Notes under the pieces: model-generated | Told to the model about the DNA's origin: nothing | Databases searched by the model: none | The model's input: only the letters and a program-made list of their open reading frames with translations | Shown here: one piece after another, positions 1-64,000 of the stretch | Layout of the letters: each line of letters begins with the position of its first letter | Numbering within the stretch: the first letter of the stretch is position 1 | Program-made: the position numbers and the translations under genes | Origin: Rhizophagus irregularis | Lineage: Eukaryota > Glomeromycota > Glomeromycetes > Glomerales > Glomeraceae | DNA length: 64,000 nt | NCBI RefSeq assembly: GCF_026210795.1 | Contig: NC_089433.1 | Span: forward strand, 4,365,001 to 4,429,000 | Direction of reading: 5' to 3'

Positions 1-134
1 CGAAGTTAAGATAATCTAAATTGGTTAATAATAATTTTTTTTCAATATTCTTTCCCTTTTTTTCTTGAAGTTTAATTAATGACAACAAAAATACATGATT
101 AAATTTTATTTATTTACAAAAATTGAATACTTAC

Positions 135-389
135 GTCAAGTTCATTATTTTTAGCACTTTTACTAAATTTAGAGTTTGCAATTGATAAAACTTGTCCTTC
201 GCTCAATTTCGGTACATAACATGGCTTAGTTTCATCTACAGGATAAAATACTGTAATGTTGAAAGTTTGTACAGCCTCTCCCTCCTCCTCGAGCCGAGCG
301 TATCCAAGAGCAGAACCTATGAAAAAGTCACTCAAGGTTCTTTCTTTATAATCTGATACGTAAAGTATCGTCGAAAGTTGGGCAGGCAT
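135..389 (-). CDS. First exon of an unknown gene running off the left edge
   Basis: The exon starts at an ATG at 389 and reads 85 codons beginning MPAQLSTILYVSDYKERT. It ends after ...KNNELD exactly at a strong 5' splice site, GTAAGTATTC (134 downward), so the gene continues left, probably beyond the window. A longer open frame extends upstream to 509, but its extra 40 residues are Phe/Lys-rich translation of an AT tract, so I prefer the inner start. A TATAAAG-like run lies just upstream of that ATG. The stretch KPCYVPKLSEGQVLSIANSKFSK has the look of an OB-fold strand pair, but this is only an impression. I do not recognise the family. No stop or frameshift is seen in the visible exon. Confidence 0.55.
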
Positions 390-509
390 TATTGATGTAT
401 ATATATAAAGACAGGTAAAAGAAAATAGGAAAAGAAAAAAATTTTTTTTTTCATTCAAATTAAAAGGACTAGATAATTTATTATCAGTCACCAGAAATGT
501 CACATGCAA

Positions 510-1493
510 ATCATTTTCATAATAAATCGATTTTGTGTAATGTTAATCCAACAACTTTATTTTATAATTAAACGTCAAATTCCAAATGTACCACGCTTGT
601 GTAAATTACAAAATTTATAGATAATCATGTGTTCTATAAATTTTATCATTACTTTCCATTTTAGTAATTTTTTTTTTCGTTTTACATTTCGTGCAAAAAA
701 CCCTTAAAAAAAGCTTTTCTTTGAGATTAAAGTTGAGAAATGGAGTAAAAAATATTTTTAACAATAGTAATATATGCAAATTCACGAGAAGAAAATGTTT
801 TTCTAAGTTATTAATGACGGTCAGTTAGGTAGTTTTTGTGTAAAATGTAAAAAATTGGATTTTTTTTTATTATAAGGAGCTTTTTAATATAAAAAACGAA
901 AAAAAAGTATATTAAAATCATTTATTTTTGTAAGTTATCAATATCCTCTCGTATCTACAACTCTTCAATTATACTTGTTAGTTATACAATACTATATGCT
1001 AATACTAATTTCTCTTCTCTAGGCGATCTGGAATTATTTTTGATGATTTGGAATTTCTTATTTTTTCAGCTTAGAAATTTTGCCTAAAGTAAAGATAATT
1101 ATTTTTTTTCTCATACTACCATTACTTATTTTATAACTAATATGTATTGTTTGTCCTTTTTTTTATGTAGGTTTAATAGTAGTTAAAAATTATTTTTGAC
1201 GATTTCTTAATTTTCGTGATGGACGTCAAATAATATTAATTAATCAGATGAAAACAAGTTGATTATTCATGTGAGTTTATTTTTTGCATAGATAATTTTG
1301 TATTCATATAGGATAGATTTATTTTTATGTAGAACAATTATTTTTTCGTGTATAATAGAAATTTTTTTATCAATTTTCATAGATAAATAAATATAAATTT
1401 ATTTTTTTTTAAATATTTTATGCTGCCATCAAAATTTTTTTTAATATTTTAATTAAAAATAATTTATTTTTTTTACAAATTACTATAGCATAA
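510..1493. other. AT-rich intergenic stretch, nothing recognised
   Basis: About 1 kb of very AT-rich sequence with long T and A runs. I see no open frame of note, no tRNA-like fold and no repeat shared with the rest of the window. It ends at the CACTA terminus at 1494. Confidence 0.6.
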
Positions 1494-1510
1494 CACTAGT
1501 CGAAAAAGGA
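1494..1510 (+). repeat. Left terminal inverted repeat of the CACTA element
   Basis: CACTAGTCGAAAAAGGA, an exact reverse complement of 5766-5782. Confidence 0.85.
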
Positions 1511-2074
1511 ATATTTGGCCTTAGTAAAATTCGGCCTATATTCGACTAAAATTAAAAATTCGACCTTAATTAGCAATGATCTACGATTAGACATTGGTCG
1601 AATAACCAACCATGCTGGTCGAATAGCCATGTCACGCATTACGCGTATCAAAAGTTTAAAAAAGAATCTTATGCATTCTTTTTTAAACTTTTATTCCTTC
1701 TTTTCCTCGTCCTTTGGCTCTATAGGCGCGGAAAAAAACAAAAAAAAATTATTTTATTTTCTTTTTAAAAATTTTAATGTGGCCCTTTCCCTTTTCGTAG
1801 TAATTCTATGGGAATACTGGTCGAAACCACGCACCGGACTTTGGATAATAAGGTAAATGGGAAGGGAAGTCGTTTTTTTTACTTTAGAACCGGTTTTTTT
1901 TACTTTAGAAACGTTTTAACGTTTCTTTTTTTTCTTTTTCTTGCAGGTATTGCCGGATGAAACGAGCTTCGTGATAATAAAAAAACTAAGATTCGTAAGT
2001 AGAATCTTAGTAGTTCTTTTTAATATTATGGAACAGTTACTAACCGTTCTTGTTTTTTTTTATAGGTTTCGGGA

Positions 2075-2250
2075 AAACGAAGGGAAAGGGTAAAACGAAG
2101 GGAAAAGGGTAAGACGAAGGGAAAAGAGTAAAACGAAGGGAAAGGGTAAGACAAAGGGGAAAGGGTAAGACGAAGGGGAAAGGGTAAGACGAAGGGGAAA
2201 GGGTAAGACGAAGGGGAAAGAGAAAATGAAAGGAAAGGGTAAAACAAAAG
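2075..2250 (+). repeat. Purine-rich minisatellite inside one exon-like core
   Basis: About eight copies of a roughly 20-bp unit resembling GAAGGGGAAAGGGTAAGAC make this the one long exon-like core (231 nt) of the array. The opposite strand shows a Pro/Phe/Ser-rich open frame that is only a product of the repeat. Confidence 0.8.
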
Positions 2251-2669
2251 GGAAAGGGAAAGTGGGGACGGAAAAAGGAGTACTTTTTTAAGATTCGTAA
2301 GTATTATATTACGAATCTTAAATTTTTTTTTTCTTTTTTATTATTATGGAACGGTTTACTAACCATTCCTTTCTTTTTTTATAGGTTCGGGTGGACTTCC
2401 GACGAATGGAAAACCAAGATTCGTAAGTAAGTACGAATCTTGATTTAATTTTTTTTCTTTTTTTTAAAAAATATTACGAACGGTTACTAATAACCGTTCT
2501 TTTCTATTTTTTAGGTTTCGGATGGGCTTCCGAAGAAGGAAAACCAAGAAACCAAGATTCGTAAGTAAGTACGAATCTTGGTTTAATTTTTTTTTCTTTT
2601 TTTAAAAAAATATTACGAATGGTTACTAATAACCGTTTTTTTCTATTTTTTAGGTTTCGGGTGGGCTTC

Positions 2670-3031
2670 CACAGGTCGAAATTAGTTAAATAGGGTATCA
2701 ATAGGTTATCAATAGGTTATCAATCGGCTATCAATAGGCTACCCTATTGGTAGCCTATTGAACTTACGCCATAATCCGTCACCAATCGGGCAGGCTGATT
2801 GTTAGCCAATTAATAACTTATTGATAACCTATTAGTATCCTATTGGTATTTTTATCAAATTGGTTATCAATAAGGTATTAATAGGTTATCAATAGGTTAT
2901 AATCAGCCTGCCCGATTGGTGACGGATTATGGCGCAAGTTCAATAGGCTACCAATAGGGTAGCCTATTGATAGCCGATTGATAACCTATTGATAACCTAT
3001 TGATACCCTATTTAACTAATTTCGACCTGTA
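2670..3031. mobile_element. 362-bp fold-back MITE with CACAG ends
   Basis: The two halves are a near-perfect inverted repeat starting CACAGGTCGAAATTAG and rich in CTATTGATAACCTATTG motifs. The outermost base on the right is changed (A for G). A 3-bp duplication ttc flanks it (2667-2669 and 3032-3034). The CACAGGTCGAAA terminus and the 3-bp duplication match the 17-kb CACTA transposon at 19563-36686, so this is very likely a deletion derivative moved by that family. It interrupts an exon-like core of array A. Confidence 0.85.
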
Positions 3032-3797
3032 TTCGATCTTCGGAAAAAGTGAAACCAAGATTCGTAAGTAACTACGAATCTTGGTTTCACTTTTTTTTGT
3101 TTTTTTTTAATATATGAACGGTTTACTAACCGTTCTTTCTTTTTTTTAGGATCTGGTGGCTTCCGAAGTATAGAAAAACCAAGTTTCGTAAGTATGAAAC
3201 TTGGTTTATTTTTATTTATTTTTTAATTTAATATGAACGGTTACTAACCGTTCTTTTTTTACTTTTTTTTTAGGTTCGGCCGTTCGGGTGGGCTTCTGAA
3301 GTATAGAAACTCCAAAGATTCGTAAGTACGAATTCTTTGGAGTTTTTTTTTTATATTTTTAATATAAACGGTTAATACTAACCGTTATTTTTTATTTTTT
3401 TTTTAGGTTCGGCTCTCGGGTGACTTTTGAAAAATGAAAAAAACCAAGTTTCGTAAGTTCGTACGAAACTTGGTTATTTTTTTTGTTTATTTTTAATATT
3501 ATAAACGGTTATTAATAACCGTTCTTTTTCTTTTTTTTAGGATCGGATGTTCCGAAGGACAGGAAAATTCCAAGATTCGTAAGAATCTTGGATTTTTTTA
3601 TTTTTTTAAAAAAATATTACGAACGGTTACTAATAACCGTTCTTTTATTTTTTATAGATTCGGGTGGGCTTCTGTGTTCCGAAGAACGGGAAAATTCCAA
3701 AGATTTATAAGAATCTTGGATTTTTTTTTATTTTTTTAAAAAAATATTACGAACGGTTACTAATAACCGTTCTTTTCTATTTTCTAGGATCTGGCGG

Positions 3798-4467
3798 TGT
3801 AACCCGAGAAATCAGGATAATCACGTGAACGGATGAATAGAAGACCGAATGGAACAAGGATAAATAATTAGCTGAAGGATAAATAATTAGCCGATAAAAT
3901 AATATTTATAGTTTAGTTTAGTTTAGTCACGAGATAGTCATATGATAATACATCTTTATTTTCTTATTGTTCTTAAATTTTTATTAGTAGAAAAGTTAGA
4001 AATGGTAGAAATAATTTTCTTAAAATGTATAAATATAGGTGGGATTCGTTAGGAATTCCGCAGTCAGTTTTGACTCAAATTTAATAAAATAAATATTAAT
4101 TATTAAAAGTTATCTTGAATATGCTCATTGTACGCTTGAGAATTAATTAATATTATTATTAAGTCCAGAAAAGTAAAGAAAAGGGAATTATTCTCGTTTT
4201 GTTGTATGAAATATAATAAGAAGATAGGAGAACTCTCGCAGTTTATAAGAAATGAAGTGGTAATATTTGAAAGAATAAATATTACAGGAAGCATAATATT
4301 TTGGGAATATTATGAATAAGTGGTAGTATTGAGAATAAATACTACGGACAAATGAGAAAGGAAGCGAGAAGTTAAAGGAAAAATAAAATCTAAACCAAGC
4401 AAAGTAACGAGAAATAAAGTTAAATGAGAAAGATGTGTTTATCCACGGGTGGCAGACATGGGTGACA
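3798..4467 (+). mobile_element. Solo LTR, family 2
   Basis: A 670-bp sequence starting TGTAACCCGAG and ending GGGTGACA, flanked by a 4-bp duplication gcgg (3794-3797 and 4468-4471). A TATAAATA box near 4030 and an AATAAA near 4085 set the plus orientation. The same sequence occurs inverted at 51352-52019. No internal retrotransposon genes of this family are in the window. It interrupts an exon-like core of array A. Confidence 0.9.
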
Positions 4468-5765
4468 GCGGACTTCTGAAGAAAGGAAAATCAAGAAACC
4501 AAGATTCGTAAGTAAGTACGAATCTTGGTTTAATTTTTTTGTTTTTTTTTAATATATGAACAGTTCTAACCGTTCTTTTCTTTTTTTTTAGGATCTGGCG
4601 GGCTTCCGAAGAACGGAAAACCAAGAAACCAAGATTCGTAAGTAAGTACGAATCTTGGTTCTTTTTTTTGTTTTTTTTTAATATATGAACGGTTTACTAA
4701 TAACCGTTCTTTTCTTTTTTTTAGGATCGGGTGGGCTTCCGAAAAATGAAAACCCAAAGATTCGTAAGTACGAGTACAAATCTTTAATTTTTTTTTATTT
4801 ATTATTATTACGAATGGTTTACTAACCATTCTTTCTTTTTTTAATAGGTTCGGGTGGGCTTCCGAAGAACGAAAACCAAAAGATAAAGATTCGTAAGTAC
4901 GAATCTTTATATATATTTTTTTTTTATCATTTTGGAACGGTTTACTAACCGTTCCTTTCTTTTTTTATAGGTTCGGGCGGGCTTTTGTGTGGAAAAACCA
5001 AGATTCGTAAGTACGAATCTTGGTTTATTTTTTTTTGATTTTTTTTTTTAATATTAATGAACGGTTACTAATAACCGTTCTTTCTTTTTTTTTAGGCTTC
5101 GGATTGGCTTCTGATCTTTGGAAAAGTGGAACCAAGATTCGTAAATACGAATCTTGGTTTATTTTTTTTGATTTTTTTTTTAATATTATTATGAACGGTT
5201 ACTAATAACCATTCTTTTTAGGTCTCGGGTGTCTCGGATGTCTTCCGAAGAACGGAAAAAACCAAAGATTCGTAAGTAAGTACGAATCTTGGTTTTTTTT
5301 CTTATTTTTTTTTAATATTATGAACGGTTACTAACCGTTCTTCTCTTTTTTTTATAGGTTCGGGTGGATTGCTAAAGAATAATCAAAGATTCGTATATAC
5401 GAATACATGAATCATGTAATTGTGGAATTGTATTTGAATTAGCAATATTTTTTGTAAATTAGATAGATGCAATAATAATAATATAATTATAAAGTATTTA
5501 AGCATTAATAAATACATTTATTTAATAAATTTGATAAAAAAAATCAAAATAAATTCATAAATAAATAGGTTGTTATTAGACTATAATTCGGCTTAAAGTT
5601 TTAAGGTCGAATATTGGTCAATTTAAACCTAAATAATGGTCGAATAATTAGTCCGAATTTGGGATGATTGGCACCCTAAATGCGCCCAAAAATTTGACCT
5701 CAATTTGACACAGGTTAGACCATTATTCGACCTATATTCGACCTGGTCAAATTTAGGCCGAATTG

Positions 5766-5782
5766 TCCTTTTTCGACTAGTG
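5766..5782 (-). repeat. Right terminal inverted repeat of the CACTA element
   Basis: TCCTTTTTCGACTAGTG, an exact reverse complement of 1494-1510. It is followed by tga, close to the taa that precedes the left end. Confidence 0.85.
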
Positions 5783-5799
5783 TGAACGTATAATAGTTT

Positions 5800-5960
5800 G
5801 GGATTTAAGTATCAGTTGCTTCATCATCATCATCAGATAGCATGTTTGTTTCTTCTTCTTTCCCCCTCCCCCTCCCTCTCCCTCTCCCCCTCCCCCTTCC
5901 TCTTCCTCTCCCTCCTCTCCCTTTTTCTTTTTCTTTTTCTTCTCTTATTTCTATTTTTTT
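5800..5960. repeat. Pyrimidine-rich low-complexity tract
   Basis: CCCCCTCCCTCT-type simple sequence. Read on the minus strand it gives the Arg/Lys/Glu tail of the decayed gene at 5833-9589, which probably does not reflect a selected protein sequence. Confidence 0.7.
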
Positions 5961-8900
5961 TTTCTTTTTTTATTTTAGTAATATCAGCAACTGTAACCTG
6001 TGTGATATTTCTTGCTCTTCTTCCAATAGTTGTATAACTTTCTGTTAAAAAAATTTCTTGATTTGCTATTGTTTGTAATCTCTTAATTCCAATATCATAC
6101 ACAATAATTAATTGATTAACTCCATTATCATTTAAATTGTTACAGAATTCAAATACTGGATTTTTAAGAGGATTTAAAGATTCAAAAGCATTTATCAATA
6201 AGTGTGCGAGCTCCCGCCAAATCTTTTCCTTTCGAGATTGAACATTACGTGGTCAGGAACTTTGAACAGAATCTCCAATGTAATCACAAATCAGCATTTC
6301 TGTTAGTTCCTTTTCTAGTTGAGTAGCTTTTATTCTTAATTTCAACTCTTCCCCATCTGCCAGAATTCTTGTTACATTTTGTTTTACAAATTTTACTCCA
6401 AATGTTTCTAGTGCTTCGTCATATGCAAAAAAATGTCCAGGATTTGTTAAATTAATGGATGGTGCTGTACGAAGCATTTTACGAAGTAGAGGATTATTTT
6501 CTATGCAATGTATATGATACGTTACAGATCTAGCATAATTTATTTGATTTACCGGTGTTACCCCTAGTCACGTGTAGAGTTACAACTTACTGCGCCAGAA
6601 GATTATGTGGAAAATTAGGATCTACTGTGCCCAACTGTGCCAAGCCGACCTAGCCGCAGCCTACTTAGCCTATTATTTCTATTATATTTATTATATTAAT
6701 TATATTTAATATAATCGATATAATTATTTTATTTATTATATTTATTATATTAGTTATATTTATTATATTAGTTATATCTATTATATTTATTATATCTTTA
6801 TATGTAGTAACTTTTATATAAATAACGTTGGTATTTTCCCTCATTATAAGTTTAGTTCCTTCAGTTCGAATTAGTTTACCTTTAGTTCCTTAATTCTTAT
6901 TCTTGTAATTATAAAGTTCTATAATAAAGTATAACCTTTTACACTATAAACGAACTCCCTATATTAAGCGTGTCTTGTTTGATTGGATTTCAGTCATAGT
7001 TAAACGTACTTAATCTTCCTGACTGCAAATCATAGTTAATCTATTCAACGTACCGAATCAGTTAACACCGGCAATAGGAAATAAAGGTGAAAAAGCTTTT
7101 AAACTTTCATGTTGTAAATCAAATATTCCCCATCTAATACCAAACCAATGTGCACGCCAATAACTAGCCCATTGAAAATATAAATACCAAACTTTTACAC
7201 AATTATTTTCTTCTTTTAAAATATTATCTAATGTCTGTTTTTTCTTTTTTTACATATATATGAATTGCTATTCCTACGGAAATCCAAATCAATTCCAATA
7301 CTCTTGAAGTTGCTCTGAAATCTACACCTTTCTCTAATTTATCTAGAAATCGTACACCTAATATTCCTGCCATATTGAATATTCTGTAACCAGAAAAAAT
7401 TGTAATTAATGCCATCATCATATCCTTATTGGTATGCCATTGTCCAAGGATCATTTTTGTTTTTTGATTTGTTTTACAATAACTAATACCTCATCTAAAA
7501 ATAGCTTCATCCGCAACTACATTAATATATTCATTATTTTCCATACCAATTTCATTTTTATACATTTCTAGACATTTATGCACAGCGGAATCACTTGATG
7601 GTAGATCTCCAGCATCAAGAATTATAACATTAGGAGGCGGAAGATTAAAACTAACTTCAAAATGTGTCATAATTTGATTACATATATCATCTTCATTAAA
7701 ATCTGAACGATAATTAGGAGTGAAATTTTCATTAAACGTAAGTAATTGTTCAAAAACTGAATTAAAAATATTAAATGTTTGTTGTGAAAAATTATTTTGC
7801 CCAAAAAGTTTTTGCTTATTTTCGTCTTGTATTTCAATAATTTCAGGTAATTCATTAGGTAGTTGGTATTGAAAGAGCATCCGTAATGTAGCGTGTGAAT
7901 TTCCTCTAACAGCATCAAAAATGTTTCCATAACCAAATGTAGTTTCTTTAAAATCCACATTATCAATAATACCAAGATTCCAAATATTCTTTTCATGGCA
8001 AATTCGATCAGTTGGATCTACTAAGAGAGCACGAATTTTTTTCAAATTTCGTTCATGTCTTTGAGAGTGGCTTGTAATATTAACAACTTCTAAAATTCCC
8101 TGCAATGATGACAAAAGTTTTGGTTTTCGGCAAAGACTTGTCATTGTTCGAGGTAACCAAATTTTCCATCCTTTAAATGCAATGTTTAAAATTATTGAAA
8201 TAAAAAATGTGGTTTGTTTAGTAATTTTTTCATAATTTAAAGGTTTTAATGGTTTTTTACGATATTTTCTTTGTCTATCTATAATTTTTTTTTTGTTTCA
8301 TATAAAGTTTTTAAAAGACCATCATAAAATTGTACTAAACATGAAGGAAATATAGAATGATATTCTTCTATAGAAGTAGGTGATTCAAGTAATTTTTTGT
8401 GAATTTTTAATTCATTTTTCGCGAGTATTATTGAATGTGCTAATGCTTCTCCAAATTCAAAAAAATGTTTTGACGTAAAATTCTTAGGATTTAATTTTTT
8501 ATCAAAATTGTAATTAAATTTGACTAAAATAAGAATAATAAGAATTATAAATAAAGAAGGTACTTCATTTTTTATATTTTGTACTGATAGTAGCATTGAT
8601 GATGTAGTCTCAGATTTTTCTTGAGTATTAATAATACATAAAATAGGAGCTAAATGTGCTAAAATTTTTTCTTAAAATGCTAAATTATCAGAATTAGCAA
8701 TATTAAGAATCCAATATCCAATTACTTCTAATGCCTTTTTGGTATCGTTTTTATGATGTGACAGGTTATCACAATTTGGATCTTTTTTTATACCTTATCC
8801 AACACGTTGATAAATATGCCCACCCTTTTCTTCATAACAATTCATACATATATATCGTGCCTGTTTACTCGAATTTGTTGGAATTACAAAAGAATGGTAT

Positions 8901-9589
8901 GTTTGCAATGCACCACATTTCATTTGCCTTATACAAGGTACCTGAATATTTTTACCTATAACTTTATATGAGTGATTTTCACAATTAGGACCACGACTAA
9001 AAAAAATTTTATTTTTATTACAAAATAAACATCTGCGTCTATGAATAATACTTTCCATATAATCTATAGTTTATTTTAAATTTGATGAATGCAATTGATT
9101 TTGATCATATAAAAAATGCGAATAACAAACACCTAAATCTTCAATTAAAAAATTTTTTGCTTTAACTTCTTCATCGTCAATTTGCCAAGTTCCAATCATT
9201 TGCCAAAGTCATCTTAATTTTTTTTTAGAGTTGCACCGCTGAATTTTACCATCTAACATATCAATTACAACGCATGGAGTTAAATTTTCATTATTTGGTA
9301 CTTTAGTAATTATTTCATCACGCTCATCATCAGATTCTGTCTCAGAAAAATTACTTCCTATATCACTCAGATTCTCCCAATTGTCTTCTTCCTCTGAAAT
9401 ATTTTGTTGAACTAATTTTTTTGCATTTGTAAGCATATTAAAATCTAATTCAAATAAAGATTTTAAAGATTCATTTTCCTCTACATTATCGAAACTCTCA
9501 TTTTCATCATATTCACTATAAAAAGTTTCATTCTTATCCGTTAAACTTTCCTCTAAATTCTCATATTCTAAGCTTTTCTCTAAATCCAT
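5833..9589 (-). pseudogene. Decayed multi-domain gene of unknown function, split by a solo LTR
   Basis: Coding-like sequence runs from an acidic N-terminus at 9589 (MDLEKSLEYENLEESLTDKN) through a cysteine-rich part (RRRCLFCNKNK ... YICMNCYEEKG, 9058-8795). A central region follows (8144-7491; motifs NIWNLGIIDNVDFKETTFGYG and PPPNVIILDAGDLPSSDSAVH), then a C-terminal part (VNLTxPGHFFAYDEALETFGV-like, 6477-6253; here INLTNPGHFFAYDEALETFG), ending in a polybasic tail at 5833. Reading is broken by in-frame TGA near 9207, 7490 and 6274, by TAA near 9085, 8792 and 8670, and by frameshifts near 8270 and 7245. A Ty3-family solo LTR (6556-7067) sits inside it, with the frame resuming cleanly on the other side. 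I recall similar repeated families in this group of fungi, possibly linked to transposons, but cannot name it safely. It is dead as read. Confidence 0.6.
6556..7067 (+). mobile_element. Solo LTR of the Ty3-type family 1
   Basis: It begins TGTTACCCCTAGTCACGTG and ends GGTTAACA-like (here CAGTTAACA), with a 4-bp duplication ccgg at 6552-6555 and 7068-7071. It matches the two LTRs of the complete element at 38776-39309 and 47767-48319, and differs mainly in the number of TTATATTTA units. It contains a TATATAAATAACG promoter-like box and AATAAA. Confidence 0.92.
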
Positions 9590-10614
9590 TATATAAATCT
9601 AAAAAAAAAAATTTTTTTTTTAAGAAAAAAACACGTTATATTTTACTAATTTATTGTTTAAAACTTTAAATTTCTTGTTATTTTTGGTAAATTTCAAGTT
9701 TTTCTTATCTTTTATTATTTTTAATATCAAAAATACAACAACTTCCAGTGAAGATTAAAGTTGAATAACAAAGAGTATGAGAGATTTTTTTTAATAAGGT
9801 TATAGAAGCGGTCAATATGTTCATTTTTTATTATTTAAGTTAGATCGATCATATTGTGTAAATTTGGTGTTACATATGATTTAATGTTTTTTAATTTAAC
9901 GGAATTTAGGCTGGCATTACGGAATTGGCCAGAATTAACAAAAATTTGGCCAGAATTATAAATTGTTGATCGGCAAATTTAACCAGATTTAATTAATTTT
10001 GGCCAACTTTAATTATATATTTGTATTATACATTTGAAGAGGGTACTGCGCCATAAATTTTTTTTTCTCGACCTTAATAAAAAAAATTTGCCTTTTTTTA
10101 TTGTGTCATTTCCAGTGACTGTTATTTTAGATAAAGATAAAAAATAATCAGTTATTTTTTTTCATTATCAATGTGAATTTTTTTTTTTTTTTTTATCATT
10201 ATCATCTGTGAAATGTATTTTTTTAGAAAATAACAACGAGAAAAAAATTAGAAATAGAAATATAGCGCTATTATTTTTTCAAAAATCACAGAATCATATG
10301 ATTTTTTTTTTATACAAAATTTTATCGATAGCCACACTTTTGAAAAAATTTTTTACTAAACAAAAAAAGAAATTGTAGCCACACTTTTTTGAGTCACTTT
10401 TTTTTTAGGGGGAAAAAAAAAAAATTTTTTTTCATTTTCATTTTAAATTTTTTTTTTTTAAAAAAAAATATATAATAAAAAGATCAGCAAAGATCAACAA
10501 AATCGAAATGAATGTAAAAATTTATTAATTGATGCCATTAAGTTAACGTGCAATGAAAGTGGCACAAAAGTGAATAATTTTCAATTTTATTTCTGTGATA
10601 TCAAAGAAGCAATA
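9590..10614. other. AT-rich stretch without a gene
   Basis: Long A/T homopolymers and short repeats of a TTGGCCAGAATT/AATTTTGGCCAAC type around 9920-10005. No coding frame or known element is seen. Confidence 0.6.
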
Positions 10615-10715
10615 TTGCGTCTATAGCTATAGCAATAGCAATAGCAATAGCAATAGCAATAGCTATAGCAATAGCTATAGCAATAGCTAATAGCTATATA
10701 GCTATATAGCTATAG
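10615..10715. repeat. Microsatellite of AGCAAT/AGCTAT units
   Basis: Runs of TAGCAATAGCAATAGC merge into TAGCTATATAGC, a six-base repeat with internal palindromes. Confidence 0.85.
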
Positions 10716-10724
10716 TATAAGATT

Positions 10725-11764
10725 CAACTACGAAGTTCACATGGTGCATTCCCAAAAAGATGAAAATCTGCATGAAGATCAGAGGACAAACTACAAATTA
10801 AGCGAAAAAGTGAATAAATAGGAAGGTCATGCAGGATGATCACCACTTCAGAAATATACTATCGCCAAATAATAATTCTTCCAAGTTGTCCTATGTGTGA
10901 AGAGGATGAAGAAGATTTCAATCATATCTGGTTTTGTGAAGAAAGACGAGAGGATATGGATGTTTTAATTTCAGGAGTACAAAATTGGCTTCTTTTAGAA
11001 ATTAATTAAATTTTAGATCCTATTAATCATATTACTCTTGAACATATTAAAAATCTCAATGATATTTGGAAACTTGAAGTATCAGAGGATCACATAACTT
11101 TCATAGATTTAATTAAAGGTTTCTTTCCTTGTTCGTTAATTAATTTTTTTAAACAATTATTATCTATGAAATCAAAAGTTGAAATTTTGTCATATAATTT
11201 TAGGAATGAAATTTTGGATAAATCTATGATTTTTTGGAAAGTGAGGTGTAATAAACTTAATGAAATTGATAGAGGTTTGGGAATTGATAAAAATGTTAAA
11301 AAACAACATTTTGGTAAAGAACAGTTTATTGACAAAACGCGTAAATCAAAAAATAAGAAATACTTTAATCTACAAAGTCTTCAAAGTCATATTTATTTTG
11401 GGGGTAATACAATAGATTACTATAATATTGTTGATTACGGTAGTGTTTCGTAGTATTATTTTTATTATCTTTGATGTTGTAGTAGTAATTAAAGGAGTTG
11501 TGGTGAGTTTTTATATAACATTACCGAAGTCCATACGAATAGTAGTAGTTATGCCGCCTTATGCGGATAGTTTAGTGAACCTATTTGGGTGAGCAGGATG
11601 GTAGATAGTTCTTTTGAACATAAAATCTTAAGTCCCTAATAATATTATAGTATTAGTTCGATCGTGTTCTTTACTAAATGTTATATAATGTAGATCTTTT
11701 CCTTTTTTGTAATTTTTCTTATTTCTAAATAAAGTTGACCGTTAAAAAAAAAAAAAAAAAAAAA
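10725..11764 (+). mobile_element. 5'-truncated LINE (non-LTR retrotransposon) with poly-A tail
   Basis: The plus strand encodes the C-terminal end of a LINE ORF2. A zinc-knuckle-like segment reads CPMCEEDEEDFNHIWFCEE (about 10890-10950; C-x2-C ... H ... C, as in the end region of many LINE polymerases). It is followed by an open stretch 11166-11453 ending DYYNIVDYGSVS. An in-frame TAA near 11007 breaks the frame. A 3' UTR with AATAAAG follows and ends in a run of about 20 A (11745-11764). Most of the element, including the reverse transcriptase, is missing, as expected for 5' truncation. I could not find a clear target duplication. Confidence 0.7.
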
Positions 11765-12850
11765 ATAATAATTCATCCAAAATTTCTATTATGTTAGTTT
11801 ATTAAAAAAAAAATAAAATTCATAATATTTAACAAAAAAAAATTAAAAAATAATAAATTATTTAAAAATAAATACAAATAAAATTTAACTAAATACTTTA
11901 TTAATTCATAATTTAATCTGTTACAATTTAATAAATTACACTTAAAACTATTAATTATGATTTTTTAAATATTTCTATTGAGTAATGCATTTTTTTTCCA
12001 ACAGAATGTTAAAAAAACTTTCAAATAATAAAAAAAAGAACTACTGCTTGTATATAAAGTAGAAACATTACTCTATATGCTTTCAAAACTATTCAGCTTA
12101 CCTAACTTAAAAAACTGATGGGAAAACTGATTGGGAAACTAACATAGTTTGCGAAAGAAAGAAATATTTTTATCGTTATAAATAAATTAAATGCATATCA
12201 TTGATATTTGGCAATTCGATGTTAGATTTTGGTCATACTATAACAAGTAATTCTAAATTTATAAAATTGCTTTTTATATTTAAAAAAAATTACTAAGAAT
12301 AGTTAAAATTAAAAAATAGCAATATATATGCTAGATTTATTAGTAAATGATTTACTTAATCAGGCAACTGTTTGCCTATCAGTAACAGTTTGATGGTGAA
12401 CGACAAAGATTATAGCTGTAAAACCAAACAGTTTGACGGTAATGGCAAAGGTTATGATGAAATTGGTAAAATATTTGACTGTCACAGTTAACCTTAAACG
12501 TCAAACAATTTAACCCTCAGCATTAAATTTCTGTCCAGTCTGGCACGCCATATTTTAGCAATGATTTTAGTAAATATTTAGTTTTTGAGGCAACGCATAG
12601 TATAAAAAGTCGTAGGTTAAGTTCAACAGGTTAACTATATTCAGAAAAAAATAAATAGCAGATCGTTTTAATCTTGTTAAAAATCAGGATACGAATTTTG
12701 AAAATAAAAAAATTTTAGGATAAATATTTAACCGTTATTTATTATTATTAAACCAACCATATTATCGTATTTATTTATATTATTAATAAAGTATTATTTT
12801 GTCAATATCTAAGGTGGCAAACGTGACTTATCACGGGCTTAGGTATTACA
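11765..12850. other. AT-rich stretch, nothing recognised
   Basis: About 1.1 kb with no supported gene. A short block around 12360-12540 has slightly higher GC and direct repeats of an AACAGTTTGA type. Confidence 0.5.
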
Positions 12851-13250
12851 ATGTTTATTAAAAACACGGAAGAATAACATTAATTAAGTGATATTTCCCA
12901 TTTTGTTAGATGTCTGTAACCATCACGCAGAACAAATTTCTCCAATTTTTCAATCTTTCCCTCCAGAACCTTATCTGGTGCAATGCCTGAAAAACAGTTT
13001 GAGAATTTTTTCGTCTTTTTTATTAGGAGAAATTAAAGGTTCTTCCAAGGTTATTTTTTTTGGTAAGCATTGTCAGGTATTTGCTGCATTCGTGCACAAT
13101 TATTCAACAAGTCATAAACACGACGAGATGAAAATATGGTATTTAAAGCCATTGTCTTTGCAGCATTAGGAATCCTGTCTTTGGAATCTTTGATTTCCTG
13201 AATCGCTTCTGGTGACAATATCGTTGCACCTGCTCTCTATAAAACTCACT
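12850..13250 (-). pseudogene. Coding-like remnant, minus strand
   Basis: From about 13240 downward the minus strand reads AGATILSPEAIQEIKDSKDR and then IPNAAKTMALNTIFSSRRVY, with a stop at about 13052. Coding-like pieces continue in other frames (EEPLISPNKKDEKILKLFF). The composition is protein-like, while the plus-strand frame at the same place looks like its shadow. No function is recognised. It may be the tail of a retroelement protein. Confidence 0.3.
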
Positions 13251-13259
13251 ACTAATACG

Positions 13260-13655
13260 AGGCATAAAAGATCTTTTGGGGATACTATGTATCAGAAATG
13301 CGAGTAGTATATATACAGTAAATATCGAAATTTTTAATATACATCAAAAATCACAGAATCTTGTTTATTGATAATTATCAATACCTATCACAGAGTTTCA
13401 AAATTTACCACCCAATAATTACCAATAAAAATCGCAAAGTTTTGATACTTGTTGATAAGTATTGTAGTAATCCTATTGATAATTACTGATTAAATTTTTT
13501 TTTTGCGCTTGTCATTCAATAACTCATAATTACAAAATTTTTATTACGTAATATAACCAAGAGATAACATGCTCGATGTACACATTATATGGGATTCATC
13601 TATAATAGGCGAAGGGAAAAACTGGGCAGTTCACCAAATAATAGATACTTCACTA
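13260..13655. other. Stretch without a gene
   Basis: AT-rich with repeats of GATAATTATCAATACC type. Nothing else is seen. Confidence 0.5.
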
Positions 13656-13656
13656 A

Positions 13657-14382
13657 TTGCGTGATAGCACAACCGAGAAATTAAATAAAGTTGTCAACCA
13701 TGCTTTATATCTCGCAGATAGGTACGAGAAAATTAAGGGCGATTATTGTCTATTGAAACAGCAATATTATAATGTTTCTAATAAAAATATAAATTTGAGG
13801 AACGAATTAGAACAAATTATCATTTCGTCAAAGAAGTTAAGTAAAGAGGTAAAACAATTACTAACCAACGCAAAGAATGTTTCGAATCTTGAACGGCAGA
13901 TAGCATTTGATAAACAACATATCCAAAGTCTAACGACGGAATTGGAAAGGCTTAAGTCACAATATCTTGATATACAATCCACCGCATCACAGCTTAGGCA
14001 AATTCGATTGCTAGTGAAAAGAATTAGATGTGCTTAATTTGAGACTAAAAGAATTAGAATTTATTTTATCATCAAAAATAACGGAAATACATACCTTAGA
14101 ATCTAAACTTTCATCAAAGAATTGCAAAATTGTGAGGCGGAACTTTCGTCAAAGTCATTTGAGTTACAGACACTCAAAACTGGATGTGGTGTGTTCAAAC
14201 AATATGTATCCAATATGGTCAAACAGTCTTCGATAAAAAAATATCATACGCAAAGCCCCATTCCAGAGAATCAGAATAAAGAAACGTTAGGGGCTGGTAT
14301 TACCGGCTATTCATTTTTATACTCTGCCTCAGTTAAACGTAACACAATAATAATTTACGTTGTTCATATTCTGGATATGTAA
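13657..14382 (+). pseudogene. Coiled-coil protein gene with frameshifts
   Basis: The first frame (13657-14037) gives 126 residues starting MRDSTTEKLNKVVNHALYLA, with long heptad stretches (LRNELEQIIISSKKLSKEVK and LTTELERLKSQYLDIQSTAS). The coiled coil continues in a second frame (14030-14110, LNLRLKELEFILSSKITEIH). It then passes into a third (14122-14382, CEAELSSKSFELQTLKTG). At least two small indels therefore break one original gene of about 240 or more residues. A later coding-like piece (SFPIEETLSHTHSPLQSS, near 14480-14570) may be a further exon. I do not recognise the family, and nothing nearby suggests a role. Confidence 0.45.
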
Positions 14383-14820
14383 AAACAAATTAATATTATT
14401 AATACGGAACATATACGTTAAAGCCAAGTGCGATTATTTTCCGATGCAAAAAATCATGTACGGGACAATAACCCAATTAATTCTTTTCCTATTGAAGAAA
14501 CATTATCACATACTCATAGTCCTCTTCAAAGTTCAGATGAAACCCCAAATGAAATCGCCCTATTCAGAACTTGGTAATTATCTGCATTTTTATATTAAAT
14601 GATATTTATTCTTTTTAGGCGCAATTTTCAGAGTTGTAATACACTTTAATTACTTTAGTTATAACTAATGGATTGGAAATAAATATTATGATTTTCTGCG
14701 ATAATTTTTCAGTTCAGGTCTTTTCAACTTTTATTAGCTCATGATTAAAGTTACAAAATTTTTTATTTATATTTAATAAGATCAATAAGATTAAAGAGAA
14801 GGATATACATATAAATATTA
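14383..14820. other. Mostly non-coding stretch
   Basis: Contains the possible extra exon at 14480-14570 mentioned for the preceding pseudogene, and otherwise AT-rich sequence between two convergent genes. Confidence 0.4.
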
Positions 14821-15985
14821 TCACAACGATTTACATGTCATAATATCAATCTGACTATCACCTTCTATTTCTCGTAGACGCTCTCTAAGACGCTTTCTAA
14901 GATCTACGCGTTGAGTTTCAATTCCATCAAGTTCGACATTCTTTGCAACAAAAAGGTGATCGTTTAATTTGTTTATTTTGGCATTCAATCCGTTTGCTGT
15001 TAGAATAAATTTCTTGACTGTGTCCCAATGAATTGCATAAGAAATACCATTCTCATCCGTACGAATTGTTATACCAATAGAATACCCTTTAGTATCATAT
15101 ACTGGAGATCCTGGAGTAATTTTTTTGGTGGTACCTTGATATTTGATGATTTTACTTGAATTTATCTCAAAAATTTCCGTGATATTTTGATTAAATGTAT
15201 ACTGCTTATGTTGTTTCATATCACTGTGAAATTCCTCGCCGAACTATAAAGCATTTAATGGATCTAAGTTAAAAAAATAAGAGTTCGGAATTTTTTTCCA
15301 TAAGTACTTACATGGATTAAATGTATTTTACTTCCAACGGCAATTTCCTCGCCGAACTATAAAGTATTTAATAGATCTAAGTAAAAAAATAAGAGTTCGA
15401 ATTTTTTCTTTTCATACTTACATTAATTGACTGCACATATTCGCCTGAACCGTTGTTTATGCGTACTGCTCTATCAATTTCCATTCTATTTGTATGAAAA
15501 TGAGAGCCAATTGTTGGCTCTCTTTTAGTCTCCATTTTCATGATCAATAAATCTGGATAATTTTTCTGAATTATTGGAATTACAAATTATTAATGTCACG
15601 TCTCATTTTTATATTGAAGCATGGAATGTACAGCATATTCGTCTTTAGATAATACCTTTAGTTCATGGTCATCTGGAACGGTACGATAACGGAAAGCAAT
15701 TTCAGGAGGACCATATGTGAGGGGTTCGGTATTGCTTGGAGATGTAAACTCTATGCCCGCCCCAAAAATATCATTCTCATTGGGTAATACGTCAGAAGTA
15801 GTTACAATCCAACCAATATCATAATGAAAACCAGAGCCGATATATATTCCACTGCGAATTCGACAAACACCGTATGCTGTTTTTTTTTTAAGAAGTGTTT
15901 TTATCAGATTATACACTTCCGCATCTTCAAATGTACCATTTTCATCAAGTAATTTTGTTATTTCTAGTTCAGAAAAAGTATTCAT
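14821..15985 (-). CDS. Spliced gene with a trypsin-like protease fold, probably catalytically inactive
   Basis: Four exons read in phase: 15985-15632, 15565-15422, 15356-15312 and 15243-14821, about 320 residues. Introns of 66, 65 and 68 nt begin GTACAT, GTAAGT and GTAAGT. Exon 1 holds GSGFHYDIGWIVTTSDVL, which lines up with the GSGF...VTxxHV strand around the catalytic His of trypsin/HtrA-like proteases, but Asp stands in place of His. The last exon holds ITPGSPVYDTKGYSIGI, the counterpart of GDSGSPxF...G...GI, with Pro where the nucleophile Ser should be. The C-terminus is a basic coiled coil (DLRKRLRERLREIEG). Fold assignment is from motif spacing only. The gene has no stop or frameshift, unlike most neighbours, so it may be a working host gene. 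Confidence 0.6.
15244..15421 (-). repeat. Duplicated intron plus 45-nt micro-exon inside the protease-like gene
   Basis: Introns 15421-15357 and 15311-15244 are nearly identical (GTAAGTA ... TTCGAACTCTTATTTTTTTAC ... TTTATAG). Both are followed by exon sequence starting TTCGGCGAGGAA. The micro-exon between them (15356-15312) is exactly 45 nt. This is a recent tandem duplication of an intron with part of an exon that keeps the frame. Confidence 0.8.
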
Positions 15986-17841
15986 TTGTTATTTAAGTTT
16001 GAAATCAGCAAAAGTATTTTCTTTAAATAAATAATCAATACAGTCGTACCATTACATCATATCATCATGAGTGTTGCGGTTAATAAAAAAGAATGTGAAA
16101 ATAATAAATAGGATACCTTTATTAAGAAATTCAATGGTTTATCATAACCATGTTTCATTACGATCTACTATAAGTCCCGCAGTACGTTTCAATATTATTA
16201 GTAATCAACAAAATGATTAGTAATCGGCAATTCGGCAGAACTTACCGACTAAATTTACTTATCTAGCAAGCGAAAAAAGATATATATATATATATATATA
16301 TCAAAAAAAAATTCACTAGCACGAAATGCCCGGCCCGGGTGAATTTTGAAGAAAATTTGCCGGCCCAAACCCGGATCCGGGTCCGGGTCGAGTTAAGGTT
16401 TCCGGGTTCCGGGTCCCGTTTGCAGACCGCATATATGTGTATGACAAACAAATTTTGCATGTCAATCATCAAAAATCACAAAATAGAGAAAATTTCTTAA
16501 TAATATTAAATATACAAATTTCAAAAGTTATTAAGAAGATTAAGTTTGGCTACTTTGCAAGTTTACTTAGGATGACAAAGAAATGGCAAAAGTAGTTTTA
16601 AATATCACTTAATTTTTCGTTAAAACCAACTTGAAATGATCGGCATATGTTTATTTTCTAGATATGATAGATATGTTAGTTAGTATAGCAAAGCTAATAA
16701 CGTCATTATTGCTAATTAAATTTTTTCCTAATTGGTATACTGATAGAATTAAGTTTAAGAAAATTTTTAAAAATATATACGAATATTTTTAATTTGGAAC
16801 AATCGTAATCATAAATATCAAAACCTACAAGTATACATTTTATCTATTACAAGGGGACCAAGGTACCACGCATACAGATTTTTATGAATCTAAGTTAAAG
16901 AGAAAAAAGATTCAATTTCTTATCAAAGAAATACCTACGATAGAACAAATTAAAAATTGTATTTTTCAATTTTCAAAGATCATTTTTATCTGATATGTAA
17001 TATAGAAAGAGAAGAATTTATCATGTTTGGACATGTAATCAAAGATCAGAAGAGAATTTTATATTAATTCAACAAATAAAACAAATTTTAATTGATAGTA
17101 TTAATGATCAAATAGAAAATAAGCATTACATGTAGAAGATATTGATCTGTCAGACAATTCGGCTCATATCACTAATTAAATTTTAGTGACAAACATGAAA
17201 TTTGATCGGACACATGATCAAAATAAACATCAAATTTGTGATAAATTCGAATAATACATAATGACATTAATGACGATTTTACTCAATTGTTGAAAGTTAC
17301 GTTGGGGTCCCGTTTCCTAGTATAAAAATATATTGCGAAACGATTTTTTATATTAAAACACTTAGAAAAAAAAACGTTTTTTATCAAAGATATAATATTA
17401 ATTTAAAGTTTTATTCATTTATAATTTGGATTAAAATGTAAGTGAAAAATATAAAAATTGACACTAAATAAAATAAATTATAAAAATTTTTTATTGTTTA
17501 GTGTATTTTTTTTTTTTAAAAAAAGTATTTTAACATGAAAAGGGAAAAGAAAAGGGAGAGAAATTTGTAGTAAGTTTACAGTAAACTGATCACGCTACAC
17601 AAGTCACGTGAGATTAAATCACTGAAGATCAAAATTTTATTTGTCCCACATCTAAACAACTAGTGAACAGGAAAAAAACTCTTTCCCCTTTTTTTATTTT
17701 CGTTAGTTTTCCGCAGTAATTTTGCACAAGTTTAATTTTTTTAGTTTCTATTTGAAACGCCAAAGGGGGAGAGGCCCAAATGGGCATCTCTGTTTTATAC
17801 GAGGTTTTTAGTTCTTTTTATAACCTATATTATAAAGGAAT
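15986..17841. other. Long AT-rich intergenic stretch with one GC-rich island
   Basis: No supported gene. A (TA)n run lies at about 16281-16301, followed by the GC-rich block at 16328-16430. The last 150 bases before 17842 include an inverted pair GCCCAAATGGGC and may hold the promoter of the next gene. Confidence 0.5.
16328..16430. repeat. GC-rich palindromic block (CCCGG/CCGGG motifs)
   Basis: Repeats of CCCGG, CCGGGT and GGCCCGGG arranged as imperfect inverted repeats in otherwise AT-rich DNA. It could fold on itself, and it may be a small repeat element end. I found no duplication flanking it. Confidence 0.5.
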
Positions 17842-18464
17842 ATGACTTCTACACCCTATATTGAAATAGACTGGTCTTCCACTTCACAACATCCTTTTCC
17901 TCAACTCGGTGATCCAACACCACCTGAAAATGACTCAGATAAAATATTACATAATACTGAGCTGCCTACAGTACTCTCTTCTAAGGATATTTTTTTCCTT
18001 GATATTGATGATATTTATCCTTATACATACTCAACTCTTCACCTCGACGAAGATGAAATGGAAGATACCTATGATGATGAAGATTACTTTGAACAGTTAC
18101 TACATAATGAAATAAATGCTGAAATAGAAGAAGTTAGCTATGGAGGAAATAATATACCTTCATTTTCCAACACTCCTTTAACTCCCATACAGGACAATAT
18201 TCCTTTACCACCTTCGGATATTGCGCCTATCTCAGAAAATTTACTCAAAGACGGGAAAAAAACTACCCTCTTGGTCTCCCTGGAAAAATTTCACGTGACT
18301 ACGCCAAAATGATCAGGTTATAACAAGATTTATGAAATCTGCCGATCTAGGAGTTTCTTATTCAAGCTTGCTGATCGTGATCAAAACACCAATGAAATTC
18401 ATTTGAAGATATACATGAATGATTATCATATGAAAACTAAACCGATTAGTTATAACAACACAAG
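17842..18464 (+). pseudogene. Unknown acidic gene, 5' part, cut by the Maverick insertion
   Basis: The open frame starts at MTSTPYIEIDWSSTSQHPF and runs 156 residues, with an acidic centre (DEDEMEDTYDDEDYFEQLL) and a Pro-rich part. An in-frame TGA at 18310-18312 follows ...FHVTTPK. The same frame then stays open (GYNKIYEICRSRSFLFKLAD) right into the TTTGTT duplication, and resumes in frame on the far side of the Maverick at 57970. The gene was therefore probably one unit before the insertion, and it is disrupted by both the TGA and the 39.5-kb element. I do not recognise the protein. Confidence 0.5.
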
Positions 18465-18470
18465 TTTGTT

Positions 18471-18913
18471 AGTAGTATATAAATCCCAGTTCTGGCTCAC
18501 TTTTCTCGGAGTCCAATCCTGGTTACCTTTTTCTTGCTACCAACTCATTGCTCCCCCACCGGCTGTGGGTCCAATTCTAGTCACCTTTTTCTTGCTACTC
18601 CCATTACTCTCACACCGGCTGTGGGTCCAATCCTGACTACCTTTTTATATTTTTTACCTACTTATATCCTACTTATCTCATAATCTAAACCGTTTATTAA
18701 TATTTTCACCTACTTATTTCATAATCTAAATCATTTATTAATATTTTCACCTACTTACCCCAACCGAACAAGAAATAGGATTTCAAAGCCAACGGAGCCA
18801 AAAAAGGTAAGGAAATATTAACCCATCCAGGAAACCAGCCATGGGGTCAATAGAGCGGAATAGCAAGGCAAGCAATTTCTCTTATACCGAGAAAAAATGT
18901 AATTGAATAAAAG
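18471..18913 (+). repeat. Left terminal inverted repeat of the Maverick
   Basis: Starts AGTAGTATATAAATCCCAG and mirrors 57520-57963 almost base for base. It contains two copies of a CCGGCTGTGGGTCCAAT-type repeat and ends in the shared promoter-like motif. The target duplication TTTGTT precedes it. Confidence 0.92.
18891..18913 (+). promoter_or_regulatory. Shared Maverick upstream motif, copy 1
   Basis: A 23-bp block with core AATGTAATTGAATAAAAG at the inner edge of the left inverted repeat. A TATATAAAAG box and then GTTTACAAG lie just before the ATG at 18938. The block is identical at 56805-56827 and 57520-57542. Confidence 0.65.
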
Positions 18914-18937
18914 ATTCATATATAAAAGGTTTACAAG

Positions 18938-19562
18938 ATGTCACAATACAGACCATCACTAAGACGTATACTAGGTCAGTTTGAACTCAACATAGAAGAA
19001 TGGGTAAAGGAAATAATGTGGTATTTAGATATAGCATATTTAAAAGCTTTAGATTCCGAATTAGGCAAAGAAAGTATGTTAGTATCTGGATTAGAAGAGC
19101 TAGTAGAAATATTTGATGAGATGTTAGAAGGTGATGATATATGGATACATCCATCACTTTTATCACGAATAAGATATTCTATTCTACCAGATGAGATGGC
19201 AATATATGAAAGATTTTCAGATATCATTAAGAACTTCTCAGAGGATAAAGAATTAGCATATGCATTATTAGACTTAGTAGAAATATTATCAAAAAAGAAA
19301 CCTTCAACATTCAACATTATAGATTACAATATACAAAGAATATTCACAAATCCTAATGATGAATATAGAAATGAATTCAGCATCTACCATATTAAAGGAG
19401 ATGAAGATATGGACGAAGACACAGATGAAGACATAGATGAAGTAGAGCAGAATGAATTCAATGAATACTATCAGAATCTTGCACCGACCACCAAGAGTCA
19501 GCTGGATAGACTAAAAAATGAGTTGGCTATAACTCTATGTGATGAATGTCTTATGCCAATAA
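18938..19562 (+). pseudogene. Unknown Maverick protein with a C-terminal cysteine motif, cut by a CACTA insertion
   Basis: The frame starts MSQYRPSLRRILGQFELNIE 24 bp after the promoter-like motif and is mostly helical and acidic (GDEDMDEDTDEDIDEVEQNE). It ends LCDECLMPI at the TAA duplication of the CACTA transposon. Beyond that transposon the same frame continues at 36690 for about 14 residues (RSQECDCSILQIEGF) to a TAG near 36732. The uninterrupted protein would be about 223 residues with a CxxC ... CxC cluster, suggesting metal binding. The few residues read after 19562 are CACTA sequence. Not recognised as capsid, ATPase or protease. The position at the left end of the Maverick with its own promoter motif suggests a native gene. 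Confidence 0.65.
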
Positions 19563-19905
19563 CACAGGTCGAAATATAATATACCGGTCATCAATCGGTC
19601 ATATAACTGATTGGTACCTGATTGGTAGCTGATCTGTTACTGATTCATTCATTCAGATACCAACCGGTCATCAATCAGGCATTTATTTCAATCGGCTACA
19701 CATCAGTTGTATGACCGATTGGTGCCGATTGGTGACTGATTGGTGCCAGTTTAACAATCGGTAAACAATCAGCCATCTGTCATCTATATTGGAAGTTGAC
19801 CGATTGGTTGCTGATTGGATATTGTTGACTATCAGTCATCAATCGGCTATCAGCAGGTTGAATTATTGTCAATCGGGTACCAATCAGGCATATGTCCGAT
19901 TGATA
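19563..19905. repeat. Left subterminal repeats of the 17-kb CACTA element
   Basis: Dense short direct and inverted copies of ATCGGTCATCAATCGG and CTGATTGGTACC-like words, typical of transposase binding regions at CACTA ends. The right end (36300-36686) uses the same words. Confidence 0.75.
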
Positions 19906-19912
19906 CAGATTA

Positions 19913-20198
19913 CAGCTATTTGCGAAATAACGGACCACTTACAGCTATTTGCGAAAATAATGGACCACCTAATTCATTTTCGACTGCGTATGAAATTTTC
20001 ATACGCAGTCATACGCATGGTAATATCTGCCCAGACCATCAAACTCATTTTTTGAGTTTTTCATATGTAATCATCCGCAGTTATATCACAATAATTTTAG
20101 CAGTTAACTATGCGTATATGACTGCATATGGCTGCGTATGAAATATTCATACGCAATCGAAAATCGAATTAGCTGGTCCGTTATTTTGCAAATAGTTG
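19913..20198. mobile_element. 286-bp MITE with TA target duplication
   Basis: Long inverted repeats starting CAGCTATTTGCGAAATAACG and ending CAAATAGTTG, each next to TA, as for Tc1/mariner-type elements. The centre holds CTGCGTATGAAA palindromes. The left terminal segment is present twice in tandem (19913 and 19942). Confidence 0.75.
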
Positions 20199-20200
20199 TA

Positions 20201-20848
20201 ATAGATGATTTGTATGTAGCCGATTGATGCTCATTCAATAAATGTGCTTTATGATTTTATCTGATCTAAGACTTATCGAAGAATAAAAATTCGATACTAC
20301 TGGCCGACTTATTTTAACTGTTACTAGTAAACCGAACAATGATGGAAATCATAATAAAAATGTATGTACCCACATTCTTTTATATTGCATAAGCTAGTAA
20401 ATGATTTATTCTAAATAATAAACAATTTTGTCACCAATTGTATTAAAAGATTTAATAATTCTCCTAATTACCCACTGAAAATTTATCATTTGACTATACA
20501 TGATGAAATAATGTGTACAAAATGAACAAGGGAATATACAAGGAATGATATTTAATAAAGAAAAAATAGGCAGAAAGTCGAAGATTTTTATAAAAAAGAA
20601 TATCGTTGGATGATTAAAGAAATAATTGAAAAAAGAAATATTACAATAATATTATTTGAAGGAAGTATTTTTAGAAAAAAAAAATTAACTGTATGTACTA
20701 ATTAATATACATAAAATTCGCAAAAGCAGGGGAGGGGGGATCGGTTATTAGTGAAAAATAGGTAAATAGAATACAAAATATAGGAAATCACCACCATCAC
20801 AACACCACCACAATCACTACCATCAATCGTCCATTTCAAGATAATCAT
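20201..20848. other. Non-coding spacer in the CACTA element
   Basis: AT-rich with no open frame of note. It leads into the 3' end of accessory gene copy 1. Confidence 0.5.
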
Positions 20849-20849
20849 C

Positions 20850-21055
20850 GTCAGAAAGTTGGTCAGAAGGTTAGCCAGAAGGTTGGTTGGAAGATTGGCC
20901 GGAAGGTTGTTGGTTGGAGGATTGATCGGAAGGTTGTTGGTTAGAGGATTGATCGGAAGGTTGTTGGTTGGAGGATTGATCGGAAGGTTGTTGGTTAGAG
21001 GATTGGTCGGAAGATTGGTTAGAAGGTTGGTTGGAAGATTGGTTGGAAGGTTGGT
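20850..21055. repeat. 27-bp tandem repeat encoding the Gln/Ser tail
   Basis: Copies of a unit like GGTTGTTGGTTGGAGGATTG followed by ATCGGAA. On the minus strand they encode repeats of SNQQPSDQS at the C-terminus of accessory gene copy 1. Confidence 0.85.
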
Positions 21056-22828
21056 CAGTACTTGTTAATAAAACAGTCTCTTCCATTTCTTCCTCCCCTT
21101 CTCCAATGTCAGCATCATATCCATCATTAAAGGACTTTTCACTTTCTGCAAATTTCATCAAGTCATACTGCTGGTCTTGACGCTGGTCCAGCTGCTGGGT
21201 GACTGCGATCTTTAACTTTCCTTTATATCCGGAACGAGTCCAATGCAGCGCCAACAAAGGCGCCGCCGGTTCATTATTACAAAAACAATTGCCCGTAACT
21301 CGCTCACGTAATTTTCTATTATTTGGTTGTTCGGTTCTTAATCGGTCAATATATTCACGCAAAAATAATCGTAACTTAAAAAAATTAAAATAGTTGGTAA
21401 AATTAAAAATAGTTAGAAATAGTTAGTAAATAAATTAAAAATAGGTAGAAATAGTTAGTAAAATTAAAAATAGTCAGAAATGGTAAAATTAAAAATAATA
21501 AAAGCAGGAAGAAATACTCACTGTGTCAGATCTCCACTTAAGATCTTTAACAATAATATTGTTTCTCCTGTTTTCGCAATCAGTCTCGGATTCCTCGGGT
21601 GAATGGTAAGCGTTATTGTCAATTATTAATTGTAAGTCTTCGTCCTTAAATTTCTTGACTAATGAATTTTTCACCATCTGTAAATGTTTTATTAGTCTTC
21701 CTCTTTTTAATCTTTTCTGTATTAGATAAGAAGTTAGTATTAAGCAAATATATACACTGTACAAAACTTTATTTACTCACGTCGTGGCGTCTGGAATTGA
21801 AATGTTTTCTTTTTTCTTGCAGTTTTTTTCTTGACGATGACCAATTCTTTTTAAGGTGCTCTTCACGTCGATGATGATGAAGGGAGTGAATTATATCATA
21901 TAAAATTTCGTTAGAAATAGGAAATATATTATTATTAATATTTTCCATTATACTAGGTATAATATCATTAATAACGCGATTTCGCTGATTAGTGAATGTT
22001 TGACCCAAATCAATCCTTCTCCCTTCTGGTAACGCATCATACTTCCAAATAACTTCCTTCTATATAAAATCAACAATATCAGTTAATAAATATATATAAA
22101 ATTAATTTGAGATATCCTTATTTACCCTTAAGGCTTCTCTTAGATCTTTTGGCATATCACTTTTCGTCAAATAGAAGGGAGTATTTGAACTATTTGAGCT
22201 ATAGGAGCTGTCCGAATCACTTGAATCGTCTGAACTTGATTGGACTGGGGCTTTTCCCTTTGCTTTATCGCTGATGGCTTTTCTGGAATTTTTGTCGCCA
22301 TCGTTAGTATTTTTTTTTTTGACGGCCTTTTTAGTACCCCTGTATTTTTCATTAGTAGCACTGGTTACAGCGCTTACATCTTCTTTTTCATTAGTGGCGC
22401 TGGTTACAGCGCCAGCGCTTTCATCTTCTTTTTCATTAGTGGCGCTGGTTACAGCGCTTTCTTCACCTTTTTCACTAATACCGCTAGTTACAGCGGTGTC
22501 GCTTTTTTCCATTTTAATTGTTATATCCTCATCTGACGATATAAGAATTGGTTCTTGTTGAGAACCAGCCTGTGAAGAATCCCGTGAAGAAACAGCCCAT
22601 GAAGAAACAGCCCGTGAAGAACCTGGCACCCCATAGGGTTCATTATTTTGCTGTTCTTGTTGTCCTTGTATAATATTCGCAATTTTTTCAAAAAAATATT
22701 TGGCTTGTTGGGTAAAAGCTATTAATTTAGATAATCATTAGTTTTTAGTAATATCCTGATATCTGCTGTCCGCCGATCAACTTACCCAATAGCTCGTCTA
22801 CTTTCTCTAAATCTTTCTTATTGGACAT
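20871..22828 (-). CDS. CACTA accessory gene, copy 1 (five exons)
   Basis: Exons inferred from splice signals: 22828-22786 (MSNKKDLEKVDELLG), 22718-22126, 22059-21781, 21716-21522 and 21374-20871. Exon 2 carries Ser/acidic repeats and ends MPKDLREALR. Exon 3 (KEVIWKYDALPEGRRIDLG ... HHHRREEHLKKNW) is basic. Exon 4 has NAYHSPEESETDCENRRNN and DLKWRSDT. Exon 5 has WTRSGYKGKLK and then a Gln/Ser/Pro/Asp repeat tail (SNQQPSDQS units). All introns start GTAAG, GTAAA or GTGAG. The same motifs occur in the same order in the plus-strand gene at 28407-32942. CACTA elements often carry a second gene for a DNA-binding cofactor. That role is likely here but unproven. Confidence 0.65.
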
Positions 22829-23024
22829 ATTTAATTCAAATTTTTTAAATTTTTTTAAAAAACATAAAAATATCCACAGTATAGAAAGAAATCAGTATTT
22901 TTTTTTCAGATCGATTATTTTCATTATTTTTAACAATTTTAACAATTTTCAATTGTTCTAACAATTAACAATTAAATGATTAATAAATTTAATAAATTAA
23001 AATCTTGACAATTAATCATTAGAC

Positions 23025-23280
23025 TAATGATGTAATGATGTAATATTATACGCGAAATTTGCAGAAATTAAGCAACACCGGTATATGTTATATGTTATTT
23101 AATAACATATATCATTGACTTACAACTTTTCTATAATTTATTATTTGACTGTAACGATGTAATGATGTAATATGATACGCGAAATTTGCAGAAATTAAGC
23201 AACACCGGTATATGTTATATGTTATTTAATAAGATATATCATTGACTTACAAACTTTTCTATTATTTATTATTTGACTTT
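23025..23280. repeat. Tandem duplication, period about 127 bp
   Basis: Two nearly identical copies containing CGCGAAATTTGCAGAAATTA (starting 23051 and 23178) and GCAACACCGGTATATG, each with an internal TATGTTATTTAATAAGATATA palindrome. Confidence 0.85.
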
Positions 23281-23312
23281 ATTATTTGACAAATATTATA
23301 TCGAAATAAGAC

Positions 23313-23762
23313 TTACTCGCATATTTCACGTATTTTAATTTTACCGTCTTCATCCTCCTCACCCTCCTCACTTCTGATATTATTTATTTTGACAGAGGAT
23401 GCTAACATCAGAGCACTGCTGAACGAATTTACTTCTTGATTATTTAATAAAGTTCCCATTTCTGAATTATTAAGTAGGGATAGTTGAGTTTCTAATATAT
23501 CGATCTTTTGTTGTAGAAAATCATTTGCTTCTTTCTGCATACTCATGATTTCCATTAACGCACGATTACAGTTTTCTAATTCTACAACCTTTTTCCGAGA
23601 TTCTATATCCCTGATCGTTGCATGATTCGACATTATTTGTAAAGAGTCATTTACTCGCGTTAAATTCTCATTCTTTCGTATCAGGTTTTGCCTAATGTAT
23701 TTAAGGCTACTATGTTTATGCTTTCGGCCTATTATAACCCCTAGGATTAAAATAAAAATCAA
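23313..23762 (-). CDS. Small membrane-anchored coiled-coil protein
   Basis: The 149-residue frame starts with a short hydrophobic segment (MIFILILGVIIG), followed by basic residues. A coiled coil follows (about residues 25-100, e.g. KKVVELENCNRALMEIMSMQ), then an acidic end (SEEGEEDEDGKIKIREICE). It lies on the same strand as the transposase and accessory gene copy 1, inside the CACTA element. An upstream exon cannot be excluded, since the region before the ATG is coding-poor. I do not recognise it. Confidence 0.4.
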   Translation of the reverse strand: MIFILILGVIIGRKHKHSSLKYIRQNLIRKNENLTRVNDSLQIMSNHATIRDIESRKKVVELENCNRALMEIMSMQKEANDFLQQKIDILETQLSLLNNSEMGTLLNNQEVNSFSSALMLASSVKINNIRSEEGEEDEDGKIKIREICE

Positions 23763-23769
23763 TTTATAA

Positions 23770-24282
23770 CCTTTGACTATTTACAAAAAAATGAGATAAA
23801 AAAAAAATGCAGATATAAAAACCGAATATTGTGATATTCGTACGAAAGACCAATAACTATAAGAAAAAACCGGTATGAATATATAAGATAATTGTTAAGA
23901 ATGTTTATTATTATATTAAAGCGGAATCGGTTTATATAAAAGAAAATCGATAACCGTAAAAAAGAAACTGACTTGAATGTAATCTTTGTTTTCACCGACC
24001 TATTAAAATTGAAGGATATGCATTAAATTTTCAAGTAAATTTGTTCCATTTGATCATTATCGGTATACCTGTAATAAATTTTTGAAATTACAATCCACTT
24101 TCAAAAAAACTTTCAAACGTAAGAGATGACCGGCAGAAAGCTGATGAACTTATTTATCATTGAGTTTTTTTATAATCGGCACGATTTTTATTGCTGCTTA
24201 CAGACTAATTACTCATGCATGATTACCTTATAAGAAAATCAATCAAATAAATTATATTGGAACTTTTTTATTGTAACTTTAA
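23770..24282. other. Non-coding spacer in the CACTA element
   Basis: AT-rich, nothing recognised. Confidence 0.45.
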
Positions 24283-24480
24283 TGCTGCAGTGGCGTATTG
24301 GTTAGGGAATGTAATACCTGGATTATATTTCTGAGTTCAGTACCTGCTGTATGCATTACTTTCCAGAATATTTGACCATAACCGTGAGTTCTCTGGACCG
24401 GTTGGCTTGGATGCCGTGAGTCCTTTGGACCGGCCCGAGTCTTGATATTCTGATCTTTTTTGTATATTAACAACAGTCGA
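24283..24480 (+). repeat. Possible tRNA-derived SINE
   Basis: The 5' part reads TGGCGTATTGGTTAGGG, a good polymerase III A-box. About 33 bases on, GAGTTCAGTACC resembles a degenerate B-box (GGTTCGANNCC). The body contains two direct copies of a CCGTGAGTTCTCTGGACCGG-like unit, GC-rich against its surroundings, and ends in a T run. No full tRNA fold or target duplication was found. Confidence 0.4.
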
Positions 24481-24656
24481 AGGGTTATTTAACTATCATT
24501 TTAGTTACTTGAATTGAAATAGTCGTGTAACTAATTAATTACTCAAAATAAAAATATAATACATCGTACACTTCCATTAAATGTTAAAGTAAATCTGCAT
24601 ATTTAAAATTTATATTTTCACCAAACAATAGAATTCTATTATACCAGTAAAAATTC

Positions 24657-27600
24657 TCACAAATGAAACTGCCTATTTATTGGGATTACAGCATTATATG
24701 TGATAGGATTCTTTTTGCCAATTACAAATTCACCAGATACAAAGCGACTATATAGGTAATGAATTGGAATTAAACAATCTCGCTCTATCTCATAAAATTC
24801 ATTTCGCCAAAGTTCAATATTTGAGCTTTTTTCATCACCATCAATACTTGTATAAAATCGGGTTTTCTGGTTTGGCGCCGGTTTATACCATTTAACAAAT
24901 ACTAATCGATGTGTTTTAAGTTCACCCGAAATTCTCACAGTATGTTCAAAATAATACTGTACCTGACCTGGAAATAAGTCGGTCGTTTCATTGTTTTGGA
25001 TAAATTTCGCCAAAACATTCACATTTTTCAGGTATCGGGGTGCCATTGCCGATCTAAACACTTCTGCTGAGATCCTAACCCGCCCAAATTGATCAACCAT
25101 ATTTGGCACAACTATTGCATCTCTTGAACTGGTTGATGTTGACTCAGCAATTGTTACAAATTGCAAGTCGTAAGCAATATTATAATATTCGGTTAGGATT
25201 TGATAAATATCATCAGGCAAGGCAACCCGATTTTTACATGGCGTAAGCATTTCTCCAGGAAATGGTTCGCTACTGACAATCGTTTCATCAACTTCTTGGA
25301 AGAATACCTTTCTAAATTGATACAGCTCAGTGTAATTAAAATTATCGTAAGCTGCCAAACTTCTGGAAGTTGATCGTGGTTGAATTAATTTTAAAGCTTC
25401 AACAAGCTTAACATTATTTGATTGAACGGATACAAGGTTATCAAGTCTCCAATTCCGCATTATAATTCGTAAAAGTTTGGGTTCAATTTGACGATTACTA
25501 TTGGGAAAAGAGCCTATTGATATATTATTTAATAAATTATTAGCAAGCTTAAACGATTAAACAGTTCACAAAATACCTACTGAGGATACCGTTCATTCTT
25601 TCAAAGGAAAAACACCAGAAAGAATATAATGGACCATAATCCTGGCAACAATCGGCAATATGAAGATACAAATGGAGGTTTGGGGTTATTCTTTCCGGAC
25701 CATAATTTTCTTCAATTAACGTTGCAACTTTGAGCAAACGTTCGTGAGCTTCGTTCAATATGTCACAGTCAATAATTCGATAAACTAGCAGAGAACAAGC
25801 TCTAACGAAATTCCCCAAAATTTGTCGATCTGGTTCAGCGAGCAAATCCCACATCAACGGGATAGCATAAATTAGAACAAACGTTTTCCATTGGTCGGCC
25901 GTAAATCCGGAAAATCCTTCTCCAGTTGCGATTTTATTTGGAATACGCCCCAAATCCGTGGGTATTTGTATGTATTTTGCTCGCTTTTCCATTTTTTCTA
26001 GATCTTGTTTCGTGATCTTGTTGCCATCGATCCATAATTTTTTAATTATCCAATGGGCTATTCCGAGGAACAAACAGTGCATTGGATCTACGACAAGGTA
26101 CCTTATCGGATTAAAATACGGTAATCGAAGCAGTTCGGACCATCTAACATGGGTTGAACTCACATGACGTTTTCTTTCCTCCTCAGATTTACACAGTCTC
26201 CAAAGCTCAGCATTCCGTCGATGTTCATCCAAATCTCTTTCTACAAACCAGTCAACCATATCATCAAAGCCGCCAAAACTTGACTTATTTCCATTTCCAT
26301 TTGAATTTGCAGTTTTATAACACCTATGGCAGCTCACTGATGCTGATATGTGACCGCAGAGCTTCCTCGCCGCAGGAATGTCATTCGAACAGCATATTAA
26401 TGCCAATCGGATATTTTTTTCAGCGGCGGGAATCTCAATCCCATCCCAGAACTCTAATAACTCATCAACAATTGGAGCGAGATAATGGTTAATTTTGTGT
26501 AACTTAACCTCGCTTGGTCCTGGTAGTAGACCAAGCGTCAACATATTTTTTTTTTAAATCTAATTTCACGCGGTAGGTTACAAATAACCCCATAAATAGC
26601 CCCACAGCTGTATACAGATGACTCGAAAGGCTGAAACCAATCGAGATTAATCATAATTCCCAAGTGGGAATCTGCAGTCTCCGGTGTAAAAAATGGGACG
26701 TCTGAAGTGTCTGGAAAAGTTTTCCAGATTTTACCGTCATAAATATCTGCTAACATACCATTATTTACATCCCGATTGGTCCATTTTCGTAGTTGTTGCT
26801 TGAATTCTGGTCTCTGGTACAAATTGTTTATCTGTATTTTCAAATTCGGCAATGGAAATAACAATTTAGGGCGTCTTTTATTTCCATTACCATGCGGTAC
26901 TTGCACAGTTAATTCTATTCCGCAAAATTTTTCCTTCGGTTTCATTGGAAATTCTATATGCGTACATTTAAATCCTTCATCCGCAACAACATCAGCTATA
27001 TTATATAATGTATTACAGCTCGGACATACTGCGTAAGACATAGATTGGTTGTCGATTCGTAATAACTTAGTCGCAGTGTATAAAGAAGACGGGAAATCTT
27101 TGAATCTTGTCTGATTAGCATCCATTAATACTTGATGAAAAAACTTTATTAAAGAATCTAGTGCAACATCCGGCAAGCAAAATCTTGCTTGATATTTGAA
27201 TATCCATGTTAATATCCAAGAATCTGCAATATTAACATTTGTGTCGGGATATGCAAATTCTGAATCATTTTCGGGCGCAGCAAATTGTTCAACAGGATCA
27301 TCGTCCAAATCCATATTGTCTTCTGGAGAAATGTCACCTTCATATTCATATTCATTAATCAGTTCATTGCTTTCCTTATTGGTTTCCGGTTCCCGAAACT
27401 GGTCTTGTCTACGCCTTTTTTGAGGGACAAAACCGGCAAAATCTGATTCATAATTATTATTAAATGATGTTGACTCTTCTTGTCCGGTCATTTCTTTTGA
27501 TCTTGATGATCCTTCTACGATCGGACTATAATAGACGGTATGTGCTGGCTTAATTCGATTGTTTCCGGGTAAAAAAGGGACAAATCCGGAAATGCTAGAC

Positions 27601-27710
27601 GCTAAATGACGCTCTAAATCTAGATGTCTTTTTCTGGTTCTTTCATCAACATATTTGCCATTGCATTCCTTGCAATCACATGATACTTTATATCTAAGTT
27701 TTGTAGACAT
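24657..27710 (-). pseudogene. CACTA (tnp2-type) transposase
   Basis: Three coding blocks belong together. Block 27710-26538 has an N-terminal CDCKECNGKYVDERTRKRH zinc-finger-like start. Block 26544-25581 has LPGPSEVKLHKINHYLAPIV, CGHISASVSCHRCYK, DPMHCLFLGIAHWI and YGPLYSFWCFSFERMNG, characteristic of the tnp2/DUF4218 transposase family. Block 25513-24657 is the C-terminal part, VFVKWYKPAPNQKTRFYTS. Blocks 2 and 3 join over a 67-nt intron (25580-25514). Blocks 1 and 2 differ by one base in a run of ten A near 26545, so the gene is frameshifted unless the run length is a sequencing or assembly error. The joined protein would be about 1000 residues and would cut and paste the CACTA element. Confidence 0.85.
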
Positions 27711-28406
27711 GATTATGTTTTAGTAAGATCGAAGCGTTCAATGAAAAATTTGAGAATTTCTACGTATGTATCTTATAGCCTATTTATGAATGTCAAAATC
27801 GACGAATAAAGAGCTTTTAATATGTACAATTTCATATATTAGTCCAGTCTGAATAGACTATTATTGCTTAATGGCATGTGAAGATAGGAAATTGTACGGG
27901 ATATTAATGAAAAATTAATATTAATCGGGTTTTACTATAGCGAAACCAGAAAATTATCACGCGGTCCGTCCGTTTTGGTAATTCGCTCAAATGATTTAGT
28001 TGCAAAAATATCGGACTTGACCCTTCTGGTGACATCATCTTGACCCTTATTAAAATATATTATGCGGGTCAGCACCGCGTGGTGGGTTAAGAACGATACT
28101 GACATTCGCGAATTAATTATATTGCAGAGCGAAACGTTGTTCTTTTTTACCATATTATAAGTCTTTTTTTTTTGGTCTAAAATTTTCAGTTCTTTCAGTC
28201 CTTTATAGTAAGTAAAGTTATAAAATCTTGTCGTTGGATTTCTGCAACGACTGAAGTTAAAAGCCCGAAGGCTTCCGAGCCCTCTACCAACAAGGCTTCC
28301 TAATAGATAAAGAACCGGACCTTTTTTATTCCAGAGAACCTCGGAGGCTAACCGATACATAACTTTCTCTTTTTTTTTCAACATAACTTTCAATAGAGTT
28401 TACAAA
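27711..28406. promoter_or_regulatory. Probable divergent promoter region of transposase and accessory gene copy 2
   Basis: About 700 bp between two divergent starts (27710 minus and 28407 plus). It contains a 152-residue minus-strand frame (28393-27935) rich in Lys, Phe and Leu that I do not trust as a gene. No clear TATA pair was identified. Confidence 0.35.
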
Positions 28407-28999
28407 ATGGGAAACAAAAAGCTTCGTAAGGAAGAGTAAGTAACCCTTCGTGTCAGTTAACTTATCAAAAATTGAGATATATTTATAAATTTATACAAAA
28501 AGCAGCCCGGAATCAGAAATCTTATACGAATCTAGTTCAGAATCAGAATCAAAATCGGAATCGGAACTAGGTACATTTAGTATGTCGTATAATTCTGCTT
28601 ATTGTGTTCTAAACATTCTGATTCACTGCTTAATGGTCAATATACAATTGATAGAATTAAACCCGGAAGGCACTCAAATTCTTGATTCTGATTCTAGGCC
28701 AAGAGATGACAAGAAAAGAAAAAGGTCAAAAGAACGACGATACCAACATGTATCTGAAATGCCCAAAGATTTGAGAGAAGCATTAAGGGTAAACAAAACT
28801 TTCGCTGTATTTTTTATTTTTTATAAATTTACTGATAATAATATATTTTTAGAGAGATCTATTCTGGAATCAGGCAAGAATGCCTCAGGAAACTCAATTA
28901 GATATCGAAAAAACATTCGAGCTTCAAAAGGATCTTGTAGTTAAAATGATTGTGCCAAATTTAATGAAAACATTGGATCTTGACACCTACACCATAGGG

Positions 29000-31900
29000 C
29001 AGTGATGTGCATTGGAAGCTTCCAATGAAATTTATTGGAATTGGAAGTTCCATTGGAAAAAATTGGAAGAATTGGAAAGATGCCGATCTTCCAATGTTTC
29101 ATGTGCATTGGAAGCTTCCAATCAAAATTCTTGGAAATTGGACATAGTAATTGGAAGCTTCCAATGGAAGCTTCCAATACAAAATTAGTAATTTTATTGT
29201 CACGAATGACGTAAATGACACGTATATTAATTATCAAAATTACAATACGTTTTTATGTGATCGTTTCATTCTTTTTTTAATAATGAAAAGACCCAGAACC
29301 CACCGTCTTACTAAATATATAAAGGTTCTTGGAAAACAAAATTCATGTAATACCTACGCGGCATGTATTGCTTGTTTTGAAAGGTTGGAAAGTAGTGAAC
29401 TTTCAAGAAATACTTTTACAAATAAAAAACCGCAAGTTAAAAATTACTTGAAAAATTGTCCATATTTTCGAGAAAAAATTGGAAATCAAGAAGAACTAGA
29501 TGATATTATTAATTTGACAGATAATGAGATAGAAGAAGAAATATGTCAAAAACGTAAAAAAGTGGATAATGAATTTGGTAAGAATGATGAAAAAGTCTTA
29601 AAGTATTTAAAATCTTTGCAGTATAATTTCAAAATTCCAAAATTTAAATCAATAGAAGAAACAGGTTCGGTAAAGTCATTTGGGTCATTTGCTTCAACAA
29701 CATCTGCACGCAACTTTAATTCAAAAAATACAATTAAAAATAATCTCATTCGCACTCCTACTAAAAGTGAAATACCAAAATTTGAACGTTTTTTATTAAG
29801 AATGTCAGTAGCGAATGGTTTTGCATTTCAGTGGATTGATCACCCTGCAACCTTGGAACTCTTTGAATTTTTAAATCCACATCTCATATTACCAAATAGA
29901 AAAGCTCTATCTAATCGTATATTAACGAAAGAAACTGAAAACTTGAATACATTGAGAAATGATAAATTAATTAATGATAAAGTTGGGGTTGTATTAGCAT
30001 TTGATGGTTGGAAGAACATTTTAAATCAGCATATATTCGGATCATTATTTATATCATCTTCAGGTGAAATTTTAATATGGGAAGCTTTGGACATTAGCAG
30101 TGAACGTGAACGGTTAATTGAAGTAATACCAAAAATAACTGGATTAATTCAAGAAACTAAAAGATTAGGTATTAAACTTAATGCAATAGTGTCAGATAGT
30201 GCACCGGCTTATGCTGCAGCACGGTAAATAAATAAAATTATTAAAATGGATGCATGATTAATTTCAAACTATTACTTATTTAATAATTTATCATAGGCGA
30301 CGTCTTCGATTAGAATATGCAGAAATTGTCTTTCTTCCTTGTTTTGCACACCAATGTCAACTAGCAATCGGAGATATTTTTAAAGAATCATCAATTTTGA
30401 AAACTGCATCAAGTAAAGCAATTAAAATTGCTTCTTACTTTAAAAATGCAAATAATAGTTATTTCATTAGTAAATTGCGAGATATACAAAATGAATTGTA
30501 TGAGAAATATTATTCAATTGTAATTCCTGGTGAAACAAGATGGAACAGTCATTATTTCTGCTTTAAAAGTCTCATTCGATCTAAACAAGCTCTACGAGTA
30601 ATTTTTTTTTTTATTTATTTTTTATAATAATAATACGACAATTAAAAAAGTTTTTTTATTATTTTTAGAATTTGGCAATTCGTTACGAACGTCCACAAAT
30701 TGGTTCAGGAGATGAACTTTACTTGAATTCAGAACTTTGCCAAATACTTCTTGATAATGATTGGTGGGAAAAAATTGAGCTTTTGCAAGACATTTTATTA
30801 CCTTATTGTGGTGTTTTAAATAAGCTGCAATGTGATAAAGCGCGTCTTTATGAAGTGCTTCATGCTCTTGGATATTTTATGCAATTCTGGAAGCAATTTC
30901 CCGATACAGATTTGGGCAATCAAATGATCGATCGATTAGAAAAACGTTGGAGTCAATGGGAGCAGCCATTATTCTTACTTTCTTTTGCTCTCCATCCAAA
31001 ATATCGTTTTGCATATTTCAATTCTGACCTTAATAATTTATCATTTACTTCCTTAGGACGATATTTGACATATTATTATAAAGCATGGTTTAAAAAACGC
31101 CCATTACGATTATTATTGGAATTTGAAGATTTTCGTCAGAAAGTTGAACCATTTAATAATGAGACTTTTGAACAATTTGGAGATGATGCTTTTAAATTTT
31201 GGGGATACGTAGAAGGTGATTATAAAGAATTGGCTGCAGTTGCTTTAAAAATTTTTGGTATGTGTGTGAATGCTGCATCTGTTGAACGAATGTGGTCTTC
31301 CATGGGTTTTTTACATACAGTTCGTTGTAACTGATTAAAAGTAAGTTGTTTAAAGCTAGAACTTCATTATTTAGTTAATATATATATACCAATTTTGATA
31401 ACGAATTAATTAATTTAATTATTAAACAATGGTTTATTTATTAATTTATTTTATGGCGAGTTTTTTTATTAGATCCTTTAGTATTTGTTTGATGTTGGGT
31501 TTCTTATTTATTTAATTATCATTTCTTTTATTAATTAAAATATTAAAATTTTTTTTTTTTTAATAGAATGAAAAAATATTAGCAATGAGTCAACTTCGGG
31601 CATCTATTAATTTTTCGTTAAGAGAAAAGGAATTACAACAAAGTCAAATCCAATTTTTGGATTCAAATGCTCTTCCAATGGAAACTGATTCTGAAGTTTT
31701 TACGCCAAATTCAAATATTGAAGAGGACGAAGATATTGAAGATAACACTATTGTTACTCCTGAACATTGGGAACAAGAATTGAGAGAGTGGGAAGAGATG
31801 TTAATAGAAGAAGAGGTAGCACGATTGGAAGAGGAAGAGGAATTAAGGAGTAATTCAAATAATAATATGGAAGGTGATCTCTTAAGCGAATATATACATC

Positions 31901-32285
31901 CAGCAATAGACGAAAAAGCAAAATGGGAGCTTAAAAGTTTATTTAGTTCATCTCTTAATGCTCCTAATTACTTAAATATAGGATCAAATGAATAAAACAT
32001 AATAAAACTTTTTTTCGTTTAATGCCTTTAAAAATTTTCATTTTTATTTATTTATTTTGTCAAAGTGGGAAACAAATAAGAAGATGCTAGGTTGTGATCA
32101 AGGGACTGAAAATAGCCTTTAAAAATTTTTGTATTGGTATCTGATTTAATTTTATTGGATAAAATATGTTCGTGTAATAAAGTGCTTCCAAACTTCCAAT
32201 AAAAATTCATTGGAATTGGAAGTATGATTGGAATTGGAAGATTTGGAAGTCCAAATATGCTTCCAACTTCCAATGCCCATCACTG
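29000..32285 (+). mobile_element. hAT transposon, 3.3 kb
   Basis: Ends CAGTGATGTGCATTGGAAGC (29000) and ...CCAATGCCCATCACTG (to 32285) are inverted repeats. The 8-bp duplication CCATAGGG lies at 28992-28999 and 32286-32293, exactly as expected for hAT. Subterminal regions repeat ATTGGAAG/CTTCCAAT words. It contains one spliced transposase gene. It inserted into accessory gene copy 2 of the CACTA element. Confidence 0.95.
29283..31995 (+). pseudogene. hAT transposase (four exons, one premature stop)
   Basis: Exons 29283-30223, 30297-30597, 30669-31340 and 31567-31995 join in phase to 780 codons. Catalytic regions are visible: VVLAFDGWKNILNQHIFGS (first Asp), LNAIVSDSAPAYAAAR (second Asp), and the C-terminal hAT dimerisation/insertion region with VNAASVERMWSSMG (Glu). 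The N-terminus has CIACFERLESS followed by a Lys-rich part, a weak BED-finger candidate. One in-frame TGA at 31331-31333 interrupts RCN-LKNEKILAMSQLRA. CGA in that place would restore the usual Arg, so a single C-to-T change probably silenced it. The last exon is acidic. It would act in the nucleus to excise and insert the hAT element. Confidence 0.9.
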
Positions 32286-32942
32286 CCATAGGGGAAGGTG
32301 TCATATACGAGATGATCTATCAGCGGCACCGCCACAAAAGGGACAATCTTCGGGTCAAAAATAAATCAGAAAATGATATAAAGAAAGAAACAGGACGGAA
32401 ACACCAAAATTCACGATGATCGGAGGTAAATATAAATGTTATATTTTACTAATCATCCTAATCATCATTATTTATTTACGAGTTTTTTATAAAATAGAAA
32501 AGAAAAAAAAGATCAAAGACGATCAACAATTTAAAAAAAATTAATGATCCGTTGATTGAAAAGTTCAGTAACGAAGAATTGCGGCCAATAATCACAGAAA
32601 ACGGCTATCATAGCCCGGAAATTTCAGAAAGCGAGGACGAGCGAAACATAATCGTCATGCGTAACCTGCGATGGCGTTCCAGTACTGTAAGTGAATTTAT
32701 TGAAATGGGTTACATATAACTGGCATATGCTAATTCATTTTAAAACAAAGCTGCGCAGATTTTTGTACTATGTTGACAGTAATACAACAAAAGGCGACAA
32801 AAAGCGTGAACGGGTGTACAAGCCTAGTGAGTACGTTGAAGAAACGGCGCCGAATAGCGCGCCTAGTTGGACGAAATCAGGCTACGATGGGCCATTAAAA
32901 AATCCAGTTGCCAAGGCGATTAGTAAATTACAAAATAAATGA

Positions 32943-33845
32943 AATATGTCAGTAAATTTAATAAATATAAATAAATATATCAGTAAATTTAATAAATATC
33001 AGTAAATTTAATAAATATATCAGTAAATATAATGCTTGAGTCAAACAGATTGAAAAGAAATTAAAGACTGAGACAACCTTTTTGGTTCAATTTTCACAAT
33101 ACCTAATTTTTTTATTTTATTTCATCAACTGACAATCATACCGATATACCGATATATCAAGCTAATTTAGCTGCGGATTACCAGCCAGATTATTTTTGAC
33201 ATTAATTTAGAAATTGACATATATACGCAAAGTTGCTAAATTTTGTAAATTTCACGAGTCGGGCTAACTAATAAATCGGTATCCGTATTTGCAAATATAT
33301 TGTTATAATACGCAAATAGTCCAATTTGATTAGTGATCTGGATCATCGAAATTTAATCTGATTGGCCAGATCTCTGTTTGATTACGATAAATATGGAAAT
33401 AAGCACATTTTGTTTACAACAACCTTTTTACCTATTTGCGAATTTTTCTTCTTTTTGCCGTTTGCCTATTTGCGAATTTTTCTTCTTTTGCCGTTTTGCC
33501 TATTTGCGAATTTTTCTTATACCATCTTACGAATGCGTTGCCTATTTTTTGTTTATTTTTGCTTATTATATCACCGTTTACTTTCTACACCCATAATATA
33601 TGGTGTGAAATTATTGGACTCGTTCACTGACAATGGTTGACATACTGGTATGTCAGTTACTCAGCTGTACGAGTTTATAACAAATTAATAATAATAAGCA
33701 CTTTCACATTCAACAATCGTGAACGGGAATATTCCAATTTTATTCTGGAGACAGATACGGAAACTGTTATTTATCGCTAACCTTCACTATTTCCTTTTTG
33801 TAAAACAGGTTTCATTGAGTTGTGTTTCAAATATCCTCCTGTTTT
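32943..33845. repeat. Non-coding CACTA sequence with a 39-bp repeat
   Basis: Around 32945-33030 a short CAGTAAATTTAATAAATAT unit repeats. At 33425-33520 three copies of CCTATTTGCGAATTTTTCTT alternate with TTGCCGTTT. No gene is supported. Confidence 0.7.
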
Positions 33846-36080
33846 TATAGGTGCGAGAACATGCCGATTTTTTGATGAATTTAATACTTCTTTGCTCCTC
33901 ACACTCAATCAAAGTGAAATATAGAACGACAATGCATATTTCTTTCGATTTTCATTTTACTGAGTGTAACTTTAAAAATGGTAAGCGAATATTTATACTG
34001 ATCTTCACTTCTAACGAAATAAACTTTATTCGTTTTCAGCGATCAGAAATGAAATGTATATATACCGATTTTGATAAACTTCATTTAGAGGCAAGCCTGA
34101 CTGATGGGTCTAATGGTATTATGGTAAGTAATAATAGGTATACTTTTTTTTGATATAACATTCTAGTTATGTATTTTTTTTCATGCATATTTTTACATAT
34201 AGTACGCTGTGGTCTGGAACCACCCGAGATTTTTGACTACCTAGGGATGAAGTTGTAAGGTGCTTGTACCTGATAGGCTAGCCTCCTCTGATCTAGGGTC
34301 TCATTAATCGGGAGACGAGGTGGTTCCTAAGTACCTTCCACATCAAGGGCGGACATTTTTTGTAAAATCACACGTTGGGAATACTATCTCGTAACGGATA
34401 CTTCAAAGACAAAAGGAGCGAAAAGCCTTCAGTTTGTTGTTAGCGGTGAAGATGTAGTGGTCGTGCCATTTAATGGTTGCGTTGATTGATTGATATACTC
34501 ATATTTTGTAGGATTAGCTAATACATGAGATTTCTCGAAAATCGGAAATGAACACTGCCGATTTTCACCCTACCGACATATATTTTTAAATTCATTTTCT
34601 GCAATCAGAAACGAAGTGTATCTACCGGTGTTGAAAAACTTTAAAGGTGAGTTCATTCCTAGCACAATTCGTTTAGATAATTAACGTGACGGTATCTTTA
34701 AATTGTTCCTACTTTCAGCAATCGGCAAACTCATCTCTGATATCAGTAACTATGACCAGTTTTATGGTGGGCTAATGGAGTAAAATAGGTATGCTTTTTT
34801 TTGATATATAACATAGTTATGTGTATTTTTTCATGTATATCAAAAGGAGCGAAAAGCCTTCAGTTTGCTAGCGGTGAAGATGTAATAATGATCGTGCCAT
34901 TTAATGGTTGCGTTGATTGATTGATTAACGTATGCCTTACTCATATTTTGTAGGATTAGCTAATACATGAGATTTCTCGAAAATCGGAAATGAACACTGC
35001 CGATTTTCACCCTACCGACATATATTTTTAAATTCATTTTCTTCAATCAGAAGCGAAGTGTAACTACCGGTTTTGACAAACTTTAAAGGTGAGTTCATTC
35101 CTAGCACAATTCGTTTAGATAATTAACGTGACGGTATCTTTAAATTGCTCCTACTTTCAGCAATCGGCAAACTCGATTTCTGATATCAGTAACTATGACC
35201 AGTTTTATGGTGGGCTAATGGTACAAATAGGTATGCTTTTTTTTTTTGATATATAACATAGTTATGTGTATTTTTTCATGTATATCAAAGGGAGCGAAAA
35301 GTCTACAGTTTGTTAGCGGTGAAGATGTAGTGGTCGTGCCATTTGATGGTTGCGTTGATTGATTGATTAACGTACACCTTACTACTCATATTTTGTAAGA
35401 TTAGCTAATACGCGAGATTTCTTGAAAAATCAAAAACACTGCCGATTCTCACCCTACCGACATATTTTCTGCGATCAATAGCGAATTGTGTATTTACCGA
35501 TTTTGACGAACTTTATTAAAGGTGAGTTCATTCTTAGCACAATTCGTTTGAGATATTTAACGTGTCAATAATTAACGTTTCGGTCAGATCTAAATTGCTT
35601 CTACTTTCAGCAATTGGATAACTCGATTTCTGACGAAATGTAGAAGTACTGTGCCGAGGAGCGAAAATTAATTATTGCATTTGTCAGCGGTTCTTTATTA
35701 AATAGTTGCTCATGTTGATTGATCGATTAATGTACGCCCTTATTCATATTCTAATTCGCAAGATTTCTCAAAAAATCAGAAATGAACCGTATTTTATTTC
35801 ATTTTTAGAAACGAATTTGTATATCTATCGATTTTGACGAATTTCATTCATTCGATGATTAACATGATGGTCCTTAAGCTGTTCCTACTTTCAGTAATCG
35901 GAAAACTCGATTTCTGACGGACATTCGTTAGGAGTTTGGTAAGCAAGATTTCATCACCATTTATTTCTAATAACTTGTTTGTTCGTTTAATGTATAACAT
36001 TTATTAATTCTTTATTTTTAAATTCGTTCCTGTTAGCAATCAGAACAATCAGAAACAAAAACGTACCGATTTTCGCTTAA
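33846..36080 (+). repeat. Tandem 430-bp repeats containing intron-like segments
   Basis: Copies start near 34411, 34842, 35287 and (partial) 35655 with AAAAGGAGCGAAAAGCCTTC. Each copy contains GGTGAGTTCATTCCTAGCAC and ends the segment with CTACTTTCAGCAATCGG, i.e. a GT...AG pair about 75 bp apart. A leading unit (33850-34130) shows GTAAGC ... TTCTAACG ... TTTTCAG and then GTAAGT. The exon-like parts share ATCAGAAANGAANTGTATAT and ACCGATTTTGA words. A GC-richer insert with inverted GGAACCACC/GGTGGTTCC copies lies at 34213-34327. Confidence 0.65.
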
Positions 36081-36299
36081 TCATATTACTTTTATTATGA
36101 TTGTATACATTGATATAAGTTCCCATTTGAAATAAATTATATTTACAACTATGATTGTACAATCAAATTTTTGAATATATTGTAAATTGTAATTAATAAA
36201 GCGCATGTAGGCTGGAATTAAAACCATTGTTTTTAATAATTTGTAATTAATAATGCGTAAATAAATATATAATAAATAAAATAGGTGCATCATAAACAT

Positions 36300-36686
36300 T
36301 TTATAAAACCGATTTTACCAATCGGCTATTACAAATCAGCTATTAATCAGTCATCAATACATTATCAATCGGTCATTAATACGCTACCAATCGGTCATTA
36401 ATCAGATACTGCCCGATTGCTGTCGGATTAAGCAAATCCAATAAGTCATCAATCAGTTATCAATTGACCATTAATTGACCATCGTTCGGCCATCAATTGA
36501 CTCTCAATTTGTTACCAATCGGGCAGCCCGGATGATAGCCAGTTGTTGTCAGATTTTGGCGGAAATCAACTATCAATCGGGCAGCCCGATTGGTATCAAA
36601 TTGAGAAAATCAGTCACCAACCAGGCATCAATCGGATACCCGATTGATGCCTGGTTGGTGACTGATTTGGCATCTTTCGACCTGTG
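36300..36686. repeat. Right subterminal repeats of the 17-kb CACTA element
   Basis: Repeats of CCAATCGGTCATTAATCAG and GGGCAGCCCGATTG type, ending in an inverted pair of CACCAACCAGGCATCAATCG halves just before the terminus TTTCGACCTGTG. Confidence 0.75.
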
Positions 36687-36755
36687 TAAGAAGCCAGGAA
36701 TGTGATTGCTCGATTTTACAAATAGAGGGTTTCTAGTTCCCAGTGAAACCATTTT

Positions 36756-37547
36756 TTACCTCTCACAATCTGGAATAGGTACATCACAAATAAAATCCCC
36801 AAAATCATTCGGATTAGAAAACAACTTCTGTAAGAACTTATAAATCATATCAGCAGCCAATTCAGTCTTAGTGCCAAATATATTAACCTTACCAGATTTA
36901 GGCCAGATATGTACCCGAATTTTTGATGTGAAGACTATAACAATTTTAGAATGAATATCACCCGCATCATTCTTAATATACTTTATTGGAAAGGGAAGAA
37001 TCTCATGAATACCATCTACAGATTCTAAAGCATATGCTAAGGTAGAAAGATGAATAAACTTATTACTCCCAATATTAATCACAAATTTGTAATTACACAG
37101 GAGAGCCTTATTTCCACCCACAAGTTCTACAGAAGAAAACTCAGGTAGGGAACATTCAGAAAGGTAACGTAAGAAGATAGTAACAGGATCAAAAGACCCG
37201 AAAACTTGTATACTACCAGATCTAGGAAAATAACGAATGGTATGTACAGAATCAGCTAAAATGATAACAAACTCAATGCAAGCATTAAAAGTGCTACCAT
37301 CCCCTGTACGTCGCCGTCTATTTAATGGATTGTCAGGTGTACTTTGTCTGCATCACCTCTCACCTTTTGGTTTAGACAAGTACTGTTCATAACCCTCAAA
37401 AGCTTTATGAATAAAGTTGCTATTAATGGCAATAACATCCTTAGTAGGTTCAAGCTTATGACCAAGCATGGTGTAATCAAGCCTTTCAACATTGATCTTA
37501 AATTCAGTAACAGTAAGAGATAGAGTAAGTTCACTAAAAGTAAGCAT
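36756..37547 (-). pseudogene. Maverick protein with two TBP-like repeats (one in-frame TGA)
   Basis: The frame starts MLTFSELTLSLTVTEFKINV at 37547 and is 264 codons long with one TGA at about 37355. Two internal repeats are visible: a first with YFPRSGSIQVFGSFDPVTIF (about 37235-37175) and a second with IWPKSGKVNIFGTKTELAAD (about 36910-36850). Each follows a beta-rich stretch (ACIEFVIILADSVHTI; SKIVIVFTSKIRVH). This two-fold pattern, a strand then SGKV.xxG.K..xxA and a helix, resembles the saddle-shaped TATA-binding protein fold. The match is by pattern only. If right, it would serve as a transcription factor for the element's own promoters. The TGA fits decay of a CGA codon. Confidence 0.5.
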
Positions 37548-37651
37548 GTCTGGTTTTTTCTATTGATAGAAAAGAAATGTTCAAATTATTTTATCCTAAG
37601 AAAAAATCTAATTAAATAAAACTTCTTCATCAATATCTCATATGAGATACT

Positions 37652-38160
37652 ATGACAAACAATAGCTTACCTTTCGAACTTTTAGAAAAGATATTCAAAA
37701 CTTCATATGAAGGTACTTACTCCCGTTGGTATTGTCTTTGCAATTATGCATTAGTGTGTCGAAAATGGGCTGTAGTAGCAAACTCTCTCCTATGGGGTGA
37801 AACAGACCTTTATAACCACTATAATATTAAGGAGTTCCAAATGTACAAACATCTCACAAAACCAGGGACAGTATGTGGAAAATATATCAGAAAACTTAAT
37901 ATGGATGAGGTAAAATTATGGCCCATTTGTATTGTAAAAATGCTACAAGCTTGTCCCAATATCCAGGAACTTAGCATAATAGATTATCAATACTATGGTG
38001 GAAAAGGTGACGTTAGAGATTTGCTAAGTGAAATTCTGCATATATTACCAAACCTTTGAATGATAGATATCAGATATAGTCGATATTTTAAAAATAGAAA
38101 TGCCATTGAAAAACTTATAGAAACCCGTAAAGACCTAGAAATCAGAATAACATGGCAAAT
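37652..38160 (+). pseudogene. F-box protein inside the Maverick
   Basis: The N-terminal 45 residues form an F-box: LPFELLEKIFKTSYEG ... YALVCRKWAVVANSLLWGET. A leucine-rich-repeat-like part follows (MLQACPNIQELSIID and LLSEILHILPNL). A TGA at 38057-38059 interrupts PNL-MIDIRYSRYF, and the frame continues to TAA after ITWQM at 38160. F-box proteins bind Skp1 and direct ubiquitin ligases, and they are abundant in this group of fungi. The upstream region has a looser version of the Maverick motif (AATCTAATTAAATAAAAC, about 37605). It therefore behaves as a Maverick cargo gene rather than a host gene, though a captured host copy is the likely origin. At about 170 residues it is shorter than usual host F-box/LRR proteins. 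Confidence 0.7.
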
Positions 38161-38174
38161 GTAATATTTGTAAA

Positions 38175-38340
38175 AGCTAATCACTGCCAAAAAATTTGGG
38201 CACAGCCCTGTTACTGCCCGTCACTGCCGAAAAAATTTGGGCACTGCCCTGTTACTGCCCGTCACTGCCGAAAAAATTTGAGCACTGCCCTGTCACTGCC
38301 CGCCACTGCCCATCATTGCCGCAGAAGTTTGGGAAACACA
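38175..38340. repeat. 44-bp satellite of CACTGCC/GGGCAGT words
   Basis: Three and a half copies of a unit containing CACTGCCGAAAAAATTTGGG and CACTGCCCTGTTACTGCCCG. It separates the F-box gene from the end of the Gag-like polyprotein. Confidence 0.85.
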
Positions 38341-38775
38341 TGGATTTTTTCTAGCAAGATGACGCTTTAATTTAGAGGGAAAGTCAAAACTTGCTCCACA
38401 TAGATGACAGGTTAATCTTTCTCGAGAGTGTGAATTTTTTTTAAGTCGATAGTATCCATCTGCAAGGAAGTCACGTTAGTTTTCCGTTTATGTAGAGAAA
38501 TTGGAATGGTAATTTTTTTACGTAATGATAGAGGGATGGTCAGTTGCCGATTTTGGAAATCTAGAATGACATTAGCACGATCAATCCAAGGTACACCTAG
38601 CAATAAAAAGTCCTTATCACTCTTAACAACCATGAAGTCATCTTCGATTTTTTTAGAGTTCTCCCCATCATACACAAGAATACCAAGACCATATACTGTC
38701 CCAATAGTATCAGATTTTGTCGCAACACTACTAAGGTCAGGAGCATTACTTCTATCGACATCAAGATTTAGGCGA
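38340..38775 (-). pseudogene. Same polyprotein, 3' part: protease-like domain end and C2HC finger
   Basis: Reading down from 38775 the frame continues exactly where 48320 stopped. It gives LNLDVDRSNAPDLSSVATKS and then GLGILVYDGENSKK and FLLLGVPWIDRANVILDF, the flap and second half of a retropepsin-like domain. A run of eight A at about 38434-38441 shifts the frame, after which LTCHLCGASFDFPSKLKRHL and ARKNPCV form a C-x2-C-x12-H ... C finger. Such fingers are common in large DNA viruses and Mavericks. The frame ends at the satellite near 38340. The joined protein would be roughly 1100 residues. Confidence 0.6.
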
Positions 38776-39309
38776 TGTTACCCCTAGTTACGTGTAGAGT
38801 TACAATTTACTACGCCAGAAAATCATGTGGAAAATTAGGATCTACTGTGCCTAACTGTGCCAAGCCGACCTAGCCGCAGCCTACTTAGCCTATTATTTCT
38901 ATTATATTTATTATATTAATTATATTTAATATAATCGATATAATTATTTTATTTATTATATTTAATTTATTTATTATATTTATTATATTAGTTATATTTC
39001 TTATATTTATTATATCTATTATATTTATTATATCTTTATATGTAGTAACTTTTATATAAATAACGTTGGTATTTTCCTTCGTTATAAAAAAAAAAGTTCC
39101 TTCAGTTCGAATTAGTTAACCTTAGTTCCTATTAGTTCTTATTCTTGTAATTATAAAGTTCTATAATAAAGTATAACCTTTTACACTATAAACGAACTCC
39201 CTACTTTAAGCGTGTCTTGTTTGATTGGATTCCAGTCATAGTTAAATGTACTTAATCTCCCTGACTGCAAATCATAGTTAATCTATTCAACGTACCGAAT
39301 CGGTTAACA
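38776..39309 (+). repeat. 5' LTR
   Basis: 534 bp, TGTTACCCC to GGTTAACA, with a TATATAAATAACG box and AATAAAG. The centre is a variable array of TTATATTTA units. Confidence 0.95.
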
Positions 39310-39311
39310 AG

Positions 39312-39329
39312 TGGTGATTCCTGCCAGGT
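39312..39329 (+). other. Primer-binding site candidate
   Basis: TGGTGATTCCTGCCAGGT starts with TGG (complement of the tRNA CCA end) two bases after the 5' LTR. The tRNA cannot be named from memory. Confidence 0.5.
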
Positions 39330-39356
39330 AAAAGGCTATACTGTGAATTAACAATT

Positions 39357-39565
39357 GATTTCTTTTCTCAGACGAACTTGAGAATACTTGCAGATGTACT
39401 TGCAGACGTAATTTCTTTTCTCAGACGAACTTGAGAATACTTGCAGACGAACTTGCAGACGTAATTTCTTTTCTCAGACGAACTTGAGAATACTTGCAGA
39501 CGCACTTGCAAACAAAATTTACTTTCTCAGACGTACTTGAGATATTAGCAGACGTACTTGCAACA
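39357..39565 (+). repeat. Leader tandem repeats of about 60 bp
   Basis: Four copies of a unit with TTTCTTTTCTCAGACGAACT and TGAGAATACTTGCAGACG between the primer-binding site and Gag. They look like a packaging or leader region. Confidence 0.85.
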
Positions 39566-39584
39566 ATTTGAATTTTGAAATTGA

Positions 39585-42500
39585 ATGCCCTTTTACAATT
39601 TATCTAAAGCAGAATTAAAATCACATCAAAGAAAACATCGTAGAGGAAGAGTGATCAACCAAAAAGAAGTTTACTGTATTCAGTGTTATCCAACAGATTC
39701 TATCCCAGCTGACAATATCCCTGACGGATTTGAGAAATTTTGGCTCTGGATTTCTATTCAGTACACAGCAAAACAATATACTGGAGCAACAGTAGCCGCT
39801 TTTAAAGTATTAAAAACTGAATTCTTTATAACTACACAACTTAATACACTTGTCGGTATAACTACTAAGATCCTACAAAGTATAAAGTTTCGACAAATAA
39901 ATACTCTTTTATTAGAATTATCCTTTTATTTACATAAATTATTTGAATTAACAAACGGATTCAAGAGTTTACCAACTGATACTCAAGTAACCAACGCATA
40001 CCAAATTTTTCATAATACACCAGTAAATAATAACGCTAACATGGATCAAGGACAAATGAGAGATCTTATGAAGTTAGTCTGGGGAGCTGACCCAACTGAT
40101 AATAATAACCCCAGAAATGTTGGAAACCTCTTGGAAAATACTTTGAATAATAATACAAATGCTATTACTACTGCTTTACAAAATAATCTTACCGCTATTA
40201 ATGCTCTTACAACTGCCAACCAAAATCGTACTACATCTAAAGTTGTGGATGTTCCCTTTTTCTATGGACGTGATGATGAGGATCCATATGAATGGTGTCG
40301 ACTCTTTGAAGCTGCTTTTGATGCTAATGGATGGCCAGATAATCGAAAAATTGCTTTAGCCGCTGGATTTCTTAAGGAAGCTGCCCGAGATTGGTATGAA
40401 GAGGATAGAGGAAATATCAATCAATGGCATATAGATGCCAATGCAAATAACTTTGATACTCGATTTATAAACTACTTTGCAACTGCTGCTCGAAGGAATC
40501 AGTGGACCAGAGAACTGCAAAATATTAAACAAGGAGACAATGAATCGGTAGAAAACTATTCTCAACGATTTAAAAAGTTGTTAAATAAAGCTACCCAAGG
40601 GGAAGCTTTAGCCGCAAGATACCAAATTAACTACTATATTAATGGTCTCAAGTCCTTCTTAGTTGGACAGGTAGTAATCGGGAATGCTGATACTTTGGAA
40701 GCAACTATTACCTGAGCTAAGTTAGTAGAATTAGGTGTAAATACTACTCTTTTAACTACAATACCTGTAACTACTAGTACAACAGAACCTATTCCAACTA
40801 CTACTACTACTACTGTTAAACCAACTCCACAAGTAGATAAAATGGAAGCATTAACAAAACAAATGCAACAACTCGCTCTTAATTATGCAAATCTGTCATC
40901 AGTTTTAATGGTTCAACAAAGCACTCCTCGAAATCCTAGACCTAGACCTAATAATAATAATAATCAAAATCGTCAAAATGGTCAAGCCTCTACTCAGAAT
41001 TCCTTCAATCCAAATATTACTTGTTTCAGATGTGGAAATGTGGGACATATTTCCAGAAACTGCCAAATGGGAAGAAATACCAATAATGGAAATATTAATG
41101 GTAATAATAATAATAATAATCGTCCTCGCCAAAGAGCATCAGTTACATCTATTAATTATGCAGATGATGAAGCAGAAATTTACTATGATGAATATGAGGA
41201 TGAATATGAGGAAGAATGGGAAGAAGAAGACGAATATGAAGCATATATTACAACTCATTCTAGATCTGTTCCATATGAGATATCCTCCCCTAGAGGAAGA
41301 AGAACAAGATTTTCAGAATCTCGAAAGGAAGACCAATTACGTACCCAACCTATTCCTCCAGTAACTCCTTCTACACCAATGGATATGGATGCTACAGCAG
41401 AATCTTCAACAAAAAGAAAAGTAAGAACCAAAATGGTCCCTGCACCTATTGAAAACGTCAATGAATTTGACATAGCTAAATATATTAGTGACCTTCCTTG
41501 TGGTCTATCTATCGGTCAAGCAACAGCTCAACTTCCTGTTTACAGGAAAGGATTAATTCAAAGTATGAGGAGAAAGCGTGAAAAGATTGATAACAATAAT
41601 TATATTGGAGAAAGTTACTATGGAGACTCCAACTCAGAAGAAGAAACTCCCACTACCGCTGCTAAATGTGAATTCCATATTAATCAACAGCCAGTTATTG
41701 CAGTAATTGATAGTGGAGCTGCAGTTAGTATTATGACAACTGCCATGATGAAAACTTTGAAATTAACTATCGATGGACCTTCAGAATATGTAATTAAAAC
41801 CGCCAATGGAACTAGAGTTAGATCATTAGGAGAAATCCAAAACTTACCCCTAAAAGTCAGAAATTTAATTATTAAAACTAATGTTCAAATCATAGAATCA
41901 AGCGATAGTGTTTTTATTCTAGAAAACAATTGGATGAGAAAGGTAAATGCTGCTCTTGACTGGGACAAGAAGACACTAACCATCAGATACAATGGACGAT
42001 CTACAACAGTCCCTGTGATTTTTACTCTTCCAAAACCTATTAAAATGAAGCAATCATTTGAGTATGATGACGAAGAGGAATATGAGTCTGAAGAGTTAGA
42101 AGAAGCCCAAATCTATATGTCTGATTTTTCTGGTTATTCAACAGAAGAATCCCTTGAATTTAACCCATGGGAAAATGAAGTATCTCCTGCCCACCAAAAT
42201 AATGAAGACGAAGAATTGGAAGAATCAAATCCTGCCATTTATTTAGCTCAAGCAGAAGTATATAGTGGAGAAAAAGTCAATCCAGACTTACATTTAGGAC
42301 CATTAGATTACCACCAACAAAGCCAATTTCAACAACTCTTGAGTGACTATGCAGATATTTGTGCTAAAAGCCAAACGGAAATTGGAAAAACAAATGTAAT
42401 TAAGCACAAAATTATTACAAAAGATGCCAGATGTAATCCTAAATATAGAGAATTTTTACAAGGAGAAATCACAAGAATGGAAAGTCAAGGACTTATAAGA

Positions 42501-44556
42501 AAATCAGCTAGCCCTTGGGCTTCACCTGTAGTAATTGTTGATAAAAAAGGAGGAGAAAAACGTTTATGCATAGACTATCAAAAATTGAATGCTGTCACCA
42601 AAGCAGATGCTTACCCATTACCTTGAATTGATGATATGCTTGAATCTTTTAGTAATGCAACATGGTTTACCACATTAGATTTAGCCAGTGGTTATTGGCA
42701 AGTAGCTATGGATCCAGCAGATGTGGAGAAAACTGCCTTCATTACTCCCTTTGGATTATATGAATTTCTAGTAATGCCCTTTGGTTTAGCTTATGCGTGG
42801 AACTTTTCAACGATTAATGAATAGAATACTCCAGGAGTATTTAGGGAAATTTGTAGCATTATATTTAGATGATGTAATCATTTACTCAAAGGGAAACTTG
42901 GAGCAACACTTGGATCATCTTAGACAAGTATTTGAAACTTTTAGACGAGCAAATTTGAAGATTAAACTAAAGAAATGTTATTTTTGCCTTGGAAATATTC
43001 ATTTCCTAGAACATGTAGTAGGACGAGAAGGTATCCGACCTGATCCAGAAAAAATTGAGAAAATTAGAACTTTTCCAGTCCCAACAAACCTAACGCAACT
43101 TTGCTCAGCATTGGGCTTATTCTCCTACTATCGAAAGTTCATCAAAGATTTCTCAAAAATAGCCAAACCAATGTTATTACTTTTAAAGAAGGAAACCCCT
43201 TTCTATTGGACTGAAAAACAGCAAATTGCATTTGATTATTTGAAGGAAAGATTAGTTAAATCTCTGATCTTAACATACCCTGACTTTGAACAACCCTTCA
43301 TTATTCATACAGACGCATCTGGAACTGGACTTGGTGCTGTGTTATCACAAATAAGAGAGGATGGAAAAGAACATGTAGTCGCTTATGCCAGCAGATCTTT
43401 GAATAAAGCTGAGTGCAATTACCCTATAACTGACCAGGAATGTCTTGCAATAGTGTGGGCTATCAAACATTTCCAACACTACTTAGGATTGAAACCTTTC
43501 ACAATTGTTACCGACCACTCTGCTCTAAAATGGTTAAAGACATCTAAAATCCCAAAAGGTCGCCGTGCGAGATGGGTCATGGACCTTCAACAGTACGACT
43601 TTAATATTAAGCATCGAGCGGGAAAAACAAATGCAAATGCAAATGCATTATCCAGAATGTTTGAAGAAGATAACCAAATTTTTAGTTGTTTTATGATTTC
43701 TATCGAAAAAGAAAGACAAACTAATGAAAATGAAAGCTCTACTCCAGTACATGAAGAGTATGATGCAGATTCAGAAGATGATTATACTGATAGACCTGCT
43801 CAAAGAGCTATCGATTTGTTAAATCGTTGTGATAATTTATTATACGATATGCAAAGCTACATTGAAGAACGATCAGGAAATAGTTCTCCTATGAATATTG
43901 TTTCAGGAATTCGATATGACTTTGACAACCCCAATGGACCTCATCCAGAAGATTGTATTTGTAAAGTTTGTCAACCTCCTCCAGCCCGTTCACCATCACC
44001 ATATAGTTGTTGTAACGAAATTATTTGTCAGTGTAATGAAGATAACTATTCAATTGATACAGAAGAATATAATAATTTGTGGGAAAGACAAATTAATGGA
44101 GATGCATTCTCTGATTATTCAGAAGAAAAACAGATTAATATTGAAGAACATATCGCCTGGACCATGTGTGGTATGGACCGTCAAGCTCTAGAAAATATGT
44201 ATTTGGAAAATATCAAAATTAAACAAGTAATCGCCGGTCAACCAATCAATCATGGTGGAAGTCGTTGTACCATAGAATGTGATACAGAAAATCATCACGT
44301 GCACACATACTGTACGATGTGCAAGAAGAATTTATTTTATGGAACTATTATACACGATTGTATCATTGGATTCACTTTAGGAAAAATTAGGCCAGATATG
44401 AATCCCAAATTCCTTATTACTAATCAATGGTGGAAAGAACCTCAAGCGGTACAACTTGAAAATAATATCAATTATCTTAAATATATCGAACGATTAATGA
44501 ATGATTTACCAGTTTACAAAGTATCTTTGGAACCTTTCATTGCCAATTTGGACTAA
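39585..44556 (+). pseudogene. Gag-Pol of the Ty3-type element (Gag, protease, RT, RNase H, Cys/His insert)
   Basis: Gag begins MPFYNLSKAELKSHQRKHRR, with a capsid-like part (FLKEAARDWYEEDRGNINQW) and zinc knuckle [14 protein letters not shown] (41029-41070). The protease motif is [11 protein letters not shown] (41704-41736), with an intact DSG. Reverse transcriptase has [30 protein letters not shown] and FVALYLDDVIIYSK. RNase H follows (IIHTDASGTGLGAVLS, TDHSALKWL). After it comes an unusual Cys/His-rich region (about 43930-44370). Damage: TGA at 40713-40715, TGA at 42624-42626 where CGA (Arg) is expected, and a frameshift between the 42636 and 42793 frames near 42800. Gag and Pol are otherwise in one frame. 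Confidence 0.92.
43930..44370 (+). other. Cys/His-rich domain between RNase H and integrase
   Basis: Within Pol, two clusters stand out: EDCICKVCQPPPARSPSPY with CCNEIICQCNED, and CTIECDTENHHVHTYCTMCK followed by HDC. The C-x3-C ... H-x-H ... C-x2-C ... HDC spacing looks like a zinc-binding fold. It does not belong to the standard Ty3 Pol order and lies in a 900-bp extension before integrase. Confidence 0.7.
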
Positions 44557-45913
44557 AAGTCCACCTCTTTTACATATTATAATTAACAAAGTATCAAAGG
44601 GTGAAAGCGAAAGTGTCCGCATCGTGACGAGACAGCCTAAATTTTCAAAAATGGATATCGAACATTACAATAACATATATAATTATTTAAAATATAATCA
44701 ATTACCTTCTACATTAAATAACCAACAACAACAACAAATTCAAAAACAATCAGTATATTTTATTATCAAAAATAATTTTATTTATAAAAAGGATAAAAAG
44801 AAACAAAATAATTTATTACGAGTAATTAGAAGACATGAATTGGAACCAGTTCTTTTTATGTTCCACAATGATCCTACTGCTGCGCATTTTTCAGTTGATA
44901 CAATGTTTGACAAAATTCAATCAAGATATTATTGGCCACAAATGTACAATGACATCAGATCTTATGTCATGTCATGTGACTTTTGCCAACGAAAAGGAAA
45001 ACAAAAGACAAAGTTACCTTTACATCCTATTCCAGTAGAAAGTCCTTTTCATCAAATAGGAATAGATTTTGTAGGACCTTTACCTATAACTACAAATGGA
45101 AACAAATATATAATTACAGCAATGGATTATTTAACAAAATGGCCAGAAGCACGACCTGTAAAAGAAGCTACTGCAGAACAAGCTGCACTTTTTATCTATG
45201 AAGAAATAATTTGTCGACATGGATGTCCAGCAAAAATATTATCAGACCAAGGAACTCATTTTAGAAATCAAATAATTGAAAAATTAATGGAAAAATTTCA
45301 GATAAAACATTTATTTTCAATGCCATACCACCCTCAAACAAATGGACTTGTAGAAAGATTTAATCGTACTTTATTAGAATCTTTAGCAAAATTATCAACA
45401 GATCATATTGATAATTGGGATAATTATATTGCACCAATTTTATTTGCTTATCGTACTACAAAACATTCGACTACAAAAATCGCACCTTTCTTTTTATTAT
45501 ATGGACGAGATGCTAAACTACCAACTGATTCATTAGAAAATAATGGAACTCCAACTTTAATAAATCACATAGAAAATTTAGTTGACCAACTACCTCAAGA
45601 AATTGAAATAGCTAAGACAAATATTGAATTATCTCAACAAAAACAAAAAGAACGACATGATAGAAAATTACGCCATCAAATAAAATTTTCTATTGGAGAC
45701 AAAGTCTTATATTATGACGCAGCAAAAAAAAAGCAATGGACTGGAAAACTAAATCCAAAATGGAAAGGACCATACTATATTCATCAAGTTGGAGAAAAAG
45801 AAGCGTACAAATTACGAACTATAGATGGAAAAGTCTTACGAACTCCTGTAAATGGAAGTTTATTAAAATTGTATCACGATCGACAAAATTGGGAACCAAT
45901 AATTGTAGTATAA
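44501..45913 (+). pseudogene. Integrase part of Pol, in a separate frame
   Basis: The frame overlaps the end of the Pol frame by 56 bp and is shifted by one base, so Pol is either frameshifted by mutation or read by a shift. It has the N-terminal HHCC zinc site (MFHNDPTAAHF ... MSCDFCQRKG). The catalytic residues are IGIDFVGPLP (Asp), LSDQGTHF (Asp) and NGLVERFNR (Glu), with 35 residues between the second Asp and Glu. A C-terminal region follows (GDKVLYYD and KLNPKWKGPYYIHQVGEKEA). No stop breaks this part. It inserts the cDNA copy into the nuclear genome. Confidence 0.88.
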
Positions 45914-46146
45914 TTAGTCACGATTAAGATCTACAACTCGTGGCAAATAGTTAATTTTACTTAGTACGATTTACAAGTGTTACAGACGATTAAAATGAAT
46001 TTGCGACTCAATGCCCCAGAAAAATTTATTAAAAAGATGAAAAATTTTAGAAATTTTATTGTGAAAAACTTAGTGAAAAATTTATTACAAAAATATATTA
46101 GAAAATTATAGGGAAAATCAGAAAGAAGAAATTTTTTTTTTTTATT
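45914..46146. other. Short spacer after integrase
   Basis: AT-rich, between the convergent integrase and antisense genes. It contains a 10-base T run. Confidence 0.5.
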
Positions 46147-46840
46147 TAATCAACTTCTTCATAACTAGGATTAGAAGTAGAACCATTTGACAAAATTATA
46201 TTACATTCCTCAAAAAGCATTTGTTTTGCTTCTTCAAATGCTGCTTCAGCACGACCTCTACTACTCTGCAAGCTTATATTATGTGAAATTAATTGACAAA
46301 CTCCTTCTTCCAGACCTTCTATTGTTCGCTGTTGGTCGATGATTAACTTTTGGGCCTCCCATAATTTCTGCTGCTCTCCAGCCCAGATTTTATTATGAAA
46401 CTCCGTCTCGAGACTCTTATGGGCCCCATCTCCAGCAAATTTTCAAACTTCTCTTCAAGTTCTTCTTTTTCTTCTTTAGCTTTTGCAAGATCCTCTATTA
46501 GAAATAAAAATGGAGATTTATGGTCACTCCAAGTTAGTTAAAAACTAAGTGGATAAATCGATAGCACAAAAGAGTTCTACAGGTAGAGGCCTTTCAAGAC
46601 TTAAATATCCTAGAAGTACAAGTACCCCGTCTACAAGCTGCGCAAAATCAACCTTTCAAGAACTGGATATAAGGTCGAAACCCTGTCTACAGGCAATCAT
46701 ACCGTTCAAGAGACATCTTAAGAACCTTGCGTACAATACCCACCTTCAAGTTGACGAACTTTCATCTTACGCGCTTCTTTAAGCCTTTGAAATCTTGCTC
46801 GAGATTTCTGACGTGAGGTATTAGATCGATGACAAGTCAT
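46147..46840 (-). pseudogene. Antisense bZIP-like coiled-coil gene inside the LTR element
   Basis: Exon 1 (46840-46744) begins MTCHRSNTSRQKSRARFQRL and ends RQLE. It is joined by a 249-nt intron with the branch site TTAACTAAC and acceptor TAATAG to exon 2 (46494-46147), which continues in phase EDLAKAKEEKEELEEKFENL. A basic stretch followed by leucine heptads is the layout of a bZIP, although the usual Asn of the basic signature is not in place. One base in a GGGG run near 46432 shifts the frame to HKSLETEFHNKIWAGEQQKL and on to the end NPSYEEVD. The gene lies opposite in direction to Gag-Pol. It could be an antisense regulator such as retroelements sometimes carry. This is inference. Confidence 0.5.
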
Positions 46841-46844
46841 GATA

Positions 46845-47341
46845 GATAGATTAGTAGATAGATAGATAGGTAGACAAAGAAAATTTTGGAAAAATTTTGG
46901 GATAATATCAAAGATTTTACGTGAAGATAAGAAAAAGAGAAAGGGAAAAATTTAGACTTTATATAAGAAATAGGCACGACGCGAAAACACGTTAAGATCA
47001 GGCACAACAAAAATATTACGAAAAATCACGACGTGAAAAATTATGAAAAATGTGGACGCGTAAGACACGCAAAAATCACTTTTGAAAATATTTCTGGAAA
47101 GTTCTAGAGAAAAATGTGAAGATATTTTTAGAACAAGGAAAAATAATCTTAAAATAGAAAAACGCGGTTAAATAATTTAAGCGCTAAAAATAACTGATAG
47201 ATGTGGTGAAACATGATAAGTAATACAAAAACCTCATCAGAAATAAACAAAAATCTAATCAGCAAAATGATCTACAGGAATTTAAAACATATATATAGAT
47301 GTGGATAAGTTGACAAAAGAGTTTAAACCGCTTGAAGAAAA
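46845..47341. other. Non-coding stretch of the LTR element
   Basis: Begins with a GATAGATAGATAGG microsatellite (46845-46872). The rest has no supported frame and may be the promoter of the antisense gene. Confidence 0.5.
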
Positions 47342-47755
47342 ATGGATTTTTCAGAAATATTAGAAGATATTCAACAAACAACTTCAGAGGAAATTAATTT
47401 TCCACCACCGCCCTACATGGAAGAAGAAGATTTCCAAGTTAAATTCTCTGCAACTCTGAGAAGTGTAACGAAATCAATACGACTAAAAGATACACAATTG
47501 GCGATAATTAACTCTTTCTATTTAGGACAACTCCTAGACCAACTACCAACTCCTAGCGAACGATTGAAATACAAGCATAAAATGTCATTACATTATGCAA
47601 CAATTGTAGAAAAAACTTTTGATATTTTTGAGTTTTTTCCAGAACAAATCTTAAGGACGAAAAAACTAGACGTCCAAGTTATTAGAAAAATTACCAGACC
47701 TCAGATAAGGAGACTTAGAAATAATTTATTGATTTTCGCAGGAGCTGCAAATTAA
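47342..47755 (+). CDS. ORF3 of the LTR element, with a PPPPY motif
   Basis: A 137-residue intact frame just before the polypurine tract, starting MDFSEILEDIQQTTSEEINF. Residues 20-25 read FPPPPYMEEE, a PPxY-type motif like those that recruit WW-domain ubiquitin ligases and act as late-budding motifs in retroviral Gag. The rest is helical and ends basic (VIRKITRPQIRRLRNNLLIF). It has no match I can name. It is intact while Gag-Pol is broken, perhaps because it is short. Confidence 0.55.
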   Translation: MDFSEILEDIQQTTSEEINFPPPPYMEEEDFQVKFSATLRSVTKSIRLKDTQLAIINSFYLGQLLDQLPTPSERLKYKHKMSLHYATIVEKTFDIFEFFPEQILRTKKLDVQVIRKITRPQIRRLRNNLLIFAGAAN

Positions 47756-47766
47756 GAGGAGGAACC
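47754..47766 (+). other. Polypurine tract
   Basis: AAGAGGAGGAACC directly before the 3' LTR, the usual plus-strand primer site. Confidence 0.8.
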
Positions 47767-48319
47767 TGTTACCCCTAGTCACGTGTAGAGTTACAATTTA
47801 CTACGCCAGAAGATCATGTGGAAAATTAGGATCTACTGTGCCTAACTGTGCTAAGCCGACCTAGCCGCAGCCTACTTAGCCTATTATTTCTATTATATTT
47901 ATTATATTAATTATATTTAATATAATCGATATAATTATTTTATTTATTATATTTAATTTATTTATTATATTTATTATATTAGTTATATTTATTATATTAG
48001 TTATATTTCTTATATTTATTATATCTATTATATTTATTATATCTTTATATGTAGTAACTTTTATATAAATAACGTTGGTATTTTCCTTCGTTATAAAAAA
48101 AAAAAGTTCCTTCAGTTCGAATTAGTTAACCTTAGTTCCTATTAGTTCTTATTCTTGTAATTATAAAGTTCTATAATAAAGTATAACCTTTTACACTATA
48201 AACGAACTCCCTACTTTAAGCGTGTCTTGTTTGATTGGATTCCAGTCATAGTTAAACGTACTTAATCTCCCTGACTGCAAATCATAGTTAATCTATTCAA
48301 CGTACCAAATCGGTTAACA
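47767..48319 (+). repeat. 3' LTR
   Basis: 553 bp, matching the 5' LTR with about two extra TTATATTTA-type units. Confidence 0.95.
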
Positions 48320-51184
48320 GCGCTTCATAATATTGTTAGATATTAGAGAACTATCAGAACCAGTATTGAAAATTGTCGTAGGAATAACTAAAGATTTTTC
48401 ACTCTCAGGTGCGACTACTTTAGTCTTAATAGTGACTACATCACTTGCAGACTTGCGGTTAACAATTCCAATACCTGCTATAGAAGACCATAAGTCATTA
48501 TTACATATAACATCATCATTTTTACGGATTAAATTTGCAGCCATACTATTAGTTACAACCGAAATCATAGGATGAAGGATAGATGTGAAAAGGTCCTTAA
48601 CATTATCCCAAACTTTTTCACATGTTTTTATCGAGGGTTCTCCTTTAAGCTGACTGAGTACTGGTTCTTTATAATTAATGAATTCAGCATTCAGAGCATT
48701 GTAAGCAGATATAACAGTCTCTTTTGGTACAGCATTAACGAAGGATTGAACCAGAAACTTTAAGAGTTGTATAAAAACCTCAAAGATAATACGATGCCTT
48801 TCAAGTTGTGATTTTTTCTTATCAGTAGGCTTTTTGTCTACACGTTTCCTTTCTGTAGACTTTTTTTTTAATCCATAGCAAGCATGTCTAGAGTCTGAAT
48901 CACTATCAGAGAAGTCAGAGGAGTCAGAGGCATCAGAAGAGTTAGAGGAATCAGAGGAGTCATGTGCATAATTTGTTTTCCTCTTTCCCTTCTTAGATTT
49001 TAGACAGGAACTCTTAGTATGACCAGATTTTCCACAACTTGAGCATTTCTTTGCTAATTTCTTTGGTTTACGTGTACCTGAACTTATACCAAATACCTGA
49101 TTACCACAGTAAATATGGTCAGATGGTAAATTTTTATTAAGTTCTGTATCAATAAATATTTTAAGATCACTAAGGGTTACTTTACTTATATCGATATCTC
49201 TTGGAAGACCTAATTTATATGCTAAAGCAAGTAATCTCTGAAATGATGTATCATTTTGAGGACTTGAAAATGGACTAGAAGATGGTACTGGTACTGCAGA
49301 TGATCTAGCCGTAGTCATAGGAATTTTAGAATTTATAAGATTCTCAATATCTGCTAAAGTTGGACCCTGATATGTAACTATAGGAGTAGGTGGCATATCT
49401 GTCCTGTATTTCTCAACTTCTTCCAATTTATTCAGAATAGATGCAACTGAATTTTCTAAACCAATACGTCGCGCATCCAACTTATTTTCACTGGAAAGAC
49501 CATTTAAGAACTGTTGCCGTACTAATTCATTCTGATTTACCTCTGGAAGAGTTGGATATGCAAGTCTAACCATTTTTCGTAATTTAGAATAGAATCGGCT
49601 TACAGTATCACTACCCTGAACAATAGCATTAAATGCAAGCTTAGACTTTTCAGATGTTATAGTAGGGAAGTAATGCTTAAAACGATATATTAATTGTCCA
49701 ATACGTATTCCAGGAGCCACAATTGTACCTCCATTATTAGCATTAGGATTATTAACAGCTATATCAGTAGGACGACCCTCGGCTATTGACCAATCTTCAT
49801 CCCATACAGTATGATCAGGTATAAAATTAGCACCAGTAATAGTATTAACTGCAGCTGCTTGTCCATGTAATACACCAGCCTCTCCACAAAATTGATTCGC
49901 CGCTACAGCCTGTATAGCGCCATTATTCAAAGCATTAAAAGCAGCAAGATTGGCCATACCAGTATTATCCAGAAGATTTATACATTCCCAATTTTTTCCT
50001 TTGATATGTATTTCATACCAATCTCTAGCATCATCTTCAAGTAAAGTTTCAAAGATCCCATGAATCTTAACACGAGTCCTAGCATTAGCAGCAGGATCAA
50101 GTCCAGCAGACTCATACCATTGCCTGAATTCTTGAAGCCAAAGTTCTGGATCTTCACCAGATGCTCCTCTAAATTTTTTAGGTGCATATCCTGCCATTAT
50201 AGGTTGTTGTATTACCGGAGGGTTATTTTGTAATGCTAGAATCTGTTGATTCAAATTATTGACCTGATTTTGCAAATTTTGACCATGATTGCGACAGTTT
50301 AAAAATTGCCCTCTCCATGCTCGAGCTTGCTGAATGATACCATTAGCCCGCCTTCTACTTCGCTCTGTTTCAGTATTATAGCGCTGTAATAATCTATGAG
50401 CATTTCTTCTACTCTCATCACGTTCTCTCTGGACATTAGCTAGTTGGATTTGACTGTTAGCAAATTGAGCCTGGATGTTAGCCAATTGGATCTGAGTATT
50501 TTGTGTAAGGGCTTCCCAATGTTAGCGATGACGCACTTCATTTGCATATGCATCCTCATAAGTACGTCTTGTTCTCAGTATAGTAGCACGTGTATTATTA
50601 AGTTCTTGTCTAAGATATTCTTCACGGTTATGTGCATCATCTAACAAACCTTCAAGTCTATCCTCCATATTATCTTGATCTTCTATAATATTTCGCAACT
50701 CATTAGCATATCGGATAATGGCATCAAGACTATCATTTGCAGTGTTAAATAAATGATTTATATGAGGGTGTGCTGCAATAGTTGTACGATCAAGGTGAAT
50801 ACGAATACCAGCTACACTATTTGCTATAGTTGTCCGATTATTTAAGATTTCTGTAATAGGATCAGGAGGAATTGCTGCCATGTTTTTCCGTTGTCTATTA
50901 GCAAGTTCTTTTATTCGATCTTTAAGTTGAATATTTAGAGTATCAACTTCAATCAGCTGACGTTCTAATACTTGAAGCCCTTCCTCCTTTAGTGATGCCG
51001 TTTCTAATGCTTTCTTAAGCTTTGCACGCAACTCAGCATTTTTTTGCCTAAGTTCTTCTATCTCAGATTTATGACCCTCGATTACACCATACAGGTATTT
51101 TATATATTGCTCTTGTGATTGCAATGTATGTGCAAGTTTTGTAATCTGTATCTTTAACGATGTATCTTCCATTGCCAGTTTCAC
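48320..51184 (-). pseudogene. Coiled-coil/Gag-like/protease-like polyprotein of the Maverick, 5' part
   Basis: The frame starts MKLAMEDTSLKIQITKLAHT at 51184 (or the inner Met at 51172). A long coiled coil (51184-50270) contains one TAA at about 50519, then continues through NIQAQFANSQIQLANVQRE. A retroviral-Gag-like core follows (ASGEDPELWLQEFRQWYESA and LLEDDARDWYEIHI), with RFKHYFPTITSEKSKLAFNA and FYSKLRKMVRLAYPTLPEV. Next is a zinc knuckle CSSCGKSGHTKSSC (C-x2-C-x4-H-x4-C). The block ends in the start of a retropepsin-like domain, TTIFNTGSDSSLISNNIM, where Asn replaces the catalytic Asp. The Ty3 element at 38776-48319 cuts it here. The 3' part is at 38775-38340. No reverse transcriptase and no LTRs accompany it, so it behaves as a Maverick gene. 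It could be a Gag captured from a retroelement. Confidence 0.7.
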
Positions 51185-52890
51185 AGATTTTTATAGACCC
51201 TACATTTAATAAACAAATCGAACAAAATTATATCCTTCAACAAATCTATTACCATCCATGTGGATATTATCGTACTCCTGAAAAACTTTGGGCTAAAGTG
51301 CAAGCTGAGGGCCATGATTTTAACATATCTGATATTACAGAGTGGTTGCATTGTCACCCACGTCTGCCACCCGTGGATAAACACTTCTTTCTCATTTAAC
51401 TTTATTTCTCGTTACTTTGCTTGGTTTAGATTTTATTTTTCTTTTAACTTCTCGCTTTTCTTCTCATACATCCGTAGTATTTATTCTCAATACTACTGCT
51501 CATTCATAATATTCCCAAAATATTATGCTGCCTGTAATATTTATTCTTTCAAATATTACCATCTTATTTCTTATAAACTGCGAGAGTTCTCCTAACTTCT
51601 TATATTTCATACAATAAAATGAGAATAACTCCTTTTACTTTACTTTTCTGGACTTAATAATAATATTAATTAATTCTCAAGCATACAATGAGCATATTCA
51701 AGATAACTTTTAATAATTAATATTTATTTTATTAAATTTGAGTCAAAACTGACTGCAGAATTCCTAACGAATCCCACCTATATTTATACATTTTTAAGAA
51801 AATTATTTCTACTATTTCTAACTTTTCTACTAATAAAAATTTAAGAACAATAAGAAAATAAAGATGTATTATCATATGACTATCTCGTGACTAAACTAAA
51901 CTAAACTATAAATATTATTTTATCAGTTAATTATTTATCCATCAGTTAATTATTTATCCTTGTTCTATTTGGTCTTTTATCCATCTGCTCACGTGATTAT
52001 CCTGATTTCTCGGGTTACAGCATAAACAGGCTATATGGCAAATACACTCACCTATACCCAAGTATGTTCCACAGGTTTCTTTTAATAAGATTACTCGACC
52101 AAATATGTATCATCAAGCAGATATCTTATATATGCCCTATGATACTGTAGATAGAAAGCTGTATAAATACTGTCTGAATATTGTAAATGTTGCTAGCCGA
52201 TATAAAGCTTAAGTACCTCTAGAAGATCGCAGCTCTGCACATATTGCTAAGGCATTTAAAAAGATTTATAGCAAAGCAGACTGCCCGCTTATTTGGCCAA
52301 GAGTTTTACAAGTAGATGGGGGATCAGAATTTAAGGATGAAGTTATCCGATTAATGGATGAAAAAGGTGTACGTATTCAGGTGGGTACTACTCATAAGAG
52401 TCAGGCTATTGTTGAACGGTATAATCGAACTTTAGCAGAGAGACTTTTCAAAATACAGGATGCAAAGGAACTCCTTACAGAAGGTGTGAATACTGCCTGG
52501 GTTAAGAACCTTTCTGATATTGTGAATGAGCTAAATAATTCTAATACTCGTCTGCTAGGTATGTCTCCAGTTGAGGCAATCCAGAAAGATCAAGTGTATG
52601 CACTACCTTCAAAAATTTGGAAGGATAGACCTGTAAGTGCAGAAGAAATACGTTTACCAGCTGGTTCTCTTGTAAGATACTTACTTGATAACTCAGATTA
52701 CCGAGGTAGGAGACGTGCAACTGATCCAATATGGTCTACTAAAGTTTATACAATTGAATCTTCCACAGTTGTTGATGGGCAGCCGGTTATATATAGGTTA
52801 TCTGATGGACCTAAAAAAATATTTACTCGAGAAGAATTATTAGTTGTGCCATCTGATACTATGCTGCCTCCTACTCATATATTATATTAA
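51160..52890 (+). pseudogene. Maverick integrase, interrupted by a solo LTR
   Basis: The frame starts MYLPLPVSQIFIDPTFNKQI and reads to ITEWLH at 51351. The solo LTR (51352-52019) intervenes, and the frame resumes KQAIWQIHSPIPKYVPQVSF after the GCAT duplication. Catalytic residues are ADILYMPYD (first Asp), LQVDGGSEF (second Asp) and AIVERYNRTLAERL (Glu). The C-terminal part (GSLVRYLLDNSDYRGRRRAT ... VIYRLSDGPKKIFTREELLV) is the chromodomain-like tail usual in Polinton integrases. A TAA at about 52210 interrupts ASRYKA-VPLEDR. Its start overlaps the head of the divergent polyprotein gene by up to 25 bp. Its 3' end converges on the DNA polymerase gene with a 4-bp overlap. Confidence 0.9.
51352..52019 (-). 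mobile_element. Solo LTR, family 2 (second copy)
   Basis: 668 bp, the reverse complement of the copy at 3798-4467 with a low level of differences. Flanking duplication GCAT at 51348-51351 and 52020-52023. It interrupts the N-terminal part of the Maverick integrase. Confidence 0.95.
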
Positions 52891-55800
52891 TTTTCAAGTT
52901 GTGGTATCCTATAGTCTCCATGTGCATACATTGTGATATTATCTTGTGCAATCCATTTTTTATCATCCATAGGGGATAACCCCACCTTCGACATTTCTAT
53001 AACATTTATGGCATGTCTATCAGATCGGATTGCTCTAAAGGTGACTGTATCATTATGTTTAGGATCAAAGAGTGCCTTATTATACCGCTCATGGTGGAAC
53101 TCTTTTTTAACTACCTTTGAGGGGACACCTTTAGCCTTACAGATACCATGTTTTGGATTGGTGGTCTCATCCCCTACCTTGAGAATGGAGTACATTTTGG
53201 GACGGAGGCCAATAAATTCTGCTATAACTGCTCCATTACATTCATCCTTAAATTTTCCTGGGATTTTCATATTTATGTCAGTCTTATCACCTAATGCTTT
53301 TCGTACAGGATGATCTTTAGGATAATCACTGAAGTCAAATTGGTCTGCCATATCTATAAGGTCTGCATTAATATCCTCAGTTTGGATTTGTACAAAAAGT
53401 GAGTCTGTGTCTGTATAACATAACTGGATTTTTTCACCATATCGTACTTTACGAGTATTATAGTAGAATTGATACATACAGAGCTTCGAGAGATCAAGTA
53501 CACTCATACCCACATATGTTGGATGGTTAAGCATTACCTCCACTTTTCGTTGGTAGATTGCAACAAGATTTTCTGAGAATATTTTACGACCCTTGAATGC
53601 AGGATCTGAGGTAAGCTTTTTATATTTCTTGGGATGGGTTTGGGGTTGTACTACTGAGACACGTACACGTTTCCTGAGATTTTCCATAGTTTTACCAAAT
53701 ACACTATTATTCATGAGTTTATAGAAGTCCTTCTCAAAATCGTTTTTAGCCTTAGCATGTTCAGCGGTGTTAAATTCTATGTATGGTTTTATCCATGGAG
53801 CCTGCTCGAATTTTATAGCTTTATAGACCTTCTTGATTACTAAGCCCTGGCTAACATAATACTGGAGATTTCTATAATGAACTACATATTCATCCTTATC
53901 AAATAGGTTAGGAATGAGCTTATCCGTGGGTGTATATCGTTGTCCTGAACGTGCTATTATTTCCTGCTGCTTTTTACTAAGCCATTCCTTCTTAACCTTC
54001 ATTCGTTCTGGTGCAAGGGGGTAATCTGTGTGTTGTGAATGGAGGGCTTGGGGATATTCCAGTTTAACTTTAAGGATATATCCTTCAGAAGAATCGTCTG
54101 GTATTTCATTACTTTCTATTTGCCTTTGAATGTTAGATAACTCGTTTTCCTCCTTTATCCAGTGGAAGTTACCTGTAGGTAAGTATTGCAACATGGCCCA
54201 TCCATATAGGTTATTTGCATCTAAGTATAGAATAGATGACTTGGGCTTATTTGCGGTCCATTTACCTTCTCCCATACCTGGATTATTTGCACGAGCATAT
54301 CGTTTACTTACCATAGAGATTCCACCACGTAATCCTTGTTCTACCATCATGTACATGTCCTGATCAGTTATAAGATCCAATCTTTGCCCTGTCATTAAGA
54401 ATAGTGCATCCCATGCGAAGCCTGGTGTTAAATAGTACCAGAGAGGATCTAACCCATATTTTTTCAAGGCCATTTCTCGGAAATTCTGAAATATATCGGC
54501 TAGTAGGAGGACGTCAGTTTTGAGATAAATGTCATGATAATCTTGCATTGTTTTACATCCTGCTTTTTCCCATACATACTGTGCATATTCGTATTCTTTA
54601 TCACTAATGTGGGTTCATTAAGTTAGCTATAGAATGCTCCTTTAGGTGGTAAACTAGTTTTCTCGAACTTTTTCCAGTCATCCATGTATTCATATGGGTA
54701 GACACCTTTCTTAAGATAAATCTCGAGTAATTCAGGTGGTATTTGACTTCGTGTTATTTTAAAGTTTTCAGGATGTGCAAAGCATCTACCTGCATCAATT
54801 CGCCATAAGTGTTGTGGATTACTACATTCTTGTGCTCTACATTTTTCTGCGCCTAGGTTGGATGCTAATTTGTCGAGACTTGATTTCATGAATTGTAAGC
54901 TGTCTATAAATCGGAGGGAACCTAACTTGAATGCCATATACTTTTCCATGTTATAAGGGATAGGATCAATATCATCCTCACATTCCATTGCACCAATTCC
55001 TTGCATAATTATGTATCCATCATATCCTGATAAATTGTGAAAGATTACTGGGATATGCATTTCACGAGGTTTTATGGATAAGTCAAGATTGCATCCTTTA
55101 TGTGCTGCACCTCGATACCTTCCTGTAATATGGCAGTGGTCTCTTACTTTATTTCCATTTAAGGGGTTGCGACATATCCAGCAGTTTATTGCATTATCAT
55201 AACTTACTTGCTCTTGAGTTGTTAACGGCATCATTTCCATTGGGTTTCTGAATTCATTGCGAATTGCTTCAGCCTCATTTAGCATTTCGATTACAAATTT
55301 TTGTGCTGCATTTTCTCCTATAAATATCTTCTGTGATTCACTTACACCATCATATCTTACCTTAATATATGAGTATAAGCAGGGGATTTGCTCTTGTACT
55401 TTCTTGGTTTTCTTATCTTTGTCTTCATCTGTGGGTGGTATGTCCATTACTAGGGCTTCAAAGTCTGCAACAAAGTAATATGGGACTTGCATGCGGCGTT
55501 TCCAGTTCTTGAATTCATATATATCATTTCCTTTCTTTACTGATGGCATTCGGTCTGCTTGTGGGGTTTTCTTTAATCCTCGACATATTGCTACATGTTT
55601 GTTATGGATTTCTTGTTGATGTGTGAAGTGGGAGATACACCATCGGCAGATAAATGTTGCATGTCCATCTTTTGTACGTTTATTTACTAAACGGCTCATA
55701 TTCTTAATCCAGCAATAGTGCTGCTTTTTCCCGTTACTGATAAGTACTAAATCTATTATTTTACGGCCCTCTGCATCATCCCTATCGGTAACATATATTG

Positions 55801-56782
55801 GACATAGGCGGTGGTCACGCCATTCACAGATGCAGAGGGCAATAGTTGGGTTCTGTCGCTCAAATCTTCTTAGAATTACCTCATCAGCTTGTACTGGAAA
55901 TTTGATACCTTCAAAGTTTAACTCATTTACATACTCCTTATACTTGGAAATTCTTTCTGCGTTCTTTTCTACTGGATGTAATGCTGCTAGGATTGCCCAC
56001 TGGAAGCATTTGTCATCATCATTAGCTGGATTTACTACTCCCTTTTTCGTGGCAAGATCTTTTGGGAGTGGTATATGTCCTGCTCCTGTGGGTGGTTGGA
56101 ATTGCGAGATTTCTATAAATATTTTTTCTACACGATAGAATTCCCAACCTGATCCGTAATTTACATAGTCTTTTACTTTCTGCATGATTCTTGCTAATGC
56201 AAAGTTAAATGTACCATTAATATCTGTTAATGGTAGGATTGGCATATTGCGAGTTTTAAATGGTATGTTATATCTGTAGATATACTCTACTCCATCATCT
56301 TCACTAAAGTTACCATCTCCGAATAATCCCTCAAGGTAAGAATCTAAATGTCTTATTGTGACAAATATTCCAATTCTTACTTTTATTGATCCCAATCGAT
56401 TTCTTTCATCCCGAAGAATATTCTGGATTGTTTGACTGTGTGCTGTAAGAAATGAAGCATAGTCATGCTCTCCAGGTGTTCCTATAGCAATATCAGCCGT
56501 AAAGTTTGAGTCTGTTAACTCCTTTCCTATACGTACCTGATCACGACGTTCAAAGACTACCTCATAATGTGGGTCTGGGTCAATTTGCATTATGCGGGTT
56601 ATCTCTTCATTGGTTGCCGCCACTTGTGCTTCACGGATTTGGCGGATCTTATCCTCATATTCCTGCAATTTTGCATTTGAGCGGGGATATGGGATGGACT
56701 TGACAGGTACCTGCTTGAGTTCAGCTAGAACTGATCGGGTGACTTGTCTGTATTGGGCACTTCTTGCTTGATGTGTTGACAT
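52887..56782 (-). pseudogene. Protein-primed-type DNA polymerase B of the Maverick
   Basis: The N-terminal half (56782-54623) starts MSTHQARSAQYRQVTRSVLA. It has exonuclease motifs YYFVADFEALV (about residue 440) and FHNLSGYDGYIIM (about 580), with a zinc/HNH-like insert between them, CWICRNPLNGNKVRDHCHIT ... CNLDL. The C-terminal half (54548-52887) has exonuclease III YLKTDVLLLADIF, motif A YLDANNLYGWAM, motif B FYKLMNNSVFGKTMENL and motif C CYTDTDSLF. The halves are split by a TAA at 54620-54622 and a one-base loss near 54608, so about 1290 residues would be needed for a working enzyme. The shared upstream motif and TATAAAAAG box lie before the start. This polymerase replicates the Maverick genome. 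Confidence 0.92.
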
Positions 56783-56804
56783 CTTGTAAACTTTTTATAC
56801 TCCT

Positions 56805-56827
56805 CTTTTATTCAATTACATTTTTTC
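56805..56827 (-). promoter_or_regulatory. Shared Maverick upstream motif, copy 2 (polymerase gene)
   Basis: The same 23-bp block as 18891-18913, again followed by a TATAAAAAG box and GTTTACAAG directly before the start codon of the DNA polymerase gene at 56782. This copy is not inside an inverted repeat, so its conservation is not explained by the ends being copies of each other. Confidence 0.7.
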
Positions 56828-56919
56828 TGAAAATAAAATTAATTGTTCGCCTACCCTATAAGGATAAAAAAAGATGAAGGCGGGTTAATATCGCCTTCTA
56901 AAATTTATCTGGATATAAT

Positions 56920-57480
56920 CTATTCCTCGTCATCTGAGTCATCATCATCCAAGTCACCGAACACATCCTCATCAGGAGTATCCCCATCCTTAAATAACTC
57001 AAAATTGCACATCATTCGGATGTATTCTCCCTTATTAGTTTCTTCCGATATAAAACTACAATGGAGAATAGCTTGTTCTATGACTACCATTTCTTCGAAT
57101 TTGGTATACTTTTCTTGACTAATTTTAATTGATTCATCGGCAAGTTTATTAAAATTTATACCACCATCTGCACAATCTCGCCAGAAAGCCCTTTCAGCTT
57201 TCTTACATATATTTGCCACCTGTTCGTATGCCTCCTCGGCTTGCATGCGCCACTTTCAGAGTACTCGTTCAGCTTCGGCTCTCCAGATTGGGTTGACTTC
57301 TAGAAGATGTGGTCCGAAATTGCTACTTGGAATGTATTCCAGGATATGGCCTACAAGTTCGGGGATTGCTGATACTGCGTGCGGGGTTTGACAGCTTTTT
57401 AGGATTTCCCTATTGATAGCTATAAGATCAGAAACTGTGCAGCCGAAGATTGATGCCAACTTTTCTGCGGTATATGCCAT
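56920..57480 (-). pseudogene. Small acidic Maverick protein, one in-frame TGA
   Basis: The frame starts MAYTAEKLASIFGCTVSDLI at 57480, just inside the right inverted repeat and its promoter-like motif. A TGA at 57256-57258 follows ...AEAERVL. The same frame continues KWRMQAEEAYEQVANICKKA and ends in a very acidic tail, VFGDLDDDDSDDEE. The whole would be 186 residues, mainly helical. I do not recognise it. The TGA again fits CGA. A role as a DNA-terminal or structural protein is only a guess. Confidence 0.6.
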
Positions 57481-57519
57481 GTTATGTACTATTTATCTGT
57501 ATAGTTACTTGGTACCTAC

Positions 57520-57542
57520 CTTTTATTCAATTACATTTTTTC
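57520..57542 (-). promoter_or_regulatory. Shared Maverick upstream motif, copy 3 (acidic gene)
   Basis: The same block at the inner edge of the right inverted repeat, about 40 bp upstream of the ATG at 57480. Confidence 0.6.
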
Positions 57543-57963
57543 TCGGTATAAGGGTAATTGCTTACCTTGCTATTCCGCTCTATTGACCCCATGGCTGGTT
57601 TCCTGGATGGGTTAATATTTTCTTACCTTTTTTGGCTCCGTTGGCTTTGAAATCCTATTTCTTGTTCGGTTGGGGGTAAGTAGGTGAAAATATTAATAAA
57701 TGATTTAGATTATGAAATAAGTAGGTGAAAATATTAATAAACGGTTTAGATTATGAGATAAGTAGGATATAAGTAAGTAAAAAATATAAAAAGGTAGTCA
57801 GGATTGGACCCACAGCCGGTGGAAGAGTAATGGGAGTAGCAAGAAAAAGGTGACTAGAATTGGACCCACAGCCGGTGGGAGAGCAATGAGGTGGTAGCAA
57901 GAAAAAGGTAACCAGGATTGGACTCCGAGAAAAGTGAGCCAGAACTGGGATTTATATACTACT
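57520..57963 (-). repeat. Right terminal inverted repeat of the Maverick
   Basis: Reverse complement of 18471-18913 with a few differences, followed by TTTGTT at 57964-57969. Confidence 0.92.
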
Positions 57964-57969
57964 TTTGTT

Positions 57970-59310
57970 CTCCAATGACAAATATCAAATCAGCTGTATG
58001 CTTACGCATTTTTTTGGCTCACAAAGAGTTATTTTCCATTGAATACAAGACAAATATTTTAAATTTTTATGCAACAAATTATTGGATAGAATTAAAATAA
58101 TAAGATCACGTGCATCTAGTACTACTGTACTACCAATTGCAATTATTCTACAAAGACATTTTTTAATTTCACTTATAAGAAATGTCGCTTTCATTTTGGC
58201 ATATATATTCCTTGTCCTCATATCAACGACCCTGAATATTTTTATAAAGATACACAATGTGGTATCCCTACTCCCTTTATCATGTCGCAACATAGAAATG
58301 CATGCGTAATTCATTAACATATCTTTACAAAAATACAATGTTTCAAGAATATCAAAAATAAAGATAAACCGAAATTGGAACATACAGTATATCAAGAGAT
58401 TTTGTTAATGACAAGTCCTCTCATGCCAATTTATTATATTACAGATGGCTTAATGGTAAATCAAAATATATTACCTCTAGATGACTGGGTATTTCATATG
58501 ACAGCAATATTCATGCTAGAGATTCTTCTTCAACATTCAAACTGGGCAACAGACACATGTACCGAAAAAGTTTGTCCAACTTTTAATACAATTTGAGTCT
58601 TAATTTACGGATGCAAAAACAACAAGATATACATTTCAAACATACTTGCCATTGTGTATTCAATAAAATGTGATTACTGTCTAATCGCAAGGCTACAAAT
58701 CATGACTATTTAACGATAGCGCGCAAATATTGCTTTCTATTTGTAAAATCTCAATACGTCAAAGTACCTATCTGACATTTATTGTACAAACATTCTGATT
58801 CAATCCCGAACGCTGATGACTATCCGTTTTTGGTTCCTTATTTCGTGATGGATTCAAATCATAAGAAACAAATTCTGACAAAACTCAATCAAGCGTCATC
58901 ATCCACCGGTTCTTCTGCACCACCTACTAATTACAACCCGATTCCAGATGTATTCATACATAAAAAATATTATGATATTATACCAAAAGATCTGATTTAC
59001 GTGAATGATTGTTATATGGTTTCTGGATTTAGAGAATGGTTTACTTATATATACAACATTGATGAATTTTATTATCCACCAGAGAGTAGGACCCCACGTT
59101 ATAATGCAAAAGGCAAATATGTCGCAAGAACTCCAGTATACCGTTCAGGAGTAGTAGAAAATTACGTACCATTACATATTGTAGAAAAATCTTAATTACA
59201 AAGAACTGAAAAATTGAAGGTGGATGCTTTAGCAAAAGAGGCAGCATACCATAGAACTACTCTCAAGCATTACAATGCTCGTACCAATACCATTAAATCT
59301 TAATGGACAC
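57970..59310 (+). pseudogene. 3' part of the gene cut by the Maverick, heavily decayed
   Basis: After the TTTGTT duplication the frame of 18464 continues FSNDKYQISCMLTHFFGSQR, with a TGA at about 58039, then FKFLCNKLLDRIKIIRSRAS. From about 58150 a second frame takes over (FHFGIYIPCPHINDPEYFYK, then a TAA at 58314, then KLEHTVYQEILLMTSPLMPI to 58593). A third block at 58782-59195 is open and well preserved: MYKHSDSIPNADDYPFLVPY ... VNDCYMVSGFREWFTYIYNI ... SGVVENYVPLHIVEKS. It is followed by KLKVDALAKEAAYHRTTLKH. Frame changes could be introns or indels. The protein is not recognised. The opposite-strand frame at 57985-58395 looks like a shadow. Confidence 0.4.
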
Positions 59311-59600
59311 ATCAAATAGTTTTCACGATCACATGCCTAATTATTTGGCCAAGAGACAACAAAATCATGAATCTGATTTTAGTAACACTACGTTAAACAA
59401 AAATTTCAATAAAGCTCTCAAAAAAAATAATCTCCAAACTCAAGGGGCTATATGATTTCCTATATATCCATACATCAATATATCGGACAATACAGCAGAG
59501 GTCGAATGTTGTCGGGCTGGATGTGGGAGGTGCTAGTACCACCCACCTCCAGGTCTACAACCCGTCGCAGTACCTATATGGCCCCTACAGGGCTTAGGAA
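59311..59600 (+). pseudogene. Further coding-like remnant
   Basis: The plus strand reads MDTSNSFHDHMPNYLAKRQQ and NTTLNKNFNKALKKNNLQTQ. After a TGA it gives FPIYPYINISDNTAEVECCR and a Pro-rich end. It may be the C-terminus of the preceding gene. Function unknown. Confidence 0.3.
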
Positions 59601-59604
59601 TCCC

Positions 59605-59835
59605 CAATATCTGTCACCATCTGTCAATAACATCTGTCATATAACAATATACTAAAAAAGGATAAAATAAGGGAAAAGAGAGGAAAATACGATAGAATCA
59701 GAGGGGTATGACAGATATGACGGATATGACAGATGTTTCAGAAAAATCGGAAGAGGGATATCTCCAGAAAAAAGTTTTGATTTTACCCCCCCAAATCTGT
59801 CATTCTGTCATAGTTCTGTCATATGATCAGGATTC
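59605..59835. repeat. Cluster of ATCTGTCA/TGACAGAT inverted repeats
   Basis: Three or four ATCTGTCA copies (59605-59640) face TGACAGATATGACGGATATG copies (59708-59735), with more ATCTGTCATTCTGTCAT words at 59800-59822. The arms could fold into a hairpin of about 200 bp. Confidence 0.7.
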
Positions 59836-60014
59836 AGTCTATTCATCTGTCGGAAGCAGTGAGATAGCAAACCAGGTAAGTTAGCAGGTAAGCCCCTAGA
59901 AGGTCTATAGAGCCAGTAAGACCAACCCTGTCTCGCCCCCATCAGAAAAAATAAGTAATTGAACAATGGGTATACCATAAGTAACCTATAACATCGGGAA
60001 ATTTTTTGGGAAGC

Positions 60015-60140
60015 AGATCTGCGCAGATTTTCAGAAATTATATCTGCGCAGATCTTATACCCTGGCGCAAAACATTAGAGGAAAAATCCAATAAAAAACT
60101 GCGCAGATTTTATAAATAACAAAGTTCTGCGCAGATTTTT
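60015..60140. repeat. Repeated palindrome ATCTGCGCAGAT
   Basis: The perfect 12-bp palindrome occurs at 60017 and 60042, and slightly shortened (CTGCGCAGAT) near 60099 and 60127. It is unusually GC-rich for the region. Confidence 0.8.
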
Positions 60141-60189
60141 AAATAAAAAACCTTCGAAATATCTCAGCAATTTTTTTCAGTAAAAATCT

Positions 60190-60446
60190 GCATCACAATA
60201 ATACAAATTAATTTATTGCATTAATTACTAATTTATTTATATAATCAAAATTACTTTTTTATTATATATTAACAAGTTTACAAATACAATTGAAATCTAT
60301 TACTAGTCATTGCTATTCATCATCTTTTTACTGCACATTTACATGTTGTTAATGGTTTGGAACATTGTTCCAGTTGGTTCGATTCCAACAAACAAAAAAC
60401 AAAATAGAAAATCAGAGATATTTGTTACAAATTTCGAAGTTATTAC
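60190..60446. other. AT-rich spacer before array B
   Basis: No gene supported. A tRNA T-arm-like hairpin (GTTGGTTCGATTCCAAC, about 60372-60388) occurs without the rest of a tRNA. Confidence 0.45.
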
Positions 60447-63298
60447 TTTCGAAATGTTTGACATGAAATCCCAGGATCTAAAAAATAAAGAAAATGAACG
60501 TTAGTAAAACGTTCGTTAAAGAAAAATAAAAAAAATAACTTCAAAGTATTATTACCTTCGAAGTTCTTCCAAATGGAAGTCCGGAACCTAAAAATAGAAG
60601 AAAAATGAACGTTAGTAAATGTTCGTTAAAGAAAATTAAAAAAAAAGAACTTTGAAGTGTTATTACCTTCGAAGTTCTTTCAAATGAGAGACGGGACCTA
60701 AAAAATAAAAGAAAACGAATGTTAGTAAAACGTTCGTTAAAGAAAATTAAAAAAAAAGAAACTTTGAAGTGTTATACCTTCGAAGTTCTTTCAAATGGAG
60801 CCAGAACCTAAAAATAAAGGAAAAATGAACGTTAGTAGAACGTTCGTTAAAGAAAAATAAAATAAAAATAAAAAAGAATTTTAAAGGTTTACCTTCAAAA
60901 TTCTTTCGTCCAGAAGCCGGAGAACCAAAACCCTGCAAAAAAAACAACTGAAACGTTAGTAAACGTTTCGTAAATTAAAGTAACAAAAAAATAAGAATTT
61001 CGAAGTTTACCTTCAAAATTCTTTCGTCCAGGAGCTGGAGAACAAAAATCCTACAAAAAAAAACCAACTGAAACGTTAGTAAGTGTTTCACAAATTAAAA
61101 ACAACAAAAAAAAAATGAAGAATTTTGAAGTTTTACCTTCAAAATTCTTTTCGGGAATGATGATGACCTACAAAAAAAAAATGAAACGTTAGAAAATGTT
61201 TCGCTAAATAAAAAAAAATATAAAAGAATTTGAAGGAATTTTACCTTCAAAATTCCATCCAGAAGCCGTAAACCTGCAAAAAGTAAAAATTGAAACGTTA
61301 ATCTACGTTTCGTTCAAATAAAAAATAAAAATAAAATAATTTTGAATTTCACCTTCGAAATTCCGTCCAATCCAGGTGGCTACCAGAAAAAGAAAAAGAA
61401 ATCGAAATGTTAGTAACGTTTCGTTTAAATAAAATAAAAAAAAAAATATGTTTCGTAACGAAAAGTTCATTACGAAACTAACCATGTTGAAAATTCCGTC
61501 CAGGCTGGAACCAGAGAGCCGAAAATCTAAAAAAAAGAATAAAGAACGTTAACGTTCTTTTACAAAAATAAAATAAAATAAAGAAATAAAAGAATTTCGA
61601 AAAAATACCTTTGAAATTCAGTTCAGGAGAGTTCGGGAGAGCCGGAAACCTAAAAAAAATCGAAACGTTAATAACGTTTCGTTAAAATAAACAAAAAAAG
61701 AATAAAAAATAAAAAATAAAATTGAAGTTTACCTTCGAAATTAAAGTCCTTCGGCATCCTGGACCTATAAAGAAGAGAAAAACGAACGTTAGTGAACGTT
61801 CGTTAAAAAAAGACTCCCTTTTTTTTCGAAAGTTATTTACCTTCGAAATCAAGTATGAGACACGTACCTTCAGCGTCTTGGACCTACAAAAATGAAAACG
61901 AACGTTAGTTAACGTTCGTAAAAAAAAAACTAATAAAAAAAATATATTTTTGAAGGATATAAAGGATATAACCTTCGAAATGAAGCTCTGGAAAGCCATG
62001 GGCCTACAAAAAAAGAAAGCTGAAACGTTAGTAAACGTTTCGCTAAAATAAAAGAAAAAAAGTAAAATGAAATTTCGAAGCCTTACCTTTGAAATAAGAG
62101 ACTGGAACCTGCCTTTCGGTTTCTTGTACAGTTGTACCTACGAAAAGTAAAAAAATGAACGTTAGAATTAGTAACGTTCATTAAATAAAATAATAAAAAA
62201 AAATCGAAGATTTTACCTTCGATATGGAAGTTCTTTCGGCTTCCTTTACCTAAAAAAAAAAGAATAACGAACGTTAGTGAACGTTCGTTTAAATAAAAAG
62301 AAAAAAAAATTCGAAGGTTAAATTTACCTTCGATATAGAGACCCGGAACTCGTTTTCGGATTCCTTTACCTAAAAAAAAGGAAATATGAACGTTGTTAAC
62401 GTTCGTCAATAAAGTTAAAAAATATATATATATATTTTTTTTTTTGAAAGGTTTTACCTTCGATATGGAAGTCCGGTTTGTCTTTCGGCTTCCTTTAACT
62501 AAAAAAAAGACGAAACGTTAGTTAACGTTCGTCAATATAAATTAATTTTAAAAAAAATTAATTTTTTTTTTCGAAGGTTTATTTCACCTTCGATATAGGA
62601 GCCCAGAACTCAGTTTCGGCTTCTTTTATCTAAAAAAAATAAGACGAAACATTAGTTAACGTTCGTCAATAAAGTTAATAAAACAAAATATTTTTTTTTC
62701 AAAGGTTTTACCTTCAAAGTAAAGTCCGGAGCCATTTTTTGGCGTCAGGACCTATAAAATACAAAAACGAACGTAACTAACGTTCGTTAAAGTTAAAATA
62801 TAAAAAAAAAATATTTCGAAGATTTTTACCTTCGAAATAAGAGTCCGGAGCTGATCTTCAGCATCCAGGACCTAAAAATATGAAAACGAACGTTAGTGAT
62901 GTTCGTTAAATAAAATTAAAGATTCGGAAGTTAATATACCTCCGAATTTCAAAATCATCGATAGGTTCCATCCGGAACCTATATAATATAAAAAAAAATT
63001 ATTTTTTTTTTTAAAAAATAAATTAAGATTCAGAGGTAAGCATACCTCCGAATTCCAATATCTTTGATGGGTTCCATCCAGAACCTATATAATATAAAAA
63101 AAATTGTTTTTTTTTTAAAAAAAATAAATTAAATTTCGGAGGTAAGCATACCTCCGAATTCCAACTAAAATCATCGATAGGTTCCATCCGGAACCTATAT
63201 AATATAAAAAAAATTTTTTTTTCTCTAAAAATAATTAAAGTTTCGGAGGTGATATACCTCCAAATTAAAATTGACAATAAGCTCTATTATGTTCTTGA
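60447..63298 (-). repeat. Tandem micro-exon/intron array B (about 25 exon-like units)
   Basis: On the minus strand a unit of 105-130 bp repeats. An exon-like core starts after TTTTTAG with GTTCCGGA-like sequence and ends ...CTTCGAAG before GTAATA or GTAAAA. A T/A spacer and a branch-site palindrome AACGTTTACTAACGTT follow. Core positions (plus coordinates, right to left): 63258-63298, 63152-63194, 63046-63084, 62940-62978, 62830-62871, 62712-62751, 62588-62629, 62458-62498, 62328-62369, 62217-62249, 62087-62137, 61973-62003, 61841-61883, 61733-61764, 61609-61649, 61483-61526, 61353-61379, 61245-61273, 61137-61167, 61011-61050, 60893-60932, 60778-60807, 60667-60697, 60556-60587 and 60447-60477. 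The three units at 62940-63194 lack a TACTAAC palindrome and use TTCGGAG/CTCCGAA arms at the donor. Cores are 27-51 nt, not fixed modulo 3. Confidence 0.75.
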
Positions 63299-63301
63299 CT
63301 T

Positions 63302-63855
63302 ACAAACTGAACGTTAACTGATGTTCATTCAAAAAAATTTTTTTTTTTCAAAGAAGAAAAAAAAGGAATACGACTCCTTTTTTAGTTCTGATTTCCCTGC
63401 ATGTTGCAGATTATGTGCTGAATGTTGGACGAATTTGCCTTAAAGACTCCGAACCTTGCAAATAAATTTTTTTTTAAAAAAAAAAATTTCTCTGATAAGT
63501 TTCAAAGCTTAAAAAATAATAGAAATATTTTTTCTTTGGAATCTTTAACAGATTATTTCCTGAAAGGTGTTGTAAAAAAAATTATTTCACAAAGTTTTTT
63601 TCTTTAGTAATAAGTGTTGTAGAAAAAATTATTTTTTTAAAGTCTTGTAAAGTTTTTTTTTTTAAAGAGTATTGTAGAAAAAATCATTTAAGTATTAAAT
63701 CAAGTTAGAGTTAATTAAAGTTTAAATATTAAATCAATGATAAAATTGCAGATCGAACTGATATTTTAATGAAAAAAAAGCAAAAATCTGCAAAATTGCA
63801 GACTTCCGCATAAATTTTACATAAAAAAAAGCAGAAATCTGCAAAATCGCAGACT
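63302..63855. other. AT-rich stretch with two CTGCAAAATNGCAGA repeats
   Basis: Two direct copies of AAATCTGCAAAATTGCAGAC (63784 and 63835) just before the LINE fragment. No gene is supported. Confidence 0.5.
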
Positions 63856-63861
63856 TTCCGT

Positions 63862-64000
63862 ATGGATGATACAAATTTCATGGCTGGAAACCAGGAAAAT
63901 TTAGAAAAAATTTTATCAATTGCTAACACCTTTTATAATCTTAATGATATAAAAATCAATAAGGATAAATCAGAATTATTATTAAAAAAACAATATATCC
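63862..64000 (+). mobile_element. LINE reverse-transcriptase fragment running off the right edge
   Basis: The frame MDDTNFMAGNQENLEKILSI followed by ANTFYNLNDIKINKDKSELL is the region around the catalytic (Y/F)xDD box and the following helix of non-LTR reverse transcriptases (here MDD preceded by Arg). The sequence before 63862 is not coding, so the copy is 5'-truncated at about the active site. The rest lies beyond the window. Confidence 0.65.

Follow-up and report, generated by a model that had tools for sequence, protein, structure and literature searches.

Tandem introns with hairpin-embedded donor and branch sites in transposon-like repeats of Rhizophagus irregularis

Introduction

Fungal introner-like elements and symmetrical stwintrons form families of mutually similar spliceosomal introns that carry inverted repeats and for which hairpins are predicted; in the passages of PMC8469720 that describe them, one long inverted repeat spans the intron ends and each copy stands alone as one intron of a host gene. 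Introners derived from DNA transposons, as characterised in the relevant parts of PMC9860276, also tie introns to cut-and-paste transposons with inverted termini and short target duplications, each introner being itself one intron. The terms Rhizophagus and Glomero- are absent from the main text of that paper. The arrays described here were identified in a 64,000-nt stretch of the R. irregularis genome, hereafter the window. They differ from both groups in having two separate short hairpins, one on the donor and one on the branch site, with the left donor arm located in the exon. Whereas an introner is present as one intron per copy in a host gene, the units of the arrays examined are in tandem within one element, which can carry up to 17 introns and whose exons are retained.

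In spliceosomal introns, U1/U6 snRNA recognises the 5′ splice site, and U2 snRNA the branch site, through base pairing, and the T-tract and AG are read by proteins. To our knowledge, structured splice sites are otherwise known singly or as laboratory constructs. The micro-exon genes of schistosomes and the Bicycle genes of aphids exhibit runs of tiny exons, as do the arrays; in contrast to these genes, the arrays have neither a conserved frame nor a multiples-of-three rule, and they have hairpins on their splice signals. In yeast, artificial hairpins were reportedly placed over splice signals (by Goguel, in 1993). Like those yeast constructs and a branch-site aptamer, the arrays place splice signals in a stem-loop, but the former are laboratory constructs, whereas the arrays are natural, repeated and varied in their arms. 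Sequestering of the branch site inhibits splicing, according to the sections of PMC2275289 that deal with it. No description of such arrays, or of Rhizophagus micro-exons, was found among the titles and abstract openings listed from the open-licence literature.

Architecture of the arrays

Array 1 comprises 17 tandem introns and their exons at positions 1995..5357 of the forward strand, as established by a consensus-signal search, a listing of stems and junction peptides. In each unit, the donor and the branch site each lie within a short inverted repeat, followed by a T-tract and AG, which agrees with the tandem micro-exon array proposed in the first-pass annotation. The intron length of 71-93 nt given there was recovered for all 17 introns by a search for donor, branch and acceptor consensus that does not require a hairpin. 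The proposed exon length of 35-50 nt holds for 13 of the 16 exons between introns (36-50 nt), and fails for three longer ones. The 231-nt exon contains a 19-nt repeat, the 410-nt exon a foldback insertion (2671..3030) with 130-nt arms that are 99% complementary, and the 720-nt exon an inserted 670-bp repeat (3798..4467), another copy of which is located at 51352-52019 on the minus strand. These two insertions are not mentioned in the first-pass annotation.

The donor is GT in 16 of the 17 introns, the exception being AT at 3707. With GT donor, branch consensus, T-tract and AG in this order, the signals are ordinary U2-type spliceosomal signals, and nothing indicates the autonomous splicing that had been considered. 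Perfect stems of at least 6 bp are present at 15 of the 17 donors and 12 of the 17 branch sites, the remainder exhibiting mismatches. The donor hairpin at 4995..5026 (+), for example, has 15-bp arms (AAACCAAGATTCGTA and TACGAATCTTGGTTT) around AG, with GTAAGT starting at 5007, and the branch hairpin at 5059..5080 (+) has the arms GAACGGTTA and TAACCGTTC around CTAA. TACTAAC occurs 26 times on both strands of the window, against 8.1 expected and a shuffle maximum of 15. A detector that is agnostic to arm sequence returned 14 units on the plus strand and 8 on the minus strand of the window, against 1 and 0 in the reversed sequence. Some hairpin loops hold overlapping donors (GTAAGTAAGT), a feature not mentioned in the first-pass annotation either.

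Array 1 occupies the interior of a CACTA-like element of 4289 bp (1494..5782, plus strand) with inverted termini CACTAGTCGAAAAAGGA, flanked by TAA/TGA, a 3-bp duplication with one mismatch. CACTA/CACTG-type terminal inverted repeats flank the array in 14 of the 21 loci examined, with at most one mismatch, and the exact terminal 17-mer occurs 44 times (reversed control, 0). The 3-bp target duplications are exact in 11 of the 14 arrays with paired termini, the inexact ones being those of the window, L018 (TGC/CAT) and L019 (GAT/GCT). These data bear out the CACTA-like host suggested by the first-pass annotation. PF02992, the domain of tnp2-type transposases, has 155 matches in the genome; no match was recognised between termini among the matches and termini listed, both lists being partial, and one match falls outside the L015 element, at a distance of 134 bp. 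The hosts of array 1 are best explained as CACTA-like non-autonomous transposons of R. irregularis. In the relevant sections of PMC8647823 and PMC11075540, CMC-EnSpm elements are expressed in R. irregularis generally, these arrays are not mentioned there, and the word 'intron' is absent from the main text of both papers. The array 1 elements share termini and the 3-bp target duplication with the CACTA/CMC-EnSpm elements presented in those sections, but differ from them by having no transposase and an intron array inside.

On the minus strand, array 2 (60478..62939), which the first-pass annotation does not list, exhibits the same layout with unrelated arms (TTTCGAAG/CTTCGAAA and AACGAACGTT/AACGTTCGTT). 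The repeat that holds it extends over approximately 59991..63860 (minus strand) and belongs to another family; its ends are common to the copies examined, among which no clear terminal inverted repeat was found. The arms of array 2 do not align to those of array 1, and homology between the two arrays was rejected, as only short, mostly T-rich matches were observed. Further copies of the layout, including ones with unrelated arms, occur in the genome.

Hairpins on the donor and branch site

In the detected array stretches, 285 of 290 perfect stems of at least 8 bp have their midpoint no more than 8 nt away from a donor or a branch site. As these stretches were chosen by a detector that requires hairpins, the telling part is the scarcity of stems elsewhere (5 of 290). 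The exon end pairs better with its own intron than with that of another unit (means of 8.01 against 6.48, and of 6.99 against 6.01, out of 9), and the predicted folding z-scores of the array 1 units range from -1.5 to -8.9. As had been claimed, the arms covary, and do so above shuffles; the arm changes quoted in support are present, namely AAGTTTC/GAAACTT in the donor hairpin at 3176..3207 (+) and the compensatory change in the branch hairpin at 4812..4831 (+), with GAATGGTT and AACCATTC around TACT. In one of the covariation tests, pairs changed on both sides are few, 5 against 2.6, a level reached by 21 of 500 shuffles. Three results were left out of the evidence: a permutation set with mixed registers and a detector favouring G-U, the branch columns of a folding run, in which an incorrect motif had been chosen for 9 of the 17 units, and the branch-hairpin scores from one comparison, which are wrong for several introns. 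A known RNA family was rejected, since the four Rfam matches (E up to 0.1) all fall under the gathering score.

The explanation that we favour, tentatively and with somewhat less than even confidence, is that these are real spliceosomal intron arrays in transposons, with both snRNA-read sites masked by hairpins of the pre-mRNA. Tandem U2-type introns would fill the interior of the repeats, with the end of each exon folding onto the start of the next intron in a hairpin that spans the 5′ splice site; the branch site would be covered by a hairpin of its own, leaving the T-tract and AG open. If such hairpins form in vivo, masking of the donor and branch site could inhibit splicing, rendering it slow, partial or conditional and giving rise to many isoforms, possibly to the benefit of the element. 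The anatomy, its recurrence with unrelated arms, the covariation, the placement on both signals and the splicing in deposited gene models are demonstrated; gating of splicing by the hairpins is unproven. The donor is variously placed in the loop, in the upper part of the stem or entirely within the stem, a variability that is more readily reconciled with masking than with display. Nevertheless, if masking were strong, the removal of so many introns by the gene models would be odd. It is rather doubtful, though conceivable, that the arrays represent a natural class of transposon introns with a hairpin-locked 5′ splice site and branch site, maintained despite rewiring of the arms in at least two repeat families of unrelated sequence and serving as a splice-gating device. 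If true, this device would give the element control over the manner and timing of the processing of its transcripts by the spliceosome.

The mismatches of present-day copies show no consistent preference for G-U over A-C (33 against 51; in seven partly overlapping sets, 21/22, 23/38, 14/13, 37/59, 25/41, 34/44 and 43/27). An alignment of 26 second-family introns with MAFFT and RNAalifold gave 0 pairs and no consensus structure, because varying loop lengths shift the arms out of register. Together with the low number of pairs changed on both sides, these results count against the masking explanation. The mismatches also speak against a present role of the hairpins as RNA, and in this respect lend no support to the earlier suggestion that the hairpins matter.

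Besides lacking a consistent G-U preference, the mismatches are strand-symmetric and mainly CpG transitions, as could be expected if the introns are real and the palindromes are a DNA-level feature, e.g. sites bound by a dimeric DNA-binding protein that belongs to the element, or quasi-palindromes that template switching has perfected. Being partly palindromic themselves (GTA-AG-TAC and GTTA-C-TAAC), the splice signals would then have seeded the palindromes. Nearly all hairpin arms contain a CpG, and the transversion pair of the donor arms is almost always matched (A-T 332, T-A 86, mismatched 6, both strands counted), which is also in line with this origin. We consider it unlikely, albeit worth serious attention, as so few perfect stems lie off the donor and branch site and as loops of 0 to 14 nt across the arrays are ill-suited to a rigid dimer site. 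Moreover, the present copies may be dead, and their decay would therefore be uninformative on the active lineage.

In contrast to masking, the hairpins of real introns could aid splicing, by shortening the effective intron, keeping the donor with its own branch site and avoiding cross-splicing of near-identical units, through local intron definition or display of the signals in loops. All kinds of array observed have both hairpins, each of them strictly local, and the loops often contain part of GTAAGT or TACTAAC. However, the place of the donor in the hairpin is variable, folding predictions pair its G and U in 14 of the 17 units of array 1, and some gene models skip micro-exons, which makes such a helper role rather improbable.

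Splicing and gene models

Nine-residue junction peptides of 12 of the 17 array 1 introns are present in deposited R. irregularis proteins, and no unspliced 9-mer was found among the deposited proteins tested. The array introns are probably real, and their removal from RNA finds indirect support in these proteins. The gene models retain array exons, and model P0098 fuses them with a DDE nuclease domain, which gives no support to the idea that splicing removes a whole CACTA element from host RNA. RIR_jg29739 has at least three modelled isoforms.

We regard as very unlikely that the arrays form a true protein-coding gene built of tandem coding micro-exons, schistosome-like, whose hairpins are fortuitous or serve to regulate isoforms. 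Proteins are annotated, the spliced runs of L010 (213 codons) and L015 (183 codons) are open in one frame from end to end, and 60 of 132 distinct exons have a length divisible by three, which exceeds one third, the exons being however related. In spite of these two open copies, phase and composition speak for a low rating. Exons of the same type are found in different phases across copies and isoforms, which makes a coding repeat improbable. Either strand is poor in stop triplets (type 1 sense, 140 against 362 shuffled; antisense, 85 against 258), and the open frames are therefore explained by composition. Furthermore, array-only models have no conserved domain above the Pfam cut-off. It is just as improbable that the arrays are unspliced in vivo and the models are prediction artefacts: gene predictors readily splice such consensus signals, but identical junctions occur in proteins of several annotations, one of which, that of the RIR_jg29739 isoforms, used RNA-Seq intron hints.

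The arrays contribute exons to annotated gene models and may load the protein catalogue of the species with frameless hypothetical proteins. They also raise the question of why rows of introns should be present in a transposon. With hundreds of natural units and many arm sequences, existing RNA data of one organism could reveal the effect of structure over the 5′ splice site and over the branch site.

SP7-like effector repeats were rejected: the motif Y[KR]Rx[AP]x[AP], given for that family together with a conserved intron ahead of the first repeat in the pertinent part of PMC11333574, which also names Bicycle effectors, is present in none of the 125 retrieved proteins. An hAT-like tail of P0017 was likewise rejected, since hmmscan shows no Pfam family there; the record of P0017 lists PF27041. 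Downstream of array 1, a final arm palindrome (ATTCGTATATACGAAT; 5389..5404, plus strand) has no donor. Upstream, the first coding-like exon of the gene models (MGILVETTHRTLDNK; 1809..1853, plus strand), with which P0016, P0026, P0074 and P0076 start, precedes an ordinary, hairpin-free intron that reaches 1946, and the same exon recurs in the C11 copy L030.

Tandem introns with hairpins on donor and branch site

R. irregularis is an arbuscular mycorrhizal fungus with a genome of 146.7 Mb in 32 contigs, in which the window corresponds to C5:4365001-4429000. Consensus signals alone define 17 introns of 71-93 nt each at window 1995-5357 (+) (array 1), and 13 of the 16 exons separating them are 36-50 nt long. 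The remaining three exons measure 231, 410 and 720 nt, the latter two containing insertions. A perfect inverted repeat of at least 6 bp spans the donor in 15/17 introns and the branch site in 12/17, which confirms the tandem introns with splice signals inside hairpins proposed in the first-pass annotation, an unusual arrangement. When each unit is folded and compared with 60 dinucleotide shuffles, the z-scores lie between -1.5 and -8.9, and in 14/17 units the prediction places the donor G and U in base pairs.

The array stretches in the window and at the other loci included contain 290 perfect stems of at least 8 bp; 152 are centred within 8 nt of a donor and 133 within 8 nt of a branch site, counts which are favoured because these stretches were selected by a detector requiring hairpins. 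The informative part is the near absence of stems elsewhere within the same units, with one of the 290 in an exon and four elsewhere in introns. Array 1, which was not selected by the detector, exhibits a similar stem placement, except for two 6-bp exon stems and a foldback insertion. Array stretches hold 8.7 such stems per kb, compared with 1.5 in the remainder of the same loci, which includes undetected units; the figure falls to 0.46 per kb for window 6001-60000 and to 0.04 for block-shuffled sequence.

Splicing in deposited gene models

The spliced-exon peptide of another array locus, L010, has 141 protein matches at E<=1, and all 120 of those listed carry R. irregularis names. In these 120 proteins, the 9-residue junction peptide is present for 12/17 window introns and the 7-residue one for 16/17, the 7-mers being without control, and no unspliced 9-mer of the window introns was found among them. 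For the 357 units detected on either strand, some of which are palindromes read in the reverse direction, 130 junctions have a match. The deposited protein P0016 (contig taken as C11) and isoforms t3, t4 and t6 of the annotated gene RIR_jg29739 start with the exon found at window 1809 and vary in the micro-exons included. The C11 copy, retrieved in part, is 98% identical to the 5' part of the window, and we infer that RIR_jg29739 is this copy. AUGUSTUS outputs alternative transcripts on evidence. According to Maeda 2018, the annotation behind the RIR_jg29739 isoforms drew on RNA-Seq intron hints. In the gene model P0098, a DDE_Tnp_4 (HARBI1-like) domain is joined to array-1 exons, possibly by exonization after insertion or by a prediction error.

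With regard to coding potential, the lengths of 132 distinct exons modulo 3 leave remainders of 0, 1 and 2 in 60, 32 and 40 cases, so that lengths divisible by 3 are moderately over-represented in this set of related exons. After splicing, L010 reads open for 213 codons and L015 for 183; composition accounts for this, as both strands are poor in stop triplets. The phase of a given exon type varies between copies and isoforms, and the array exons are taken as probably frameless.

Second and third families

A consensus scan without hairpin requirement identified 19 introns on the minus strand at window 60478-62939 (array 2), 18 of which have a donor-stem score of at least 12.5. Their donor arms (e.g. 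TTTCGAAG/CTTCGAAA) and branch-site arms (e.g. AACGAACGTT/AACGTTCGTT) are unlike those of array 1, to which sensitive BLAST gave short, mostly T-rich matches only. The branch palindrome of this second family, AACGTT-N(0-3)-ACTAACGTT, has 565 matches across the genome against 16 for its reversed form, and L032-L042 share the layout of array 2 with further variants of the arms. Because the CACTA array L015 starts with an intron of the second-family kind, a common origin of the two families, or recombination between them, is possible. Junction 7-mers of the second-family locus L043 are present in P0121, P0122, P0124 and P0125, exons being skipped in P0124; a 7-residue junction match was obtained for 7/127 second-family units, with few second-family proteins found. 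A third family (L002) exhibits a clear branch hairpin and a weak donor hairpin.

Upstream of array 2, window 62908-63267 (-) comprises tandem repeats that carry palindromes resembling a donor (CGGAGGTATGCTTACCTCCG) and an acceptor-like end (TATATTATATAG), from which the TACTAAC palindrome is absent. L043 1510-2000 carries further introns with the donor GTAAAG at the outer edge of a wholly intronic hairpin (AAGTTTCG/CGAAACTT).

Host element

Array 1 is flanked by inverted CACTAGTCGAAAAAGGA termini. Paired termini of this type surround units in 14/21 loci (the window and L009-L028), the pair with the most units, and next the better duplication, being chosen where several fitted. Of these 14 loci, 11 have an exact 3-bp target duplication; the window element has TAA/TGA. 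L009-L028 were chosen among matches to GGTTACTAACC (284 in the genome versus 88 for the reversed pattern) and are therefore a non-random sample, of which 17/20 have at least three units at default thresholds. Genes for tnp2 transposases are frequent in the genome (155 matches), and among the tnp2 matches and termini listed none was recognised between array-1-type termini. A weak hit to PF02992, a family of CACTA transposases, was obtained for an ORF at window 25552-26544 (-), scoring 28.5 bits versus a cut-off of 28.6. At L031 5245-6201 (C5), a further CACTGG terminus is followed by array-1-type units, starting about 45 bp past the window's right end.

Covariation, decay and possible role of the hairpins

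The arms of the 17 introns in the window pair in 94.4% of cells versus a shuffled mean of 88.4 (0/500 shuffles as high), 13 cells are altered on both sides versus 3.2 (0/500), and pairs altered on both sides number 5 versus 2.6 (21/500); as the units are related, covariation events are fewer than cells. With the register set by the inner GTT/AAC, branch arms pair in 240/312 cells in the second family (shuffles: mean 198, highest 211) and in 444/608 in the array-1 type (mean 419, highest 431). MAFFT and RNAalifold found no consensus structure for the second family. The donor-arm transversion is almost always matched (A-T 332, T-A 86, mismatched 6, both strands counted), and the pairing of an exon end is more complete with the intron of its own unit than with that of another (8.01 vs 6.48 and 6.99 vs 6.01 of 9).

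Arm mismatches are mostly CpG transitions, with 33 G-U versus 51 A-C; seven partly overlapping sets gave 21/22, 23/38, 14/13, 37/59, 25/41, 34/44 and 43/27. This lack of a consistent G-U preference speaks against a present-day RNA role of the hairpins, and the copies present today resemble DNA in neutral decay. Any selection on the hairpins as RNA would have acted in the active lineage. An origin of the palindromes at the DNA level is a serious rival to the reading favoured below, albeit a less probable one.

Both sites that base-pair with snRNAs, the donor and the branch site, would lie under hairpins, leaving the T-tract and AG free. The donor occupies the loop, the upper stem or the whole stem, and this variable position fits masking better than display. 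Artificial hairpins over splice sites reportedly inhibit splicing in yeast. Sequestering the branch site in an aptamer likewise inhibits splicing (PMC2275289). A helper role of the hairpins in splicing, also a serious rival, seems slightly less probable than the DNA-level origin. As the hairpins sit on snRNA-read sites, the donor position varies and sequestering inhibits in experiments, we tentatively favour hairpins that would slow or gate splicing.

The closest known systems include fungal introner-like elements and symmetrical stwintrons (PMC8469720), introners from DNA transposons (PMC9860276) and artificial hairpin introns, none of which is known to combine tandem introns in a transposon with separate donor and branch hairpins. 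The word 'intron' is absent from the main text of two R. irregularis transposon papers (PMC8647823, PMC11075540).

Other repeats in the window

Inverted repeats of 444 bp (window 18471-18913 and 57520-57963, 97.7% identical) enclose 39.5 kb with other repeats. Same-orientation repeats of about 550 bp (38776-39309 and 47767-48319, 95.7% identical) enclose ORFs with gag, protease, RT/RNase H and integrase domains (39585-45910), and window 38776-48319 is, judging from these domains and repeats, an LTR retrotransposon. Its ~550-bp repeat has an extra copy at window 6546-7067.
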